Positions 1-64,000 of a stretch of DNA of 64,000 bases are shown piece by piece. A model generated the notes under the pieces. That model had not been told where the DNA came from. It was given only the letters and a program-made list of their open reading frames with translations, and made no database searches. Source of the DNA: Parahoeflea alexandrii. Its GTDB lineage: Bacteria; Pseudomonadota; Alphaproteobacteria; Rhizobiales; Rhizobiaceae. The stretch is taken from positions 1 through 64,000 of the forward strand of contig NZ_JAPWHB010000003.1 of NCBI RefSeq assembly GCF_027214025.1, given 5' to 3'. How positions within the stretch are numbered: the first letter of the stretch is position 1; every line of letters starts with the position of its first letter. The translations under genes were made by a program, and so were the position numbers.

Positions 1-250
1 TATGGCCACCCGCTGCGCGATATGGAAGCTGCGCGTGCGGCCATAACCTGTCGGCAGAACATGTTCCCGACGTGCTATGGCCCAGAGTTCATCGCCAAAG
101 CCTTGAGAAAATGGATTGCGCTTGTTGGCGCCAAAACGGCTTACATCATGCCGGGCAGCCCTTGGGAGAACGGGCCTACTTGAACTCCGGCAGTAGCGGT
201 CAGGCCGAGCATGTACTAACACTGAAACCGGATCACCCCTTGGGGGCAGG
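1..250 (+). pseudogene. IS3-family transposase remnant (OrfB C-terminal piece and IS end)
   Basis: Frame 1 is open from the window edge to a stop near 183 and encodes GPEFIAKALRKWIALVGAK followed by AYIMPGSPWENG. This is the region around the second acidic residue of an IS3-family DDE integrase core. The reading then breaks off. Bases 208-250 (ACTAACACTGAAACCGG, then GGGGGCAGG) closely resemble the element end at 9329-9352 read in reverse, so the two copies belong to related elements. The middle of the C-terminal domain is deleted and the usual DNG before PEF is degraded, so it cannot be active. Bases 250-507 hold no recognisable gene. Confidence 0.7.
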
Positions 251-507
251 CCATGGTGCCGAAATTTTAGGTAGGTGCGCCTAATGGCCAAGGTGACGTT
301 TGAGCCTGGCTACTCACCCAGAATGCCCAAGCTCCCGGCTCAGCTGAGCGAGAGAAGTTTGCGATCGCTGTATTGCAACTCTGACGGCGTGCGTGGTCAG
401 AGGCACCCCCGTGAGGAACTTGTCCCATAATGCCTCTTCCATTCTTTCGAAAGGAAAGCACCATCAAACCATGAGATCAAACACCTAATTTTGCACCGCC
501 GCTCTCA

Positions 508-1563
508 TTAGCGGGCGGCAGGCCTCGCCATTTCCCGTTCCAGCGCCTTGCGGTCCTTTGTCAGGCGCTCCAGCCAGAGACGGGACTGTGGATCGGGGTA
601 AACATCTTCATGGCCATTTTGAAGTGCAGCAACCAGAGCTGAGGCAAAGCTGCTCCAGGACAGCGTGCCGCCGGCAATGGAGTGATGTGGCTTGATGCCG
701 AGTTTCGCCGGATAGGCAGCAACCAGGCTTGCGCCCTGTTCCTGCAGTCTTGCACGCAAGGAAGTCGCCAGAGCATGAGCCGCAGCCATCTGCGCTGAAT
801 GCAGCGGTTCCTCCGGGTAGGCGGAAAGCGCCGCGAAAGAGAGCGCTGAAATCCAGGTGCCTTTGCGGGCTGCCAGAGCAGGGGCAAGGCGGTCGACCAG
901 TGCCAGATGCGCTTCGATGTGCCGGCCAAGAGAAGTGCTGTCTCCGGTCTCTGCATACCAGCCGGTATCAATCACCAGATCCATCTCGCTGTCCTTAAGG
1001 TCCGGCGAGGCGCTATCCCAGACATTTGTTGCGCCGGCCTCCAGCAGGACAGCCTTGCAGGCCTGCCCGAGCGGGATGTCACTGTCTGTCAGGTAACAGT
1101 TCAGTCCGGCAAGCGGACTCGGTGCTGATGTCATGCCGTAAACCTTTTTCTTGTCGTTGGCGGGTGGATCCGCCTGCACCACGACGCTGCCGCCGGGCGC
1201 AAGAACGTAAGACAGATGGACATTATCGCCCACGCGGCAGTGGTCGTTGAGAAATGTCACGAGCACCACGCCCGAAACATGCCTGACCAGCCCGGTGTGG
1301 CGAGCCGAGGCGTTGGTGAAAGCCGGTTCAAGACTGTGATAGACCGTGGCTTCGGCCAGCACCTCTCCCTGACGAGGCTGGTCACGCCAGACCAGAGCGC
1401 AAGACAGGCACGCCCGGCAGAACTCCTGAGGCGGATATTGCACGCTTGAGCAATCCTCGCATGTCTGAAGCGCGAAGCGTCCGGTGGCAGCGGGGCCGGT
1501 CATGCCAAGGGCAACGCGGCTCCTCCGGACGGGCGGCAGGGTGGGAATGTTTTTTTTCATCAT
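508..1563 (-). CDS. DUF35 zinc-ribbon/OB-fold protein fused to a degenerate SDR-like domain
   Basis: 351 aa. Residues 30-60 carry a rubredoxin-like zinc ribbon (Cys35, Cys38, Cys49, Cys52), followed by an OB-fold to about residue 150. Such DUF35 proteins bind acyl-CoA and partner thiolase-fold enzymes. From about residue 155 the chain changes to an alpha/beta domain that reads like a short-chain dehydrogenase (LVIDTGWY, WISALSFAALSAYP) but lacks a clear TGxxxGxG motif and the YxxxK pair, so it is probably non-catalytic. It is the last gene of a three-gene operon. Its start overlaps the thiolase stop in an ATGA at 1560-1563, implying translational coupling. The fold of the second half is inferred by eye. 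Confidence 0.75.
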   Translation of the reverse strand: MMKKNIPTLPPVRRSRVALGMTGPAATGRFALQTCEDCSSVQYPPQEFCRACLSCALVWRDQPRQGEVLAEATVYHSLEPAFTNASARHTGLVRHVSGVVLVTFLNDHCRVGDNVHLSYVLAPGGSVVVQADPPANDKKKVYGMTSAPSPLAGLNCYLTDSDIPLGQACKAVLLEAGATNVWDSASPDLKDSEMDLVIDTGWYAETGDSTSLGRHIEAHLALVDRLAPALAARKGTWISALSFAALSAYPEEPLHSAQMAAAHALATSLRARLQEQGASLVAAYPAKLGIKPHHSIAGGTLSWSSFASALVAALQNGHEDVYPDPQSRLWLERLTKDRKALEREMARPAAR

Positions 1564-2723
1564 GCCGCCGCCAGAATTGCAGCGCCGCAGCTCAATCCGC
1601 GGTCGTAGACGATCATGCCGAAGCCTGAAACCAGACCGACGGCGGCACCGGTGACCTGATGGCCGTCGGCAGTGCCAGTCAGCTGGCGCAGGGTTTCGGT
1701 GACACCAAGGAAGCCGCCGGCAAAGCCTGCCTGTCCTGCTGACAATTGCCCGCCTCCTGTGTTGACCGGAAAATCTCCACCGAAGCTCAAATCGTGCGAC
1801 GCGACAAATTCGGCGGCAGCCCCTTTTTTGCAGAAACCAAAATCTTCGAGCTGCAGGAAGCTGATCACCGGATAGTCGTCATAGGTCTGAAAGCAGTCGA
1901 TGCCGGTTCTTTCAATGCCGGCTGCTTGAAACAGGCGATCGGCATCAAGGGCCCATCCGGACCTGTCCTGCACCGGATCATCTGGAAAGCTGTTATGGCG
2001 CTCGGAAGAGGCAAGCAGGGTGCAATGCGCCAATTCCAGCCGCTCCGCCTCCTGCCGGCGCATCACCAGAAACGCCTCGGCGCCAGCGCAGGGCATGACG
2101 CAGTCAAACAGGCGCAGAGGTCCGGCAATCGGGCGCGCCGTCAGATAGGCATCCATCGTCAACACCTTGCGGATCATGGCCCGAGGATTGTTGAGACCGT
2201 TGTGTCGCTGGGCGATGCACAAGCGGCCGAAATCCTCCGCACGGGCACCGTAACGGTGCATGTAGTGATCGGTGAGGAAGGCAAAGCTCTGGTTGGGACC
2301 GCCTGCGCCATAAGGATAGACCGCGTCCTGGGAGGCTTGCGAAAACCGGGCAGTGTTCTCGCGAAAACCTGTTGGCGTGTTCGTGTCGGCTCCGATGCAG
2401 GCGACGATCGTGGCGTCGCCGCCTTGCACCGCTGCGGCCGCTCGCCTGATCGCGGCAATCGCACTGGCACCGCCCAGCGGTATTGTGTCGAGCCAGCCCA
2501 GTTCCAGGCCAAGGGCATTGGCCAGGCCGATGCCGCTGTCGGGCGCCATGGTGAAGCTGGAGATGCACATGCCGTCAATCCGGTCCCTGGCTATACCGGC
2601 CCCGTCGAGCAACCCGCGCAACGCCCGGGCAAAAAAGGCCGCGGCGCTGTCGTTGGAAAACCGTTCATACGGCACGGACACCGGAACGGTCAGAACAATG
2701 TCGTCATAGCTGCGTGCGCTCAT
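1560..2723 (-). CDS. Thiolase-fold (SCP-x/Ltp2-like) protein without thiolase catalytic residues
   Basis: 387 aa from MSARSYDD. An open frame extends to 2771, but the ATG at 2723 overlaps the ligase stop in ATGA, so it is preferred. The fold resembles SCP-x-type thiolases: a GGASAIAAI segment near residue 84, then PVNTGGG and SAGQAG near the C-terminus. The nucleophilic Cys of true thiolases is absent (GGAS where an N-C-A motif would be), and the C-terminal G-H-P is G-Q-A. Thiolase-fold proteins paired with DUF35 partners include steroid-side-chain aldolases (Ltp2-ChsH2) and BbsAB. A retro-aldol or other acyl-CoA C-C lyase role is more likely than thiolysis. Substrate unknown. Confidence 0.8.
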   Translation of the reverse strand: MSARSYDDIVLTVPVSVPYERFSNDSAAAFFARALRGLLDGAGIARDRIDGMCISSFTMAPDSGIGLANALGLELGWLDTIPLGGASAIAAIRRAAAAVQGGDATIVACIGADTNTPTGFRENTARFSQASQDAVYPYGAGGPNQSFAFLTDHYMHRYGARAEDFGRLCIAQRHNGLNNPRAMIRKVLTMDAYLTARPIAGPLRLFDCVMPCAGAEAFLVMRRQEAERLELAHCTLLASSERHNSFPDDPVQDRSGWALDADRLFQAAGIERTGIDCFQTYDDYPVISFLQLEDFGFCKKGAAAEFVASHDLSFGGDFPVNTGGGQLSAGQAGFAGGFLGVTETLRQLTGTADGHQVTGAAVGLVSGFGMIVYDRGLSCGAAILAAA

Positions 2724-4390
2724 GCCAGCGCCTGCCGCAAGGCCTGTTTGCGGGTGCGCAGATCGAAACACGCTGCAGCACTGAACGGGTCGTCCGCCAG
2801 CGGCTTCAACAAGGCTTTCTGGACTTTCTGCGTGGATGTGGTGGGCAGAGCGTCAACAAGGACAATGTAGCCGGGCACCTTGAAATAGGCCAAGTGTGCC
2901 GCGCAATGGGTGAATACAAGTTCCGCCAGTTGCTCTGCCGGCTTTTGGCTGTCCGTCGGCACAACCACTGCCAGCACTTCCTGTTCTCGCAGCGGGTCAT
3001 CGGTTGCCAACACGGCAATTGCCGACACTTCAGCCAGCGAGGCGATGGCCGCCTCGACTTCGGCGGCAGCGATGTTCTCGCCAGAGCGGCGAATGATGTT
3101 TTTCTTGCGCTCGACGAAGAATAGCGCGCCACTTTCATCCTGGCGCATCACGTCGCCGGTATGCAGCCACCCACCGCTCCAAGCCGCCTCAGTCGCTGCC
3201 TCGTCCTTCAGGTAGCCGCTGAAAAAACCCAGCCGCGGATCGGGGCCGGGGGCACGCAACAAGAGCTCGCCGGCCTCTCCGTTTGCAACCACCGCACCAT
3301 CATCGCCGATCAGTCTGACCTCAACCGCCGGACCAGGCCGGGACGGCCGGCCAATGCAGCGCTGCCCGACGTGCCGCGGTTCGGTTGTATCGCACATGGT
3401 TCCCGCGCCGCCGGTTTCAGTCATCGCCCAACCCTCCAGAAGCGGAACGCCGAACCGTTTTTCAAACCTGGCATGATGATCAGGATGCACGCCCCCTCCC
3501 AGCCCGAAGCGCATCTGATGGCTGCGCTCGAACTCGGTTTCAGGCAATTCATGCAGGATTGCCGGCATCACGCCGAGATAGTGGAAGCAGGTGGCTTGCG
3601 TCTGCACCGCATCCTGCCACCAACTCCGCGGGTGGAAACGGTCAATGATGATCTGCGCGCCGCCGCATGACAGCATGCCCATGAAGGAATGGCCCATCGC
3701 GTTGACATGGAAGGTGGGCAGCGGCGTCAGCAATCGTTCCCGTCCCGGCCGTAAGGCGACCAGCCCTTGCTGACGGCTGTACCAATCGGCCCAGTTGAGG
3801 AAATACCGGTTGGACAGAATGCACCCCTTTGGCCGTCCGGTAGTACCGGAGGTGTAAATCAGCGCGCATTCCGACTGCGTGTCAGGCACACCCGGCTGCT
3901 TGGGTTTCGCTCGCGGCGGAATTGCATTGCGCGGACCGCAGCAGGAGATGTTCAGTTCTGCCGCTATCGGATCCGTGCGGTCTGCGTATTCAGGCAAGCG
4001 TACCAGAAGGCAGGCCTCGCTGTGCGACAACAGGTAGCCCAGTTCATCGGCACTGGCCTGCGGATTGACAGGCACGACACTTATCGCAATCGCATTCAGC
4101 GCCAGCCAGTGCAGAAAATGCGCGGGGCGGTTTTCCAGCAGCAGCGCTATGCGGTCTCCGGCTCCGTATCCGGCCGAGACATACTGCTCCGACAGGCTGC
4201 TGACAGCGGCCTGCATCGCGGCGTAGCTGAGGCAGGCTGGCTCTGCGGGCCATAGCGCCTGCACCGATTTTGGAAGCACCAGCATGTCATGATCGGCAAA
4301 TCGCTCCGCCTGTTGTCTCAGCAGCCCGGCAACACTCCGGCACGCCATGTACCGGTCGTCAATCGGCGGGGTGACTTGTTCTTCATCCAT
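2720..4390 (-). CDS. AMP-forming acyl-CoA synthetase (ligase)
   Basis: 556 aa from MDEEQVTPP; an alternative ATG at 4435 would overlap the divergent MarR gene and add 15 residues. ANL-superfamily motifs are present in order: the P-loop YTSGTTGRPKG, the adenine motif GWAMTETGG, the hinge region WLHTGDV, and RKKNIIRRSGENI before the C-terminal lid. The catalytic lysine appears to be in TQKVQK near the end. It activates a carboxylic acid to its CoA ester with ATP and heads the operon with the thiolase-fold and DUF35 genes. It is divergent from a MarR-type regulator and near a TRAP carboxylate importer, so it probably activates the imported acid. Substrate cannot be read from sequence. Confidence 0.9.
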   Translation of the reverse strand: MDEEQVTPPIDDRYMACRSVAGLLRQQAERFADHDMLVLPKSVQALWPAEPACLSYAAMQAAVSSLSEQYVSAGYGAGDRIALLLENRPAHFLHWLALNAIAISVVPVNPQASADELGYLLSHSEACLLVRLPEYADRTDPIAAELNISCCGPRNAIPPRAKPKQPGVPDTQSECALIYTSGTTGRPKGCILSNRYFLNWADWYSRQQGLVALRPGRERLLTPLPTFHVNAMGHSFMGMLSCGGAQIIIDRFHPRSWWQDAVQTQATCFHYLGVMPAILHELPETEFERSHQMRFGLGGGVHPDHHARFEKRFGVPLLEGWAMTETGGAGTMCDTTEPRHVGQRCIGRPSRPGPAVEVRLIGDDGAVVANGEAGELLLRAPGPDPRLGFFSGYLKDEAATEAAWSGGWLHTGDVMRQDESGALFFVERKKNIIRRSGENIAAAEVEAAIASLAEVSAIAVLATDDPLREQEVLAVVVPTDSQKPAEQLAELVFTHCAAHLAYFKVPGYIVLVDALPTTSTQKVQKALLKPLADDPFSAAACFDLRTRKQALRQALA

Positions 4391-4433
4391 ATTCTGGTAT
4401 CGCCATGTTGTTTTTTGAATGGAGGGCCCGATC

Positions 4434-4931
4434 ATGTCGACACAGACACCGAAACGCTCGGACGAAGAAATCCTCGCCGGATTTGAATATGCTCTGTGGC
4501 ATCTCGGCGCTGCGTTCTCGCGCTGGCGGCGTGATTGTTTTGCGGCAGTCAGTGACCTCGGCCTCAGCGGCTCGGAAACCTCGATCCTTCATGCGGTGGA
4601 AATGAATGACACCGCAAAGGGCCTGATGGACATCAGCCGCCTTCTGCACCGGGACGATCTGCCCAATCTTCAATACGGGCTGAAAAAACTTCTGCAGATC
4701 AAACTGATCGAAAAGCGCGGCACATCGCGCAAGACAACCAACTACGTGATCTCCGACTCCGGCAAGGCGGTTGTCTTGGCCTACAAAAAAAGGCGCCAGG
4801 AAACGCTGCTGCGGCTTTTCAAGCAGTTGCCGCAGGATGCGTTCGACCTGGAAAACATGGTGGCGCTGATGCATGTGATGACCGGGATCTATGACCAGTC
4901 CGGTGACCTGCTGCTGCACCATCAGGACTGA
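4434..4931 (+). CDS. MarR-type winged-helix transcriptional regulator
   Basis: 165 aa. Start chosen at ATG 4434 because GGAGG lies 8 nt upstream at 4421-4425. The central region (SGSETSILHAVE, then LLHRDDLPNLQYGLKKL) is a MarR-like winged helix whose recognition helix carries the DLPNLQY signature. A clear paralogue at 49367-49921 has DVPNIQY at the same place. It lies between the ligase operon and the SDR/TRAP genes, so it most likely controls both through the AT-rich regions on either side. The inducer may be the acid or its CoA ester; this is inference from other MarR catabolic regulators. Confidence 0.85.
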   Translation: MSTQTPKRSDEEILAGFEYALWHLGAAFSRWRRDCFAAVSDLGLSGSETSILHAVEMNDTAKGLMDISRLLHRDDLPNLQYGLKKLLQIKLIEKRGTSRKTTNYVISDSGKAVVLAYKKRRQETLLRLFKQLPQDAFDLENMVALMHVMTGIYDQSGDLLLHHQD

Positions 4932-4981
4932 ACGGCGCCCGGGGGCGCCTGCTGCACTTGCCGCATGAGAACGATTGTCCG

Positions 4982-5692
4982 TCATTGCATGCGATAGCCC
5001 CCGTTGACATCCAGGGTGGTTCCTGTGACCCAGCGCGCTCCGGGGCTGACCAGATATCGCACGGCCGCGGCTATATCATCGGTGGTCCCTATCTTGCCAA
5101 GGGGGATCCTGGACGATAGCGCCGCGACGCTTTCCGGGGTTGTGGCTGCCTCCAGCATCTGGGTTCTGACCGGCCCGGCGGCCACGCAGTTCACCGTCAC
5201 GCCATGGCTGGCTGCTTCGCGGGCGGCTATCTTGGTCAGGCCCAGCAGGGCCGCCTTCGACGCCACATAGGAAGCACTGCCACGGTATCCGCCCAGTTGT
5301 GCCGCGGCAGACGACATAAGCACAGCTGTGGCACCCGGGACAGGCGCCTGCTCGCGGCGGCGCAGGAACTCGCGCAGGCACAGGAACGTGCCACGGCTGT
5401 TGACTGCAAAGACGCTGTCCCATTCCTCCACCGTCATGTTTGAAATCCGCGCGGGTTCCGTGCCCGAAGGCATGATGCCGGCACAGGTGACGAGAACCGA
5501 AATCGGGCCGTTGAGGGCTTCGGCCTGATCGAAGGCGGTTGTTACCTGACCCTCGTCGGTCACATCCATGGCGTGAATACCCTCACCAGCCTGCATGTCA
5601 CATCCAAAGATCGTCATGCCGTCTGCTGCCAGTGCCGTGGCTATGGCGCTGCCAAACCCGCCTGCCGCGCCGGTGACGAAGACTGATCGCAT
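4982..5692 (-). CDS. Short-chain dehydrogenase/reductase (SDR)
   Basis: 236 aa, standard classical SDR length. The cofactor motif TGAAGGFG is at residues 7-14, the active-site Ser in LMSSAAAQ, YVASK provides the Tyr-Lys pair, and DVNGGYRMQ is a typical C-terminus. An acidic residue in CDMQ after the second strand suggests NAD(H) preference. GGAGG sits at 5701-5705, upstream of the ATG. It is transcribed divergently from the TRAP operon and probably oxidises a hydroxy group of the imported or CoA-activated compound. Substrate unknown. Confidence 0.88.
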   Translation of the reverse strand: MRSVFVTGAAGGFGSAIATALAADGMTIFGCDMQAGEGIHAMDVTDEGQVTTAFDQAEALNGPISVLVTCAGIMPSGTEPARISNMTVEEWDSVFAVNSRGTFLCLREFLRRREQAPVPGATAVLMSSAAAQLGGYRGSASYVASKAALLGLTKIAAREAASHGVTVNCVAAGPVRTQMLEAATTPESVAALSSRIPLGKIGTTDDIAAAVRYLVSPGARWVTGTTLDVNGGYRMQ

Positions 5693-5728
5693 GTGACGTT
5701 CCTCCGGAATTCGTGGTTATGTTAGTCG

Positions 5729-5773
5729 CATTTTTTGCTAAAAAACAGTCTTTTTAAAATACATTTTTTGTTA
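5729..5773. promoter_or_regulatory. Direct-repeat operator candidate between SDR and TRAP genes
   Basis: CATTTTTTGCTA at 5729-5740 recurs as CATTTTTTGTTA at 5762-5773, 11 of 12 bases identical and 33 bp apart, i.e. about three helical turns. The region is strikingly AT-rich and lies in the divergent promoter space between the SDR and the TRAP operon. A TTTTTTG run also occurs at 4411-4417, just upstream of the nearby MarR gene. A binding site for that regulator is inferred. Confidence 0.4.
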
Positions 5774-5854
5774 TAGCGTTTGGATGGAGCGTGGAACATC
5801 CTGCTTTCTGTTTGTTGTGGGCGGGGTCAATTACAAGTGGAAGGAACAGAGACA

Positions 5855-6898
5855 ATGAGATCATCAGCATTTTTGCGGAGCCTGGCACTCGGCGCCGCGG
5901 CAGCCCTCGGCGCAACATTTGCCGGAACTGCGCATGCAGACACCGCCAACCTCACCGTACAGAGCGCCTGGCCGCTTACCCTGCCGGCAAGCGGGCGGGA
6001 CGCACAACATTTCAGTGACGCTATCAACGAGGCATCCGACGGCCAAATCAAGGTTCGCCTGATGAACGCCGGTGCGCTGGTGCCGTCGCTCGAAATCTTC
6101 GATGCCGTGCGCAATGGCACACTCGACGCCGGTTACACGTCACCGCTCTATGTCGCCGGCAAGTTCCCGGCCGTCCAGCTTTTTGGCGGCGTGCCTTTCG
6201 GTCCGGACGCGATGGGATATATCGGCTGGATCTACAATGGCGGCGGCCTTGATATCTGGCGCGAAATCTATGCGGAGCAGGGCGTTGTCACCGTTCCTTG
6301 CGGCTTGATGGCCCAGGAGGCCGGCGGCTGGTACAAGACAGAAATCAACAGTGTTGAAGACCTCAAGGGTCTCAAACTGCGTTTCGCCGGTCTGGCCGGA
6401 GAAGTGATGAAGAAGATGGGCGCATCCGTCGTGCTGCTGTCGGGTGGAGACATTTTCCCCAACCTCGAGCGCGGCGTCATCGACGGCACCGAATTTTCCA
6501 TGCCTGCCATCGACAAGCAGATCGGTTTCGACCAGATCGTCAAGAACTACTATCTGCCAGGCTGGCACCAGCCGGCCGCGATCAACGAGTTGATCATCAA
6601 CAAGGCCAAGTGGGATTCGATGTCAGAAGGCCAGCAGGGCTTGATTGAACTGACCTGCCGCGAGACGATGCTCTGGGGTCTGACTTCCACATATGTGGAA
6701 AATGCCCAGGCCATCGATGCATTCAAGGCCAATGGCGTTGAGATCCGCCAGTTCCCCGAAGAGGTGCTGGCAGGCTTTCAGACCGCAACGAATGAAGTGA
6801 TGCAGGAACAGTCGGCAAAGGACGAAAGCTTTGCCCGCGCCTGGAATTCGCTTCAGGCATACCGCGACAGCGCGGCAAGCTGGGCGGCTGTCCAGTAA
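5855..6898 (+). CDS. TRAP transporter substrate-binding protein (DctP family)
   Basis: 347 aa from MRSSAFLRS. The frame opens at 5780, but this ATG follows an AAGGA and begins a clean Sec signal peptide ending AHA-DT near residue 28. The mature protein is a DctP-type periplasmic receptor: LKGLKLRFAG around residue 175 is the usual region with the carboxylate-binding arginine, and GGDIFPNLERGVIDGTEF follows. It captures a carboxylate in the periplasm and hands it to the membrane pair encoded directly downstream. Substrate probably an organic acid used by the neighbouring ligase. Confidence 0.92.
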   Translation: MRSSAFLRSLALGAAAALGATFAGTAHADTANLTVQSAWPLTLPASGRDAQHFSDAINEASDGQIKVRLMNAGALVPSLEIFDAVRNGTLDAGYTSPLYVAGKFPAVQLFGGVPFGPDAMGYIGWIYNGGGLDIWREIYAEQGVVTVPCGLMAQEAGGWYKTEINSVEDLKGLKLRFAGLAGEVMKKMGASVVLLSGGDIFPNLERGVIDGTEFSMPAIDKQIGFDQIVKNYYLPGWHQPAAINELIINKAKWDSMSEGQQGLIELTCRETMLWGLTSTYVENAQAIDAFKANGVEIRQFPEEVLAGFQTATNEVMQEQSAKDESFARAWNSLQAYRDSAASWAAVQ

Positions 6899-6920
6899 CC
6901 AACGACGAAAGGGGCAGGCA

Positions 6921-7448
6921 ATGAACGGATTTCTCGATTGGCTGCCCCGCTCCATTGAACGCGTCACCGAAACCGCGGGCATCATCGGGGCGCTGTTCCT
7001 GCCGCTGCTGATCCTTGTGGTGGTCGGAAACGTGGTGCTGCGCTACGGCTTTGGCCTGGGGCTCGTGGAACTGGAAGAACTGCAATGGCATCTCAATGCC
7101 GTGACGATCATGCTCTGCCTTGGCTACGCATACCGGCATGACGCGCATGTGCGCGTCGATGTGTTGCGGGACGGGTGGAGCGCCAGCCGCAAGGCCTGGG
7201 TCGAGGTCATCGGAATCCTGCTTTTATTGCTGCCGTTCACCATCGGTATCCTTTGGTTCAGTTGGAACAGCTTTGCCTATTCCTGGAAGATCGGGGAAGG
7301 GTCGCCGATGCCGAGCGGTTTGCCTGCCCGCTATCTGGTCAGACTGTTGCTGTTTGCAGGCTTTGCGCTGCTTGCAGCCCAGGCGCTCGCTTCGTTGTGC
7401 CGGGCCATCCAGGTCATCAAGTCTGAAACGGCGGGGGACCGGACGTGA
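6921..7448 (+). CDS. TRAP transporter small permease (DctQ family)
   Basis: 175 aa from MNGFLDWLP, preceded by AAAGGGGCAGG. Four hydrophobic helices are visible (about residues 17-40, 52-72, 92-115, 130-152), the standard DctQ topology, with LEELQWHLN and a basic HVRVDV loop typical of the family. It forms the membrane complex with the large subunit. Its stop overlaps the next start in GTGA. Confidence 0.92.
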   Translation: MNGFLDWLPRSIERVTETAGIIGALFLPLLILVVVGNVVLRYGFGLGLVELEELQWHLNAVTIMLCLGYAYRHDAHVRVDVLRDGWSASRKAWVEVIGILLLLLPFTIGILWFSWNSFAYSWKIGEGSPMPSGLPARYLVRLLLFAGFALLAAQALASLCRAIQVIKSETAGDRT

Positions 7449-8791
7449 CAACAGATGCTCTGCTGGTTCTGGCGATGTTCGCCACCTTCGCCCTTGGCCT
7501 TTTCGCCGGTTTTCCTGTGGCCTTTGTGCTTGGCGGCGTAGGGGTGCTTTTTGCCCTGCTGGGCGAAGTGCTGCCCCTTCTCGGCATTGACGTCTTTGCC
7601 GGGGTCAATTTCATCGGCTTTGCCAATGACCGGATCTTCAGCACGTTGACCAACTATTCGCTGATCCCGATGGCGCTTTTCGTGTTCATGGGATTCATGC
7701 TGGACCGTTCAGGCGTCGCCGAGCGCCTGCTCAATGCCATGGCGCGCAGCCTTGGCCGGACACCCGGCAGCCTTGGCATCTCCGTCGTTGTGATCGGCGT
7801 CATCCTGGCCGCCTCAACCGGGATCATCGGCGCATCGGTGGTGCTGCTGGCGACCGTTGCACTGCCGGCGCTGCGAAAGGCGGGCTACGACATGCCCCTC
7901 GGCCTTGGCACCGTGGCCGCCTCCGGATGCCTGGGGATCCTGATCCCGCCCTCGATCATGCTGATCGTCATGGGCGACCAGTTGCGGCTTTCCGTGGGCG
8001 ATCTGTTCATGGCCGCGGTGTTCCCCGGCATCCTGCTGGCAACACTTTATGTCGCCTACCTGGTTGTCATCTCGCTGCTGCAGCCGCACAAGGCGCCGCC
8101 TTCCCCTGACGCCGGAAAGTTTGATCTTGCCGCCTTGAGGGACATCGTGGCCGCGCTGTTCCCGCCGATGGTTCTCATGGTGTTGGTGCTAGGCTCGATA
8201 TTCTTTGGCATCGCATCGCCCACCGAAGCGTCGGGCCTCGGGGCGCTGGGGGCAACACTTATCTGCCTGGCAAACCGGACTTTGACACCAGGCGTGCTCT
8301 ATGAAGCCTGCACCGCGACCGCAAAGACCGTGGCCTTTCTGTTTGCGATCATCTTCGGCGCCACCTGTTTTTCGGTGGTGTTGCGCGGCTATGGCGGCGA
8401 TGCTCTCGTAGAAGAACTGCTCACCGGCTTGGGCTGGTCCCGCCTGTCGATCCTGTTGCTGGTCTTGGCGACGGTTTTCGCGCTCGGCTTCGTGCTCGAC
8501 TGGATGGAGATCATCCTGATTGTCGCGCCCTTGACCGTGCCGGTCATCGTTTCGCTGGGATATGATCCGGTCTGGGTGGCGATCCTGCTGGCAATCTGCC
8601 TGCAGACCTCGTTCCTGACGCCCCCGGTGGGTATGGCGCTGTTCTATGTGAAAAGCGTTGCGCCGGCCGATGTGACAACCCGTCAGATCTACCGCGGCAT
8701 CGTCCCTTTCGTGCTTCTGCAGCTGACCGGGCTGCTGGCAGTCGGCCTGTTTCCCCAGATCGCCCTCTGGCTGCCAAGAATCGCCTATTAG
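7445..8791 (+). CDS. TRAP transporter large permease (DctM family)
   Basis: 448 aa, GTG start overlapping the DctQ stop (GTGA at 7445-7448). Highly hydrophobic throughout, with family hallmarks: an ASTGIIGASVVLL stretch, CLGILIPPSIMLIV, SPTEASGLGALG and TSFLTPPVGMALFY. It is the sodium-coupled ion channel subunit that moves the substrate released by the DctP receptor. End of the three-gene TRAP operon; no hairpin terminator is obvious before the insertion-sequence debris downstream. Confidence 0.93.
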   Translation: MTTDALLVLAMFATFALGLFAGFPVAFVLGGVGVLFALLGEVLPLLGIDVFAGVNFIGFANDRIFSTLTNYSLIPMALFVFMGFMLDRSGVAERLLNAMARSLGRTPGSLGISVVVIGVILAASTGIIGASVVLLATVALPALRKAGYDMPLGLGTVAASGCLGILIPPSIMLIVMGDQLRLSVGDLFMAAVFPGILLATLYVAYLVVISLLQPHKAPPSPDAGKFDLAALRDIVAALFPPMVLMVLVLGSIFFGIASPTEASGLGALGATLICLANRTLTPGVLYEACTATAKTVAFLFAIIFGATCFSVVLRGYGGDALVEELLTGLGWSRLSILLLVLATVFALGFVLDWMEIILIVAPLTVPVIVSLGYDPVWVAILLAICLQTSFLTPPVGMALFYVKSVAPADVTTRQIYRGIVPFVLLQLTGLLAVGLFPQIALWLPRIAY

Positions 8792-9040
8792 GGGCACGGC
8801 CCGCAACTTGCGTCGATTTGGCGAGGTGCGGTTCAGCGGGGCAACCGCTTAAGGATTTCGCCGCCATCCGAGATCCTGTCACATCTCCCAAGCCGCCAAT
8901 GCTTGGGCACCTGTCCGGACTGCGGGCGGTCAAACCGAAGATTTCAAAGTCGGTATCTGCGGCGTCCAGCTTAGGGATGGCCAAGTTGTTCAGCCATATT
9001 AACCTGGCAAAGGGGGGAGTGCCTGAAGATACCGTCGTCA
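8792..9040. other. Non-coding spacer
   Basis: About 250 bp between the TRAP operon and the IS6-like remnant. Frames are open in places but have no recognisable motifs or ribosome-binding site. I see no gene, tRNA or convincing terminator here. Confidence 0.5.
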
Positions 9041-9328
9041 ATGCAGCGCCTCAAGGGCTATCGCTTCCCCTTCGAATCACCATCTCGCGGTCTGGACGTA
9101 CCATCGGTTCTCGCTGAGCGCGGCGGATATGGAGGATCTGCCTGCCGGGTCTGGCGTGAAACATTGGCAATGGCGGGCAGCAGACCCCAGCGGCGACGCG
9201 AGGAGATCATGGTGCGGATAAGTCGCCAAAGCGGTCACAAGGGTTGCTTGCCGCCCATGACCAGATCAACTCGATCTTACGCCCACGGCACTATCGCCTC
9301 ACCGCAACATCCTGGCGACACTCCAGTG
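9041..9328 (+). pseudogene. IS6-family transposase remnant
   Basis: Two pieces of one transposase survive on this strand. From 9041, RLKGYRFPFE matches the IS6/IS26 N-terminus; after a one-base frameshift, AVWTYHRFSLSAADMEDL continues from 9087. From 9247, LAAHDQINSILRPRHYRLTA matches the C-terminus of the same family. The DDE core between them is deleted. The C-terminus is cut at about 9328, where the IS3-type end begins. Non-functional. Confidence 0.65.
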
Positions 9329-10145
9329 ATCTGCCCCCATCAGGTGGTCCGGTTTGATTGTTAGTGCATCATGGGCCTCTGGTCCATCGGGACAATGCTT
9401 TCCGGCGTGGGCGGGCGGTAGCCCAGAGCGCTATGCGGCCTGATGGCGTTGTAGTAGACACGCCATTGCTCGATGAGGATTTGCGCCTCCCTTAGGCTGT
9501 AGAAGTTTTCGCCGTTCAGCAGCTCGTCGCGGAAACGGGCGTTGAAGCTTTCGCAGTATCCGTTCTCCCATTGTGAGCCTGGCTCGATGTAGGCCGTCTT
9601 GGCTCCGACAGCTGCAATCCAATCTCGCACTTTCTGGGTGATAAGTTCCGGCCCATTGTCTGACCGAATGTATTCCGGTGGGCCGCGCAGGATGAACAGG
9701 TCTGTCAGAGCATCCAGCACGTCCGTTGAGTTGAGCTTGCGGTCCACGCGGATCATGAGTGTCTCCCTGGTATATTGGTCGATGATATTCAGTGTCCGAT
9801 AGACGCGGCGGTCAGCGGTTCGATCCTGGACGAAGTCGTAGGACCAAACGTGGTTTGGCCGTTCCGGTCTGAGACGCACACATGATCCGTCGTTCAGCCA
9901 AAGCCGCTCCTTTTTCTTCTGCTTTTGTGGAACTTTCAGCCCTTCACGCCACCAGATGCGCTCGACCCGTTTATGGTTCACGCACTGCCCGGCAGGCGAT
10001 TGCGCAGCAGTCTGCCGAGAGGGGGCCAGCCCGCGTTGTTCAACAGGCCGGTGACCATCCGATATCCATAACGGCCGAATCTGTCGGCCAGTTCGATGAT
10101 ATCATCGGTCAGCCGTTCTTCATCAGCGCGGCAGAGTGTGCGTGG
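9329..10145 (-). pseudogene. IS3-family transposase OrfB, 5'-truncated and frameshifted
   Basis: Reading from 9981 down to 9361 gives 206 aa of an OrfB integrase: the HTH-like NHKRVERIWWREGLKVPQ, then WSYDFVQDRT, SDNGPE and WENGYCESFNARFRDE, i.e. all three DDE regions, ending LGYRPPTPES. The N-terminal part lies in another frame at 9978-10145 (LTDDIIELADRFGRYGYR). About 35 extra bases containing stops separate the two. OrfA and the left element end are missing. The surviving end, TGATCTGCCCCC at 9329, cuts into the IS6 remnant, so this element landed in it. Inactive, though the DDE triad is intact. Confidence 0.85.
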
Positions 10146-10504
10146 CAATGTCATTTTCGGAGGCGGGCAGGGGCATATCGATCCGGGCGGACTTCGCAGT
10201 CGGCCTGACGAAACAACCTTTGCCAGAACCCCCGCCTTGATGCGCAACCTGATCCCCGCACTCACTCATACCGCCCTGCTGCGGTCATGGACCGGGCTCG
10301 AGGCGAACACGCCGGACGGGCTGCCGGTGATCGGCACATCCGCAGGCCACGACGGCTTCATCCACGCCTACCGGTTTTCCGGCCACGGCTTCGCCACGGG
10401 GCGAGGCGTCGGCGGAGCTCATTGTCCGCGGGCAAACCCGGATTGATCTGACTTCCTTCCATCCCGACCGTTTCACCGTAACCGCGCGCCCAGCTGCCCT
10501 TTGA
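10134..10504 (+). pseudogene. 3' remnant of an FAD-dependent (DAO-type) oxidoreductase
   Basis: After an IS junction near 10134-10145, the plus strand reads GNVIFGGGQGHID, then LLRSWTGLEANTPDGLPVIG and FIHAYRFSGHGFATG. This is the C-terminal FAD/substrate domain of a D-amino-acid-oxidase-superfamily protein of the HcnC/opine oxidase type. A frameshift after FATG moves the reading into ASAELIVRGQ and a normal-looking tail ending at the TGA at 10502-10504. The 5' two thirds were lost at the IS junction. It sits 20 bp before the aminotransferase and was probably its operon partner. Confidence 0.75.
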
Positions 10505-10524
10505 CCCCGCCACGGAGCCACGCC

Positions 10525-11877
10525 ATGACCGAGACCCTCGATCCCGCCAGGCACAGTCATATCTTCCACCGGTCGGCGCGGCACATACCGCCGCGCGCAA
10601 GCCACGGCGAGGGCGTGTGGATCTTCGACCAGACGGGTCGCCGCTATCTGGATGCTTGCGGCGGTGCAGCCGTATCGTGCCTGGGGCACGGCGATGCCGA
10701 GGTCGTCGGAGCTATCAGCGACCAAGCCGCTCGGCTGGCCTATGCCCACACCAGTTTCTTCACCACCGACGCCGCCGAAGACCTTGCAGATCTTCTCATC
10801 TCCGGCGCCCCGGAGGGATTGACGCGCGTTTACTTCCTTTGCGACGGATCCGAAGCAATCGAGACTGCGTTAAAAATGGCGCATCAATATCACAGGGAAT
10901 GCGGCCAGCCGGAGCGTCAACACATCATTGCGCGGGAGCAAAGCTATCACGGCAATACGCTCGGGGCCCTGTCGGCGGGTGGAAACGCCTGGCGCAGAGC
11001 GACCTACCAGGGCGTAATGCTGCCCTCGACCTCGCATATCGCGCCTTGCTGGGACTACCGGCTCAGTGGCGTTGACGAGACCCCCGAAGATTACGGCCGG
11101 CGCGCCGCTGATCTGCTGGAGGCGGAAATCCTGCGCGTCGGGCCCGACCGAGTGTCGTGTTTCGTGGCGGAAACGGTTGTCGGCGCCACGCTTGGCTGCG
11201 TTACGCCTGCGCCGGGCTATTTCGCTCGCATTCGCGAAATCTGCGACCGCTATGGCGTATTGCTTATCCTTGACGAGGTCATGTGCGGCATGGGCCGTAC
11301 CGGCACATTGCATGCGTGTGAACAGGAGCAAGTGCGGCCGGATATCCTGGTTGTAGCCAAGGGTCTGGGGGCGGGCTATGTGCCGCTCGGCGCAGTTCTG
11401 TGCTCGCAGCAATTGTTTGATGCCTTTGCACAAAGCTCCGGCGCGTTCATGCACGGCCACACCTTCGTGGGCCATCCCGTGGCCTGTGCGGCAGCTCTCG
11501 CGGTCCAGCGCGCGATCATGAACCGTGATCTTCTGGCCAATGTCCGGCTGCAGGGCGAACGATTGCGTGAGGGGCTGGAGGCGGCGCTGGGATTCCACCC
11601 GAATGTTGGCGACATCCGAGGCCGCGGTCTGTTTCATGCAATCGAACTGGTCGCCGATCGACGGACCAAGGCCTGCTTTGAACCGTCGCGGCGGATCCAT
11701 GCCGAAATACGCAACGCCGCGATGGCCCGTGGACTGATGGTCTACGCGATGGGAGGCACACTTGACGGTCAGAACGGAGATCACATCCTGATCGCTCCAC
11801 CCTATATCGCGACATCACAGGACATTGATAGAATCGTAGCCGAATTGGCGGATAGCGTCACAGCCATAGTGGGTTGA
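10525..11877 (+). CDS. Class III PLP-dependent aminotransferase
   Basis: 450 aa from ATG 10525, preceded by GGAG; the frame itself opens eight codons earlier at a TTG. Fold-type I class III features: GRRYLDACGG near the N-terminus, CDGSEAIETALKMA for phosphate binding, LILDEVMCGMGRTG with the cofactor-binding Asp, VVAKGLGAGYVPLGA with the PLP lysine, and HGHTFVGHPVACAAAL. Members move amino groups from omega or beta positions to pyruvate or 2-oxoglutarate. It stands alone today, but a broken FAD oxidoreductase precedes it, so its original operon has probably been damaged. It shares the family, not close identity, with the aminotransferase at 23030. Confidence 0.92.
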   Translation: MTETLDPARHSHIFHRSARHIPPRASHGEGVWIFDQTGRRYLDACGGAAVSCLGHGDAEVVGAISDQAARLAYAHTSFFTTDAAEDLADLLISGAPEGLTRVYFLCDGSEAIETALKMAHQYHRECGQPERQHIIAREQSYHGNTLGALSAGGNAWRRATYQGVMLPSTSHIAPCWDYRLSGVDETPEDYGRRAADLLEAEILRVGPDRVSCFVAETVVGATLGCVTPAPGYFARIREICDRYGVLLILDEVMCGMGRTGTLHACEQEQVRPDILVVAKGLGAGYVPLGAVLCSQQLFDAFAQSSGAFMHGHTFVGHPVACAAALAVQRAIMNRDLLANVRLQGERLREGLEAALGFHPNVGDIRGRGLFHAIELVADRRTKACFEPSRRIHAEIRNAAMARGLMVYAMGGTLDGQNGDHILIAPPYIATSQDIDRIVAELADSVTAIVG

Positions 11878-12332
11878 GCGAAGGTGCCGGATGGTGGAAT
11901 TGGTGCAGGGATGAAGTTTCAACATTTTGCATCTCTCCACCGCACCGCAGGCGCAAGGGCCGTCTTTCCGCGGCGCTCGAACGCAGTTGAACAGCCCAAC
12001 ACCCAGGAAACCTGCCGGAGAGACGTCACTTCGCATCCATGCAAATGGACGGTCAGATCAAAAGACTGGCATCCAAAAGCTATGGCAAAATATTTTTGGC
12101 TGAAAAACGATGGGTCACTACAAAGGCGTCATTGGACCGCTTTTTCGCGCCCGGTCATTCCCCACTCAACAGACAGAAGCTGCTATCGGCATCGCGATTT
12201 ACAACCGAACGCTTGCCCAGCCGTCGTGATGCATTCCTTGACGCGACGGCGCAGGACGCCGGCGCGCAGGCGAAACCAAATGGCCACTGATGAGCTATGA
12301 AAAACCCTGCCGTCACTCACCGGGATCCGGAT
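11878..12332. other. Intergenic region with a possible excisionase-like fragment
   Basis: About 455 bp between convergent genes. One frame, 12039-12290 on the plus strand, includes SKSYGKIFLAEKRWVTTKASLDRFF. This faintly resembles small helix-turn-helix or excisionase-type proteins (a wTT-K-ALDRFF pattern), but no ribosome-binding site is seen and similarity is weak. Otherwise I see nothing definite. Confidence 0.25.
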
Positions 12333-12686
12333 CTAGCGTGAGGCTTCAGAACATGCGGCCGTCACGATGATCTCGACCTTGAGCGTATCGCGTGCCAGTC
12401 GCGCTTGCCCGCAAGCGCGGGCAGGCGCATGGCCGGACGGGACCCAGGCGTCCCATACCGCGTTCATCTCGTCGAAATCCCGCATGTCGGACAGCCAGAT
12501 GATCGCCTGCAGGATACGGTCCGGGGAAGATCCCGCGCTGGCCAACAGCCGTTCGATCCGCGACAGGCAGTCGCGTGTCTGCTCGGCGACGGTTTCGCCA
12601 TCTCCGACCTGCCCGCACAGATAGGCGACGCCGTTGTGCCTGACGATCCTGCTCATGCGTTGCCCGGTTTCCAGCCGTTCGATCAT
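12333..12686 (-). CDS. RidA-family enamine/imine deaminase
   Basis: 117 aa, the usual RidA length. Family pattern: LCGQVG near residue 23, TRDCLSRIERLLASAG, then ILQAIIWLSDM and ARACGQARLA, with Arg in the position used for carboxylate binding in RidA proteins. It hydrolyses reactive imines or enamines released by amine-oxidising enzymes to ketones and ammonia. Its ATG overlaps the stop of the flavoprotein upstream (ATGA), so it is made with the HcnABC-like complex, whose imine product it plausibly clears. Confidence 0.88.
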   Translation of the reverse strand: MIERLETGQRMSRIVRHNGVAYLCGQVGDGETVAEQTRDCLSRIERLLASAGSSPDRILQAIIWLSDMRDFDEMNAVWDAWVPSGHAPARACGQARLARDTLKVEIIVTAACSEASR

Positions 12687-14080
12687 TTTCCCACCTCAAC
12701 TGTTTCATGCTCCGCCAATGCGGCGATTTCGCCCAACGTCACCGGTTTGAGCGGCGGGCGGATCCTGTAATAGCCGGTCGCATCCGGCGGAATGCCGTTC
12801 ATGTCCGACAGGATCCGCGTCACCGAAAGTCCGCAGTAGCGGCCCTGGCAGGGTCCCATTCCGGCGCGGACAAAGGCCTTGGCCTGGTTGGGACCGAGAC
12901 AACCCAACCCGGCCGTGCGCCTGATGTCGCCCGCGGTGACTTCCTCGCACCGGCAGACAATGGTGTCGTCGGCCGGCGCGAGGGCGCCCGGATAGGGTGG
13001 GTAGGCGCTGTCAATGAAGGGGCGGGCGGCGCGCTCCGCACCGAGACCGCTTCGCAGCGGGCGGGCCTCGGCATCGCGCTCCTCCTCCGTCATCCTGCCG
13101 AGGTCACGGGCGATTTCCAGCGCGGAGATCTCGCCTGCGAGCGCTGCAGCCCTGGCGCCGCCGATCCCGGCGCCGTCGCCCGCGATGAAAACGGTCGAGA
13201 CGGCCGTGCGTCCCCACTCGTCGCATTCCGGCGCAAAGCAGCCTTGTGCATCATCCCATCGATGCGGAATGTCGATGGATCGCGCAGCCTGGGTGTTGGG
13301 CACGACGCCGTGATGCAGCAGCACGGTGTCGCAGGCAATCCGGTGCCCGATGCCGCCAACGCGGAATGTCACGCCGCTTGCGTTCCGGTCGCCTTCGACA
13401 GCGATGTCAGAAGCACCAACATGGCGGGTTATGCCGGCGCGGCGCAATTCCCATAACATCCGGAGCCCCTTGAGCAGATAGGGCCAACCGCGCAACGCGC
13501 CGCCGAGATGGCGAAGCGATCTCGCCAGATCGGCCTTCGTTTGCGTTTCGACAAGGGCGAGAGGCGGAACACCGGCCCGCACCATCTGGGTCGCGACGAG
13601 GTAGAGAAGCGGCCCCGACCCGACCAGGACGGCGCGTTCGCAGGCAATGTCCGATTGCTTGAGCATGATCTGCGCCGCGCCGGCGGTCATCACGCCGGGC
13701 AAGGTCCATCCCGGCACCGGCATTGGCCGCTCCAGCGCGCCCGTGGCCAGCAGGATGCGCCTGCCTTCGGCGAGTTCAGCCTTGCCGTTCCGGGTGAAGT
13801 TGACGCGGGTTGCCTCCTCGATCTGCCACACGACCGCGCCTCTCAGGTGGGTGATGTTCTCGTGCGCCAGCCCCCGGGTGAGGGCCCGGCCGTCGGTGAA
13901 ATCGCTGCCAAGAATGGCGCCGCGGGTTTTGCTGGCGCGATCCACATCGCGGTAGATCTGCCCGCCCGGCGTCGGCTGTTCGTCGAGCAGCAGGACAGAC
14001 AATCCGGAACCGGCGGCGCGGCGGGCCGCCGACATGCCGGCCGGTCCGGCGCCAATGACGATCAGGTCGGCGCTATGCAT
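12683..14080 (-). CDS. HcnB/OoxA-like FAD/NAD(P) oxidoreductase subunit with BFD-type [2Fe-2S] domain
   Basis: 465 aa. Dinucleotide fold at the N-terminus (VIGAGPAGMSAARRAAGSG), a second nucleotide-binding region (VLVGSGPLLYLVA), and FIAGDGAGIGG before the C-terminal third. The last 90 residues contain VCRCEEVTAGDIRR and GPCQGRYC, a bacterioferritin-associated-ferredoxin-like iron-sulfur domain. This order is that of the HcnB, opine oxidase A and proline/hydroxyproline dehydrogenase alpha subunits. Together with the small ferredoxin-like subunit and the HcnC-like flavoprotein it should form a membrane-associated dye-linked amine or amino-acid dehydrogenase. The start overlaps the HcnA-like stop by 8 bp. 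Confidence 0.88.
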   Translation of the reverse strand: MHSADLIVIGAGPAGMSAARRAAGSGLSVLLLDEQPTPGGQIYRDVDRASKTRGAILGSDFTDGRALTRGLAHENITHLRGAVVWQIEEATRVNFTRNGKAELAEGRRILLATGALERPMPVPGWTLPGVMTAGAAQIMLKQSDIACERAVLVGSGPLLYLVATQMVRAGVPPLALVETQTKADLARSLRHLGGALRGWPYLLKGLRMLWELRRAGITRHVGASDIAVEGDRNASGVTFRVGGIGHRIACDTVLLHHGVVPNTQAARSIDIPHRWDDAQGCFAPECDEWGRTAVSTVFIAGDGAGIGGARAAALAGEISALEIARDLGRMTEEERDAEARPLRSGLGAERAARPFIDSAYPPYPGALAPADDTIVCRCEEVTAGDIRRTAGLGCLGPNQAKAFVRAGMGPCQGRYCGLSVTRILSDMNGIPPDATGYYRIRPPLKPVTLGEIAALAEHETVEVGK

Positions 14081-14390
14081 TGCCAGCCCCCTTGATCGCT
14101 CGGTTGATCGATGGCCTTTCGATCTGCAGCCCCTCGGTCACCTGCAGCATGCAGGCCTGGCGGTTGATCCCGTCGATTTCGACCAGGCAATCGTAGCAGG
14201 CGCCCATCATGCAGAACGGGCCACGCGGCGCGCCCGATAAGGGCGTATGGCGAAACGGCATCACACCGGCCACCAGCAGAGCGCCGGCAAGGTTTTCGCC
14301 CCGCGGCAGGGAAAGCTCGGAGGATCCGAAGCGAACGGTCACCCGGTCGGTTTCCGGGTCGATTTCACGAAACGGTGAATCGGGTTTCAC
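14073..14390 (-). CDS. HcnA-like (2Fe-2S)-binding small subunit
   Basis: 105 aa. The only well-placed start is GTG at 14390, with GGAGGTG at 14395-14401 seven bases upstream; it overlaps the end of the HcnC-like gene by 26 bp. The motif FCMMGACYDCLVEIDG and a later Cys in RQACML give the C-x4-C-x2-C-x(n)-C pattern of a plant-type ferredoxin fold. It corresponds to HcnA and to the small subunits of opine oxidase and hydroxyproline dehydrogenase, passing electrons between the flavin subunits. Not a stand-alone ferredoxin by context. Confidence 0.88.
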   Translation of the reverse strand: MKPDSPFREIDPETDRVTVRFGSSELSLPRGENLAGALLVAGVMPFRHTPLSGAPRGPFCMMGACYDCLVEIDGINRQACMLQVTEGLQIERPSINRAIKGAGNA

Positions 14391-15465
14391 TGAACACCTC
14401 CAAATCGGGCGCGGCGTCCGCCCCTTCGAGCCAGGCCGGCAGGAACCGGGCATGGGCCGCGGCAAGGGTGACGCCGCTGTGGCAGGTCACGAGATAGGCG
14501 CCCGGCATGTCCGGGCTTTGCTGGTAGATCGGCAATCCGTCAGGCGACAGGATCCGCAAGGCCCCCCAGCTGCGCACGAGTTGGGCCTTTGCCAGCACCG
14601 GAAAGGCGGCAATCGCTTCCGCTGCGAGCCCGGACAGGCCGGGCTGCGTGACCGTGTCGTCAAGGCCCACTTCCTCGTTGGTGGCGCCGATCTGAATGCC
14701 GCCTTCGTCGACCTGACGCGCTATCAGCGAGGGGCGGTTGATGAGTTTTGGAAGTTTTTCGGTGACCATCACCTGCCCTCGCTGCGGCCTGATCGGTGCC
14801 TTGAAGCCCATCATCGGTCCCAGCGCGGCAGCGCCAAGCCCGGCGGAGAGAACCGTCTTGCGGGCCTCGACTTCAGTGCCATCGTCACAGGAAATGCGGA
14901 ACAGGTCGGTCTTGTCGACGCGTGTCACCCGCTTGCCGTTGAGGATCACGCCGCCAAGCCGGCGGACATCGTCGGCCAGCGCGCGCAACAGCCTGAGCGG
15001 ATTGGCATGGCCATCCTGGTGATGCAGGATGGCGCCGACGACCCTGGGACCGATTGCCGGTTCCTCAAGCCGCAGGGCGTTGTGGCCGAGCACCTCGTAG
15101 GGGTAGTTGCCGCCAAGTTTTTGCTTGAGGATCTCGTATTTCGCGACGGTGGCTTCGAGACTCTCCTCCGAGAAATGGAGGTCGTAACCGCCCCTTTGCT
15201 CAAGGCCCAGATCATGCCCTGTGGCATCGCCCAGTTCGGCGGCGAAATCGGCCCAGGCGGCGGCAGAGGCTTGCGACCATTGCGCATAGCGCGGCTGGTT
15301 CATGCCCTTTGACTGCACCCAGACGAGACCGAAGTTGCCCCGGCTGGCGCGGAAAGACCCGTCATCGCCGTCGAGGACGGTCACCCGGAGACCGCGCTTG
15401 AGCAGGCCCCAGGCTGTCGAAAGGCCGACAATCCCGCCGCCGATTATGGCATAGTCCGAAGTCAT
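14365..15465 (-). CDS. HcnC/OoxB-like FAD-dependent amine dehydrogenase subunit (DAO family)
   Basis: 366 aa. N-terminal FAD fold AIIGGGIVGLSTAWGL with the acidic residue VLDGDD, and a C-terminal GALRILSPDGLPIYQ and GAYLVTCHSGVTLAA typical of glycine-oxidase and HcnC-like proteins. It would hold the catalytic flavin that oxidises an amino or imino acid C-N bond. It is the first enzyme gene after the TRAP importer in the operon dctQ-dctM-dctP-this-HcnA-HcnB-RidA. Relatives act on opines, D-amino acids, hydroxyproline or glycine; the substrate here is unknown but is presumably the TRAP cargo. Confidence 0.88.
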   Translation of the reverse strand: MTSDYAIIGGGIVGLSTAWGLLKRGLRVTVLDGDDGSFRASRGNFGLVWVQSKGMNQPRYAQWSQASAAAWADFAAELGDATGHDLGLEQRGGYDLHFSEESLEATVAKYEILKQKLGGNYPYEVLGHNALRLEEPAIGPRVVGAILHHQDGHANPLRLLRALADDVRRLGGVILNGKRVTRVDKTDLFRISCDDGTEVEARKTVLSAGLGAAALGPMMGFKAPIRPQRGQVMVTEKLPKLINRPSLIARQVDEGGIQIGATNEEVGLDDTVTQPGLSGLAAEAIAAFPVLAKAQLVRSWGALRILSPDGLPIYQQSPDMPGAYLVTCHSGVTLAAAHARFLPAWLEGADAAPDLEVFSETRFTVS

Positions 15466-15485
15466 GGAATTTCTCTCACCGGTTC

Positions 15486-15514
15486 ACCGGGGTGACGGCA
15501 ATCGCCACCCCGGT
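15486..15514. other. Intercistronic stem-loop after the TRAP receptor gene
   Basis: ACCGGGGTG at 15486-15494 pairs perfectly with CACCCCGGT at 15506-15514 across an 11-nt loop. It lies between the dctP-like stop and the flavoprotein start and has no T-run. It is therefore more likely an mRNA-stabilising or partial-termination hairpin that keeps receptor expression high than a full terminator. Confidence 0.55.
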
Positions 15515-15522
15515 ATTGGCTG

Positions 15523-16518
15523 TCACTTGGAAGCAGCCGCGACTTTGTCCAGGATCGCCTGACCCCATTCGGCGCCGACATCCTCCAGCACGGACGGCCA
15601 GACATCGGCGCGGACCTTTGCAGACATCGCGGCAAGATCTTCGTCCGAGAGCTTGGCCACGGTGGCGCCCAGTTCGTCAACCAGACGCTGCTCGTTGCGG
15701 GCCTGATCGGCTTCGGCAACGGTCCAGCGGGTTGCCTCGAATGCAGCCGCCTGCTCCTTCAAGGCGGCCTGATCTTCCGCGGAAAGGGCCGCGAGGCTCT
15801 CATTGGAGATGATCATGTACCAGACCTCGAAATGTGTGTTGGCGGGAATGTAGGTCTTGGTGACATCGCGGAACGACGCATAGTAGCCTTCGGCGCCCGA
15901 GCCGATGACGCCATCCACGACGCCTGTCTGAACGGCGGTGAAGGCTTCGGAGAACGGGATCGGCGACGGGATGTAGCCCAGCGCTTCGCCGGTCAGCTGG
16001 AACGACTTGATGCCAGGCACTCGCACCTTGATGCCGTTCGGCTCGGTGCTCGCCGGATTGGGGTTTTCCACGTTGAGCGAAATGCCGCCGAAATAGACCG
16101 GATAGGCAGCCAGCATGGTGATGTCCTGCTCCGCATAAAGGCCGGTCATGACGTCGCGCACCACGCCACCGGGACCGTAGATCTTGCGCGCCTGCGCCCA
16201 GGTTTCGGCCATGTAGGGAAACGAGGAGATCTGCATGCGGCGGTCGGCGGCAGCCGCCGCAGGCTGTGTCGCCATATCGAGCGCGCCGACGCTGATCCGC
16301 TCCTGCACGGTGGTGTAGTCGCCAAGCGCCGAGGCCGGGAACAGCTGGATTTCAACATCGCCGCCGGTGGCCTCAGAAACCGAGGCCGCAAAGGCGCGCA
16401 GCTCGACATCGACGGTGGCGTCCTGCGGGCGCACATGGCTCATCTTGAGGGTTTCGGCCAGGGCGGGCGAAGCGGCCATCAGGGTCGCAAGGGCGGTGGC
16501 AAGGATTGCGGTTTTCAT
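15523..16518 (-). CDS. TRAP transporter substrate-binding protein (DctP family)
   Basis: 331 aa from MKTAILATA; the frame opens at 16566, but AAGGAG lies just upstream of this ATG and a Sec signal peptide begins here, ending PALA-ET near residue 22. The mature chain has the DctP pattern GIKVRVPGIKSFQLTGEALG and FSEAFTAVQTGVVDGVIGSG. It delivers substrate to the DctQM pair encoded upstream in the same operon. Because an HcnABC-like dehydrogenase follows directly, the ligand is probably an amino or imino acid rather than a plain dicarboxylate. Confidence 0.92.
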   Translation of the reverse strand: MKTAILATALATLMAASPALAETLKMSHVRPQDATVDVELRAFAASVSEATGGDVEIQLFPASALGDYTTVQERISVGALDMATQPAAAAADRRMQISSFPYMAETWAQARKIYGPGGVVRDVMTGLYAEQDITMLAAYPVYFGGISLNVENPNPASTEPNGIKVRVPGIKSFQLTGEALGYIPSPIPFSEAFTAVQTGVVDGVIGSGAEGYYASFRDVTKTYIPANTHFEVWYMIISNESLAALSAEDQAALKEQAAAFEATRWTVAEADQARNEQRLVDELGATVAKLSDEDLAAMSAKVRADVWPSVLEDVGAEWGQAILDKVAAASK

Positions 16519-16562
16519 GAATTTCTCCTTTTGGTGGGTTGATGGGCTGAAGAAGGTCGGCC

Positions 16563-17861
16563 TCAATATCCGAACAGGCGCGGCAGATAGAGGGACAGGT
16601 CGGGCCAGAACGAGGTGAGGAACACGACGGGCACATAGCCAGTGACGATCAGGAACATCGCCGGCGGGATGACCTTGGTGACCTTGACCTTGCCGATCCG
16701 GGCGCCGAGGTAGAGGATCGAGGCATAGGGGGGCGTGACGCCGCCCATCGCCGTGTTGACACCCATGATCGCGGCGAACTGGACCGGACTGACCCCGATG
16801 GCGGTCATCAGTGGCAGCAACAGCGGCGCGATCAGGATTATCGCCGTCACGTCGTTGACGACCATGCCGACCAGGAACAGCAGGATGTTGATGAAGATCA
16901 GCAGCAGGACCTTGTTTTCGGTGATCAGGAAAATGCTCGACACGATCTGCTGCGGGATGCTTTCGTAGACGAACATCTGGCTCAGGATCATGGAAAAGAG
17001 GATCATGAACATGATCGCGCCGACGGCGGTGGCGGCCTCCTTGCCTGCGGCGAGGAAATTGGAGAGACGCAGGCCCTTGTAGACCAGGAAGCCAACCGGC
17101 ACCGAATAGATCACGGAAACCGCGGCGGCCTCGGTCGGTGTCATGATGCCACCATAGATCCCGCCGAGAATGATGACGGGCATCAACAGCGCCGGAAATG
17201 CGTGAATGCCGCGCCTGGCGACTTCGGTGGACAGCTCACCGAAGGTTGGCTTGTCATCGAGGATCAGGTTGAACTTGCGGCTGATCCACAGGTTCATGAT
17301 CGAGAAGCTGAGCATGATCAGAAGACCCGGCCCAAGCGTTGCAAGAAAGCAGGCAAGGATCGAGGTATCGGTCACCCAGCCATAGACGATCATCGTCACC
17401 GAAGGCGGGATCAGCAGTCCCAGGATCGACGAGTTGGCGATCAGCGCGGTCGCGTATTCCCGCGGATAGCCACGCTTTTCCATCTCTGGGATCAGGATCG
17501 GACCAATGGCGGCAATGCCGGTGAGACCCGACCCGGAAATGGCGCCGATGACGGCACAACTGACTGCCGCCACCACACCCAGACCGCCGCGGACGTGGCC
17601 GACGAATGCGTTGACAAATCGCAGGAGTGACGCCGCGATGCCGCTTTCGGACATGATCGTGCCAGCCAGCACGAACAGCGGGATTGCCAGCAGGATCGGG
17701 TTGCCGTGCTGCTGTACGCCCCACAGCATCATGCCCTTCATCGTCACATCGCCGATGAAATACATGACCATCAAGGCAGCCCCGAAGCAGTAGGGCAGCG
17801 GCACGCCGAGGGTCAGCGTGACCACCAGAACAGCGATGGCAATGAGCGCGATCTCGATCAT
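16563..17861 (-). CDS. TRAP transporter large permease (DctM family)
   Basis: 432 aa from MIEIALIAI at 17861; the longer frame to 18047 only reads through the DctQ gene in another frame. The ATG overlaps the DctQ stop (ATGA). Hallmarks include ISGSGLTGIAAIGPILIPEM, ILGLLIPPSVTMIVYG, MTPTEAAAVSVIY and GGVTPPYASILYLGARI. It is the sodium-coupled membrane subunit. About 12 hydrophobic segments are visible. Confidence 0.93.
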   Translation of the reverse strand: MIEIALIAIAVLVVTLTLGVPLPYCFGAALMVMYFIGDVTMKGMMLWGVQQHGNPILLAIPLFVLAGTIMSESGIAASLLRFVNAFVGHVRGGLGVVAAVSCAVIGAISGSGLTGIAAIGPILIPEMEKRGYPREYATALIANSSILGLLIPPSVTMIVYGWVTDTSILACFLATLGPGLLIMLSFSIMNLWISRKFNLILDDKPTFGELSTEVARRGIHAFPALLMPVIILGGIYGGIMTPTEAAAVSVIYSVPVGFLVYKGLRLSNFLAAGKEAATAVGAIMFMILFSMILSQMFVYESIPQQIVSSIFLITENKVLLLIFINILLFLVGMVVNDVTAIILIAPLLLPLMTAIGVSPVQFAAIMGVNTAMGGVTPPYASILYLGARIGKVKVTKVIPPAMFLIVTGYVPVVFLTSFWPDLSLYLPRLFGY

Positions 17862-18328
17862 GCGACAGTTCCGTTCTTCAAGGTGAGGATGTGCCGGATG
17901 AGATGCCAGGCCGTGTAGACCATCATCAAAGTGACGCCCACGAGCAGCGCGACATCGGAGTAGAAGGTCGGGATGTAGAGCGTCGGGCTTTCGCGCCAGA
18001 CGCGCCATGCGTACCTGGTGTAGTCCCAGGCCCAGCCGAGAATCCAAAGGCCGACGGCCAGGCTGATGATTTCTCCGACAATGGCGAGGATGGTGTGGGC
18101 CCGTTCGGACTTGAGGAAGATCTCGAGCACGTTGGCGCGGATATGGGTGTTCTCGCGCGACGCATTGATCGCCCCGAAGATGTAGAGCCAGATCGTCGGA
18201 TAGAGCATCGTTTCCTCAAGGCCCATCACCGGGATCTGGAAAACGTAGCGTGTAATGACCTGGACAAACTGTCCAAGCGCCACCAGACAGATCAGCCCGG
18301 TCAGCAAGACGGCTGCGAAACGATCCAT
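17858..18328 (-). CDS. TRAP transporter small permease (DctQ family)
   Basis: 156 aa from MDRFAAVLL, with GGGGG ahead of the ATG; the frame runs on to 18454, but those codons would cross the LysR operator. Four hydrophobic helices, GLEETMLYPTIW and a basic NTHIRANVLEIFL loop are typical of DctQ. First gene of the amine-dehydrogenase operon, divergent from the LysR gene at 18428. Confidence 0.9.
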   Translation of the reverse strand: MDRFAAVLLTGLICLVALGQFVQVITRYVFQIPVMGLEETMLYPTIWLYIFGAINASRENTHIRANVLEIFLKSERAHTILAIVGEIISLAVGLWILGWAWDYTRYAWRVWRESPTLYIPTFYSDVALLVGVTLMMVYTAWHLIRHILTLKNGTVA

Positions 18329-18386
18329 CGTGTCCCCCCAATTGAAAACCGCAGGGAGACGATCATCCAGGACTAGCCATAAAGCC

Positions 18387-18422
18387 AAATCCAAAATATT
18401 GTTCAGGCTATAAATTGGATTT
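18387..18422. promoter_or_regulatory. LysR operator: long-spaced perfect inverted repeat
   Basis: AAATCCAA at 18387-18394 and TTGGATTT at 18415-18422 form a perfect 8-bp inverted repeat with a 20-bp AT-rich spacer. It sits in the divergent space and ends 5 bp before the LysR GTG start. That position fits negative autoregulation by the LysR protein plus activation of the dctQ operon on the other strand. Confidence 0.6.
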
Positions 18423-18427
18423 ATATC

Positions 18428-19345
18428 GTGCTGCCCAACCTGACCATTCGGCAACTTCAGACCTTCCGCGAAGTGATGCGCAGCGGCTCAATCTCGGAGG
18501 CAAGCCGCACGCTTTTGCGCACGCAGCCTGCGGTCAGCACGATGATTGCCAATATCGAGAAGGAGCTTGGGTTCAACCTTTTTGTCCGCGAGCACGGGCG
18601 GCTTACGCCATCGCCGGAAGCGCACTACTTCCTGGAGGAAGCCGAGGAGGTTCTCGACCGGCTGGACCGGACCGTCCGGACGATGTCGGAGTTTGGAACG
18701 CTCGACCGGGGCAGCCTCCGGATAGCCTGCCACCCCGCATCTTCCGGCTTCTTCCTGCCCAAGGTGCTGGCCGAATTCCTCAAGGGCAGGCCCGACGTGA
18801 AAGCAGACCTCGTCATGCGCAGCTCGCAGGTCATCGAGGACATGATCGCCTCGCAGGAATTCGACATCGGGCTGGCCGAAACCCCGCGTCAGCGCAGCTC
18901 CATCAGGATCGAACCCTTCAGGCTTGAGTGTGTGATTGCGCTCCCGGAACAAGACCCTCTTGCAAGCAAGGATGTTCTCACTCCGGCCGATCTGGAAAAC
19001 TATCCGATGGCGATGCTTTTCAGCGATCACCCCGACACGCTGGCAACGCAACGGGCGTTTGCCCAGTGTGGCGCGACGCTGAACCGGCGTTTTGTGCTCA
19101 GAACCTCTCTGCCCGCTCTTCCGCTTGTCGGTGCGGGCCTGTGCGGCGCGATCGTTGACCGGATTACGGCAGCCACCAGCCCGGCCCCGGGGGTCGTGTT
19201 TCGCAGATTTACGCCCGTGATCGCAAGCAGCATCGCGCTTCTGCTCCCGGCACAGCGGCCTGCATCCATCCTGACAACCGCATTCAGGGACTACCTGCGC
19301 CAGCACCTCGTGCAGGTCGAGAACACCTTGATCTCGACAGGTTGA
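18428..19345 (+). CDS. LysR-family transcriptional regulator
   Basis: 305 aa, GTG start at 18428. N-terminal winged helix-turn-helix (LTIRQLQTFREVMRSGSIS, RTQPAVSTMIANIEKELG) and a two-lobed effector domain from about residue 90. The overall layout resembles the OccR/NocR opine regulators, but I cannot prove orthology. It is divergent from the TRAP/HcnABC-like operon, and the inverted repeat at 18387-18422 overlaps the space between the starts, so it most likely activates that operon when its amine substrate is present. Confidence 0.9.
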   Translation: MLPNLTIRQLQTFREVMRSGSISEASRTLLRTQPAVSTMIANIEKELGFNLFVREHGRLTPSPEAHYFLEEAEEVLDRLDRTVRTMSEFGTLDRGSLRIACHPASSGFFLPKVLAEFLKGRPDVKADLVMRSSQVIEDMIASQEFDIGLAETPRQRSSIRIEPFRLECVIALPEQDPLASKDVLTPADLENYPMAMLFSDHPDTLATQRAFAQCGATLNRRFVLRTSLPALPLVGAGLCGAIVDRITAATSPAPGVVFRRFTPVIASSIALLLPAQRPASILTTAFRDYLRQHLVQVENTLISTG

Positions 19346-19412
19346 TCCATCTGCTCGACCAGCACGGACCGCACCGGGGTACCTGCGCCATTCGACCAGG
19401 GTCCGAATGCAA

Positions 19413-19434
19413 GCAGCGCCCCTGCGGGCGCTGC
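19413..19434. terminator. Hairpin between convergent LysR and RidA genes
   Basis: GCAGCGCCC at 19413-19421 pairs with GGGCGCTGC at 19426-19434 around a four-base loop. It lies in the 139-bp space between the LysR stop and the RidA stop, so it could terminate both. No T-tract follows on either side, so an intrinsic terminator is uncertain. Confidence 0.45.
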
Positions 19435-19484
19435 CGTGTGCGATGCATGCTGCTGGATTGGGTGTGGAGCCTGACGGTCCGGAG

Positions 19485-19832
19485 CTAGAGAGCCGCGATG
19501 CAGATGATCTCGACCTTGTAGTCGGGCGTCGCCAGCCGGGATTCGCCGGTGGCGCGCGCCGGGGCGTTGCCGGGCGAAACCCAGCCGTCCCAGACGGCGT
19601 TCATCTCGGCGAAATCGTCCATCGACGCCATCCAGATCGTCGCCTGCAGGATCTTGCTCTTGTCGGAGCCAACCGAAGCCAGCAGCCGGTCGATATTGGC
19701 GAGAACATCCTGGGTCTGCTGCGTGACGCTGGCGCCGGCAGTGCCGACCTGGCCAGCCAGATAGACCAGTCCGCCGTGGACAACGGCCTGGCTCATGCGC
19801 GGGCCTGTTTCGAAACGTTTGATGTCGCTCAT
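19485..19832 (-). CDS. RidA-family enamine/imine deaminase
   Basis: 115 aa from MSDIKRFETG; the frame extends to 19925, but this ATG lies 5 bp after the upstream stop and follows AGGGA. Family pattern: YLAGQVG, VLANIDRLLASVG, ILQATIWMASM and ARATGESRLA. It closely resembles the RidA at 12333 (both share MNAVWD followed by a W-x-x-G-x-APARA stretch), so they are likely paralogues assigned to two amine-oxidising operons. Last gene of the ten-ORF polyamine-type operon, coupled to the flavoprotein before it. Confidence 0.9.
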   Translation of the reverse strand: MSDIKRFETGPRMSQAVVHGGLVYLAGQVGTAGASVTQQTQDVLANIDRLLASVGSDKSKILQATIWMASMDDFAEMNAVWDGWVSPGNAPARATGESRLATPDYKVEIICIAAL

Positions 19833-19837
19833 GTGTT

Positions 19838-20956
19838 TTATCCCTGTTGAAGATTGAGTGCAGCCCGTCCTGGGCCGAGTGCTTCCAGTACGGCCGGGTC
19901 CAGCGACGATGGCCGCCCCAGGCACAAATCCGCGGCCAGCTGCGACAGCGCCGGCGCCGTCTGCATGCCATAGCCGCCCTGCCCAGCGAGCCAGAAGAAG
20001 CCTTCGGCGTCCGGCGCGAAACCGACCACCGGCGTCCTGTCCGGCGCAAAGGTGCGCATCCCGGCCCAGGAGTGCTCGACCCTCGTGACCGGCGTGGTCA
20101 CGGCCTGTTCGTAGCGGTGCAGCCCCTCGGCAATCACCATGTCGTCGGCCCAGACGTCATGCGGTTCGACCGGGTCCTCGTCGGCCGGCGAGATCATCAG
20201 CTTGCCGGCTTCGGGCTTGGCGTACCACTGGTCGCCGGCATTGGCGAACAGCGGCCAGCGATTGATGTCATGGCCATCGGGCGCCGGGATCAGCGCCGCC
20301 GAGCGGCGCAAAGGGGTCAGTCCCAGCATTCTCAGACCAGCCATATGCGCGACAGCATCGGCCCAGCCGCCAGCGGCGTTGACCAGCACAGGGGCTGAAA
20401 ACTCTCCAGCCGGCGTCACAACCGTCCACAGGCCATCGCGGCGGGTGATCGACTGCGCCGGTGCAGCGTTGACGATGCTGCCGCCACACCATCGCAACAG
20501 GCGGGCAAAGCCCTGCAGCATGCGATCGACATCGATGTCCTGCGCGTCCCATTCGATCGCCGCGGCGGCGATGGCGTCGGATCGCAGGATCGGCACCAGC
20601 TCCAGCGCCTGGGCGGGGGAAAGCCGTTCCAGCCCGTCGCTGCCATCGAGATAGGCGTCGAACTTCGGCAGATCATCATCCGTCGCCAGCAGCAATTCGC
20701 CGCGCGGCGACAGCAGGCTCGAGTCCGATACGCCTTCGGGTTGCGCCAGAAACGGCGCCGAGGCGGCATTGAGCGCCCGCAGGGTGGCATTGCCGTAATT
20801 GCGGATGAAGATCGCCGCCGAACGCCCGGAGGAGTGATGGCCGATCATCGGCTCGGCCTCGAGCACGGTCACCTTCGCCTCAGGCGCCAGCCGGGCCGCG
20901 GCACTGATGCCGGCAATACCGCCACCGATCACCAGAATGTCTGAGAATGTGCTCAT
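19838..20956 (-). CDS. FAD-dependent oxidoreductase, D-arginine-dehydrogenase-like (DAO family)
   Basis: 372 aa. FAD fold at the N-terminus (ILVIGGGIAGISAAARLA), then GHHSSGRSAAIFIRNYGN, which resembles the flavin-proximal loop of D-arginine dehydrogenase DauA, and GFFWLAGQGGYGMQTAP near the C-terminus. It would oxidise a D-amino acid or related amine to an imino acid, which the RidA encoded 5 bp downstream can hydrolyse. Its ATG overlaps the stop of the deacetylase gene (ATGA). Substrate unknown; a basic amino acid or polyamine derivative fits the importer. Confidence 0.85.
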   Translation of the reverse strand: MSTFSDILVIGGGIAGISAAARLAPEAKVTVLEAEPMIGHHSSGRSAAIFIRNYGNATLRALNAASAPFLAQPEGVSDSSLLSPRGELLLATDDDLPKFDAYLDGSDGLERLSPAQALELVPILRSDAIAAAAIEWDAQDIDVDRMLQGFARLLRWCGGSIVNAAPAQSITRRDGLWTVVTPAGEFSAPVLVNAAGGWADAVAHMAGLRMLGLTPLRRSAALIPAPDGHDINRWPLFANAGDQWYAKPEAGKLMISPADEDPVEPHDVWADDMVIAEGLHRYEQAVTTPVTRVEHSWAGMRTFAPDRTPVVGFAPDAEGFFWLAGQGGYGMQTAPALSQLAADLCLGRPSSLDPAVLEALGPGRAALNLQQG

Positions 20957-21975
20957 CCTGACTGATACCCGTTGAGAAAGCTGGTCAGATTGTCGCCCAG
21001 GTCGGAGGACAGATAGCCGCCTTCCTGCACGATGACTGACGGCAGGTCCAGCCCCGCGATCGCGGATGCGATGCTGGCAAACCCTGGCGTTGTTACCTTG
21101 AAGCCATGGAACGGATCGTTCTCGTGCGCATCGAGCCCCAGCGCCAGCACCAGAACATCGGCGCCGAACGACCGGATCCGGGCGAGTGCTGCTTCCAGTG
21201 CGTCAAGATAGTCCGCATCTTCGGTGCCGCGAGGCAGCGGCAGGTTGAGATTGTATCCCATTCCCTCGCCCTCGCCGCGCTCGGCCGCATGGCCCCAGTA
21301 GAACGGGTAGAAACGGGCCGGATCGGCATGGATCGACACCGTCAGCACGTCGCGGCGATGATAGAAGATTCCTTGCGTGCCGTTGCCGTGATGCACGTCG
21401 ATATCGAGAATTGCCGGACGGTGACCGGCGCGCAGCAGCGCCTGCGCGGCAATTGCGGAATTGTTGAGAAAGCAGAATCCGCCGGCCAGATCGCCAAACG
21501 CATGGTGGCCGGGCGGACGGCAGAGCGCATAGGCCGTGCGTTCACCGCCAAGCACAAGGTCGGCAGCGCTCAACGCCGTCTGTGCCGACCAATAGGCGGA
21601 TTGCCAGGTTCCGGCGGCGATCGGGCAGGACGTGTCCGCCTGGTGGAAGCCGGCCTGGCCGGCCGCGGAACTCGGATAGCTGGCGGTGCGCCGGTCCGGA
21701 TGGATGTTCGGGACCACCTCTTCGGAGGCGCCTTCGGTGCGCAGCCAGCGATCGTGGATGGTTTCGAGAAAGCTCAGATATTCGGGCGAATGGATCTCGG
21801 CGATCGGGCCGGCGCCGTGATCGGCCGGCGTGGCGAAGTCGCACCCGGCAGCCCGGGCGCCGCGAGTCAGTTCCGCTATCCGCTGCGGCTGCTCCGGATT
21901 GGCGGAAAGCCTGCCATTCGCCATGAAATGCTTCGGATCATGCGCCCATTGACGCTCGTCGAATATCGCCTTCAT
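20953..21975 (-). CDS. Zinc-dependent acetylpolyamine amidohydrolase-like deacetylase (class II HDAC-like)
   Basis: 340 aa, the usual length of the family. Catalytic His-His in CRPPGHHAFG, zinc ligands Asp and His in LDIDVHHGNGTQG and a further Asp in LGLDAHENDPF, and the transition-state Tyr in QEGGYL. The LG-D-x-x-ENDP loop is typical of acetylpolyamine amidohydrolases rather than histone deacetylases. It removes acetyl from N-acetylated terminal amines such as N8-acetylspermidine or acetylputrescine. In this operon, with a Pot-type importer and an aminotransferase, it probably acts first on an imported N-acetylated substrate. Confidence 0.9.
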   Translation of the reverse strand: MKAIFDERQWAHDPKHFMANGRLSANPEQPQRIAELTRGARAAGCDFATPADHGAGPIAEIHSPEYLSFLETIHDRWLRTEGASEEVVPNIHPDRRTASYPSSAAGQAGFHQADTSCPIAAGTWQSAYWSAQTALSAADLVLGGERTAYALCRPPGHHAFGDLAGGFCFLNNSAIAAQALLRAGHRPAILDIDVHHGNGTQGIFYHRRDVLTVSIHADPARFYPFYWGHAAERGEGEGMGYNLNLPLPRGTEDADYLDALEAALARIRSFGADVLVLALGLDAHENDPFHGFKVTTPGFASIASAIAGLDLPSVIVQEGGYLSSDLGDNLTSFLNGYQSG

Positions 21976-22088
21976 GCCTCGTCTCCCAATGACTCACAGG
22001 CCTTCATGCCGGCCGACAGATCGGCCAGCGCTCGATTCAAGCCAGCCACATCTGCCGGCACGGCGCGCCTGATGTTGGTGTCATCCAT
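21972..22088 (-). pseudogene. 38-aa GNAT-like N-terminal fragment, coupled to the deacetylase
   Basis: A 38-codon frame, MDDTNIRRAVPADVAGLN then RALADLSAG, starts 2 bp after the BKACE stop and ends in an ATGA overlap with the deacetylase start. IRRAVPADVAGL looks like the first strand and helix of a GNAT acetyltransferase, but the acetyl-CoA-binding core is absent. It is either a shortened GNAT relic kept for translational coupling or a new microprotein. The clean overlaps on both sides argue that it is translated. Confidence 0.5.
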
Positions 22089-22090
22089 GT

Positions 22091-23017
22091 TCAAAATCTC
22101 ACCCTGTCCCTGCCTTTCAGCTCCAGCATCGCACGCGCCTCGTCGGGCGTTGCCACCTCGCGGCCGGCCGATTCGACGATTTCGCGCACCATCTCCACCT
22201 GCTCGGCATTGGATTTCGCCAGTTGACCGCGGGCGATGTAGAGATTGTCTTCGAGACCTACCCGAACATGGCCGCCCATTGCGGCGCCGAGCTCGGCCAA
22301 GGCCATTTGCCGGCGGCCGGCGGCAAGCACGGAGAACATGTAGTCGGCACCAAACAGGCTGTCGGCGGTTTGCTTGAGATAGGCCAGGTGCTCGGGTTCG
22401 GCGGCGACACCACCGAGAACCCCCATGACGAACTGGATGAAGATCGGCGCTTGGACGAGACCGCGCTCGACAAAATGATGCAGCATATGCAGATGGCCGA
22501 GGTCATAGCATTCGAACTCGAACCGCGCGCCGCGCTCGCGTCCCATCAGCCGCAGCACGGTTTCGATGTCGCGGGGCGTGTTCTTGAAAACCAGGTCATC
22601 GGACTCGCGCAGGAAGGGCTCTTCCCAGTCATGCAGCCACTCGGTGCGCTTGCCGAGCATCGGGTAGAGCGCGAAATTCATCGTGCCCATGTTGAGCGAA
22701 CACATTTCCGGCTCGGCGGCCATCGGCCCGGCGAGGCGCTGCTCCATCGTCATCACCGCGCTGCCGCCGGTGGTGAGATTGATCACCGCATCGGTCGCCG
22801 CCCTGATGGCGGGAAGGAACGTCATGTAGTCGGCGACGGCGGCCGAGGGTCGCCCGTCCCGCGGATCGCGGGCATGCAGGTGCAGGATGGCCGCCCCGGC
22901 CGCCGCCGCGCCGATGGCCTGTTCGGCGATCGCCTCGGGAGTTACCGGCAGATAGGGCGACATCGACGGCGTGTGGATGGAGCCGGTGACGGCGCAGGAG
23001 ATGATGATCTTCGACAT
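22091..23017 (-). CDS. Beta-keto acid cleavage enzyme (BKACE, DUF849 family)
   Basis: 308 aa, normal for the family. Zinc-site region AAILHLHARDPRDG, substrate-loop NLTTGGSAV, GRERGARFEFECYDLGH, and the Glu-Asp of VRVGLEDNLY. BKACE enzymes condense a beta-keto acid with acetyl-CoA and give acetoacetate plus a shorter acyl-CoA; known members act on 3-keto-5-aminohexanoate (Kce) and dehydrocarnitine. GGGGA lies upstream of the ATG. It lies 12 bp after the aminotransferase gene, which suggests the aminotransferase makes its beta-keto acid substrate. Which member of the family it is cannot be told by eye. Confidence 0.92.
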   Translation of the reverse strand: MSKIIISCAVTGSIHTPSMSPYLPVTPEAIAEQAIGAAAAGAAILHLHARDPRDGRPSAAVADYMTFLPAIRAATDAVINLTTGGSAVMTMEQRLAGPMAAEPEMCSLNMGTMNFALYPMLGKRTEWLHDWEEPFLRESDDLVFKNTPRDIETVLRLMGRERGARFEFECYDLGHLHMLHHFVERGLVQAPIFIQFVMGVLGGVAAEPEHLAYLKQTADSLFGADYMFSVLAAGRRQMALAELGAAMGGHVRVGLEDNLYIARGQLAKSNAEQVEMVREIVESAGREVATPDEARAMLELKGRDRVRF

Positions 23018-23029
23018 GCAGATCCCCGG

Positions 23030-24376
23030 TCAGACCGTCTCGACCGCAAGCCCGGCATTGGCGGCGAACCTGTCGAGTGCCGTGGTCAGCATGTCGATGA
23101 GTTCGTCGACCTGCCCTTCGGTGATGATCATCGGCGGACAGACCAGGAAATGGTCACCTTCGATGCCGCCGCGGGTGCGCCGCGAATAGATGATCAGGCC
23201 TTCGGCATAGGCGAGTTCCACCAGTTCGAGATAGGCATTGAGCGCCTTTGGCAGCGGCTGCATCGTCTCCCGGTCGGACACCAGCTCGAAGGCCAGCAGC
23301 AGACCTTCGCCGCGCACATCGCCAATAAAGGAAAACCGCTGCATCAGATTTTCAAGCCGGGTCTTGAGCAGGGCGCCCATGCGGGCGGCATTCTGCATCA
23401 GACCGCCGGTTTCGATTTCCTCCAGCACCGCCAGGCCCGCGGCACAGGCCTGCGGGTTGCCGGCATAGGTGTGACCGTGCAGGAACCCGCCGGCATCCAG
23501 CACCGGATCGATCAGCCGGTCCTGCGCAATCATCGCGCCCAGTGGTGCGTAGCCTGCGCCAAACCCCTTGGAGATGGCAATGATATCGGGCTCGACGCCG
23601 AAATGCTCCGCGCCCATGAACTTGCCGGTGCGCCCGCCGCCCGACATCACTTCGTCATGGATCAGCAGCACGCCGTAGCGGTCACAGATCTCGCGCACCG
23701 CCTGCATGTATCCGGCCGGTGGCACCAGCGCTCCGGTTGACGCGCCACCGATCGGCTCCTGGATGTAGGCCAGCACCGTGTCGGGTCCTTCTTCGAGGAT
23801 CCTGGCTTCGAGCATGGCCGCGTAATGGGCGCCGGTCGCGGGATCCTCCATCGCCAGGCCATCGAGATAGGCGCGCGGCGCCGGGATCTTCGGCATCGCC
23901 TGCATCATCGGCAGGAACGGATCGGACAATGGCGCGTATCCGGTCAGCGCCAGGGCGCCAAGGGTGGAGCCATGGTAGCTCGGGTCGCGCGAGATCACCT
24001 TCCAGCGCGATCCCTGGCCGACAGTCACGGCATATTGCCGCGCCAGCTTGATGGCGCTTTCCACCGCCTCCGATCCGCCGGAGACAAAAAAGACCTTCTC
24101 CATGCCTTCAGGCGAGAGCGATGCCACCCTGGTGGCGAGTTGTTCGCTTGCCTCGGTTTCGAAATGCAGCCGGTAGCCGAAGGTCGACTTTTCCATCTGC
24201 CGGCGCATGGCCTCCAGAACCCTGGGATTGGAGTGGCCGATATTGGAAACCATGGCGCCGGACGAGCCGTCGAGATAGCGCTTGCCGTCGACATCCCACA
24301 TGTAGACGCCGTGGGCTTCGGCCAGAACCGGGCGGCGGGCGCGGGTCTGGTAGAACAGATGGCTATCGGGTTTCAC
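23030..24376 (-). CDS. Class III PLP-dependent aminotransferase
   Basis: 448 aa; GTG start at 24376 overlapping the ABC ATPase stop (GTGA). Motifs: GKRYLDGSSGAM, VSGGSEAVESAIKLA, LLIHDEVMSGGGRTG, AISKGFGAGYAPLGA with the PLP lysine, and HGHTYAGNPQACAAGL. The family includes omega- and beta-amino-acid:pyruvate transaminases. Encoded between a polyamine-type importer and a BKACE enzyme, it most plausibly converts a beta-amino acid to the beta-keto acid that BKACE cleaves. Confidence 0.92.
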   Translation of the reverse strand: MKPDSHLFYQTRARRPVLAEAHGVYMWDVDGKRYLDGSSGAMVSNIGHSNPRVLEAMRRQMEKSTFGYRLHFETEASEQLATRVASLSPEGMEKVFFVSGGSEAVESAIKLARQYAVTVGQGSRWKVISRDPSYHGSTLGALALTGYAPLSDPFLPMMQAMPKIPAPRAYLDGLAMEDPATGAHYAAMLEARILEEGPDTVLAYIQEPIGGASTGALVPPAGYMQAVREICDRYGVLLIHDEVMSGGGRTGKFMGAEHFGVEPDIIAISKGFGAGYAPLGAMIAQDRLIDPVLDAGGFLHGHTYAGNPQACAAGLAVLEEIETGGLMQNAARMGALLKTRLENLMQRFSFIGDVRGEGLLLAFELVSDRETMQPLPKALNAYLELVELAYAEGLIIYSRRTRGGIEGDHFLVCPPMIITEGQVDELIDMLTTALDRFAANAGLAVETV

Positions 24377-25461
24377 GAAAGGCTCTCCACCGGAAGCGCG
24401 GCGCAGTCCCTGGCGCGGAACTGCAAGGCCACCTTCGCTCCCGTGGCAAAGGGGCGGTCCTCGATCATGTTGATGGCCTGCATCTGATGATCGCCGACAC
24501 GGACGAAATAGCGGGCGGACTGGCCCTGATAGTCGACGTTCTCGACAACCGCATCGACCGTCAGCATGCCCTCCGCCGGCGTACCTTCAGGTTTCAGATG
24601 CAGTTTCTCGGCACGGATCACCAGCCGCACCGGGCCGGGCCCGGATACTCGCGGCGCCCGATCCTTCGGGATTGCGATTTTCGGAAAGTCCGGCAGTTCG
24701 AGCGCGATGTCACCGCCCGCCATGTCCGAGCACCGGGCAGAGAGCAGGTTCGAGGCGCCAAGGAACTTCGCGACAAATTCGGTCGCGGGCGTGTTGTAGA
24801 CCTCTTCCGGCGCGCCAACCTGTTCGACGCGGCCTTCGGACATGACGATGATCTGGTCCGACATTGCCAGCGCCTCGGTCTGGTCGTGTGTGACAAACAC
24901 CGTGGTCACGCCGATGCTTTGCTGGATGCGCTTGAGTTCGACCCGCATGTCCTCGCGCAGATTGGCGTCGAGCGCCGACAGCGGCTCGTCGAGCAGCAGC
25001 ACGTCCGGTTCGATGACGATGGCGCGCGCCAGCGCGATGCGCTGCTGCTGGCCGCCGGAAAGTTCCTTCGGATAGCGCGCCCCGAGATCGGGCAATTGCA
25101 CCAGTTCGAGTGCCGCGGCGACCTTGCGCCTGGCTTCATCCTTTGGGACATTGCGATAATTCAGGCCGAAGGCGACGTTGTCGGCAACCGTCTTGTGCGG
25201 AAACAGCGCATAGTTCTGGAAAACCAGGCCGAGATTGCGCTTGTGGATCGGCACATCGTTGACCCGTTTGCCCTTGATGGCGATTTCGCCTTCCGTCGGA
25301 TCCAGCAGGCCGGCGATCATGCGCAAGGTCGTGGTCTTGCCGCAGCCCGACGGTCCGAGCAGGGTGACGAAACTGCCCTCTTCTATCTCCAGCGACATCT
25401 GGTGCACGGCGGTGTAGTCGCCAAAGCGCTTGACGATATTGCTCAGGGATACGGCGCTCAC
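24373..25461 (-). CDS. Polyamine-type ABC transporter ATPase (PotA-like)
   Basis: 362 aa, GTG start with GGAGG nine bases upstream. Walker A LGPSGCGKTT, Q-loop VFQNYALFPH, signature LSGGQQQR, Walker B LLLDEPLSALD, switch VTHDQTEAL, then a TOBE domain from about residue 270. All catalytic positions are intact. It powers the importer formed with the two permeases and receptor encoded just upstream. Confidence 0.93.
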   Translation of the reverse strand: MSAVSLSNIVKRFGDYTAVHQMSLEIEEGSFVTLLGPSGCGKTTTLRMIAGLLDPTEGEIAIKGKRVNDVPIHKRNLGLVFQNYALFPHKTVADNVAFGLNYRNVPKDEARRKVAAALELVQLPDLGARYPKELSGGQQQRIALARAIVIEPDVLLLDEPLSALDANLREDMRVELKRIQQSIGVTTVFVTHDQTEALAMSDQIIVMSEGRVEQVGAPEEVYNTPATEFVAKFLGASNLLSARCSDMAGGDIALELPDFPKIAIPKDRAPRVSGPGPVRLVIRAEKLHLKPEGTPAEGMLTVDAVVENVDYQGQSARYFVRVGDHQMQAINMIEDRPFATGAKVALQFRARDCAALPVESLS

Positions 25462-25494
25462 AGCATCATGCCTCCGGGTTTGCAGGGAGCCGGC

Positions 25495-25511
25495 CCCGCC
25501 ACGACGGCGGG
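25495..25511. other. Intercistronic stem-loop after the receptor gene
   Basis: CCCGCC at 25495-25500 pairs with GGCGGG at 25506-25511 around a five-base loop, in the 63-bp gap between the receptor stop and the ATPase start. No T-run, so it is probably an mRNA 3'-end stabiliser for the receptor message within the operon. Confidence 0.5.
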
Positions 25512-25524
25512 ACCGGGGGTTGGC

Positions 25525-26670
25525 TTAGTAGCCGCGCTGGACGCGGCCGAATTCCTTCGACCAGTCCGCCTCGTTGCCGTTCCAGTAGGCCGGATTGGCA
25601 AAGGTCAGGCCGGCAAGCGTGCCGGTCGGATCGAAGGCGGGAAGTTTCGGAATCTTGGTGCCAAGATCGACCTTGGTCGGATCGAGCGCCGGCGGATAGC
25701 TCTGGCCTTCGGCCACGGCAATCGAGGTATCCTTGTCGAGCATGAAGTTGAGCAGTTCCTCGCAGGCCGCCATCGGGCTGCCTCTCAACACGAACAGGCA
25801 TTCCTGCCAGCCGAACCCGTTCGGCGGATCGTAGTAGCCGATGTCGTGGCCCTGTTCCTGCAGCGCGTAGATGCGGCCAGACCAGCCCTCGGTGACGTGG
25901 ATTTCCTCCTCGGCCAGGAGGCTCATCAGCTCCGCGCCGGACGCCCAGTATTTCAGCGCCAGGTCGCGGTGCTTGCGCACGGCGTCCCACGCGGCTTCGG
26001 TGTCCGTGATGTTGTTGGGATCCTGTCCGGTCTGCAACGCCGCGTACCACATGCGGGTGCGCCAGTCGCTCCAGCCGCCGATCTTGCCCTTGTATTTCTC
26101 GTCGATGAGGATCTTTGCGCCCTTTTCCTTCATCTCCTCGTCGGAGATGAACTTGCGGTTATAGGCAAGACCCGTGGTGCCGTAATCGTAGGGCGCGGCA
26201 CTGAGGCTGTCGGGCGTAATCGTCTTGAAGGCGTTCATCAGCGCCGGCATGACATTGGCCATGTTCGGAATGTTGGCGACGTTGAGTTCGCTGGTCAGGT
26301 CGAAGCTGGCGTAGCGGGCATAATCGAACACGCCTGACAAATGGGCGATGTTGTATTCGCCGGGCTGGCTTGCGCGCACCAGCGCGAGATACTCGTCGCC
26401 GCCCGGGAAGGTGCCGTCGATGACCTTGATGCCAGTCTTTTCGGTGTAGGGATCGAAGGCATATTTGCGGAAGGCTTCCGACACGACGCCGCCCCAACCG
26501 TCAAAGCGGACCTGGCTGACATCGGCCGCGGCAAAGGCCTGCCGGGCAAACGGCATCTGCAGGCCATAGGCAGCGCCGGCGGCGCCAAGCAGGCCAAAGA
26601 AATTGCGGCGGCTGATATCGCCGTTCTGGAACCGCTCGCGCAGTCGTTCATAGCGTCTTGTGTCGTCCAT
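25525..26670 (-). CDS. Polyamine-type ABC transporter substrate-binding protein (PotD-like), Tat signal
   Basis: 381 aa from MDDTRRYER; TGGAG lies six bases before this ATG. The longer frame only reads through the permease gene. The N-terminus has a twin-arginine signal, SRRNFFG, followed by a hydrophobic stretch and FAAADV, so the receptor is exported folded. The mature protein fits the PotD/PotF family (YEKTGIKVIDG, NIAHLSGVFDY, VTEGWSGRIYALQ). Ligands in the family are polyamines, opines and related cations. It captures the operon substrate in the periplasm. Confidence 0.88.
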   Translation of the reverse strand: MDDTRRYERLRERFQNGDISRRNFFGLLGAAGAAYGLQMPFARQAFAAADVSQVRFDGWGGVVSEAFRKYAFDPYTEKTGIKVIDGTFPGGDEYLALVRASQPGEYNIAHLSGVFDYARYASFDLTSELNVANIPNMANVMPALMNAFKTITPDSLSAAPYDYGTTGLAYNRKFISDEEMKEKGAKILIDEKYKGKIGGWSDWRTRMWYAALQTGQDPNNITDTEAAWDAVRKHRDLALKYWASGAELMSLLAEEEIHVTEGWSGRIYALQEQGHDIGYYDPPNGFGWQECLFVLRGSPMAACEELLNFMLDKDTSIAVAEGQSYPPALDPTKVDLGTKIPKLPAFDPTGTLAGLTFANPAYWNGNEADWSKEFGRVQRGY

Positions 26671-26705
26671 CTTGTTCTCCATCTGGTTCAGGTTCACTTG
26701 GCGGT

Positions 26706-27491
26706 TTACCCACCGCTTCTTGTTGCAAGGCTTCGGGCGATCGCCGCGCCAATCAGCGGCAGCCCGACCGTCAGCACGATCATGACCGTGCCAAGAGCGT
26801 TGATCTCGGGAGAGATCGAATTGCGCAGCATCGAGAAGATCTGCGTCGGCACGGTCTCGATCCCGCCCGGCTTCCAGAACAGCGTCCCGGTGATGTCGTC
26901 GAAGCTGATGGTGAAGGCGAACAGGCCGCCCGCCGCGACCGCCGGCATCAGCAGCGGCAGCGTGATCGCGAAAAAGGTCTGCATCGGCGAGGCGCCGAGG
27001 CTGAGCGCCGCCTCCTCGACATCGCGCTTGATGCTGACCAGCCGGGCCTGCACCACCAGGATGACGAAGGGCAGCGTGAAAATGACATGGCCGGCGAGCA
27101 GCAGCGTGAAGCTCTTGCCGATATCGAGGAAATTGAGAAACAGGAGCAGCGCCACCGCCAACACCACTTCCGGCACCAGGATCGGCGCGATCAGCAGCGT
27201 GGTGATCAGGTTGCGGCCCGGAATCTTGTATCGCACCAGAGCCAGACTGGCCAATACTCCGAGTACGGTCGAAATCACCGCCGTCATCAGGCCGAGAACG
27301 ATCGAGGTCCGGAAGGCGCGCATGATCGCGCCGTTGTTCCACAACACCTCGAACCAGCGGGTCGACAGGCCGGTCATCGGGAAACTGCCGAACTGGTTGG
27401 CGTTGAACGACAACAGCACCACCACCGCGATCGGCAGGAACATGAACAGGTAGACCAGGATCGTGTAGGTGCGGATCAGACGCCAACCCAT
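26706..27491 (-). CDS. ABC transporter permease (PotC-like)
   Basis: 261 aa from MGWRLIRTY, overlapping the PotB-like stop by one base (TGATG). Six hydrophobic segments, with the ATPase-contacting EAA loop in EEAALSLGASPMQTFFAITLPLLMP. The FDDITGTLF segment near residue 205 is characteristic of PotC-type permeases. Membrane half of the importer. Confidence 0.92.
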   Translation of the reverse strand: MGWRLIRTYTILVYLFMFLPIAVVVLLSFNANQFGSFPMTGLSTRWFEVLWNNGAIMRAFRTSIVLGLMTAVISTVLGVLASLALVRYKIPGRNLITTLLIAPILVPEVVLAVALLLFLNFLDIGKSFTLLLAGHVIFTLPFVILVVQARLVSIKRDVEEAALSLGASPMQTFFAITLPLLMPAVAAGGLFAFTISFDDITGTLFWKPGGIETVPTQIFSMLRNSISPEINALGTVMIVLTVGLPLIGAAIARSLATRSGG

Positions 27492-28357
27492 CAGCCAAGC
27501 CCCTTCGCCAGTTGCGCCATGCCGAGATAGCGGTTGTAGATCAGCACCAGGACGCCGAGGACTGCGAGCAGCAGCAGCGAAAGGGCTGAGCCGAGCGGCC
27601 AGTTGAGCTGGCGGATGATGGCCTCGTAGACAAGGTTGGCAAACATCGCGTCGCGCGGCCCGCCGAGGATGACCGGGGTGATGTAGGTGCCCGCGGCGAG
27701 GACGAAGCAGAGCAGCCCGCCGGCGGCGAGGCCCGGCAGCGACAGCGGCAGCGTGACCTGCAGGAAGCCCTGCCAGCGCGTCGCTCCCAGCGAGGATGCC
27801 GCGTCTTCGAGATTGGTGTCGATGCCGTCGAGGCTCACGAAAACATTGAGAACCATGAAGGGCAGCAGGAAATGGGTGAGGCCGAGGATCACGGTGGTCT
27901 CGTTGTAGAGCATCTGGATCGGCTCGTTGATGAGACCGAGCCAGATCAGCGCCGAATTGAGCGCCCCGGAGACGCCGAGAATGTTGATCCAGCTCATCGT
28001 GCGAATGATGTAGCTGATCCAGAACGGCAGCATCAGAAGCACGAGAAGCACCATCTTGTTGCCCCTGGACCGGGCGATAAAATAGGCCGCCGGATAACCA
28101 AGAAGCGCACAGGCGACGGTGGTTATGGCGGCAATCTTGAGGGTGTTGAGCAGGATGTCGCGATAGAAGGGATCGGTCAGCGTTTCCTGCCAGTTGTCGA
28201 GAAAGAAGCCAGGCGTGTCGGCGCCGGCCGCGCTCTTGAGCCAGAACGAATAGACGACGATGAACACCAGCGGCACGATCAGCAGCAGGCCAATCGCCGT
28301 CAGTGCCGGCGTCAGCAATATCCAAGGCTGTCGCGCCTCGCGTTGCTCGATGCTCAT
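27491..28357 (-). CDS. ABC transporter permease (PotB-like)
   Basis: 288 aa, six hydrophobic segments, with EDAASSLGATRWQGFLQVTLPLSLPG as the EAA loop and MLPFWISYIIRTMSW, a PotB-type stretch. First gene of the ten-ORF operon, divergent from the LysR gene at 28466, so its promoter lies in 28358-28465. Confidence 0.92.
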   Translation of the reverse strand: MSIEQREARQPWILLTPALTAIGLLLIVPLVFIVVYSFWLKSAAGADTPGFFLDNWQETLTDPFYRDILLNTLKIAAITTVACALLGYPAAYFIARSRGNKMVLLVLLMLPFWISYIIRTMSWINILGVSGALNSALIWLGLINEPIQMLYNETTVILGLTHFLLPFMVLNVFVSLDGIDTNLEDAASSLGATRWQGFLQVTLPLSLPGLAAGGLLCFVLAAGTYITPVILGGPRDAMFANLVYEAIIRQLNWPLGSALSLLLLAVLGVLVLIYNRYLGMAQLAKGLG

Positions 28358-28429
28358 GTTCCCAACGCTCCCCGGCGTCTTTTTGTTGGGATCATGATGT
28401 TGGCTTAATTTACATTGATCAAATAGATA

Positions 28430-28459
28430 ATTGATATTCCGAGCATTGATGATATCAAT
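28430..28459. promoter_or_regulatory. LysR operator: perfect inverted repeat
   Basis: ATTGATAT at 28430-28437 and ATATCAAT at 28452-28459 are perfect inverted repeats with a 14-bp spacer, in the AT-rich divergent region. The repeat ends 6 bp before the LysR start, the same arrangement seen at 18387-18422. Likely autoregulatory and activating site. Confidence 0.55.
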
Positions 28460-28465
28460 AATGAA

Positions 28466-29425
28466 ATGACCAGCCTCACTCCACCCGAACGATTGGCCCG
28501 TGATCTTGACTGGAATCTGCTGCGCACATTCCTCGTGCTTGCCGATTCCCGCTCGGTCACGGAAGCAGCGGAACGCCTGAGTTTGAAGCAGCCGACCGTC
28601 TCAAGCGCGCTCAAGCGGCTCGAGGACCGGCTCGGCAAACGGCTTATCAACCGCAAGCCCGGGCGGTTCGAGCTCACCGCCGCCGGCCGGCTTCTTTATG
28701 ACGAGGCAATCGATATCCACGGCGCCATCCTTCGGCTTGGCACGGCGATCAGGGATGTCGAAGACGAGGTCAGCGGCCATGTCCGCATCGTCATGGCGAG
28801 CCACGTCATCAGCCCCCTGTTCGACCAGACGCTGAACAAGTTCCACAAGGATCACCCGCGTGCCACCCTGTCGATCGAGGCGATGGCAAGCCGCAGCGCC
28901 TTGACGGCGGTTGCCGCGCGGCGCGCCTCGCTGGCCATTTGCCTGGTCATGGACCGAAGCCCGCAACTGGAGTACCGGCGCCTGTTCCGCGAGTATTTCG
29001 GCCTGTTCTGCGGGCCTACCCATCCGCTCTACGGCCGCGAAGGCGTGACCATTGCCGATCTCGCCGGCCATTCATCGGTCAGCTTCGTCACCGACCAGAT
29101 GGATGACGCGCTCAGGCCGGTGGCGCAGATGCGGGCCGAGGCGCAGCTCGATGCCCGCATTGTCGGTACGTCGCCGAATCTCGAGGAGGTGCGGCGGATG
29201 ATCATGGCCGGTCTCGGCATCGGCCCGTTGCCGCTGCACGTGGTGCGCGAGGACGTGGAGCGCGGGCGGCTCTGGCGGCTGCCGCCCTATGAGGCCCCCC
29301 CGGCCATCGATGTGCATGTGGTCTGGAACCCGCATGCCAAGCACAACCGCGCGGAAGCTGCCATGCTGACCGGCCTGACCGATCTGATCGCCCGCACCCC
29401 GATGGAAGAGCGCATCTACAATTAA
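28466..29425 (+). CDS. LysR-family transcriptional regulator
   Basis: 319 aa. The winged helix-turn-helix starts near residue 15 (LDWNLLRTFLVLADSRSVT, LKQPTVSSALKRLEDRLG) and the effector domain follows. No Shine-Dalgarno is seen; an abortive ATGAAATGA sits directly before the start, so the message may be leaderless or poorly translated. It is divergent from the Pot/BKACE operon and is its likely regulator. Confidence 0.9.
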   Translation: MTSLTPPERLARDLDWNLLRTFLVLADSRSVTEAAERLSLKQPTVSSALKRLEDRLGKRLINRKPGRFELTAAGRLLYDEAIDIHGAILRLGTAIRDVEDEVSGHVRIVMASHVISPLFDQTLNKFHKDHPRATLSIEAMASRSALTAVAARRASLAICLVMDRSPQLEYRRLFREYFGLFCGPTHPLYGREGVTIADLAGHSSVSFVTDQMDDALRPVAQMRAEAQLDARIVGTSPNLEEVRRMIMAGLGIGPLPLHVVREDVERGRLWRLPPYEAPPAIDVHVVWNPHAKHNRAEAAMLTGLTDLIARTPMEERIYN

Positions 29426-29453
29426 GCTGTGTGTTCCGGTGTGACACTTACCC

Positions 29454-29498
29454 GGGAGTGCCCGGAGACCGGATCGGCTCCTGCGAACCGGCACTCCC
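29454..29498. terminator. Hairpin between convergent genes
   Basis: GGGAGTGCC at 29454-29462 pairs with GGCACTCCC at 29490-29498 over a 27-nt loop. It lies between the LysR stop and the permease stop. The stem is long but the loop is large and there is no T-run, so a bidirectional terminator is only probable. Confidence 0.4.
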
Positions 29499-29507
29499 AA
29501 ATGGGAT

Positions 29508-30326
29508 TCAGGTCCTGACGATGAAGCCCCTGGCGATATGGTTCCTGACGAAATAGATGACGGCAAGTCCGGGGATCAGTGACACAAGCGTCATTGCCAT
29601 GACCAGGCCGATATCGGTTCTAAACCCGTAGAGCGAACTGATGGCCATCGTGATCGGCTTGCCGGCAGTGACTGTCAGGATGCGCGCGAAGACAACCTCG
29701 ACCCACGAGAACATGAAGCAGAAGAAGGCGGCGACACCGACGCCGGGCGCAATCAGCGGCAGCAGTTGCCTGAGGAAGAAGCGCGGCAGGGAATAGCCAT
29801 CGAGGAACGCGGTTTCATCGAGTTCCCGTGGAACCGCGGAAATGAAGCTTTCCAGGATCCAGATGGCGATGGGGATGTTGAAGACACAATGCACCAGCGC
29901 GATCCCGACGGGCGAATTCACCAGGCCGACCTTGGCAAACAGGATGAAGACCGGAAGCGTCAGCACGACCGGCGGGGTGATCCTGAACGCAATCAGCAGC
30001 AGGAAGAGATGCCTGTCTCCGACAAACCGGTAGCGCGCTATGGCATAGGCCGCGGGAACCGCGACGAGGATCGTTATGACCACATTCAAGGTGACATAGA
30101 TCACCGAGTTGACGATCGAGCCCGACAGCAACGGCGACGCGACGATGTTCTGGAAGTTGATGGTGCTGAACTGCCCCTGGACGATGCCGTCTCGCGGCAG
30201 CGTGGAGGTGAAGCTCAGGATGAGCATCTGCAGGAACGGCAGCAGGATGAAGCCGGCGATGGCCGCCAGGAACAAGGCTGCCATCCAGGCTCTAAATCGG
30301 CTGGCTCGTGACGTGGCGCGCACCAT
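29508..30326 (-). CDS. ABC transporter permease, MalG/GlpQ-like (second copy)
   Basis: 272 aa with six hydrophobic segments and an EAA-type loop in DETAFLDGYSLPRFFLRQLLPLIAPG. It is plainly a paralogue of the GlpQ-like permease at 33451 (shared FFCFMFSWVE and VIYFVRN-IA). Its start touches the stop of the permease at 30326, forming a pair. No ATPase or receptor gene accompanies the pair, so it either shares GlpS/GlpT and GlpV or is an orphan half-transporter. Confidence 0.88.
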   Translation of the reverse strand: MVRATSRASRFRAWMAALFLAAIAGFILLPFLQMLILSFTSTLPRDGIVQGQFSTINFQNIVASPLLSGSIVNSVIYVTLNVVITILVAVPAAYAIARYRFVGDRHLFLLLIAFRITPPVVLTLPVFILFAKVGLVNSPVGIALVHCVFNIPIAIWILESFISAVPRELDETAFLDGYSLPRFFLRQLLPLIAPGVGVAAFFCFMFSWVEVVFARILTVTAGKPITMAISSLYGFRTDIGLVMAMTLVSLIPGLAVIYFVRNHIARGFIVRT

Positions 30327-31219
30327 CAGCGATCACCCTGCTGTGTCTCGTTCTGCCTGGCGTTCATGACGGTCTTGAATGCCCAGGCAATCGACAGGAT
30401 GATTACGAAATAGATGATCGAGCGTGCCGCCGCAGGCCCGTAGTTGAAGGCGGCGATTTCCTCGCCCAGATCGAGCGACAGGAACGTGGTCTTGTGATCC
30501 GGACCGCCGGCGTTGACGCGAAATGCCTCGGTGTAGATCATGAAGCTGTCCATGAACCGGAGCAGCAGCGCCATCATCAGCACGCCGCTCATCTTCGGCA
30601 GTTCCAGAAAGCGGAAGACCTGCAGGCGCGACGCCCCGTCGATCGCCGCGGCCTGATAATAGGCCGGGGAAATGGTGGAAAGGCTGGAATAGCACAGGAT
30701 GACCACCAGTCCGATCCAGTGCCAGGTGTCCATCACGACGAGCAGAATCCATGTGTGAATGGCGTTGAACTTGTAGCCGAGCTCAAGGCCGAGCAGCGCC
30801 AGCGCGCGGCCGCCGAAGCCTGCGTCACTGCCGATGAAGCTGACCCACATCGAGGGCACGGTGTTCCAGGGCACCATCAGGGGAAGCGCCAGGATCATCA
30901 GCATGGCCGTCCTGAACTGGCCCTGCCGCGGCAGCAGCAGGGCGATGTAGATGCCAAGCGGAATCTGGATCGACAGTACGATCATCGAGAACAGCAGGCT
31001 GCGCCCCAGGCTGTGCAGAAACCGTTCTGAGGAGAGGATGTCGCGATACCATTCCGTGCCAACCCAGAAGCGGCTTTCGAGCGTGAAGATATCGAAGAAC
31101 GAATAGTTGAAGATCGTCACCAGCGGCAGCACGCCGACAAAGGCGAGCACGCACAGTGCCGGCATCACCAGCCACCAGGCCGCATTGGATCTTGTTCTGG
31201 ACTGTGTGGAACTGGTCAA
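30326..31219 (-). CDS. ABC transporter permease, MalF/GlpP-like (second copy)
   Basis: 297 aa from a TTG at 31219; no ATG or clear ribosome-binding site is available in frame, so the start is uncertain. Six hydrophobic segments; YYQAAAIDGASRLQVFRFLELP is the EAA loop. It is a paralogue of the GlpP-like permease at 34356 (shared WVGTEW/WAGTEW, SIQIPLGI/SIEIPLGI and LLRFMDSFMIYTE). Separated from glpV by an intrinsic terminator. Confidence 0.85.
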   Translation of the reverse strand: MTSSTQSRTRSNAAWWLVMPALCVLAFVGVLPLVTIFNYSFFDIFTLESRFWVGTEWYRDILSSERFLHSLGRSLLFSMIVLSIQIPLGIYIALLLPRQGQFRTAMLMILALPLMVPWNTVPSMWVSFIGSDAGFGGRALALLGLELGYKFNAIHTWILLVVMDTWHWIGLVVILCYSSLSTISPAYYQAAAIDGASRLQVFRFLELPKMSGVLMMALLLRFMDSFMIYTEAFRVNAGGPDHKTTFLSLDLGEEIAAFNYGPAAARSIIYFVIILSIAWAFKTVMNARQNETQQGDR

Positions 31220-31295
31220 ATCACGAAACCGGTCATGTCATGTCTGCGGCACTGTAGAACTTGCGATCGATAGCGGGCAATTGTCGGCCAGCCCC

Positions 31296-31330
31296 GAAAA
31301 ACAGGGGCCAGAACGGTGTGTTCCGGCCCC
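31296..31330 (-). terminator. Rho-independent terminator after glpV
   Basis: On the minus strand GGGGCC-G-GAAC and GTTC-T-GGCCCC form a stem of ten pairs with one mismatch and a five-base loop (31304-31330). It is followed by TGTTTTT (31296-31303). It lies 39 bp past the glpV stop and should end most glp transcripts before the second permease pair. Confidence 0.75.
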
Positions 31331-31368
31331 CTTTATGTTCAGCCAGATGCAGGCAGGTTCCCGAGAGC

Positions 31369-33087
31369 TTATTGCCAGCTCTTGATCAGCTCGTCATAGG
31401 AGACGGTCTTGGGCTCTTCGTCCTCGTTTTCGAGCTTCGGATAGGGCGCACCCGGCTGTTCCAGCCAGTAGGAAGCTTCCCGTGGCTCGTTCATCTTCGG
31501 GCCGATGTCGCCCTGGACGCCTGCACGCTCAAGACGCTCCATGACCTTTTCCTGCGCTTCGCAGAGGCTGTCGAGGGCTTCCTGAGCGGTCTTGGCGCCG
31601 GACATGGCGTCACCGATGTTCTGCCACCACAGCTGAGCCAGCTTCGGATAGTCAGGAACGTTGGTGCCGGTAGGGGACCACTGAACGCGCGCCGGCGAAC
31701 GGTAGAACTCGATCAGGCCGCCGAGCTTGTCGGCGCGCTCGGTGAAGTGATCCGAGTTGATCGTCGATTCACGGATGAAGGTGAGACCGACATCGGACTT
31801 CTTCAGGTCAACCGTCTTGGAGGTGACGAACTGGGCGTAGAGCCATGCGGCCTTGGCCCGGTCGACGGGGGTCGACTTCATCAGCGTCCAGGAACCGGCG
31901 TCCTGATAGCCAACCTTCTGGCCTTCCTTCCAGTAAACGCCGTGCGGAGAAGGCGCCATGCGCCACTTCGGCGTGCCATCCTCGTTCATGACCGGAAGAC
32001 CCGGCTCGACGGTCGCCGCGGTAAAGGCGGTGTACCAGAACATCTGCTGGGCGACATTGCCCTGGGCGGGGATCGGGCCGGCTTCACCGAAGGTCATGCC
32101 TGCGGCTTCCGGCGGGGAGTACTTCTTCAGCCAGTCGATTGCCTTCTCGACGGCATAGACGGCTGCCGGCGCGTTGGTGGCGCCGCCGCGGGTTACGCAG
32201 GAACCCACGGGCTGCGAGTTTTCGTTCACCCGAATGCCCCATTCGTCGACCGGAAGGCCGTTGGGCTCGCCAACGTCGCCCATGCCGGCCATCGACATCC
32301 ACGCATCGGTGTAGCGCCAGCCGAGCGAGGGGTCCTTCTTGCCGTAGTCCATGTTGCCATAGACCGCACCGGTGACGCCCAGGTGCGACAGATCGCGGCC
32401 GGTGAAGAACTCGGCGATGTCTTCGTAAGCCGACCAGTTCACCGGAACGCCCAGGTCGTAGCCGTACTTGGCCTTGAAGTCGGCCTTGTTCTTCTCGTCG
32501 TTGAACCAGTCATAGCGGAACCAGTAAAGGTTCGCGAACTGCTGGGTCGGCAGCTGGTAGAGCTTGCCGTCGGGACCGGTGGTGAAGGACGTTCCGATAA
32601 AATCGGCGACATCGAGCGTCGGGCTGGTGACGTCGGCGCCTTCGCCGGCCATCCAGTCGGTCAGGTTGCGGACCTGCTGGTAGCGCCAGTGGGTGCCGAT
32701 CAGGTCGGAGTCATTGACGTAGCCGTCATAGATGTTCTCGCCCGACTGCATCTGGGTCTGCAGCTTTTCAACCACATCGCCTTCGCCGATCAGGTCATGG
32801 GTGACCTTGATGCCGGTGATCGCGGTGAATGCCGGGGCAAGCACCTTGGATTCATATTCATGCGTGGCGATGGTTTCCGACACCACCTTGATCTCCATGC
32901 CCGCGAACGGCTTGGCGGCATTGATGAAGAACTCCATCTCGGCCTTCTGATCGGCTTCCGAAAGAACCGAAAGTCCGCCGATTTCCTCCGCCAGGAATTT
33001 TTCCGCGGCAGCCATGTCGGCATGGGCGGAGCCCGTGGCCAACATGATCGCGGCGCATGCCGTCGTGTTCAGTAGCAGATTTCGCAT
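31369..33087 (-). CDS. glpV: Glycerol ABC transporter substrate-binding protein GlpV
   Basis: 572 aa, unusually large for a receptor but normal for rhizobial GlpV. AGGGAGG precedes the ATG, and a Sec signal peptide ends SAHA-DM near residue 24. Mature motifs: YDGYVNDSDLIGTHWRYQQ, GKLYQLPTQQFANLYWFRYDW and QDAGSWTLMKSTPVDRAKAAWLYA. Rhizobial glp loci import glycerol by this ABC system instead of the GlpF channel. Last gene of glpDSTPQUV here, with a strong terminator after it. Confidence 0.9.
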   Translation of the reverse strand: MRNLLLNTTACAAIMLATGSAHADMAAAEKFLAEEIGGLSVLSEADQKAEMEFFINAAKPFAGMEIKVVSETIATHEYESKVLAPAFTAITGIKVTHDLIGEGDVVEKLQTQMQSGENIYDGYVNDSDLIGTHWRYQQVRNLTDWMAGEGADVTSPTLDVADFIGTSFTTGPDGKLYQLPTQQFANLYWFRYDWFNDEKNKADFKAKYGYDLGVPVNWSAYEDIAEFFTGRDLSHLGVTGAVYGNMDYGKKDPSLGWRYTDAWMSMAGMGDVGEPNGLPVDEWGIRVNENSQPVGSCVTRGGATNAPAAVYAVEKAIDWLKKYSPPEAAGMTFGEAGPIPAQGNVAQQMFWYTAFTAATVEPGLPVMNEDGTPKWRMAPSPHGVYWKEGQKVGYQDAGSWTLMKSTPVDRAKAAWLYAQFVTSKTVDLKKSDVGLTFIRESTINSDHFTERADKLGGLIEFYRSPARVQWSPTGTNVPDYPKLAQLWWQNIGDAMSGAKTAQEALDSLCEAQEKVMERLERAGVQGDIGPKMNEPREASYWLEQPGAPYPKLENEDEEPKTVSYDELIKSWQ

Positions 33088-33157
33088 ATTATCCTCCCTT
33101 TAAAGACTATGCGCGTCCAAGAGATGCAGAAGATCCACATCTCCATTTCGATCGGAA

Positions 33158-33439
33158 TCAGACTGTTCGAAACACGCCAACGGCGTAGACCAGAGAGATT
33201 CCAAGTGCCCACCACAGATTGGGTCCGACCAGACCCAGCCATGCGAGATGGATGAAGGCGCTGCCAAGCAGCGATATGAAAAGGCGGTCGCCGCGGGTTG
33301 TCTCGAACCGCAGGATTCCGACCCGCGGGTTGCCGCCCGGCGAGAAATACTCCCAGACGCCCATGGCGATCAGCAGCCCGGCGAGACACACCCAGAAGAG
33401 GCTTGTGGGCAGGGTCCAGGCCATCCATGACAGGTCCAT
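33158..33439 (-). CDS. glpU: Small membrane protein GlpU (DUF2160)
   Basis: 93 aa from MDLSWMAWT, with GGAGGA upstream. Three hydrophobic segments and the family stretch FETTRGDRLFISLLGSAFIHLAW. DUF2160 proteins are found between permease and receptor genes of glycerol ABC loci, exactly as here. The precise role in transport is not known. Confidence 0.88.
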   Translation of the reverse strand: MDLSWMAWTLPTSLFWVCLAGLLIAMGVWEYFSPGGNPRVGILRFETTRGDRLFISLLGSAFIHLAWLGLVGPNLWWALGISLVYAVGVFRTV

Positions 33440-33450
33440 GATCTTCCTCC

Positions 33451-34355
33451 CTATACCCGGCCCAGGGCAAAGCCCTTGGCGATGTAGTTGCGAACGAAAT
33501 AGATCACCAGCGCGCCGGGAATGATGGTCAGCACGCCGGCGGCGGCGAGCACGCCCCAGTCGACGCCGGAGGCGCCCACTGTGCGGGTCATGATCGCCGA
33601 GATCGGCTTGGCGTCCGTGGTGGTCAGCGTGCGCGCGATCAGCAGTTCCACCCACGAGAACATGAAGCAGAAGAAGGCGGCGACGCCGATGCCCGATGCG
33701 ATCAGCGGCATGAAGATCCTGACGAAGAACTTCGGGAACGAATAGCCGTCGATATAGGCGGTCTCGTCGATCTCCTTGGGCACGCCGGACATGAAGCCCT
33801 CAAGGATCCACACCGCCAGCGGCACATTGAACAGGCAGTGGGCCAGCGCCACGGCGATGTGCGTGTCGATCAGGCCGAAGGCGGAATAGAGCTGGAAGAA
33901 CGGCAGCACGAACACCGCGGCCGGCGCCATGCGGTTGGACAGCAGCCAGAAGAACATGTGCTTGTCGCCCAAGAACCGGTAGCGCGAGAAGGCGTAGGCC
34001 GCAGGCAAGGCCGCGCAGATCGAAATCACCGTGTTCATGCCGACATAGATCAGCGAGTTGATGTAGCCCGAATACCAGGACTCGTCGGTGAAGATCACGG
34101 TGTAATTGTGCAGGGTCGGCTCGGCCGGGAACAGCGTGAATGTCGACAGGATTTCCTGGTTGGTCTTGAAGCTCATGTTGATGAGCCAGTAGATCGGCAG
34201 CATCAGGAAGAAGATGTAGAGGCCGGGCACCAGCCAGCGGGTGACGCTCTTCCTGGCAAAACGATTGCTGGCCCGCACATTGCTCGTGTCGATGACGTTT
34301 CCGCGCTGGTTCATCCGAGCCTCGCTTGCGTCCATGGGGTTTGGCTGACCGCTCA

Positions 34356-34356
<1 letters not shown>
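33451..34356 (-). CDS. glpQ: Glycerol ABC transporter permease GlpQ
   Basis: 301 aa. Six hydrophobic segments after a 40-residue cytoplasmic N-terminus; EAA loop DETAYIDGYSFPKFFVRIFMPLIASG. A later internal ATG (residue 15, MNQRGNVID) is an alternative start. The start overlaps the glpP stop by one base (TAATG). With GlpP it forms the membrane channel of the glycerol importer. Confidence 0.9.
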
Positions 34357-35243
<887 letters not shown>

Positions 35244-35245
35244 CC

Positions 35246-36319
35246 TCAGCCTCCCGCTCTGACCAGGTGGGAATTCTCGTAAACATTGATCCGCGCCGTT
35301 TCGAAACTCAGCGTCGGATCGGCGGGGACGTTCTCGTGTTCCTTGAGCAGGGCATTGATGGCGTGCCCCTGAAGATTGGCCCTGACGATCTTGAAGCGGC
35401 CGATGTTTTCAACGGCATCGATCTGAACCGGAAGGCCGCTGCCGTCCGATGACAGCGAGACGAATTCCGGCCGAATGCCCAGTTCGCTCTTGCTCGCCGA
35501 GGTCTTGTAGCCGGCCGGAAGATCAATCCGGAGATCGCCCACTTTTGCGGTTTTTCCGTCGATCTCGCAGGGAATGACATTCATGCCCGGGGAGCCGATG
35601 AAGTAGCCGACGAAGGTGTGGGCAGGCTCGTTGAACAGCTCTTCGGGCGTTCCGATCTGCACCACTTCGCCTTCATACATCACCACCACCTTGTCGGCGA
35701 AAGTCAGCGCCTCGGTCTGGTCATGGGTGACATAGATCATGGTGTGGCCGAGTTGGCGGTGCAGGTCCTTCAGCTTGGTCCGCAACTGCCACTTCATGTG
35801 CGGGTCGATGACCGTCAGTGGCTCGTCAAACAGGATTGCGTTGACGTCGTAGCGCACCAGACCGCGTCCAAGCGAGATCTTCTGCTTCTCGTCGGCGGTC
35901 AGCCCGCGCGCCTTTCGGTCCGCCTTGTCGGAGAGATCGAGGACGTCGATCATGTCGCTGACGCGCCTGGCGATTTCATCCCGCGGCACACGGCGGTTGA
36001 TGAGCGGGAAGGCCAGGTTTTCGCGCACCGTCATGGTGTCGTAGATCACCGGGAACTGGAAAACCTGCGCGATGTTGCGCTGCTCGGGCTGCAAGTGGGT
36101 CACATCCTGGCCGTCGAACCTGATATGCCCCTTGGAGGGGACCAGCAGGCCGGAAATGATGTTGAGCAACGTGGTCTTGCCACAGCCCGAAGGTCCCAGC
36201 AGCGCGTAGGCTCCGCCGTCTTCCCACTGATAGTCGATTTCCTTGAGCGCAAAATCCGCGTCCGTCTTCGGATTCGCGGAGTAGGAATGGGCCAGTTTGT
36301 CGAGTGTGATGCTTGCCAT
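35246..36319 (-). CDS. glpT: Glycerol ABC transporter ATPase GlpT, degenerate signature motif
   Basis: 357 aa. Walker A LGPSGCGKTT, Walker B ILFDEPLTVID and switch VTHDQTEAL are intact, and a TOBE-type C-terminus follows. The ABC signature is LTADEKQKISLGRGL instead of LSGGQQQR, so it cannot complete the partner's ATP site normally. Partner of GlpS, whose defects are complementary. Encoded between glpS and glpP. Confidence 0.9.
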   Translation of the reverse strand: MASITLDKLAHSYSANPKTDADFALKEIDYQWEDGGAYALLGPSGCGKTTLLNIISGLLVPSKGHIRFDGQDVTHLQPEQRNIAQVFQFPVIYDTMTVRENLAFPLINRRVPRDEIARRVSDMIDVLDLSDKADRKARGLTADEKQKISLGRGLVRYDVNAILFDEPLTVIDPHMKWQLRTKLKDLHRQLGHTMIYVTHDQTEALTFADKVVVMYEGEVVQIGTPEELFNEPAHTFVGYFIGSPGMNVIPCEIDGKTAKVGDLRIDLPAGYKTSASKSELGIRPEFVSLSSDGSGLPVQIDAVENIGRFKIVRANLQGHAINALLKEHENVPADPTLSFETARINVYENSHLVRAGG

Positions 36320-36328
36320 AACCGGGCC

Positions 36329-37411
36329 TCAATTCTGACGGTCAGAACCCGGTGCGGACACCAGGTTGTTGTCACGGTCGAAGACAAACAGCTGGTCCTG
36401 CTCGAGATAGGCGGGGATCTCATCCCCGATCCCGACCCGATGCACGCCGTGCATCAGGGCGACCATGTGAATGCCCTTGCTCTTCAGGTGGATGAAGCTC
36501 TCCGAGCCGGTTATCTCCGTGGTCGAAACAGTGCAGTCGAGCTTCATCGATTTACCATCGGGCTGATGCAACGACATGTGATGCGGCCTGATGCCGATCG
36601 TGTAGTCCCCGTCCTGGAGGCTCAAGACGGCGTCGGGAACATCGATGCGGTTGGCGTCAAAGACAAACTCCGAACCGGTTTTCCTGACAGGCAGGATGTT
36701 CATCGGCGGGTCCGAGAAGGTTTGTGCCGTAAGCAAGTCAGACGGCCGGTTGTAGACATCGATGGTCTGATCGAACTGAGTGACCCGCCCCTCGTGCAAG
36801 GTCGCGGTCTTGCCGCCCAGCAACAGGGCTTCCTGGGGTTCGGTTGTCGCGTAGACAAAGATCGCACCGGTCTCGGCAAAAATCCTGGGCAGCTCCACCC
36901 GCAACTCTTCGCGCAGCTTGTAGTCCAGGTTTGCCAGCGGCTCATCAAGCAGCACCAGTTCGGCATCCTTGACCAGGGCTCTCGCGAGGGCGGTGCGCTG
37001 CTGCTGCCCGCCGGAGAGGTTCAGCGGCGTCCGGTCGAGATAGGGGGAGAGCTTCATCAGGTCCGCAGCTTCGCGCACGCGGCGGTCGATCGTGGCCTTG
37101 TCCACTCCGGCTACCCGCATCGGGGAGGCGATGTTTTCATAGACCGTCATGGCCGGATAGTTGATGAACTGCTGGTAGACCATCGCCACGTTGCGCTTCT
37201 GAACCGGCATGCCCACGACATCGGCGCCGTTCATCAGGATCTGTCCTGACGTGGGACGGTCAAGCCCAGCCATCAGGCGCATCAGCGATGTCTTGCCGGA
37301 CAAGGTCGGGCCGAGCAGAATGTTCACCGACCCTTTCTCAAGCGTCATCGACACATCATTGATGTGCAGGCTTCTGCCGACCTTCTTGCTGACGTTTTTC
37401 ATTTCCAGCAT
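36329..37411 (-). CDS. glpS: Glycerol ABC transporter ATPase GlpS, switch histidine missing
   Basis: 360 aa. Signature LSGGQQQR and Walker B LVLLDEPLANLD are intact. Walker A is GPTLSGKTS, with Leu where Gly is usual, and the switch region reads VYATTEPQEAL, with Thr in place of the His of VTHDQ. Its own ATP site is therefore probably non-hydrolytic, while its signature can serve GlpT. It starts 9 bp after glpD ends; no glpR gene lies between them. Confidence 0.9.
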   Translation of the reverse strand: MLEMKNVSKKVGRSLHINDVSMTLEKGSVNILLGPTLSGKTSLMRLMAGLDRPTSGQILMNGADVVGMPVQKRNVAMVYQQFINYPAMTVYENIASPMRVAGVDKATIDRRVREAADLMKLSPYLDRTPLNLSGGQQQRTALARALVKDAELVLLDEPLANLDYKLREELRVELPRIFAETGAIFVYATTEPQEALLLGGKTATLHEGRVTQFDQTIDVYNRPSDLLTAQTFSDPPMNILPVRKTGSEFVFDANRIDVPDAVLSLQDGDYTIGIRPHHMSLHQPDGKSMKLDCTVSTTEITGSESFIHLKSKGIHMVALMHGVHRVGIGDEIPAYLEQDQLFVFDRDNNLVSAPGSDRQN

Positions 37412-37420
37412 CTAGAAATC

Positions 37421-38938
37421 CTACTCCGCTGCAATTTCTTGCAGTTGCTTGTGCTCGCGCATGAATGTGTCCAGACGGGCGGTCTGTTCCGGCGTAAAGC
37501 GTATGCCGAGCTTGCTTCTGCGCCACACCACATCGGCAGCTGTCCGGGCCCATTCGTTTTTCATCAGGTAGCGCACCTCAGCCTCGGTCAGCCCGTGACC
37601 GAAGTCTTCACCCAGGTCCTCGCTCGACCTGGCCTCACCGAACATCTCGAAGACCTTCAGCCCGAAGGAGCGCACCAGGCGCTCGCTTTGGGAGGTTTCC
37701 AGGAACGGATACTCGGCGCGCACTTTCGAAAGGAGAGCGGGGAACCCGGAGACACCGAACTCGCCGCCCGGAAGCACGCTTTTCCTTGTCCACGGCGCAC
37801 CCTTGCCGCCGATTGCCGCCTCCACCTTTTCCAGCATCGATTCCGCCAGCCGGCGATAGGTGGTTATCTTGCCGCCAAAGACATTGATGACCTTCGGACC
37901 CGCGGCGCCATCAGTCCGTAGCACGTAGTCGCGGGTTGCTTCCTGGGCCTTGGAGGCGCCGTCGTCATAAAGCGGGCGCACGCCGGAATAGGTCCAGACG
38001 ATATCGTCCCGGGTCACCGGCTCTTTGAAATAGTGGCTCGCGCCATCGCAGAGATAGGTGATTTCCTCGTCGGAAATCTTCACATTCGAGGGATCGCCAT
38101 GAAAATCCTGATCCGTCGTGCCGATCAGCGTGAAATCCTGCTCATAGGGAATGGCGAAGAAGATGCGCTCATCCGAATTCTGGAAAAAATAGGCCTTCGG
38201 GTGCTCGAACTTCTTGCGAACGACAATGTGGCTGCCCTGAACCAGGCGGACATTGCGGGCTTCGTTGTCGCCGATCGATGTCCTGAGAATGTCATCGACC
38301 CATGGCCCGCCTGCATTGACGATCACCCGGGCGGAAACCCGGCGCCGGGCTCCCGTATCAGTGGACTGCAGATCGATTTCCCACAGCTCGCCGGCCTTCT
38401 TCGCCGAGACGACCTTTGTCCGCGTGGAAATCTCGGCGCCTTTTGCCCTGGCATCCATGGCATTGAGCACGACCAGCCGCGCGTCATTGACCCAGCAGTC
38501 GGAATATTCGAACGCCGTCGTGAACTCGTCTTTCAGCGGCCCACCGGCGGTGTCGCTTCTCAGATCCAGCACCCTGGTCGGGGGCAGGATCTTCCGCCCG
38601 CCCAGGTGGTCATAGAGAAACAGGCCAAGGCGCAGCAGCCATGCCGGCCTCATGCCCTTGTGATGCGGCAGCACAAACCGTAGCGGCCAGATGATGTGGG
38701 GCGCCATGTTGAGAAGGACTTCGCGTTCGATCAGGGCTTCGCGAACCAGGCGGAATTCGTAGTGCTCAAGATAGCGCAGCCCGCCATGAATCAGCTTGGT
38801 GGACCAGGACGAGGTCCCGGAACCCAAGTCGTTCATCTCGGCAAGGCAAACGGAATAGCCACGGCCTGCCGCATCGCGCGCTATGCCGCATCCATTTATG
38901 CCCCCGCCGATAACGAAGATATCGAAAACCTGAGACAA
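37421..38938 (-). CDS. glpD: Glycerol-3-phosphate dehydrogenase GlpD
   Basis: 505 aa, normal length. TTG start at 38938, supported by GGAGG five bases upstream (38944-38948). N-terminal FAD fold IFVIGGGINGCGIARDAAGRG, then GTSSWSTKLIHGGLRYLEHYE, diagnostic for GlpD, and the C-terminal alpha-glycerophosphate oxidase domain. It oxidises glycerol-3-phosphate to dihydroxyacetone phosphate and passes electrons to quinone at the inner membrane. First gene of the glp operon. No glycerol kinase gene is in the window. Confidence 0.96.
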   Translation of the reverse strand: MSQVFDIFVIGGGINGCGIARDAAGRGYSVCLAEMNDLGSGTSSWSTKLIHGGLRYLEHYEFRLVREALIEREVLLNMAPHIIWPLRFVLPHHKGMRPAWLLRLGLFLYDHLGGRKILPPTRVLDLRSDTAGGPLKDEFTTAFEYSDCWVNDARLVVLNAMDARAKGAEISTRTKVVSAKKAGELWEIDLQSTDTGARRRVSARVIVNAGGPWVDDILRTSIGDNEARNVRLVQGSHIVVRKKFEHPKAYFFQNSDERIFFAIPYEQDFTLIGTTDQDFHGDPSNVKISDEEITYLCDGASHYFKEPVTRDDIVWTYSGVRPLYDDGASKAQEATRDYVLRTDGAAGPKVINVFGGKITTYRRLAESMLEKVEAAIGGKGAPWTRKSVLPGGEFGVSGFPALLSKVRAEYPFLETSQSERLVRSFGLKVFEMFGEARSSEDLGEDFGHGLTEAEVRYLMKNEWARTAADVVWRRSKLGIRFTPEQTARLDTFMREHKQLQEIAAE

Positions 38939-38988
38939 GAAATCCTCCCGGACCCGGCATCGCCTCCTCCAAAGCGAAACCGTTAACC

Positions 38989-39017
38989 AATGAAATCGAA
39001 GATCATCCGAATGTCAA
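38989..39017 (-). promoter_or_regulatory. Probable glpD promoter
   Basis: On the minus strand TTGACA (39012-39017) is followed after 17 bp by TTCATT (38989-38994), about 50 bp before the glpD start. Three TTCG or TTTCG half-sites surround it, of the kind used by DeoR-type regulators such as GlpR. GlpR itself is not encoded here. Confidence 0.4.
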
Positions 39018-39150
39018 ACGAAATTCACCGAAGATGCCGGATCTCAGCTGCCGCTGTTCCGGATTCCGAAGGAAACCGGTCTGCTGAAGGCGCAATTGCG
39101 AGAGTTCGCCACTGCGCGCCGTACAGGTCATCCGAGCCCCGCCCCATGCG

Positions 39151-39166
39151 TTAAAGTTTTGTTAAC
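39151..39166. promoter_or_regulatory. CtrA-type binding site
   Basis: TTAA at 39151-39154, seven bases, then TTAAC at 39162-39166. This is a perfect match to the full CtrA site TTAA-N7-TTAAC of alphaproteobacteria. It lies 79 bp upstream of the small ORF at 39245 and about 210 bp upstream of glpD on the other strand. Confidence 0.6.
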
Positions 39167-39244
39167 CATAACGGCGCACACTTTGACTGGAACGGATGTA
39201 GCGATCACGCGGCCATTGGCCGATCCGCGACCGGCACGGCGCGG

Positions 39245-39379
39245 ATGGATCGAGCTTGGGAGCACCGGCTGATGACTTTCTTGTTCTTGATGTTGTGCAT
39301 CTTCGGCGGCATTGCCGCATGGCCCAATCGAAAGCATGGAAACAAGCCGAGCCAGTATGACTGGGATCGGGCCATCTGA
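39245..39379 (+). CDS. Small single-pass membrane protein (44 aa, or 35 aa from the second Met)
   Basis: 44 codons from ATG 39245; an internal ATG at 39272 gives 35 aa and has GGGAG nine bases upstream, so the short form may be the real one. The short protein begins with a hydrophobic helix, MTFLFLMLCIFGGIAAW, followed by a polar, basic tail PNRKHGNKPSQYDWDRAI. Third codon positions are strongly G/C as in neighbouring genes. A perfect CtrA-type site lies upstream. I do not recognise the family. Confidence 0.5.
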   Translation: MDRAWEHRLMTFLFLMLCIFGGIAAWPNRKHGNKPSQYDWDRAI

Positions 39380-39711
39380 TTTCCCCCGGCGGCAGCGCCA
39401 CCGGACGCCACCGGACGCGCCCACTTCGATAAAACGCACTTCCCCGAATGCGGCCCATGTCGGGGACATCCGTGATCATTGTCATTGACACCGGATTGAA
39501 CCCGGCACGACATCACCGCCGTGATCGAGACTGGGCGTCTCGCGGCGGCTGCAGAATCTGCTGGCACCCAGGCCATTGATTTGACAACATACGGGACAGG
39601 AGGATTTGGCCGGAAGCGATCGTCGCCCGGTTTGGACAGAGCCGACAGGCGGAGCTTTCAACCGGGATGTCTGACCGCAGGCGAAAATTCTGACGATGGA
39701 AAACTGGCACG
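39380..39711. promoter_or_regulatory. Upstream region of the LuxR-type gene, with a dyad and a short tandem repeat
   Basis: About 330 bp without a gene. It contains two tandem copies of CGCCACCGGA near 39398, a dyad ATGTC-ggg-GACAT at 39457-39469, and TTGACA near 39581 followed by AGGAGG near 39599 without an obvious long ORF. The dyad may be a regulator site for the LuxR-type gene. Confidence 0.3.
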
Positions 39712-40533
39712 TTGAGCACCCTGCCCCCCAACGACAAGAACCAACCGCCAGCCGCGCATGCCGGCGTGGCAAGAGACAGCACGGCGCGGGTCATTTCCGC
39801 AATCAACACCGCCGACTTCTTTCCGGCAATCCTCGATTACATGCGGTCGGCGGTGCCGTTCAGCGGGGCCTTCATCACGCACCTGCACCCGAACCGGCCG
39901 CCGGACCACATCTATGACAATGTCAGGGCCGAGCGGCACCGCGATGTCGTCGACCAGTATCTGGACAGCGCCTATCTTCTCGATCCGGTGTACGACGTCT
40001 TCCTGTCGGGCCGGACCCTGGGCGCGATGCGGTTGCGCGACGTGGCGCCGGACCAGTTCATGCGCTCGACCTACTACCAGCGCTATTACCGGAACATCGC
40101 GCTCAGGGACGAGATGGCCATTCTGGTCCCCCAGGGCGAGGGTGCAGTCTTCTTCTCGCTTGGCCGGCTCGGGGACGAGCCTCGTTTCAGCATCCGGTCG
40201 GTGCAAGCATTTGAGGCCAGGATCGATGTCATAGCCGCCCTCACCGGCAAGCATTTCGAGCGCGGGCATACAACCCCGGTTCATGCGGGAGAGGCACCGG
40301 CCGATCGGACGCTGACCGCGGCGCTGGATGCCTTCGGCGAAGGAACCCTGACAGCCCGCGAACGCGAGGTGGCAACGCTCATTCTCAAAGGCCACTCGTC
40401 CGCGTCGATTTCGACGGTAGCCGGCATCGCCGTCGGCACCGTCAAGATCCACCGCAAGAACATCTACCGGAAGCTCGAGATTTCCTCGCAATCCGAACTG
40501 CTGTCGAATTTCCTGCGCTCGGTCCTGAGCTGA
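39712..40533 (+). CDS. LuxR-family transcriptional regulator
   Basis: 273 aa from a TTG at 39712; ribosome-binding site weak and no upstream ATG in frame, so the start is uncertain. The C-terminal 65 residues are a LuxR/GerE helix-turn-helix: LTAREREVATLILKGHSS, AVGTVKIHRKNIYRKL. The N-terminal 190 residues show no receiver Asp pattern and no recognised autoinducer domain. It precedes the PotABCD-amidase-amidohydrolase run in the same direction with 57 bp between, and so probably controls it. Confidence 0.85.
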   Translation: MSTLPPNDKNQPPAAHAGVARDSTARVISAINTADFFPAILDYMRSAVPFSGAFITHLHPNRPPDHIYDNVRAERHRDVVDQYLDSAYLLDPVYDVFLSGRTLGAMRLRDVAPDQFMRSTYYQRYYRNIALRDEMAILVPQGEGAVFFSLGRLGDEPRFSIRSVQAFEARIDVIAALTGKHFERGHTTPVHAGEAPADRTLTAALDAFGEGTLTAREREVATLILKGHSSASISTVAGIAVGTVKIHRKNIYRKLEISSQSELLSNFLRSVLS

Positions 40534-40590
40534 TCGGCCTATCCCCTTCGGGGTATTTACCCGCGCACACCCGGCTCATAGCCTTCAGGC

Positions 40591-41736
40591 ATGAATGGTG
40601 AGCCAGATCGGCGGGGGCAGATTTATCGGATGACCGGAACAGAAATCGCCAGAGACCGGAAGGCCGCGGTGTCGGCAAGGGCGCTGTCAAAGACCTTCGG
40701 ACAGGGAGACTACGCGATTACCGCGCTCGACAGCGTCGAACTCGACATCCTCGAGAACGAGTTCTTCACGCTGCTCGGTCCGTCGGGATGCGGAAAGACA
40801 ACCCTGCTGCGACTGATTGCAGGGTTCGAGCTGCCGACACAGGGGTCGATATCGCTGCAGGGTCAGGATATCACGGACAAGCCTCCGCACCGGCGTCCGA
40901 TCAACACGGTTTTCCAGAACTACGCGCTGTTTCCGCACATGACGGTGGCCGAGAACATCGGTTTTGGCCTCAGGATGCTCGGCAAGCCGACCGCGGAGAT
41001 CAAGCAGACGACCGAGCGCATGCTGGCGCTGGTCCAGCTCGAAGCCATGGCCGGCCGCCGGACGGACCAGCTTTCGGGCGGCCAGCAGCAGCGCGTGGCG
41101 CTGGCCCGGGCGCTGGCGCCGGCGCCCAAGGTGCTGCTGCTCGACGAGCCGTTGGCAGCACTCGATCTCAAGCTGCGCAAGAACATGCAGCTTGAGCTGA
41201 AAAGCCTGCAGGCCGAGACCGGAATCACCTTCGTGTTCGTCACCCACGACCAGGAAGAGGCGCTGACCATGTCGGACCGGATCGCCGTGATGAAATCCGG
41301 CAAGATCCTGCAGATCGGCACGCCGCGCGATATCTATGACCGGCCGACGCACCGGTTCGTGGCCGATTTCATCGGCGACATCAACATTCTCGAGGGAACC
41401 GTCGAACACACGGACGGCGACCTGGCGACGGTGCGGCTGAAAGACGGGAGCATGGTCTCGGCGCATCTCGGACCAGCCTCGGCACGGTCCGGGGATGTCA
41501 GCGTGGCGATCAGGCCCGAGAATGTCCGGCTGGCAAGCGCCGGAGAGACGCCGACGCTCACCGGCGTTCTAGAGAACATCGTCTATTTCGGCGCGGCGAC
41601 AAACCTCCACCTTCGACTTGGAACCGGCGAGGAAATCGTGATCCGCAATCCGGGCGCGGTTGACGAAGGCCGGTACCAGCCCGGCGCCACGATCGGCGCC
41701 ATCCTGCAGCCCGAGCTGATCCGGGTGCTGGAATGA
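40591..41736 (+). CDS. Polyamine-type ABC transporter ATPase (PotA-like)
   Basis: 381 aa from ATG 40591, or 368 from MTGTEIARD at 40630; neither start has a strong ribosome-binding site. Walker A LGPSGCGKTT, Q-loop VFQNYALFPH, signature LSGGQQQR, Walker B LLLDEPLAALD, switch VTHDQEEAL, then a TOBE domain. All catalytic residues present. First gene of a complete PotABCD-type importer, coupled to PotB by ATGA. Confidence 0.93.
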   Translation: MNGEPDRRGQIYRMTGTEIARDRKAAVSARALSKTFGQGDYAITALDSVELDILENEFFTLLGPSGCGKTTLLRLIAGFELPTQGSISLQGQDITDKPPHRRPINTVFQNYALFPHMTVAENIGFGLRMLGKPTAEIKQTTERMLALVQLEAMAGRRTDQLSGGQQQRVALARALAPAPKVLLLDEPLAALDLKLRKNMQLELKSLQAETGITFVFVTHDQEEALTMSDRIAVMKSGKILQIGTPRDIYDRPTHRFVADFIGDINILEGTVEHTDGDLATVRLKDGSMVSAHLGPASARSGDVSVAIRPENVRLASAGETPTLTGVLENIVYFGAATNLHLRLGTGEEIVIRNPGAVDEGRYQPGATIGAILQPELIRVLE

Positions 41737-42671
41737 GCGACCGGGAACCGCAATCGGCGCTTGCCGCCGCGATCGACCAGAACAAACGCAACGAGCGAGT
41801 CACCCGCGCGTGGCTGCTTGCACCGGCGCTGGCAATCATCCTGGCCATCAGCATCCTGCCGCTCGGGATCACCGTCGTCTATTCGTTCCTGACGCCGGGC
41901 ACCTATGGCGGCGTGACCTGGGAATTCAGCACCGACAGCTATGTGCAGTTCCTGTTCCAGCGCGACATCTTCGATGACACGCTGGTCTTCAACTCCGCCT
42001 ATGTGTCGATCTTCCTCAGGTCGATCGGGCTCGCCCTGGGCGCCACGCTGGGCGCGCTGATCCTCGGTTTTCCGACCGCCTATTTCATCGCGACGAAGCC
42101 GCGCGAGCAGCGCAACATCTGGCTGTTCCTGATCACGCTGCCGTTCTGGACCAACCTGCTGATCCGCACCTACGCGATGCTGCTGATCATCCGCGACGAA
42201 GGCATCATCAACATCATGCTGATGAAGGCCGGCATCATCTCCTCGCCGCTGACCATCCTTTACACCGACACCGCGGTGTTCATCGGCCTGATCTATTCCT
42301 TCCTGCCGTTCATGGTGCTGCCGATCTACGCAAGCCTCGAGAAGCTCGACTTCAGCCTGGTCGAAGCCGGCTACGATCTTTACGCAAACCGGCTGAAAGT
42401 GCTGTTCCACGTCATCGTGCCGCTGGCCAAGCCCGGTATTGTCGCCGGCTGCATCCTGGTCTTCATCCCCGGCCTTGGCGCCTACATCACGCCCGAACTG
42501 CTGGGTGGCGGCAAGAAGCTGATGATCGGCAACATGATCGCCATGCAGTTCGGCGCGTCGCGCAACTGGCCTTTCGGCTCGGCGGCCGCGCTGATCCTGA
42601 TGGCGCTGGTGATTGTCGTGCTGCTGGTCAACGCGCTCGCCGCCAGAAGGGGAGCCTCGAACAATGGCTGA
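41733..42671 (+). CDS. ABC transporter permease (PotB-like)
   Basis: 312 aa; ATG overlaps the ATPase stop (ATGA). Six hydrophobic segments, LPFWTNLLIRTYAMLL typical of PotB, and an EAA loop in EAGYDLYANRLKVLFHVIVPLAKPG. Membrane half of the second polyamine-type importer. Confidence 0.92.
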   Translation: MSDREPQSALAAAIDQNKRNERVTRAWLLAPALAIILAISILPLGITVVYSFLTPGTYGGVTWEFSTDSYVQFLFQRDIFDDTLVFNSAYVSIFLRSIGLALGATLGALILGFPTAYFIATKPREQRNIWLFLITLPFWTNLLIRTYAMLLIIRDEGIINIMLMKAGIISSPLTILYTDTAVFIGLIYSFLPFMVLPIYASLEKLDFSLVEAGYDLYANRLKVLFHVIVPLAKPGIVAGCILVFIPGLGAYITPELLGGGKKLMIGNMIAMQFGASRNWPFGSAAALILMALVIVVLLVNALAARRGASNNG

Positions 42672-43518
42672 GCCCATGACAGCAATGCCGGCATCGCCCC
42701 AACCGCGCCAGCGCCGACGGCTGGTCCGGGATCTGAAAGCCATGCCCGGGTTCACCGCGACCGCCTGGCTGTGCATCGTCACGCTCTATCTGCCGATCCT
42801 GGTGCTGATCGCGTTCTCCTTCAACGAGAACCGGTCGGTGGTGCTGTGGACGGGGTTTTCACTCGACTGGTACGCCAAGGCGCTGGAGAATGACGGGATC
42901 CGCAATGCGGCCTGGGTGTCGGTCAAGGTGGCGCTGTTTGCCACCGTCATTTCGACGATCGCCGCTACCATGGCGGCACTGGCGACGACCCGGACGAAGC
43001 CGTTTATCGGGCAGGGGCTGGTCTACGGCATCATCAATCAGCCGCTGATGATCCCTGAAATCGTCACCGCGATCGCCACTCTCTCGCTGTTTGCGTTGGT
43101 CAAGAAACTCACTGGACTGAACGGCATCGGCTACCTGATGCTGGCGCATGCGGCCTTTTGCATTCCGTTTGCCTACATGCCTATCCGCGCCCGGCTCGAA
43201 ACCATGACGCTGACGCTGGAACAGGCCGCGGCGGATCTCTACGCGCCACCGCTGAAGGTCTTCACCCTGGTGACCTTGCCGCTGCTGGGACCCGGCATCG
43301 TTGCCGGAGCGATGCTCGCCTTCGTCGTCTCGCTCGACGACGTGATCATCACGCTGATGATTGCCGGACCGGGGGAAACCACGCTTCCCATCTACATTCT
43401 CGGCGCCATCAGGCGCGGGATCACGCCCGAGATCAACGCCGTCTCGACCATCCTGGTCGCGGTCTCGGTGCTGCTGGTCATGCTGCTGTTCATCGTGCAG
43501 CGGCGCATGCAGCGATAG
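42664..43518 (+). CDS. ABC transporter permease (PotC-like)
   Basis: 284 aa from MAEPMTAM, with GGGGAG upstream, overlapping the PotB stop by 8 bp; the frame opens earlier at 42613. Six hydrophobic segments, EAA loop EQAAADLYAPPLKVFTLVTLPLLGPG and the PotC-type SLDDVIITLMIAGPGETTLP. Partner of the permease before it. Confidence 0.92.
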   Translation: MAEPMTAMPASPQPRQRRRLVRDLKAMPGFTATAWLCIVTLYLPILVLIAFSFNENRSVVLWTGFSLDWYAKALENDGIRNAAWVSVKVALFATVISTIAATMAALATTRTKPFIGQGLVYGIINQPLMIPEIVTAIATLSLFALVKKLTGLNGIGYLMLAHAAFCIPFAYMPIRARLETMTLTLEQAAADLYAPPLKVFTLVTLPLLGPGIVAGAMLAFVVSLDDVIITLMIAGPGETTLPIYILGAIRRGITPEINAVSTILVAVSVLLVMLLFIVQRRMQR

Positions 43519-43545
43519 GACGGAAAAAGAAAGAGAGGAACAACC

Positions 43546-44577
43546 ATGAAAACCGTATTGAGGCTTCTCGCCACCGCATCGGCCGTGGCATTCGCATCGT
43601 CGGCGGCAATGGCCGCGGGCGAACTGAACGTCTACAACTGGGGCAACTACACCTCGCCCGAAATGATCAAGAAGTTCGAGGAAAAGTTCGACGTCAAGGT
43701 CAACCTGGACGGATACGATTCCAACGAGGCAATGCTCGCCAAGGTCAAGGCCGGCGACACCGGCTACGATATCGTCGTGCCGGGCGATTACATGATCAAG
43801 GTGATGATCGGCGAAGGGCTGCTCGAGGAAGTCAAGCCGAACGAGATGGAGAACTTCAAGAACGTCGATCCGAACTGGGTCGATGTCTGGTGGGATCCGG
43901 GCCGCAATTACTCGATCCCCTACCAGTGGGGCACCACCTCGTTCACCGTCGACACGGCTGTCTATGACGGGGACGTCGATACGCTGGCGCTGCTGTTCGA
44001 TCCGCCGGAAGTGCTCAAGGGCCGGATCAACATGCTCAACGACATGAACGACGTGATCAATGCCGGCCTGCGCTACCTCGGCTACGGGCGCTGCAACGGC
44101 AACCAGGATGAGTTGCGCGAAGTGCTGGCGCTGCTGTCCAAGGCCAAGCCGCACTGGCGGACGATGGATTACGCGGTGATCGAGAAACTGACGTCCAAGG
44201 ACGTCGACATCAGCCAGAGCTGGAACGGCGCCGCGATGCGGGCCCGGGCGCAACGGCCGACACTGAAATACGCCTATCCGAAAGAGGGCTTCACCGGCTG
44301 GATGGACAATGTCGCCGTGCTCAAGGGCGCGCCCAATCTCGACAATGCCAAGCTGTTCATCAACTTCATGATGGACCCGGAAAATGCCGGCCTGACGTCG
44401 AACTTCGCGCGCTACGCCAACGGCATTCTGGGCAGCGACAAGTTCATGGAGCCGGAAATGCTCTCCGCGCCCGAGATCGTGATGCCTGCCAGTGCGCCGG
44501 CGCCCGATTTCGTCACCCCCTGCCCGCAGGAAGTCGTCGATCTTTACAACAAGATCTGGACCCAGCTGAAGCAGTAG
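43546..44577 (+). CDS. Polyamine-type ABC transporter substrate-binding protein (PotD/PotF-like)
   Basis: 343 aa. Sec signal peptide to AMAAG-EL near residue 25; then ELNVYNWGNYTSPEMIKKFE, the classic PotD/PotF start of the mature protein, and YDIVVPGDYMIKVMI. The Trp and acidic residues that clamp the cation in PotD are present in NWGNY and SQSWNG. It should bind putrescine, spermidine or a related amine in the periplasm. Confidence 0.93.
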   Translation: MKTVLRLLATASAVAFASSAAMAAGELNVYNWGNYTSPEMIKKFEEKFDVKVNLDGYDSNEAMLAKVKAGDTGYDIVVPGDYMIKVMIGEGLLEEVKPNEMENFKNVDPNWVDVWWDPGRNYSIPYQWGTTSFTVDTAVYDGDVDTLALLFDPPEVLKGRINMLNDMNDVINAGLRYLGYGRCNGNQDELREVLALLSKAKPHWRTMDYAVIEKLTSKDVDISQSWNGAAMRARAQRPTLKYAYPKEGFTGWMDNVAVLKGAPNLDNAKLFINFMMDPENAGLTSNFARYANGILGSDKFMEPEMLSAPEIVMPASAPAPDFVTPCPQEVVDLYNKIWTQLKQ

Positions 44578-44587
44578 GCCCGAACCC

Positions 44588-44611
44588 GGCGCGCGGCCAC
44601 CCCCGCGCGCC
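44588..44611. other. Intercistronic stem-loop after the receptor gene
   Basis: GGCGCGCGG at 44588-44596 pairs perfectly with CCGCGCGCC at 44603-44611 around a six-base loop, 11 bp after the PotD-like stop. Very GC-rich, without a T-run. Likely stabilises the receptor end of the message or causes partial termination before the amidase gene. Confidence 0.55.
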
Positions 44612-44636
44612 GTCCCCCACCAGAGAAAGATTGTCC

Positions 44637-45869
44637 ATGTCCGACACCGGAAAGGTTGAACCGGCTATGCCCAAGACCGCCCGGCAACTGGGGATCATGC
44701 AAGGGTTTCCACCCCCGCCGGAGAAGCGCCCGACGCTTGCGAACTGGGACCTTCCGCCGTTCAACCGCTGGGCATTCCAGAATGTGCGAAGCCTGATACC
44801 GACCGTGGATGTGTTCCGCGGCTTCGGACCGGCGCGTGCGCTGGAAGAAGCGCCCGTTGATTTCGCCGGCATCCGGTTCGAACGCGAGAACGGCGCGACC
44901 ATTTCCATCGACCGGTTCCTGGGCGAGAGCTATGGCGACGCCTTCCTGGTGATGCATCGCAACCGTATCGTCTTCGAGCGCTATCTCAATGACATGGCGC
45001 CGGAAACGCTGCACCTGTCGCAGTCGGTGGCGAAATCCGTCGTCGGCCTGCTGACCGGGATTCTGGCTGCCGATGGCATGGTCGATCTGCATGCACCGCT
45101 GGCAGACATCGTGCCCGAGCTGGCGCAGTGCGGCTATGCCGATGCGACGCTCGATCAGGTGCTCGACATGCGTTCGGGCGTGCGGTTTACCGAGGACTAC
45201 AACATGCCGGGCAGCGACATGACCCGGATCGACATCGCGTCCGGCTGGCGCCCGCATGTCGTCAGCGTGCCGCGCCCGACAATCCGCGAGGTCATTCTCA
45301 GCCTGCCGAAGCTCAGGCCGCATGGCGGGGCGTTCGAATACCGCTCGATCGAGACGGACGTCGTTGCCTGGGTGCTGGAGCGCGCGGCCGGCAAATCCCT
45401 TGCCGAGCTGGTCAGCCAGCATCTGTGGCAGCCCATCGGCGCCGATCGCGACGCCTATTTCACCGTCGACGAAGCCGGCACCGCGCTTGCCGATGGCGGC
45501 TTCAACGCGACGCTGCGCGACTACGCGCGCCTGGGGATGCTGATGCTCGGGGGCGGGCGGGTCAACGGACGGCAGGTTGTCCCGGCAGCCTGGATAGACG
45601 GTATTCGCAGCGGCAACCGGGAGGTTTTCGGCGATCCCTACACAGCCGTCCTGCCGGGTGGAGCCTACCGCCGCTTCTGGTGGATCCGCGACGCGGACAG
45701 AGGCGATATCTGCGCTCGCGGCGTGTTCGGACAGCTGATCTACGCCGATCCGCAGACCGAATTGCTGGTGGTGAAGCTGTCGACCTGGCCGGATTACGTG
45801 ATTCCGTCGCTGACCCGCGACACGTTCCGCGCCATCGACGCGATCCGGTCGGCTCTGAGCAATCGGTAG
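44637..45869 (+). CDS. Serine beta-lactamase-fold hydrolase (6-aminohexanoate-dimer hydrolase/EstB-like)
   Basis: 410 aa from ATG 44637 (a TTG two codons earlier is possible). The catalytic Ser-x-x-Lys is in LSQSVAKSVVGLL, and the Tyr region FEYRSIETDVVAWVLERAAG is close to that of NylB-type amidases. No signal peptide is seen, so it acts in the cytoplasm. The family cleaves amides, esters or short D-peptides. Following a polyamine-type importer and preceding an amidohydrolase, it probably cleaves an imported amide. Substrate unknown. Confidence 0.82.
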   Translation: MSDTGKVEPAMPKTARQLGIMQGFPPPPEKRPTLANWDLPPFNRWAFQNVRSLIPTVDVFRGFGPARALEEAPVDFAGIRFERENGATISIDRFLGESYGDAFLVMHRNRIVFERYLNDMAPETLHLSQSVAKSVVGLLTGILAADGMVDLHAPLADIVPELAQCGYADATLDQVLDMRSGVRFTEDYNMPGSDMTRIDIASGWRPHVVSVPRPTIREVILSLPKLRPHGGAFEYRSIETDVVAWVLERAAGKSLAELVSQHLWQPIGADRDAYFTVDEAGTALADGGFNATLRDYARLGMLMLGGGRVNGRQVVPAAWIDGIRSGNREVFGDPYTAVLPGGAYRRFWWIRDADRGDICARGVFGQLIYADPQTELLVVKLSTWPDYVIPSLTRDTFRAIDAIRSALSNR

Positions 45870-45918
45870 GCCGTCGGGATCATGAGCTGACAAAGACAAC
45901 AACCAAGGGAGCAGAGCA

Positions 45919-47586
45919 GTGGCAACCGCAGATCTGATCATTACCAACGGTGCTGTGCTGACGATGGACCCGGTCCTGCCACGGGCGGAGGCGGTGGGGG
46001 TCAAGGACGGGCGCATCATCGCGGTCGGCTCGGCTTCCGACATCGCTGGCCTTGCCGGACCAGACACGCAGGTCCTGGATGCCCGCGGAGCGACCGTGCT
46101 GCCCGGCTTCATCGAAAGCCACATGCACCTGTTTGCCGGCGGGGCGGAACTTCAAAACCTGCAGCTCGACGGATGCGCCGACCCGGACCTGCTTGCCAGG
46201 GAGTTGACCGCTTTCGCGGCCAGCAGACCGGATGCGCCGCTTCTCGTCGGGCAGGGCCCGGATTACGGCATCTTCGGCGACACGGCGCCGCGCCTGGTTC
46301 TCGACAAGATCCTGCCCGGTCGGCCGGTGGCGCTGATGGCGCATGATCATCACACGGTCTGGGCCAACACCGCAGCACTTGAGGCGGCGGGCATACTGCA
46401 CGGGCTCAAGACCTCCGACGGGCACGAGGTGGTGATGGGCGCCGACGGTCTTGCCACGGGCACATTGCTGGAACCGGAGGCCTACAGCCCGGTGATGCGG
46501 CTTGGCGGACAGGAGCGGACCATGCTGGGCCTCGCCAGCGGCCGCGAACCGGACCCCGCCCCGTCGAAAGCCGAACGCGCCGTCGACCTGGCCCATCTCA
46601 GACGCGGGCTGGCGCACGCGGCGAGACACGGCATCACCTCGATCGTCAACATGGACGGCAATGTCTACACGCTGGACCTGCTCGAAGAGCTCCGTTCCGC
46701 GGGGGAGCTGACCGCCCGCGTGCGGGTGCCGTTCCACTATGTCCCCGACATGAAGCCCGATGACCTTGAGACCGCGCTTACCATGCGCGCCCGCTGGTCG
46801 GACGAGTGGCTGGCGTCGGGGTTCGTGAAATTCTTCATGGACGGGGTCATCGACAGCCGCACCGCCTTCATGAAGCAGGATTACCCCGGCCAACCCGGAT
46901 ACCGCTCGCACGGGCGGTTTTCGGCGGAGACATTCGCCGGGCTTGCGACGCGGATCGATGCGATGGGACTGCAGATCGCGGTGCATGCGATCGGTGACGC
47001 GGCAGTGGCCCGGGTGCTGGACGGCTACGCAGCGGTGCGCGCGGCGAATGGCGCGTCGGGCCTGCGTCATCGCATCGAGCATCTCGAGCTGGTCGATGAC
47101 AATGATTTCGCCCGCATCGCCGAGCTCGACGTGGTTGCCTCGATCCAGCCGCCGCACGCGCCGGGATGCAGCGGCCTGCCGCTGGAGCCGACCCTGAGCA
47201 ATATCGGCCGCGACCGGTGGGGCGACGCCTTTGCCTGGCAGAAGATCGCCGCCACTGGTGCCGCGATCGCACTGGCCTCGGACTGGCCGGTCTCGGACAT
47301 CTCGATTCTCAAGGGGATCCACGCGGCCGTGACGCGGGCCGCATGGACGCCGGAGGTGCCGGATCAGCGGTTCTCGCTCGACGCCGCACTCAGGGGCTAC
47401 ACGATCGGCGGCGCCTATGCCGAGCGGAGCGACAGCTACAAGGGCTCCCTCGAAACCGGCAAGGTGGCGGATCTGGTGATCCTCGACCGGGATATCACGG
47501 CCATCGCCGATCACGACGAGATCAAGGATGTCGCGGTCGTCTCGACGATCTGCGGCGGACGGGTGGTGTTCCGGGCCGACGACTGA
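45919..47586 (+). CDS. Amidohydrolase family 3 protein (YtcJ-like)
   Basis: 555 aa, GTG start at 45919 after AAGGGAGC. Motifs in order: LPGFIESHMHLFAGG with the metal HxH, FVKFFMDGVIDSRTAF with the bridging Lys, HAIGDAAV and HRIEHLE metal His residues, and ALASDWPVSD with the catalytic Asp. Members hydrolyse N-formyl or N-acyl bonds and cyclic amides, usually with zinc. Last gene of the LuxR-Pot-amidase run. Two hydrolases in one transport operon suggest stepwise release of amine and acid from a blocked amide. Confidence 0.88.
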   Translation: MATADLIITNGAVLTMDPVLPRAEAVGVKDGRIIAVGSASDIAGLAGPDTQVLDARGATVLPGFIESHMHLFAGGAELQNLQLDGCADPDLLARELTAFAASRPDAPLLVGQGPDYGIFGDTAPRLVLDKILPGRPVALMAHDHHTVWANTAALEAAGILHGLKTSDGHEVVMGADGLATGTLLEPEAYSPVMRLGGQERTMLGLASGREPDPAPSKAERAVDLAHLRRGLAHAARHGITSIVNMDGNVYTLDLLEELRSAGELTARVRVPFHYVPDMKPDDLETALTMRARWSDEWLASGFVKFFMDGVIDSRTAFMKQDYPGQPGYRSHGRFSAETFAGLATRIDAMGLQIAVHAIGDAAVARVLDGYAAVRAANGASGLRHRIEHLELVDDNDFARIAELDVVASIQPPHAPGCSGLPLEPTLSNIGRDRWGDAFAWQKIAATGAAIALASDWPVSDISILKGIHAAVTRAAWTPEVPDQRFSLDAALRGYTIGGAYAERSDSYKGSLETGKVADLVILDRDITAIADHDEIKDVAVVSTICGGRVVFRADD

Positions 47587-47612
47587 GAGCCGGCAGAAAG
47601 CCCGGAGGTGGA

Positions 47613-47637
47613 ACCGGCGGAACCTTTGCCCGCCGGT
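47613..47637. terminator. Hairpin between convergent amidohydrolase and flavin reductase genes
   Basis: ACCGGCGG at 47613-47620 pairs with CCGCCGGT at 47630-47637 over a nine-base loop. It lies in the 60-bp gap between two converging stops and could serve both strands. No T-run follows. Confidence 0.45.
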
Positions 47638-47646
47638 CCTGCAATG

Positions 47647-48186
47647 TCAGTCCGCCAGGCCGCGGAAGGCGCCGTTCCAGTAGATCATCGCACCCTGGCC
47701 TGGCCGTGTCCGGATCTCCTGCACGCGCCCGATGACGATCGAGTGAGTGGCGCGGTCGATCATCTCCTCGACCGTGCAGTCGATGCCGACCACCGCGTCC
47801 TCGAGCAGAAGCGCACCGGTCCTTGCCGTTGCCCAAGACGCCCCTTCGTATCGCTCGGGGCCCTTGGCACCGCCGAAACCGGTGAAGCGTTCGGCAACCG
47901 CCTGGTGACCGGCGCCGAGCACCGACCAGCCAAAGCAACCGTATCGCTCGATCAGCGGCCATGTCGACGAGGCGCGGTTGACGCAGGCCAGCAGCAGTGG
48001 CGGATCCGCCGACAGCGAGATGGCGGACGTCACCACCAGTCCCGACCGGTCGTCACCCGTGCCCGCGGTCAGGACGCTGACATTGCCGACGAAATTCCGC
48101 ATGGCATCGCGGAACTCGCCGGCGGAGGGCAGACGCTCGATGACGGCGTCCACGCCTCCCGCGCGCTCAGCGGATGCCTGCGGCAT
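47647..48186 (-). CDS. Flavin reductase of a two-component monooxygenase
   Basis: 179 aa. Flavin-reductase-like fold: FVGNVSVLTAGTGDDRSG, TSAISLSADPPLLLACVNR and GRVQEIRTRPG before the C-terminus. It reduces FMN or FAD with NAD(P)H and hands reduced flavin to the monooxygenase encoded upstream, which it overlaps by 20 bp. A second, more distant reductase is at 55957. Confidence 0.88.
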   Translation of the reverse strand: MPQASAERAGGVDAVIERLPSAGEFRDAMRNFVGNVSVLTAGTGDDRSGLVVTSAISLSADPPLLLACVNRASSTWPLIERYGCFGWSVLGAGHQAVAERFTGFGGAKGPERYEGASWATARTGALLLEDAVVGIDCTVEEMIDRATHSIVIGRVQEIRTRPGQGAMIYWNGAFRGLAD

Positions 48187-49258
48187 CGAGCTTGGGCAGG
48201 ACAGTGTCGCGGAAATAGGGGAATTCCTTGACGTAATCGACGAACGACAGGGTGGTGCCGGCGAAGCCTGCGCGATGCAGCGACAGGATGCCTTCGGCCA
48301 CCTGGTCGGGCGTGCCGATCAGCGGGAAACCGCCATGGCCCATGGCGAAGCGGTCGCGGATCAGTGCCAGCAGATCATGCGGGAAGCTGTGCGCATGGGC
48401 GAATTGCAGGCGCACGAGATTGTCGACGGCTTCCCAGTCGGCATTGGTCTTGGCGGTGTGCTCGAGATAGGCGAGCGCCTCCTCCTCGGTCGGACGGCAG
48501 ATGACATGGGAGAAGGTCAGCACATCGACCTTGCGGTTCTTGGCCTTCGCCTGGTCCTTGAGTTCCTTGATCTCTTCGGTCGAGCGGGCCAGGTCGATGG
48601 CCGGGGTGAACAGGAAGTTGGCGTTGTCGGTGGCAAATTCCCGGCCCTGCGGCGAACCCGCGGCATTGATGATCGGCACATTGCCGCGGACCGGCAGCGG
48701 GTCACCGTGCACGCCCTTGAGCTTGAAGTATTTTCCGTCCCAGTCGAAATAGTCGGTCGACGCCCAGAGCTTGCGGACGACGTCAAACCATTCCTGGGCA
48801 TAGCCGTAGCGGGTTTCGTGATCGTCGGGCAGGCTGAGGCCGAGCGCCTCGTATTCCGGCTTGTTCCAGCCCGCGACGATGTTGAGGCCGGCGCGGCCGT
48901 TGCCGATGTGATCGATCGTGGCGATCTGCTTGGCCACCACCACCGGGTGATTGGCCGCGGTATGGATGGTGGCAAACACCGAGATGTTGCTTGTGGAGGC
49001 CAGCAGGCCGGCCGCCCAGGTCATGGTCTCGAGCACACCGCCGTGAAAATCGGTTTCGCCGCCATAGCCGATCCAGCGGGCGATCGGCAGCATGAAATCA
49101 ATGCCCGCATCATCGAGCAGGCGGCCGAGGGCGAGATTGTTTTCCCAGGAGTTGACCCACCGCTCCTCGACCTTGGTCACGCTCATCCCGGATGAGCAGT
49201 TGGATGAGAATGTGCCGAGAAAAAAGCGGTCATCCGCCAGCATCATGTTCCTTGTCAT
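48167..49258 (-). CDS. LLM-class flavin-dependent monooxygenase (RutA/SfnG-like)
   Basis: 363 aa; AAAGGA precedes the ATG. A luciferase-like barrel: IARWIGYGGETDFHGGVLETM, IATIDHIGNGRAGLNIVAGW and NKPEYEALG match the RutA/SsuD branch. It uses reduced flavin from the neighbouring reductase to insert oxygen, opening a C-N, C-S or ring bond. RutA opens uracil, but no other rut gene is present, so the substrate is left open. Divergent from the MarR gene at 49367. Confidence 0.88.
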   Translation of the reverse strand: MTRNMMLADDRFFLGTFSSNCSSGMSVTKVEERWVNSWENNLALGRLLDDAGIDFMLPIARWIGYGGETDFHGGVLETMTWAAGLLASTSNISVFATIHTAANHPVVVAKQIATIDHIGNGRAGLNIVAGWNKPEYEALGLSLPDDHETRYGYAQEWFDVVRKLWASTDYFDWDGKYFKLKGVHGDPLPVRGNVPIINAAGSPQGREFATDNANFLFTPAIDLARSTEEIKELKDQAKAKNRKVDVLTFSHVICRPTEEEALAYLEHTAKTNADWEAVDNLVRLQFAHAHSFPHDLLALIRDRFAMGHGGFPLIGTPDQVAEGILSLHRAGFAGTTLSFVDYVKEFPYFRDTVLPKLDAAGIR

Positions 49259-49288
49259 AGTCGCTGTTCCTTTTTGGTTTTAATTTAT

Positions 49289-49303
49289 GATAGAAATCCT
49301 ATC
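49289..49303. promoter_or_regulatory. MarR-type operator
   Basis: GATAG-aaatc-CTATC is a perfect five-base inverted repeat at 49289-49303, flanked by TTTTAA and TTAAAA that extend the symmetry. It sits in the 108-bp divergent space between the monooxygenase and the MarR gene, so the regulator probably represses both. Confidence 0.5.
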
Positions 49304-49366
49304 TTAAAATGGCATTGCGTCAATATGCTTTAAGAGTAAAATTTGATGGAGATTAGGGAGTGCTCC

Positions 49367-49921
49367 ATGATGAACGGCTCAACGCCACCCGACGACAAAC
49401 CAGCCCATGGCGAACTGGACTATCGCTGGCACCTGGCCAAGAGCGATGTCGAGGTCAGCACGACCGAGCTGGAGTTTGCGCTGATGCGCACGTTCGAGGG
49501 CTTCGGCCGATGGCAATCGGAATGCCTGGCGGGCGTGGTGGATGTAGCTGCCTCGGGCCCGGAGAATGCGCTGCTGCACATCATCCGGATGAACGAGCGC
49601 CCGAAGACCATCAAGGACCTGGCGCGGTTGACCAACCGGGATGATGTCCCAAATATCCAGTACAGCCTGCGAAAGCTGATCGGCGCCGGGCTGGTTCACC
49701 GGGAAGGGTCAGGCCGGTCGGGTGTGACCTACCAGGTCACTGACAAGGGCCGCGCCGTCACCGAGGCCTACGGCGACTTGCGCAGGCGCCTGCTCATCGC
49801 AGCCGTCGCCGATGTTCCGGATCTGGCCGAGCGATTGCGCGCGGCCACGCAGACGCTCAATCTGCTCTCGGGCATTTACGAGGAAGTGTCACGCGTCGCG
49901 GCAACCCATCGCCGCCGCTGA
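49367..49921 (+). CDS. MarR-type winged-helix transcriptional regulator
   Basis: 184 aa from the ATG at 49367 with AGGGAG upstream; earlier in-frame starts at 49343 and 49346 cannot be excluded. Winged helix region AASGPENALLHIIRMNE, then LARLTNRDDVPNIQYSLRKL and a wing with GRSGVTYQVTDKGRA. It is a paralogue of the regulator at 4434. Probably represses the divergent flavin monooxygenase pair until its aromatic or heterocyclic substrate appears. Confidence 0.86.
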   Translation: MMNGSTPPDDKPAHGELDYRWHLAKSDVEVSTTELEFALMRTFEGFGRWQSECLAGVVDVAASGPENALLHIIRMNERPKTIKDLARLTNRDDVPNIQYSLRKLIGAGLVHREGSGRSGVTYQVTDKGRAVTEAYGDLRRRLLIAAVADVPDLAERLRAATQTLNLLSGIYEEVSRVAATHRRR

Positions 49922-50088
49922 ACCGGGCAATGCATGCCGCCCACAAATGGGTTCATTTGAGTAATAACGTGCATGCATGCATTCAATCGTTTGCAGCGAG
50001 TTTTGCGCATCTGATCAGATCCGCGGCGCTGCAGCGCCAACGGCGCGGTCCTGGCACCTGATACGGATCCGCCGGGTAGGGAGTCATC

Positions 50089-51006
50089 ATGAAGGTCAAC
50101 CATGTTGAAACGATCGTTGCCATTGCCGAGGCGGGCAGTTTGCGCGCGGCGGCGCGAACGCTGCAGAAATCCCAGCCGGCACTGACGAAGACGCTGAAGC
50201 AGGCTGAGGAGGAACTGGGCGCCAAGATCTTCGCCCGCGCGGCGCGCGGGGTGGAACCGACCGAGATCGGGCGCAAGATCATTGCCCGGGCGCGCATGAT
50301 CAGCGCCGAGTTCCGCAAGCTTGACGAGGATATCCGCCAGATCCAGGGAGACGGCTCGGGCAATCTGCACGTCATCGTCTCGCCGCTGGCTGCGGTCCGC
50401 ATCGTGCCGCAGGTAATGGACCGGTTTCGCAGGCAGTTCCCGCATGTGCACCTGCAGGTGGCCGGCGGACATCCTCCGGCAGCACTTGCGGTGCTGCGCT
50501 CGGGAGAGGCCGACCTGGTGATCGGCCCCGTCCCGGGCAAGGACGACCGGGCGGGCCTGACGATACGCAACCTGTTGAAAACACCGCTGGCGGTCATCAC
50601 CGGCAAGGGATCGCGGTATGCCGCGGCCACCAGGCTGGCCGAACTCGGCGGCGCCGAGTGGATCATGGTCGGCCCCAGGAAGCGCAGCTTCGGCATAGCG
50701 GCGGATTTCGTCGCCGCGGGCCTACCGGTGCCAGACCCGATCACCACCTCGGACTCTATCACTTCGCTCTTGGCGATGATCGAGGGGAGCGACAGGCTGT
50801 GTTCCTTCCCGGCATTGATGCTTGAGGAGATCCTGCCGCGCTGGCAGATCGTCGCGCTTGCGCTCGCCGATCCCGTCGGACCGGTACAGATCGGGCTGAT
50901 TTCGCTGGCCGACCGGCCGCTCACACCCGCGGGTCAGGCTTTCGCCGACGCGGTGGTCAACCGGGCCAGGCTTCTCGTGCCGGCGTCGAGCGATAACCAA
51001 CAGTGA
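50089..51006 (+). CDS. LysR-family transcriptional regulator
   Basis: 305 aa. Winged helix at the N-terminus (HVETIVAIAEAGSLRAAART, SQPALTKTLKQAEEELG) and an effector domain from about residue 90. The layout resembles the CbbR/GbpR-like group that regulates sugar or sulfur-compound uptake, but orthology is not claimed. It lies in the same direction and directly upstream of the sulfatase/TAXI-TRAP genes with a 90-bp gap. Confidence 0.9.
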   Translation: MKVNHVETIVAIAEAGSLRAAARTLQKSQPALTKTLKQAEEELGAKIFARAARGVEPTEIGRKIIARARMISAEFRKLDEDIRQIQGDGSGNLHVIVSPLAAVRIVPQVMDRFRRQFPHVHLQVAGGHPPAALAVLRSGEADLVIGPVPGKDDRAGLTIRNLLKTPLAVITGKGSRYAAATRLAELGGAEWIMVGPRKRSFGIAADFVAAGLPVPDPITTSDSITSLLAMIEGSDRLCSFPALMLEEILPRWQIVALALADPVGPVQIGLISLADRPLTPAGQAFADAVVNRARLLVPASSDNQQ

Positions 51007-51007
51007 T

Positions 51008-51026
51008 ACGAATGAACAAAATTCGT
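51008..51026. promoter_or_regulatory. Inverted-repeat operator upstream of the sulfatase-like gene
   Basis: ACGAAT at 51008-51013 and ATTCGT at 51021-51026 form a perfect inverted repeat with a 7-bp spacer, between the LysR stop and the sulfatase-like gene. A site for the LysR protein is inferred. Confidence 0.35.
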
Positions 51027-51096
51027 TTCAAGGCTATCGGTATCCTTGCTAAGGTTTTTCACCCCGGGCGCAGATCCGGACGTCTCGGGAGGACAC

Positions 51097-52761
51097 ATGA
51101 ACATCCTGTTCATCATGTATGACCAGCTCAGGTTCGATTACCTGAGCTGCGCGGGACATCCGCATCTTCACACGCCGAATTTTGACCGGCTGGCGGCAAT
51201 GGGTGTGCGCTTCACCCAAGCCTATGTGCAGTCTCCGATCTGCGGTGCAAGCCGGATGAGCTTCTACACCGGCCGCTACACCTCCTCGCACGGGGCGCAA
51301 TGGAACGGGTTTCCGCTGCGGGTGGGCGAAGTGACGCTGGGCGATCATCTGCGCAAGCTCGGCATGGACTCCTGGCTGCTCGGCAAGACCCACATGAAGG
51401 TGGACGCGGAAGGCATGACCCGGCTTGGCCTGAGCCCGGACACGATCATCGGCGCGCGCCAGTCGGAATGCGGCTTCGACGCCTTCATCCGGGATGACGG
51501 ATTGTGGGGTGCGGGACCGGATGGGTTCTACGATTCCAAGCGCTCGCCCTACAACGAGTACTTGAAGTCCAAGGGCTATGACGGCGACAACCCCTGGGCG
51601 GATTACGCCAATGCCGGTGTCGACGCGGACGGCAACATGGCCAGCGGCTGGATGTTCATGAATGCCGACAAGCAGGCCAACATCCGCGAGGAAGACAGCG
51701 AAACGCCGTGGCTGACCTCCGAGACGATCCGGTTCCTGGACCAGGCGGAAGGCAACTGGCTGGCGCATGTGAGCTTCATCAAGCCGCACTGGCCCTATAT
51801 CGTACCGGCGCCCTACCACGACATGTTCGGTCCCAACAACGTGCCGGCGGCGCAACGTCATGAAGCCGAGCGCCAGGATCCCCATCCGGTCTACGGCGCG
51901 TTCATGAACAACAAGATCGCGCAGGCCTTCCAGCGTGACGAGGTCCGCGAGAAGGTGATCCCGGCCTATATGGGCCTGATCAAGCAGTGCGACGACCAGC
52001 TCGGCCGGCTGCTCGACCATCTTGAGGCGACCGGGCGGATCAAGGACACGATGATCGTGGTCACATCCGACCATGGCGACTATCTCGGCGACCACTGGCT
52101 CGGCGAGAAGGACCTGTTTCACGAACCGTCGGTGAAGATCCCGCTGATCATCTACGACCCGCGCCGCGAAGCCGACGCCACCCGCGGCACCATTTGCGAC
52201 GCGCTGGTCGAGAGCATCGACCTGGCGGCAACCTTCGTCGAAGCCGCCGGTGGCAAGGTGCCCGGGCACATCATCGAAGGCCGTTCGCTGATGCCGTGGC
52301 TCAATGGCGAGACGCCGGAGGACTGGCGCGATTTCGTGATCAGCGAATACGACTACTCGGTCACGCCGATGCGCACGGTGCTGGGCGTCAGCGCCGACGA
52401 TGCGCGGCTGTTCATGGTCCATGACGGGCGCTACAAGCTGATCCACGCCGAAGGCGGGTTCCGGCCGATGCTGTTCGACACACTCAATGACCCGGACGAG
52501 TTCTTCGACCTCGGTGGCAAGCCCGGGCATGAGGCGGTGATCGCGGAGCTTTACGAAAAGCTGGCGCGCTGGAGCCGCCGTAACGCCCAAAGGGTGACGC
52601 GGTCCGACGACGACATCGAAGCGATGCGCGGCGCCTCGGCACGCAAGGGCATCCTTCCGTTCCTGGTGGATGGTTCGGAGGTGCCTGAGGAACTGACGGC
52701 AAAATACCGGGGGCCGGCACGGCAGATCCACCTGGAGACGGAGCCGGGCGACCATGACTGA
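51097..52761 (+). CDS. Sulfatase/phosphonate monoester hydrolase-like enzyme
   Basis: 554 aa from MNILFIMYDQ; GGGAGGA stands just upstream of this ATG. Alkaline-phosphatase superfamily with metal ligands in MYDQLRFD, the formylglycine site C49-G-A-S-R, HGDYLGDHWLGEKDLFHE for the second metal cluster, and LFDTLNDPDEFFDL at the C-terminus, as in phosphonate monoester hydrolases. Cys49 must be converted to formylglycine by a maturase not encoded here. No signal peptide, so it works on a substrate already imported, presumably by the TAXI system downstream. It could equally be an aryl or alkyl sulfatase. Confidence 0.86.
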   Translation: MNILFIMYDQLRFDYLSCAGHPHLHTPNFDRLAAMGVRFTQAYVQSPICGASRMSFYTGRYTSSHGAQWNGFPLRVGEVTLGDHLRKLGMDSWLLGKTHMKVDAEGMTRLGLSPDTIIGARQSECGFDAFIRDDGLWGAGPDGFYDSKRSPYNEYLKSKGYDGDNPWADYANAGVDADGNMASGWMFMNADKQANIREEDSETPWLTSETIRFLDQAEGNWLAHVSFIKPHWPYIVPAPYHDMFGPNNVPAAQRHEAERQDPHPVYGAFMNNKIAQAFQRDEVREKVIPAYMGLIKQCDDQLGRLLDHLEATGRIKDTMIVVTSDHGDYLGDHWLGEKDLFHEPSVKIPLIIYDPRREADATRGTICDALVESIDLAATFVEAAGGKVPGHIIEGRSLMPWLNGETPEDWRDFVISEYDYSVTPMRTVLGVSADDARLFMVHDGRYKLIHAEGGFRPMLFDTLNDPDEFFDLGGKPGHEAVIAELYEKLARWSRRNAQRVTRSDDDIEAMRGASARKGILPFLVDGSEVPEELTAKYRGPARQIHLETEPGDHD

Positions 52762-54844
52762 GCCCGCGCCGCCTCATCGCACCGACAAGCGGATTGCCGA
52801 TCTGGTGGCAATGGGGTTCGCGCTCATCATCGTGCTCTATGCGGCCTCGGGTCCGCTGAGCGAATTCGTCCGCTGGGTGATTGCCAACGCCACCGACGGA
52901 TTTGCCGAGCTGTCCCGGCGCGATCAGCGGCTGGTGCTGCGGGAGCACTGGCTGGGGGCGGCGCATCGCGCATTCGAGCAGGGCTTCCTGCTGCCGACCG
53001 GGCTGATCATCGGCCTGCCGATCATCCTGTCGTTCGTGGTCTCGACGCTGACATTGCACAAGACGCCCGGCCTGCGCATCCTCAACTGGGCGATGGCCCT
53101 GCTCTCGGTCGCGGTCTTCGGGGTCTGGATCGCCAAGATCTTCGTGTCCGACGCCGGCGTGGTGCCCTCGATCAACGACCTCGACTACCTTGCCTTCCCA
53201 CTTGCGGTGCTGCTCACACTCTACCTCACCTACCGCATGTATGGCGGCTTCATCGTCGGCTTCTCAGTCTTCTGGATCGTCTATTTCTTCGCCCGCGGCT
53301 GGCTTCCGGAGTGGAGCGGGCTGCTGGCCGGTTCGGAGGCCACGTTCGAGCAGAATTTGCGAACCATGGCGCTCAATTTCTGGGCCCAGACCGGCGGCAT
53401 GTTCGGGCAGCCGGTGCAGGTGGTGACCGGCAACGTGCTGATCTTCATCGTCTTCGGCGCCATCCTGATGGGATCGGGAGCGGGCGACCTCTTGATGAAG
53501 ATCGCCAACCGGTTGACCGGCGGGCTCACCGGCGGGGCGGCCCATGCGGCGGTCGCCAGTTCGGCGCTGTTCGGCACGCTGTCGGGTGCTGCGATCTCCA
53601 ACGTGGTCTCGACCGGGGTGATGACAATCCCGGTGATCAAGAAATCGGGCTTCAAGCCGGCCTTCGCCGGGGCGGTCGAGGCCGCCGCCTCCACCGGCGG
53701 CCAGATCATGCCGCCGGTGATGGGCGTGGTGGCGTTCTTCGTCGCCGGCCAGATCGGGCTCGAATATCGCTACATCGTGGTCGCGGCGATCATTCCGGCG
53801 ATCTTCTACTATCTCGGAACCTTCCTGGCAGTCTATTTCGAGGCCCGACGGCTCGGCATCGGCACGCTGCCGGAGGAAGCCCGGTCGCGCCTGACGCGGG
53901 CGGAATGGGTCCAGACGCTGGTCTTTCTCATCCCGCTCGGCGTGCTTTCCTATTTCCTCTTCGCGCAGCCATCGGTACCCAAGGCCGGCTTTTACGGACT
54001 CATCGCCGCGCTCGGCTCGACGCTCGTGCTGTTTCCGGACTTCCGGTCGTCCAAAAAGGTCCGGGACGCTTTCGTTCAGGCCGGCCGCATGGCCGCCTCC
54101 ATCGTCGTCATCGTCACCGCGATCGGGCTGATTGTCGGCCTGATCCAGACATCCGGTTTCGCAGGCCGGTTGTCGTTGCTGCTGGCGCAGGTGGCGGACG
54201 GGCCGTTGTTCGTCGTGCTGATGATCGTCGCCTTCGGTGCGATCGTGCTCGGCATGGGCCTGCCGCCGGGAGCCACCTATTTCATCATCGTGATCGCGCT
54301 GAGTTCGGGAATCGACACGGTCGGCATCGCGCCGCTGACGCTGCACCTGTTCGTGGTGTTCTTCGCCATGATGTCGACGGTGACGCCGCCGGTGGCGCTA
54401 GCGGCCTTCGCCGCGGCGCCGATTGCCGGGGCTGATCCGGTCCGCACCGGTTTCGAGGCGGCGAAAATCGCGCTCGCGGGTTTCATCATTCCCTTCGTCT
54501 TCGTCTATCACCCGGCGGTGCTCTACAAGCTCCAGGTGCTGTTCGAGTGGTTCGGCGAGGACAGGGCCAACTCCCGCGCGATGATCGACATCGCAACGGT
54601 CAGCTTTGCGGATCTGGGATGGATCATGATCGCCTTCACCCTGGCGATGTGGCTGATCGCCTCGGCGCTGGCCGGATTTGACCGGGCCAGGCTCTTGCCG
54701 CCCGAGCGGCTGGTGCGGGCCGCGGTGGGCCTCGCCTGCCTGTTCCCGCAGATGATCATTGCAGGCCCTGCGGCGCTCGCCGGGATCGGCCTGATTGCCA
54801 GGGAGCGCGCGGCGCAGCGGAAAACCGTCGAGGCCGTGACCTGA
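52754..54844 (+). CDS. TAXI-type TRAP transporter fused permease (DctQM fusion)
   Basis: 696 aa, ATG overlapping the sulfatase stop by 8 bp. About 16-18 hydrophobic segments: a DctQ-like region (residues 1-170) fused to a DctM-like body with GAAISNVVSTGVMTIPVIKKSG, AASTGGQIMPPVMGVVAFFVAG and GMGLPPGATYFIIVIALSS. Such fusions are the rule in TAXI-TRAP systems. It transports the ligand of the receptor encoded next. Its overlap with the hydrolase gene suggests transport and cleavage are made in fixed ratio. Confidence 0.92.
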   Translation: MTEPAPPHRTDKRIADLVAMGFALIIVLYAASGPLSEFVRWVIANATDGFAELSRRDQRLVLREHWLGAAHRAFEQGFLLPTGLIIGLPIILSFVVSTLTLHKTPGLRILNWAMALLSVAVFGVWIAKIFVSDAGVVPSINDLDYLAFPLAVLLTLYLTYRMYGGFIVGFSVFWIVYFFARGWLPEWSGLLAGSEATFEQNLRTMALNFWAQTGGMFGQPVQVVTGNVLIFIVFGAILMGSGAGDLLMKIANRLTGGLTGGAAHAAVASSALFGTLSGAAISNVVSTGVMTIPVIKKSGFKPAFAGAVEAAASTGGQIMPPVMGVVAFFVAGQIGLEYRYIVVAAIIPAIFYYLGTFLAVYFEARRLGIGTLPEEARSRLTRAEWVQTLVFLIPLGVLSYFLFAQPSVPKAGFYGLIAALGSTLVLFPDFRSSKKVRDAFVQAGRMAASIVVIVTAIGLIVGLIQTSGFAGRLSLLLAQVADGPLFVVLMIVAFGAIVLGMGLPPGATYFIIVIALSSGIDTVGIAPLTLHLFVVFFAMMSTVTPPVALAAFAAAPIAGADPVRTGFEAAKIALAGFIIPFVFVYHPAVLYKLQVLFEWFGEDRANSRAMIDIATVSFADLGWIMIAFTLAMWLIASALAGFDRARLLPPERLVRAAVGLACLFPQMIIAGPAALAGIGLIARERAAQRKTVEAVT

Positions 54845-54876
54845 CGGAACAAGAAGCAAAACAAGGAGGAAGAGAC

Positions 54877-55848
54877 ATGAAACACAAGACACTGGCGGCG
54901 GCAGCCGCGCTTCTGATCGGCATGGGAACCGCCCAGGCCGAAACCCTGAAGATGGCCACCATCGAGCCGAGCCTCGGCCAGGCCATCACCATGGCGACCT
55001 TCGCCAACCTGGTGACCGATGCGCTCGGCGATGTCGAAATCGAAGTCGCCGGCGGCGGAGCGGCGACGTTGCACATGCTCGAGGTGGGACGCGGCAACAT
55101 CGACATGGCGATGGTCTCGCCGACCATCTACCGGCTGATGCAGAACGGCAAGGCCATGTACGCCAAGGAGCCCGAAGCGCCGGAACTGTCGAAAAACGTG
55201 CAGTTGATCATGTGGTTCCCCTATGGCCAGTATCACTACACGGTCCGCGCCGGCAGCGACATCGAGACGCTGGACGACATCGCAGGCGCGAGCGTGTTCC
55301 TGGGCCCTGCCGGCGGCGGCGCCTTCAATACCGCCAAGGCGTGGATCGAGGCGACCACCGGTCTCGTCGCCGGCCAGGATTACGAGGCGATCACCGCCAA
55401 CTGGGCGACCGGGTACCAGTCGTTCCAGGACGGCAAGATCGACATGTATGTCAACGGCTGCATCGATCCGTGCCAGCAGTTCATCCAGTTCACCGAGACC
55501 GAGGATGTCCGCTTCATCGGCCCCGAGGACCATTCGGGCGAGGCCGTCACCAAGTTCCTGGGCTCGGACCGGACGCTGTCGGAAGTGCCGGCCGGCATGT
55601 ACAAGGGCCAGAAGAACGAAAGCCCGGTGATGTCGCATGACACCGCCGTCGGCATCGGCGTGCGCGCCGATCTCGACGAGGAGACCGTCTACAGGATAAC
55701 CAAGGCGTTCTGGGACAATATCGGCAACATCACCTCGGAAGCGCCGTGGGCCAAGGCGCTGAGCATCGACTACGCGGTCAAGCCGCTTGGCGACATGCAG
55801 ATCCATCCGGGTGCGGCGCGCTACTACAAGGAAGTCGGCAAGCTCTGA
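54877..55848 (+). CDS. TAXI-type TRAP transporter substrate-binding protein
   Basis: 323 aa. Sec signal peptide to AQA-ET near residue 21. Mature TAXI family features: GGGAATLHMLEVGRGNIDMA, AGSDIETLDDIAGASVFLGP and GGGAFNTAKAWIEATTG. Unlike most TRAP loci the receptor comes after the permease. Ligand unknown; the sulfatase-like partner suggests a sulfated or phosphonylated organic anion. Confidence 0.92.
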   Translation: MKHKTLAAAAALLIGMGTAQAETLKMATIEPSLGQAITMATFANLVTDALGDVEIEVAGGGAATLHMLEVGRGNIDMAMVSPTIYRLMQNGKAMYAKEPEAPELSKNVQLIMWFPYGQYHYTVRAGSDIETLDDIAGASVFLGPAGGGAFNTAKAWIEATTGLVAGQDYEAITANWATGYQSFQDGKIDMYVNGCIDPCQQFIQFTETEDVRFIGPEDHSGEAVTKFLGSDRTLSEVPAGMYKGQKNESPVMSHDTAVGIGVRADLDEETVYRITKAFWDNIGNITSEAPWAKALSIDYAVKPLGDMQIHPGAARYYKEVGKL

Positions 55849-55895
55849 TCAACAAAAGACCGCCCGGTGGGAGAGAACCGGGCGGTCTTGTTGAG
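55849..55895. terminator. Strong bidirectional hairpin terminator
   Basis: A 13-bp perfect stem (AAGACCGCCCGGT at 55856-55868 with ACCGGGCGGTCTT at 55877-55889) closes an 8-nt loop, and CAAC/GTTG flanks pair further out. TTGTTG follows on the plus strand and TTTTGTTG on the minus strand. It ends both the TAXI operon and the converging StyAB-like operon. Confidence 0.8.
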
Positions 55896-55956
55896 GCAAT
55901 CGCGAAGGAAGCGAGCCGGACCGGGCGATAGCGTCGGCCAGACCGGCACTTGCGTT

Positions 55957-56451
55957 TCAGAGCGGTTCGAGCCGGTGGAACCGGGACTGGCCATAGACCA
56001 GCGGCGCGCCTTCGCTGATCCTGATCTGCATGATCTCGCCGATGAACACCGTATGGCTGCCGGCCTCGACCATTTCCGACACATCGCAGGAAAAGCCGAT
56101 CAGGGCTTCATCCAGAAGCGGCAGGCCGCGCTCGTCCTCGACCCAGTGACCTTCTGCGAACTTGTCCTCGCCGGTGACTCCCTCGGCGCCGGCGAACCGC
56201 ATCGCCAGCGGGCTCGCCGGATCCGGAAGAAGGTTGACGTTGAAGGTTCCGGTTTCGCGGATGGCGGCGCAGGTGCCGGTCTTGCGGTTGACGCAGGCCA
56301 GAAGGCTCGGCGGCTCGGCCGAGACCGAACAGACCGCCGTGGCGGTGATGCCGCGCCGCTCGGCCCCGTGGCAGGCGGTGATGATGGTCACCGCCCCCGG
56401 GAAACGGGCCATGGCCGCGCGGAATGTGGCGTGATCGATGCCCATGCCCAT
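55957..56451 (-). CDS. Flavin reductase (StyB-like)
   Basis: 164 aa from MGMGIDHATF at 56451, one base after the monooxygenase stop (the frame itself runs to 56535). Reductase motifs AMARFPGAVTIITACHGAERRG, TATAVCSVSAEPPSLLACVNR, GTFNVNLL and SHTVFIGEIMQ. It supplies reduced FAD to the StyA-like monooxygenase encoded before it. Last gene of this minus-strand operon. Confidence 0.9.
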   Translation of the reverse strand: MGMGIDHATFRAAMARFPGAVTIITACHGAERRGITATAVCSVSAEPPSLLACVNRKTGTCAAIRETGTFNVNLLPDPASPLAMRFAGAEGVTGEDKFAEGHWVEDERGLPLLDEALIGFSCDVSEMVEAGSHTVFIGEIMQIRISEGAPLVYGQSRFHRLEPL

Positions 56452-56452
56452 C

Positions 56453-57685
56453 TTACGCCGCCTTGAGCTCGGTGAGGTAGGCCTCGGCCGCGTCGGGATC
56501 GGCGAACCAGGGGAAGAAATCGCGCGGATCGTCAAAGCCGTTGGCCATGCGGTGCGCCAGCCGCGGCTCGGCGCAGGCGGTGCCCATGATGTTGAGGATG
56601 AACGGCGGCGGCGGCTGCAGCATCATGTTGGTCCAGGAGACCACCCACTGCGCGTAGTCCCAGAACTCGTCGAACGTGCCCTGCATGAAGGCCGCGTCGA
56701 ACGGCTTGTCGCCATGCGCGATGATCCGCTTGAGATAGACAGCGGCAGCCTTGGCGGCGTTGTTGGAGCCCTGGCCGGTGATCGGATCATTGAGGCAGAC
56801 CGCGTCGCCGAGGCCGAGCACCTGGCGTCCGGAGGGAAGCGTGCCGATCGGCTTGCGGATGGTGGGGGCAAAACGGCCGGCGAGAATGCCGTTGTCATCG
56901 GTCAGCTCGATATTCTGGCAGCGCGCCGCCTCCCAGGGCAGGAAGGTCTCGAGGATCTTCTTCGACGTCGCCAGGTGCTGCTCGGGTGTCTTCACATCCG
57001 CCCAGCAATCCATCGGACCGCCCGGAACGCCCTCGAACACCATGATCTCGCAGGGGCCGGAGGTGGTCAGCGCCGGAAAGACGAAGTATTCGCCAACACC
57101 GGGGATCAGGTTGAAGCAGACGGCCGAATGCTCGGGACGCGGCGTCATGCCGGTGACGTAAGTCAGCGCCAGGGCCCGCTGCGGCGTCTCGTAGGGCGAT
57201 TTTTCCGCGTCGCGCTCGAACAGGCGGCCGATATCGCCCTTGCCCGAGGCGACGATGACCAGGTCGTCCTGGCGGGCATAGTGCTCCAGGTCGGCAATCG
57301 TCGCGTCCTTGATGGTCAGCGTGCCGCCGAGGCGCTCGAATTCGGCCATCCAGGCCGGGATCTTGACCCGCTGGTCGACCGAGTAGGCGCTGTGGTCGAG
57401 CTTGCCGGTCCAGTCGATGGCCTTCTGGCCAGACCCGTCCGGCGCTGGAACCTGGAAATTGATGCCGTCGACCGGCGGGCAGGTGTCGGCCCAGAAATCG
57501 ATGCCCAGTTCGCGCTCATGCTCGACCGAATTGTGAAACATGCACTGGCTCGACATCACCTTGCCCTGGGCAATGTCGTCGGCGGTGCGGTTCTGGACGA
57601 CGCGCACCGAATTTCCGGCCTTGAGGAGGCCGATGGCGAGTTGCAGGCCGGACTGGCCGCCGCCGATAATCGTGATCTTTCTCAT
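56453..57685 (-). CDS. FAD-dependent monooxygenase (styrene monooxygenase StyA-like)
   Basis: 410 aa from MRKITIIGGG with AGGGGA upstream, close to the 415 aa of StyA. N-terminal FAD fold GGGQSGLQLAIGLLKAG and, in the C-terminal half, GDAVCLNDPITGQGSNNAAKAA, a StyA-family hallmark. It lacks an NAD(P)H site and depends on reduced FAD from the neighbouring reductase to epoxidise or hydroxylate an alkene or aromatic side chain. Neighbouring SDR and aldehyde dehydrogenase genes would oxidise the product further. StyC (epoxide isomerase) and StyD are not recognisable as such, so the substrate need not be styrene. Confidence 0.9.
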   Translation of the reverse strand: MRKITIIGGGQSGLQLAIGLLKAGNSVRVVQNRTADDIAQGKVMSSQCMFHNSVEHERELGIDFWADTCPPVDGINFQVPAPDGSGQKAIDWTGKLDHSAYSVDQRVKIPAWMAEFERLGGTLTIKDATIADLEHYARQDDLVIVASGKGDIGRLFERDAEKSPYETPQRALALTYVTGMTPRPEHSAVCFNLIPGVGEYFVFPALTTSGPCEIMVFEGVPGGPMDCWADVKTPEQHLATSKKILETFLPWEAARCQNIELTDDNGILAGRFAPTIRKPIGTLPSGRQVLGLGDAVCLNDPITGQGSNNAAKAAAVYLKRIIAHGDKPFDAAFMQGTFDEFWDYAQWVVSWTNMMLQPPPPFILNIMGTACAEPRLAHRMANGFDDPRDFFPWFADPDAAEAYLTELKAA

Positions 57686-57705
57686 GTTGTTCCCCTTTTT
57701 TGGTT

Positions 57706-58482
57706 TTATTCCATCAGAAGTGGTATGGCCGGCGCCGCGCGCTCCGGGCCCATGGCGGTGTATCCGCCGTCGACCTGGATGTCGGTTCCGGTGATGAAGC
57801 TGGCCTCGTCCGAGCAGAGGAAGAGGACGGACGCCGCGACCTCTTCCGGGTTGCCGGTGCGTCCGAGCAGGTGGAAGGGCGCCGCGACCCGGTCGGTCTT
57901 GGCGCGGTCGCCGCCGGTCAACTCGTCCATGATGTTGGACCAGGTCCAGCCGGGCGAGACCGCATTGACGCGAATGCCCTCGGGGGCCAGATCCATCGCC
58001 TGATTGCGGGTCAGCTGCAGGATCGCGGCCTTGGAGACCGGATAGAGCCAGCGGCCTGTCTGGGCGACGCGGGCAGAGATCGAGCCGAAATTGACAATCG
58101 CGCCCTTGTTCCTGGCCAGTTCGGATCGCGCCGCCTGCATCAGCATGACCGAGCCGACGATGTTGACGTCGAGGCTTTCGAGCCATTCTGAACGGGTCGA
58201 TTCAGCGCCGTTGTCGAGATAGGAGCAGGCGACATTGACGAGGAAATCGATGCGGCCGAACTTGTCCTTCGTGGCCTTCACCAGTGCCGCAATCTGGGCG
58301 TCGTCACGCAGATCGGTCTTCTGAAAGGCGATGCCGTCGCCGGTCAGCGCCTCGCCGGCCTCGGCATTGATATCGGCGATCATCACCCGCACACCGGCAT
58401 CCCTGAAAGCCCTGACGATGGCCGCGCCTATCTTGGTCGCACCACCCGGTACAATCGCCACTTTTCCGTTAAGTCCTCGCAT
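57706..58482 (-). CDS. Short-chain dehydrogenase/reductase (SDR)
   Basis: 258 aa from MRGLNGKVA with AGGGGA upstream. Cofactor region VPGGATKIGAAI has Pro where TGxxxGxG has Thr; the Asp in IADINAE predicts NAD(H). The active site is NFGSISAR (Ser) and YPVSK. First gene of the operon with StyAB-like genes, divergent from the AraC gene. It probably dehydrogenates the hydroxylated product. Confidence 0.9.
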   Translation of the reverse strand: MRGLNGKVAIVPGGATKIGAAIVRAFRDAGVRVMIADINAEAGEALTGDGIAFQKTDLRDDAQIAALVKATKDKFGRIDFLVNVACSYLDNGAESTRSEWLESLDVNIVGSVMLMQAARSELARNKGAIVNFGSISARVAQTGRWLYPVSKAAILQLTRNQAMDLAPEGIRVNAVSPGWTWSNIMDELTGGDRAKTDRVAAPFHLLGRTGNPEEVAASVLFLCSDEASFITGTDIQVDGGYTAMGPERAAPAIPLLME

Positions 58483-58646
58483 CGGCAGTCTCCCCTTTTC
58501 GTTGGGAAGAAGTTTGGGCCATTCAAACCGGGCCGCCATCCGCTTTGAGCGCTGACTATCCGCAAAACGAAAATTTCTACCGCTGCATTGAAAAACGTGC
58601 TTTCATGCATATGCATCTTTTGACAACGACGATGTCGGGAGCGCTG
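58483..58646. promoter_or_regulatory. Divergent promoter region of the SDR/StyAB-like operon and AraC gene
   Basis: 164 bp. It contains a perfect 12-bp palindrome ATGCATATGCAT at 58605-58616 and TTGACA just after it. Frames that extend the AraC protein upstream into this region exist but lack a ribosome-binding site, so I treat it as regulatory. Confidence 0.4.
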
Positions 58647-59657
58647 ATGTTGCCGGATCCCATGACCCCGCGCCCGCTGGCGCGGTTCAGCCTGTTCGAA
58701 AGCAGCGATCTCGACGAGGCGCGCGAAAGGGTTGCGCGGGTATTCTGCCCGCACCGGCTGGACATGATCGGCCGCGGCAGCTTCGATGCCTGCCACAACC
58801 ATGTCAGCAGCGAGCGGCTGTCTCTCAACTACATCCAGTATGGCGCCAAGACGCTGATCGCGCCGGGCGAGCTCAAGGATTTCTATTTGCTGCAGATCCC
58901 GCTTTCGGGCGGGGCGGCGATCAGCAACGGCCCGGATCACTATTATTCCTGCCCTCAGAAGGCGGCGGTGCTCAATCCGCATCTGCCAACGACGATGATC
59001 TGGGACGAGGGCTGCCGGCAGATCCTGGTCAAGGTGGAACGCGAGGCCTTGCAGGATCATCTCTCGCAGCTGCTCGGCTCGGGCGCCGGCAAGCCGCTGA
59101 CATTCTCGGGGCCGCTGGACCTGACCAGCGATGTCGGCTCAGCACTTTACGGCCTGATCATGCACCTGGTGACGCAGGCCGACACCGGACACGTGATGCT
59201 CTCTTCAGGCGGCCTGCTGGCCCGCCAGCTCGAATCGGTGATCCTGTCGGGGATCCTGGAAGCCGGGCAGCACAATTATTCGCGATATCTCAGGCCGACG
59301 CGCTCGGCCGTGGCGCCGCGGCACGTGCGCAAGGCCGAGGAATATGTGCGCAACAATCTCGACAATCCAATCTCGCTGGATGACATCGCCAATGCAGCGG
59401 GGGTCACGGCGCGCTCGCTGCAACTCGGGTTCCGCAATTTCCGCAACACCAGCCCGATGGCGCTGTTGCGCTCGGAACGGCTGCGCCGGGTCCATGAAGA
59501 ACTGATGGCCGGCGCGCCCGGCGCTTCGGTGACCGAAGTGGCGACCCGATGGGGATTTTCCCATCTCGGCCGGTTTTCGCAGATCTACAAGGAAAAATAC
59601 GGCCAGTCGCCGAGCACGACGCTGCAGAACGGCTCGCGCATCGGCTTTTCAGACTGA
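58647..59657 (+). CDS. AraC-family transcriptional regulator
   Basis: 336 aa from MLPDPMTPR at 58647, chosen because GGGAG lies at 58638-58642; an in-frame TTG far upstream at 58545 is less likely. The N-terminal 200 residues fit the AraC-binding-like domain of regulators such as NahR-neighbour and StyR-type AraC proteins (RLSLNYIQYGA, LLQIPLSGGAA). The C-terminus has two AraC helix-turn-helix motifs (ISLDDIANAAGVTARSLQ and ATRWGFSHLGRFSQIYKEKYG). Probable activator of the divergent StyAB-like operon and maybe of the aldehyde dehydrogenase. Confidence 0.9.
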   Translation: MLPDPMTPRPLARFSLFESSDLDEARERVARVFCPHRLDMIGRGSFDACHNHVSSERLSLNYIQYGAKTLIAPGELKDFYLLQIPLSGGAAISNGPDHYYSCPQKAAVLNPHLPTTMIWDEGCRQILVKVEREALQDHLSQLLGSGAGKPLTFSGPLDLTSDVGSALYGLIMHLVTQADTGHVMLSSGGLLARQLESVILSGILEAGQHNYSRYLRPTRSAVAPRHVRKAEEYVRNNLDNPISLDDIANAAGVTARSLQLGFRNFRNTSPMALLRSERLRRVHEELMAGAPGASVTEVATRWGFSHLGRFSQIYKEKYGQSPSTTLQNGSRIGFSD

Positions 59658-59664
59658 AACCGAA

Positions 59665-59695
59665 AACGGCCCGCCCCGATCAGGAGCGAGCCGTT
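59665..59695 (-). terminator. Rho-independent terminator of the aldehyde dehydrogenase gene
   Basis: On the minus strand AACGGC-t-CGC pairs with GCG-g-GCCGTT over an 11-base loop, a ten-pair stem including one T-G wobble, followed by TTTTCGGTTT. A smaller hairpin GGGCTT/AAGCCC at 59702-59718 sits between it and the stop. The AraC gene converges from the other side. Confidence 0.65.
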
Positions 59696-59721
59696 GCGAG
59701 AGGGCTTGTTTAAAGCCCGGA

Positions 59722-61167
59722 TCAGTTGACGTCGCTGTCCCAGCCGGAGATCGCCTTGGCTTCGAGGAATTCCTCGATGCCCCAGACGCCGCCTTCGCGG
59801 GCGCGGCCCGAGGCCTTGACGCCGCCAAAGGGTGCGCCGGCGCCACGTGACTTGCCGTTCATTTCGACCATGCCCGAGCGCAGGCGACGCGCCATGCGGT
59901 TGCGCCTGGCGCCATCCTGGCTCTGGACGTAGTTGGTCAGGCCGTAGATCGTGTCGTTGGCGATCTCGACCGCATGTTCCTCATTGTCGAACGGAATGAT
60001 CGACAGGACCGGGCCGAAAATCTCCTCGCGCGCAATGGTCATGTCGTTGGTGACATCGGCGAAGATGGTCGGACGGACAAAGTAGCCGCGGTTGAAGCCT
60101 TCGGGGCGGCCCGTGCCGCCGGCGACAAGACGCGCGCCCTCGTCGATGCCCTTCTGGATCAGGCCCTGGATCTTGTCGAACTGGGCGGCGGAGACAACGG
60201 GACCGATGTGGTTGCCGTCCTCGTGCGACGAGCCGACCTTGACGGTGGCCGCGACCTCGATGGCCTTTTCGACTGCCTGGTCATAGACCGGACGTTCGAC
60301 CAGCATGCGGGTCGGTGCGTTGCAGCTCTGGCCGGTATTGTTGAAGCAATGGCGCACGCCGCGTTCGACCGCCTTGGCATCCGCATCGGCGAAGATCACG
60401 TTGGCTCCCTTGCCGCCGAGCTCGAGGCAGACGCGCTTGAACGTGTCAGCGGCAGCCTTGGAAATGGCCGCACCTGCGCGGGCCGAGCCGGTGAAGCTGA
60501 TCATCTCGACATCCTTGTGGGTCGAAAGATCGGTGCCGACGCCGACGCCGTCGCCATTGACGAGGTTGAACACACCGGCCGGCACGCCCGCGGCATGGAC
60601 GATCTCGGCAAAGACGATCGAAGACAGGGGGGCGACTTCGGAGGGCTTGAGCACCATGGTGCAGCCTGCCAGCAGCGCCGGGATCACCTTCAGCGTCACC
60701 TGGTTCATCGGCCAGTTCCAGGGCGTGATCAGCCCGACAACGCCGATCGGCTCCATGGCGATGCGGTCGTTGGGGGCATGCGGGCCGAGCGGCCGGATGA
60801 ATTCGATGTCCTTGAAGGCGGTGATGAAATTGTCGATGTGCCAGGTGCCGGACGTGACCTGGCTCGCGCGTGACATGGCGATCGGCGCGCCCATTTCCAG
60901 GCTGATCGCCTGGGCCATGTCCTCGGCGCGCTCGGCGTAGATCTCGCGGATCTTCTTGACATAGCCGAGGCGGACTTCCGGGTCGGTCGTCGACCAGCTG
61001 TCGAACGCTGCCTTGGCGGCCGCAACCGCCTTGTCGGTGTCCTGCGACGAGCCGAGCGAAATCACCGCGCAGGCTTCCTCGTTCGAAGGATCAATCACCT
61101 CGCAGTCACGCGCCACGCTCGGCGAAACCCAGGCACCATTGATGTAAAACTCGCGCTTCTCGATCAT
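59722..61167 (-). CDS. NAD(P)-dependent aldehyde dehydrogenase
   Basis: 481 aa from MIEKREFYING with TTTGGAG upstream; the longer open frame to 61407 crosses the upstream terminator region. Motifs: ITPWNWPMNQ for cofactor binding, FTGSARAGAAI, catalytic Glu in LELGGKGANV and catalytic Cys in NNTGQSCNAPTR. It converts an aldehyde to an acid. By position it may complete the alkene/aromatic route started by the StyAB-like pair, giving an acid such as phenylacetate, but it is separately transcribed. Confidence 0.94.
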   Translation of the reverse strand: MIEKREFYINGAWVSPSVARDCEVIDPSNEEACAVISLGSSQDTDKAVAAAKAAFDSWSTTDPEVRLGYVKKIREIYAERAEDMAQAISLEMGAPIAMSRASQVTSGTWHIDNFITAFKDIEFIRPLGPHAPNDRIAMEPIGVVGLITPWNWPMNQVTLKVIPALLAGCTMVLKPSEVAPLSSIVFAEIVHAAGVPAGVFNLVNGDGVGVGTDLSTHKDVEMISFTGSARAGAAISKAAADTFKRVCLELGGKGANVIFADADAKAVERGVRHCFNNTGQSCNAPTRMLVERPVYDQAVEKAIEVAATVKVGSSHEDGNHIGPVVSAAQFDKIQGLIQKGIDEGARLVAGGTGRPEGFNRGYFVRPTIFADVTNDMTIAREEIFGPVLSIIPFDNEEHAVEIANDTIYGLTNYVQSQDGARRNRMARRLRSGMVEMNGKSRGAGAPFGGVKASGRAREGGVWGIEEFLEAKAISGWDSDVN

Positions 61168-61337
61168 TTCTTTCTCCAAATATGTCCAGACGGCACAGAT
61201 AGGCGCCGTTTCAACCCAATGCAAATCTGTAGGGGCGGACGACCGGGAAAGGCAACCGCGATTTCCCCTGGCAGGATGAATGTTATTGATGCCGAGATGA
61301 ATTACGCTTCTACCAGCCTTTTTTCGAAGAAGGACGG

Positions 61338-62588
61338 CTAGCGCACGCTCTTGAGCAGGGCCGGTGTCGGGAAGCAGGTGGGCTTCTGCCCGTTCTTCGC
61401 CTGCCACTCGCCGATCGACCGGCGCGTCTTGTAGCCCGGCAGGCCATCGGCGCCGCCGACATCGTAGCCCTGTTTTTCCAGCGAGGACTGCAATCGGGCG
61501 ATGTCAGACCGGAGCATCGCGCCGGTGTCCTGCCAGCGGGTGACAAAGGCGCCGCCGCCATGGGCCATGCGGTCGGCGAGATTGCCGATGAACAGGGCGT
61601 AGAGATCGGAATTGTTGTATTCCTTGATCACGTAGAAATTCGGCGTGACGACGAATTCCGGGCCGTAGATGCCAGCAGGGACCAGAACCATGCCCGGCGC
61701 GCGCCGCTCAGGCTCGGGAAACGGCCTGCCGGAAATGCGGATGATGCCCATGTCCGTAAGCGCTGCTATCGGCCGGGCCCGGTCGGGTCCTTCCAGCGCG
61801 CAGGTGACGCCTTCGGGTATGACGGCTTCAAAGCCCCAGTCGCGGCCGCGCACCCAGCCGGATTTCGCCAGGTAATTGGCGATCGAGGCGAGCGAATCCG
61901 CCGTCGACTTCCAGATGTCGGCCTTGCCGTCGCCATCGAAATCGACCGCGTGGTCGAGATAGCTCGACGGCAGGAACTGGGGCTGGCCCATTGCACCGGC
62001 CCAGGACCCTTTCAGAGCCGATGCCGGAACGTCGCCGCGCTGAAGGATTTTCAATGCCGCCAGGATTTCCTTCCTGAACAGGTCGGGCCGCGTCGACATG
62101 AAGGCCTTGGTGGCGATCACCCGGACCGCCGAATGCGGGATCTTGGCCCGTCCGAAGCCCGATTCACGGCCCCAGACCGCGACAATAATGGAAGCGGGGA
62201 CGCCGTAACGCTCCTCGATCCGGCGCAACAGGCCGGCATGCTGTTTCATCAGCGAGCGGCCCGAGGCGGCAAGGCCCTGGAGCCTTTTTTCGCTGAAATA
62301 AGCGCCGGGGCTGCGGAACTCGGCCTGGCTCTGGGCGCGGGCCTTGGGCCTGGGGAAGCCGGGCGGCGCGAGGTCCGGCAGGTCCCAGTCGAGATTGACG
62401 CCCGAAAAGGCGCTGTCGAACACCGCTTTCGAAACCCCGTTCCGCCTGGCTTCCGGCCAAAGGTCGGCCTCGAGCCACTGGCGGAACTGCGCTTCCACCC
62501 CGGCCTTGGTCGCCGCATGGGACGTTGGCACCGCAAGAGCGGTCACGGTGAAAGCGAGGATGACGGTCAGAAGCAGGGTGCGAATCAT
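61338..62588 (-). CDS. Lytic murein transglycosylase (MltB-type, GH103) with peptidoglycan-binding domain
   Basis: 416 aa. Signal peptide to SHAAT near residue 26. The GH103 catalytic domain has the Glu in VWGRESGFGRA, then GAMGQPQFLPSSYLDHAVDFDGDGKADIW. A C-terminal PG_binding_1 domain, LQSSLEKQGYDVGGADGLPGYKTRRSI, spans the last 60 residues. It cleaves glycan strands with anhydromuropeptide formation in the periplasm. Its presence marks the start of the housekeeping side of the window. Confidence 0.93.
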   Translation of the reverse strand: MIRTLLLTVILAFTVTALAVPTSHAATKAGVEAQFRQWLEADLWPEARRNGVSKAVFDSAFSGVNLDWDLPDLAPPGFPRPKARAQSQAEFRSPGAYFSEKRLQGLAASGRSLMKQHAGLLRRIEERYGVPASIIVAVWGRESGFGRAKIPHSAVRVIATKAFMSTRPDLFRKEILAALKILQRGDVPASALKGSWAGAMGQPQFLPSSYLDHAVDFDGDGKADIWKSTADSLASIANYLAKSGWVRGRDWGFEAVIPEGVTCALEGPDRARPIAALTDMGIIRISGRPFPEPERRAPGMVLVPAGIYGPEFVVTPNFYVIKEYNNSDLYALFIGNLADRMAHGGGAFVTRWQDTGAMLRSDIARLQSSLEKQGYDVGGADGLPGYKTRRSIGEWQAKNGQKPTCFPTPALLKSVR

Positions 62589-62645
62589 GGCTTCAACCTA
62601 ACCCGGCAGGCGTGTCGGGAAAATGGCGCAGGAAGAACCGGTCGC

Positions 62646-63035
62646 TCAGCGCTCTGAAAACGCCTCGACCTCGATTTCGGTCAGCAAGTCGGGATGGGCG
62701 AGGCCCGCGACGACGACATAGGTCGAAGCCGGTGCGTGACCCTGAAGGAACTGGTCCCGGAGTTCACGGTAGGTGCCCACATCGCCGGGGGCCACATCGT
62801 AGACCCGTATGGCGACGATATCGCTGATCTGCATGTTACAGGCCGCAAGTCCTGCAAGGGCGTTGCGCCAGGCCTGTTCGGCCTGGGCGCGATAGCCGGC
62901 GAGCATCTGCCCGTCCGGGGTGACGCCGATCTGGCCCGAAATGATCAGACGGCGGCCCGGCACCGACATTTCAACCGCCTGGACATAGTTGGACGCCGGT
63001 TTCGGCATGGTGTCGGGATTGAAGAAGCGCGGCAT
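62646..63035 (-). CDS. RidA-family protein
   Basis: 129 aa. RidA fold: YVQAVEMSVPGRRLIISGQIG, ALAGLAACNMQISDIVAIRVYD and TYVVVAGLAHPDLLTEIEVEAF. It belongs to another RidA subgroup than the two operon-linked copies; the usual Arg near the end is not obvious, so deaminase activity is uncertain. Lies 11 bp after recR on the same strand and is probably cotranscribed with it. Confidence 0.8.
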   Translation of the reverse strand: MPRFFNPDTMPKPASNYVQAVEMSVPGRRLIISGQIGVTPDGQMLAGYRAQAEQAWRNALAGLAACNMQISDIVAIRVYDVAPGDVGTYRELRDQFLQGHAPASTYVVVAGLAHPDLLTEIEVEAFSER

Positions 63036-63046
63036 CGTTACCTCTC

Positions 63047-63652
63047 CTAGAAGGCGGTGCGGGCGCGGATGGCAGCGGCAAGCGTGCCTTCGTCGAGATA
63101 ATCCAGCTCGCCGCCGACCGGCACGCCATGGGCCAGGCGGGTGACCTTGATGTCGAAGCCGGACAGTTGCTCGGTGATGTAATGCGCCGTCGTCTGGCCC
63201 TCGACGGTGGCGTTGACCGCAATCAGGATCTCGCGGACGCCGCCGGCGGCGACGCGATCAACCAGCCTGGCAATCGACAGGTCATCCGGGCCGACGCCGT
63301 CGAGCGGCGACAGGGTCCCGCCGAGCACATGATAGCCGGCATTCATCGCGGCCGCGCGCTCGAGCGCCCACAGGTCGGCCACGTCCTCGACGACGATGAT
63401 CACGCTCTGGTCTCGCGTCGGGTCGGTGCACACGGTGCAGGGATCGGAGGTATCGGCGTTGCCGCAGGTCGAGCAGATGCGGACCTTGTCGAAGGCCTCG
63501 TTCATGGCCAGCGCCAGGGGCCCCATGAGCTGATCCTTCTTCTTGATCAGGTGCAGCGCGGCGCGGCGGGCCGAGCGCGGCCCGAGCCCCGGAACGCGCG
63601 CCAGCAGCTGGATCAGGCGCTCGATCTCCGGCCCGGTTACACGCTTCTGCAT
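63047..63652 (-). CDS. recR: Recombination mediator protein RecR
   Basis: 201 aa, full length. Helix-hairpin-helix [17 protein letters not shown], a zinc finger C-x2-C...C-x2-C ([16 protein letters not shown]), and a Toprim domain with [12 protein letters not shown] and [16 protein letters not shown]. It helps load RecA at gapped DNA in the RecFOR pathway. Standard neighbour of ybaB. Confidence 0.97.
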
Positions 63653-63692
63653 CTCAGTCTTTCCTCAAGAATAGCCGTTACTTGCGCAAGGC

Positions 63693-64000
63693 CTAGAACG
63701 GCAGCTTCATGCCCGGAGGAATCGGCAGTCCGGCGGTGAGTTCCTTTGTCCGCTCGGCCATCATCGTCTCGACCTTGGCCTTGGCGTCGTTGTGAGCGGC
63801 GACGATCAGGTCCTCGAGGATCTCGACATCGTCTTCCTTGAACATGGAAGGGTCGATCTTGACACCCTTCATCTGGCCTTTGCCCGACAGGCGCACGGCA
63901 ACCATGCCGCCACCTGCCACGCCTTCGCATTCCAGCTCGGCGAGTTCTTCCTGCATGCGTTCCATCTTGGCCTGCATGTCCTTGATCTTGCCCATCATAC
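63693..64000 (-). CDS. YbaB/EbfC nucleoid-associated protein, 5' end beyond the window
   Basis: 101 residues are visible from [19 protein letters not shown] to MKLPF. The codon cut by the window edge ends in GT, which fits the GMMGK seen in alphaproteobacterial proteins (typically preceded by MRDI or similar), so the true start is probably a few codons beyond 64000. Small coiled-coil dimer that binds DNA. Forms the usual (dnaX)-ybaB-recR order. Confidence 0.93.

Follow-up and report, generated by a model that had tools for sequence, protein, structure and literature searches.

Protecting-group logic is known from biosynthesis and from the catabolism of amines in eukaryotes. When eukaryotes break down lysine or putrescine by N-acetyl routes, one amine is capped, the other is deaminated, and the acetyl group is removed at the end (4-acetamidobutanoate to GABA). 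These routes share the acetyl cap and the final deacetylation with the operon that we describe here, but they involve neither a BKACE nor a beta-amino acid. Lysine fermentation (by KamA, Kdd, and Kce) is similar in another way: a beta-amino acid is converted to a beta-keto acid, which is cleaved by a BKACE to acetoacetate and an acyl-CoA (PMC3149608). As set out in the available part of that account, it proceeds via 3,5-diaminohexanoate and an NAD(P)-linked dehydrogenase, with no acetyl cap described, while our operon has an aminotransferase, a GNAT, and a deacetylase. The catabolism of carnitine and of deoxyribonate (PMC12421898, PMC6365646) also yields beta-keto acids whose cleavage by BKACE has been proposed. 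However, in the available portions of those papers, the substrates are beta-hydroxy acids, the enzyme is a dehydrogenase, and no acetylation appears, whereas our operon would act on a beta-amino acid with an aminotransferase. N6-acetyl-beta-lysine is reported to have little if any turnover inside the methanogens that produce it (PMC1224877); the available part of that review does not mention other organisms using it. In the available portions of the open-licence PMC literature, we found neither this cluster nor the breakdown of N6-acetyl-beta-lysine described.

The window is a 64,000-nucleotide stretch of the genome of Parahoeflea alexandrii. Its minus strand carries, at 19485-28357, nine intact genes and a 38-codon remnant of a GNAT gene, arranged tail to head, with a divergent LysR gene (see table). 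A sequence-only reading had described such an operon, with these families and with ATGA/GTGA-type overlaps. The profile matches agree with the families, and we found three overlaps: aminotransferase/PotA at 24373-24376, GNAT remnant/deacetylase at 21972-21975, and DAO/deacetylase at 20953-20956.

Table. Genes of the operon and the adjacent regulator, with positions in the window.
Feature	Position	Strand	Evidence or remark
PotB-like ABC permease	27491..28357	-	NCBIfam PotB model, E 2.4e-60, under its cut-off
PotC-like ABC permease	26706..27491	-	NCBIfam PotC model, E 1.2e-62, under its cut-off
PotD/PotF-like solute receptor	25525..26670	-	SBP_bac_8; weak PotD/PotF sequence match; predicted fold
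PotA-like ABC ATPase with TOBE domain, GTG start	24373..25461	-	Profile matches
Class III aminotransferase, GTG start	23030..24376	-	Pfam Aminotran_3, E 1e-98
BKACE	22091..23017	-	Pfam PF05853, E 6.6e-109
GNAT remnant (SSAT/thialysine-acetyltransferase type), internal in-frame deletion	21972..22088	-	Alignment to sister-species GNAT
HDAC-fold deacetylase, acetylpolyamine-amidohydrolase-like	20953..21975	-	Pfam Hist_deacetyl, E 4.4e-72
DauA-like FAD-dependent amine/D-amino-acid dehydrogenase	19838..20956	-	Pfam DAO; DauA 3nyc, E 6.2e-83
RidA-family imine/enamine hydrolase	19485..19832	-	Pfam Ribonuc_L-PSP, E 4.9e-27
LysR-type regulator, divergent	28466..29425	+	Found beside many related operons

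To examine the conservation of this linkage, we used the best 80 of 591 confirmed BKACE candidates, a set that is biased toward close relatives. The deacetylase lies downstream of BKACE on the same strand in 71 of these 80 loci, the aminotransferase is nearby in 64, and a GNAT immediately follows BKACE in 59; 47 loci contain all three. The aminotransferase is absent from 16 loci (two of which are at contig ends), and 21 have no GNAT beside BKACE. We also searched with the deacetylase, which is present at E ≤ 1e-90 in 103 of the 397 genomes of the order. BKACE was within the 1.5 kb flanks in 19 of 29 loci (the 30 best matches minus the window's own); at least three of these genomes apparently also contribute to the 80 (L008/L085, L009/L056, and L011/L051). 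Many genomes thus support the claim that the importer, aminotransferase, BKACE, and deacetylase form a catabolic unit; a lack of linkage in other genomes would have refuted the sequence-only reading, and the linkage is conserved. The cluster is common to many marine and soil bacteria, and it looks like an undescribed catabolic system for beta-amino acids with two amines.

Relatives without BKACE, without the GNAT, or without the aminotransferase speak against a rigid pathway, so we do not hold that all of the steps are required. These include aminotransferase-GNAT-deacetylase units without BKACE (L174 and L175), an aminotransferase and deacetylase alone (L183 and L184), and importer-GNAT-deacetylase-DAO-RidA without BKACE (L232). 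Other loci have importer-deacetylase-DAO-RidA (L250), an importer, a GNAT-like gene (34%), and the deacetylase without aminotransferase or BKACE (L177 and L178), importer-BKACE-DAO without the aminotransferase (L162), or a lone deacetylase (L176, L179, and L185-L187).

The GNAT remnant aligns to both ends of the GNAT that sister species carry at the same place, which indicates an internal in-frame deletion and bears out the earlier description of a relic. (By itself, the remnant has no Pfam match at E ≤ 0.01.) Because a GNAT follows BKACE in most of the best 80 loci, we take it to be an ancestral part of the operon, damaged in the window by this deletion. An intact copy lies elsewhere in the genome (G000:C67:79789-80271), next to a DAO remnant and RidA. 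The profile matches of this family were to thialysine acetyltransferase (6.8e-29), the unnamed N-acetyltransferase 2fe7, SSAT2, SSAT1, and ornithine N5-acetyltransferase, and the AlphaFold model of the intact copy (pLDDT 95) matched the same proteins. The relatives' GNATs and the intact copy are thus nearest to the SSAT/thialysine type by both sequence and fold, and the nearest named solved relatives use lysine analogues, ornithine, or diamines, whose terminal amines they acetylate. The operon's GNAT is of this type and may likewise acetylate a terminal amine. None of the GNATs that we scanned against NCBIfam exceeded a cut-off; the best match for the GNAT of L098 was streptothricin acetyltransferase (39.4 bits versus a cut-off of 420), a faint lead to beta-lysine that we did not use. 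Among 17 genomes with a GNAT-less BKACE neighborhood, 10 have GNAT homologs elsewhere, all of them weak (29-47% identity). Across the genome of one congener (G801, 99% complete), there is no GNAT match at E ≤ 1e-30, and the genome of L037, which is apparently the same assembly, has none at E ≤ 1e-8.

The aminotransferase matches its family profile, and Lys270, which falls in what we take to be the usual PLP-lysine motif, is invariant across 48 aligned sequences. The enzyme would act on a beta-amino acid, as suggested indirectly by its partners: BKACE or a CoA-transferase. Specifically, the window's own genome has a paralogous operon (L248) with an aminotransferase paralog (67%), in which 3-oxoacid CoA-transferase subunits A and B and an M20 deacylase stand where BKACE and the HDAC-fold enzyme would be. 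Two other operons with the paralog have a thiolase as well (L249 and L251), and L173 has aminotransferase-BKACE-GNAT-M20 deacylase with no HDAC match within 20 kb. So, this type of aminotransferase adjoins two unrelated routes for cleaving beta-keto acids and two unrelated deacylases. Together with the linkage to the GNAT, this favors the order acetylate, transaminate, cleave, deacetylate. The gene content, the linkage, the families, and these replacements underlie the pathway that we favor.

Specifically, we propose that the operon catabolizes an imported beta-amino acid with a second, terminal amine, and that the acetyl cap is removed last; we view this proposal as having about an even chance of being correct. 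We infer the order of the steps, the intermediates, and the roles of the GNAT and the flavoprotein. The ABC importer would take in the beta-amino acid, and the GNAT would acetylate its terminal amine. (For the window's genome, the cap might come from the GNAT outside the operon, or it might be unnecessary, should the compound be taken up in acetylated form.) The beta-amine would become a ketone through the action of the aminotransferase or, perhaps, of the DauA-like flavoprotein and RidA. BKACE and acetyl-CoA would split this neutral beta-keto acid into acetoacetate and an acetamido-acyl-CoA. The CoA would then be lost (there is no CoA-removing enzyme in the operon), and the HDAC-fold enzyme would take off the acetyl group. 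The cap would prevent cyclization, in which a free amine attacks either the ketone, to form a pyrroline, or the thioester, to form a lactam.

The deacetylase's five best solved relatives, at E 1.1e-94 to 1.9e-78, are all acetylpolyamine amidohydrolases. Like these enzymes, the deacetylase has the HDAC fold and the catalytic RPPGHH and EGGY motifs (PMC11532494), and the catalytic and zinc residues are invariant in all 125 aligned sequences (107 distinct). In contrast, several residues of the M. ramosa enzyme are not kept: the polyamine-binding Glu106 is absent from 125/125 sequences (L183 and L184 have Asp), Glu117 is found in 0/125, and at Ile291, in the PIS motif, all 125 have Phe, Leu, or Tyr. 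However, PsApaH, which is an active polyamine deacetylase, also lacks Glu106 (PMC11532494). The receptor falls below the cut-offs of NCBIfam's PotD and PotF models, with 38.9 bits against 582 for PotD. Its predicted fold (pLDDT 77, which is middling) is nearest to PotF, SpuD/E, PotD, and opine receptors, and these matches do not tell us the ligand.

The PotD-like receptor and the type of deacetylase fit the order in the sequence-only reading. There, a diamine or diamino acid enters the cell N-acetylated and begins by losing its acetyl group; transamination follows, and BKACE then cleaves a product whose amine is free. The loci with an importer and deacetylase but no BKACE (L177, L178, and L250) and the 21 of the best 80 loci without a GNAT beside BKACE are also consistent with this order. 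But in the 59 loci where a GNAT follows BKACE, it would reverse the first step, and a free 6-amino-3-keto acid would cyclize. Also, Glu14 of Kce, an enzyme with an amino substrate, is replaced by Ile or Val in 78/78 deacetylase-linked BKACEs; this would suit an uncharged side chain, although the replacement is also found in BKACE15 and hence is not specific. We consider deacetylation first to be unlikely. The part of that reading in which the aminotransferase produces a beta-keto acid and BKACE cleaves it stands, and since the GNAT is the deacetylase's usual partner, the pathway most likely begins with acetylation and ends with deacetylation.

It is similarly improbable, we think, that the operon serves to break down a D-amino acid or a compound that contains one, with the DauA-like dehydrogenase, RidA, and the relatives' DgcN-like and alanine-racemase-like genes as the core, and the aminotransferase and BKACE as a side branch or acting on the product. 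The flavoprotein's best solved relative is indeed the D-arginine dehydrogenase DauA (3nyc, E 6.2e-83), and among the best 80 of 591 loci, DAO is found in 27, RidA in 21, DgcN- or DgcA-like matches in 6, and Alr-like matches in 3. L162, which has DAO without the aminotransferase, and L232, which has DAO and RidA without BKACE, also fit. However, an alpha-keto acid is not a substrate for BKACE, and the 71 deacetylase-bearing loci among those 80 include 34 with the aminotransferase but not DAO and just 1 with the reverse (26 have both and 10 have neither). Also, L070's DgcN-like protein has a score of 227.4, where the cut-off is 480, and L055's enolase-superfamily protein is most similar to sugar-acid dehydratase models, again below the cut-off. 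(L055 was counted only because of this gene, at 29%.) The DAO/RidA, alanine-racemase-like, and DgcN-like genes recur at relatives' loci, and the scheme that we favor does not explain this. We doubt that DAO and RidA generally serve to recycle alanine for the aminotransferase, as DAO is kept where the aminotransferase was lost: in L162 and in three congeners, L233, L234, and L235 (the contig of L235 is apparently that of L039).

The window's BKACE matches PF05853 over its full length and has the catalytic Glu and a His46/His48 pair, which we take to be the zinc ligands. His46, His48, Glu169, and Arg252 are invariant in 78 deacetylase-linked BKACEs, and Glu169 corresponds to the catalytic Glu171 of BKACE15 (PMC11961710). 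The protein also exceeds the cut-off of NF053538, the 3,5-dioxohexanoate cleavage enzyme (492.2 versus 430 bits), and BKACE15 acts on 3,5-dioxohexanoate and beta-ketohexanoate (PMC11961710). So, the substrate might be a neutral beta-keto acid, or the corresponding amine, similar to those of BKACE15, with the acetyl enzymes serving a neighboring polyamine function. We think this is quite improbable because the clades are separate: in a tree of 105 sequences, the deacetylase-linked BKACEs cluster (10 label changes, versus a mean of 24.1 if shuffled, with 0/500 shuffles giving 10 or fewer) and are separate from BKACE15, 3e49, and 3e02, and the starred group of 6 that includes BKACE15 has no deacetylase-linked member. 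Furthermore, Thr198 and Trp230 of BKACE15 are replaced by Phe in 77/78 and 76/78 of the linked BKACEs, and the aminotransferase, GNAT, and deacetylase are linked to BKACE. We did not adopt the family's name. The sequence-only reading would have been undercut by a clade with an unrelated substrate, such as dehydrocarnitine; NF053538 does name another substrate, but the tree separates the clades. Dehydrocarnitine itself was dropped: the carnitine region (PMC12421898) has a dehydrogenase that our operon lacks. PMC4922564, in its available portion, gives BKACE substrate types only at the level of groups. We also examined eight BKACE loci from unlinked clades by eye: four have a 3-hydroxyacyl-CoA-dehydrogenase-like gene nearby (L113, L114, L157, and L164), one has a CoA-transferase (L104), and none of the eight has the window's type of aminotransferase directly beside BKACE.

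The acuABC operon pairs a GNAT (AcuA) with an HDAC (AcuC). The GNAT-HDAC pair in our operon recalls this, but a protein-acetylation switch on the pathway's enzymes, with a substrate that has no acetyl group, is very improbable: the GNAT's relatives act on small amines, an M20 small-molecule deacylase stands in for the HDAC in L173, and the deacetylase's five best solved relatives are the acetylpolyamine amidohydrolases, although one of these enzymes also removes acetyl groups from peptides (PMC11532494).

Our best guess for the substrate of the favored pathway is beta-lysine or N6-acetyl-beta-lysine. For beta-lysine, which remains a guess, N6-acetyl-beta-lysine would be converted to 6-acetamido-3-oxohexanoate, then to 4-acetamidobutanoyl-CoA and acetoacetate, then to 4-acetamidobutanoate, and finally to GABA. 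Bastard and colleagues (2014) reportedly included 6-acetamido-3-ketohexanoate among their test substrates for BKACE. Separately, 6-acetamido-3-oxohexanoate is named in one paper as a metabolomics match, which is not evidence for this operon.

More tentatively, and with appreciably less confidence than in the general scheme, we speculate that the osmolyte N6-acetyl-beta-lysine, along with beta-lysine, has its missing sink in this operon: marine Alphaproteobacteria would import these compounds and convert them to GABA and acetoacetate by acetyl-protected transamination and BKACE, with the GNAT re-capping free beta-lysine, and the sister operons would do the same with CoA-transferase and thiolase. 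If the pathway is correct, the bacterial use of beta-amino acids gains a catabolic route with protecting-group logic; the present vague labels of a BKACE clade, a GNAT, and a subfamily of bacterial HDAC-fold enzymes give way to functions; and beta-amino acid osmolytes gain a testable fate.

Lysine 2,3-aminomutase (KamA) is not encoded in the window's own genome, and the family was found in 5 of 25 other carriers (genomes that we chose). We therefore dropped the idea that these bacteria supply their own beta-lysine via KamA; it would have to be imported.

The operon that a sequence-only reading had proposed, ten ORFs from importer to RidA, is present in the window, with few-base overlaps at several gene junctions. 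Its genes encode, in order, PotB, PotC, a PotD-like receptor, PotA, a class III aminotransferase (AT), BKACE, the remnant of a GNAT (an N-acetyltransferase of the SSAT/thialysine-acetyltransferase type), an HDAC-fold deacetylase, a DauA-like flavoprotein (DAO), and RidA.

Features of the window, of other contigs of its genome (G000), and of one relative; L-numbers are loci
Feature	Location	Strand	Basis or content
Operon, 9 intact genes and 1 remnant	19485-28357	-	window sequence read, family matches
LysR gene, divergent	28466-29425	+	beside the operon
TRAP transporter genes	12354-18454		DctP by Pfam, rest by eye; same stretch has DAO-type and pyridine-redox/sarcosine-oxidase-alpha-like flavoproteins
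Further RidA-like stretch, 59%	12354-12683		
Second ABC importer	29508-33087		by eye; two permeases and a large solute-binding protein; adjoins the LysR gene
Sulfatase gene	51046-52758		Pfam
AT-paralog operon	G000:C21, L248:7015-15928		polar amino-acid importer, creatininase-like gene, 3-oxoacid CoA-transferase A/B, M20 deacylase
Contig 67 cluster	G000:C67:78564-80770 (L116/L121/L217)		outside the window; iron-type alcohol dehydrogenase-like gene (by eye) there too
958-codon reading frame, Hoeflea marina	L038:12421-15297		between deacetylase and DAO

The importer/AT/BKACE/deacetylase cluster is a real, conserved catabolic unit. We took the best 80 of 591 confirmed candidates from a genome search as BKACE-anchored loci and scanned them by tblastn with the window's genes and accessory genes, requiring a match to cover at least 35% of the query. 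Among these best 80, a same-strand deacetylase was found in 71, AT in 64 (including a 38% relative in L061), and GNAT in 59; GNAT was also seen as a complete reading frame in 37 loci. The proposed co-localisation of AT and deacetylase with BKACE is thus conserved: both are present in 60 of the best 80, and 47 have GNAT as well. The nine loci without a deacetylase include L064 and L077, whose sequence stops less than 1 kb downstream, and the 16 without AT include L090 and L104, each with fewer than 400 bases upstream. Loci anchored on the deacetylase agree (BKACE lies within the 1.5 kb flanks in 19/29), and some genomes are common to both sets.

The closest named relatives among the best 80 are Hoeflea species (BKACE 82-88%). 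Within the genus, BKACE is found at E ≤ 1e-140 in 14/18 genomes, counting the window's own. Other components vary across the best 80: 39 have an importer of the PotB/C/D type and 12 have one of the polar amino-acid ABC type, and we found DAO in 27, RidA in 21, DgcN- or DgcA-like matches in 6, M20-like genes in 6, and an alanine-racemase-like gene in 3. Eight of them (L098, L105, L107, L108, L110-L112, and L115) have a gene similar to the DMF-amidase beta subunit upstream of AT or BKACE (PF20254 in L105); it recurs regularly in clusters of the Mesorhizobium/Rhizobium type.

In a tree of 105 BKACE rows (with one identical pair, L103 and L159, apparently one contig), the deacetylase-linked proteins group together, with 10 label changes against a shuffled mean of 24.1 (0/500 shuffles as low), and stand apart from the references BKACE15, 3e49, and 3e02. 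Support varies along the backbone, with 15 forks left open, and contig ends account for some of the rows that fall in the linked cluster without being linked themselves. For a residue comparison, we set the 78 linked rows against 18 of our choice, namely 3/4 reference chains and the 15/23 unlinked rows that lie outside the linked clades. At position 196, 77/78 linked rows have Phe, where the 18 others have Thr, Ser, or Cys; position 228 is Phe in 76/78 and Trp in 15/18. NCBIfam names the window's BKACE as a 3,5-dioxohexanoate enzyme. Because the clade and these two positions differ, this name should not be transferred untried. Where the linked clade has Ile or Val, Kce, whose substrate is an amino keto acid, carries Glu14, which we take to contact the amine.

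The catalytic and zinc residues of the deacetylase are kept in all 125 aligned rows (107 distinct), and all have Asp115. Glu106 and Glu117 of the acetylpolyamine enzyme from M. ramosa are absent from 125/125 rows; L183 and L184 have Asp instead of Glu106. Because lone deacetylases (L176, L179, and L185-L187) have the same residue signature, it marks a subfamily and not this pathway.

In relatives, a GNAT gene of about 160 codons lies between BKACE and the deacetylase. The GNAT-like relic noticed earlier is indeed a remnant of this gene: 38 codons, retaining roughly the first 28 and the last few. The nearest relative that we found, the congener G800 (BKACE 94%), has the same scar, while L037 and the congener G801 (apparently one assembly) have a separate, larger loss. 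GNAT is kept in 9/11 congener BKACE loci that we read and gone in two; some of these genomes are already named loci. Contig 67 of the window's genome carries an intact GNAT (72% to the L036 GNAT). After it come a short piece of DAO and a RidA that shares 93% DNA identity with the window's RidA over 452 bp. The cluster seems to be a second operon copy that has decayed but kept its GNAT, the gene that is broken in the window. We did not find GNAT at E ≤ 1e-30 in G800 (75% complete) or G801 (99% complete). Profile and fold place GNAT among the thialysine, SSAT, and ornithine N5-acetyltransferases, which are enzymes of terminal amines; no NCBIfam model was reached at its cut-off by the GNATs scanned.

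An AT paralog (66-68% identical) is present in 11/18 genomes of the genus. In the window's genome (L248), its operon encodes both subunits of a 3-oxoacid CoA-transferase, and in L249 and L251 a thiolase is next. CoA-transferase with thiolase is the other well-known route for cleaving beta-keto acids, so this pairing is the best evidence that AT makes a beta-keto acid. The CoA-transferase could serve acetoacetate instead, but the stretches at L248, L249, and L251 have no BKACE as its source. Of 130 loci scanned, these three plus L104 and L107 were the only ones with a CoA-transferase match above 35%. L251 also has a second M20, an alanine-racemase-like gene, and, near LysR, a GNAT-like gene (40% to the L088 GNAT). 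In L173, an M20 deacylase of the ArgE/DapE type follows AT-BKACE-GNAT, in the usual position of the HDAC-fold gene.

The operon resembles both known BKACE pathways and known acetyl-capped amine catabolism. The reading that explains most, with fair support, is that the terminal amine would be acetylated, the beta-amine converted to a ketone, the product cleaved by BKACE, and the acetyl group removed last. We infer this logic because GNAT and the deacetylase flank the BKACE step, because this BKACE group is of the neutral-side-chain type, and because free 6-amino-3-keto acids and 4-aminobutanoyl thioesters cyclise.

Counting against acetyl protection, the modules separate in several lineages. 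Without BKACE there are AT-GNAT-deacetylase (L174, L175), AT-deacetylase (L183, L184), importer-GNAT-like-deacetylase (L177, L178), importer-GNAT-deacetylase-DAO-RidA (L232), and importer-deacetylase-DAO-RidA (L250). In ten deacetylase-bearing loci, AT and DAO are both missing nearby, and most of these ten have the set BKACE-GNAT-deacetylase. Another BKACE, which may or may not serve, is encoded at E ≤ 1e-60 in 13/14 genomes searched. KamA (lysine 2,3-aminomutase) is absent from the window's genome and from 20/25 carriers that we chose.

The same deamination step may be served by either AT or DAO/RidA. Three congeners (L233, L234, and L235, the last being L039) lost the operon's AT and kept DAO, and L162 has only importer-BKACE-DAO. 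This is only a lead, because those congeners carry the AT paralog elsewhere and because DAO occurs without AT in just 1/71 deacetylase-bearing loci among the best 80 of 591.

The acetyl-protection reading does not account for the D-amino-acid-type genes downstream. In L070, L072, L075, L081, and L091, a DgcN-like N-acetyltransferase (under the model cut-off) and an enolase-superfamily-like gene follow the deacetylase, in the place of DAO/RidA in other loci. In L045 and L067, a creatininase-like gene lies within the polar amino-acid importer operon upstream of AT, which feeds the same AT-BKACE-GNAT-deacetylase set.
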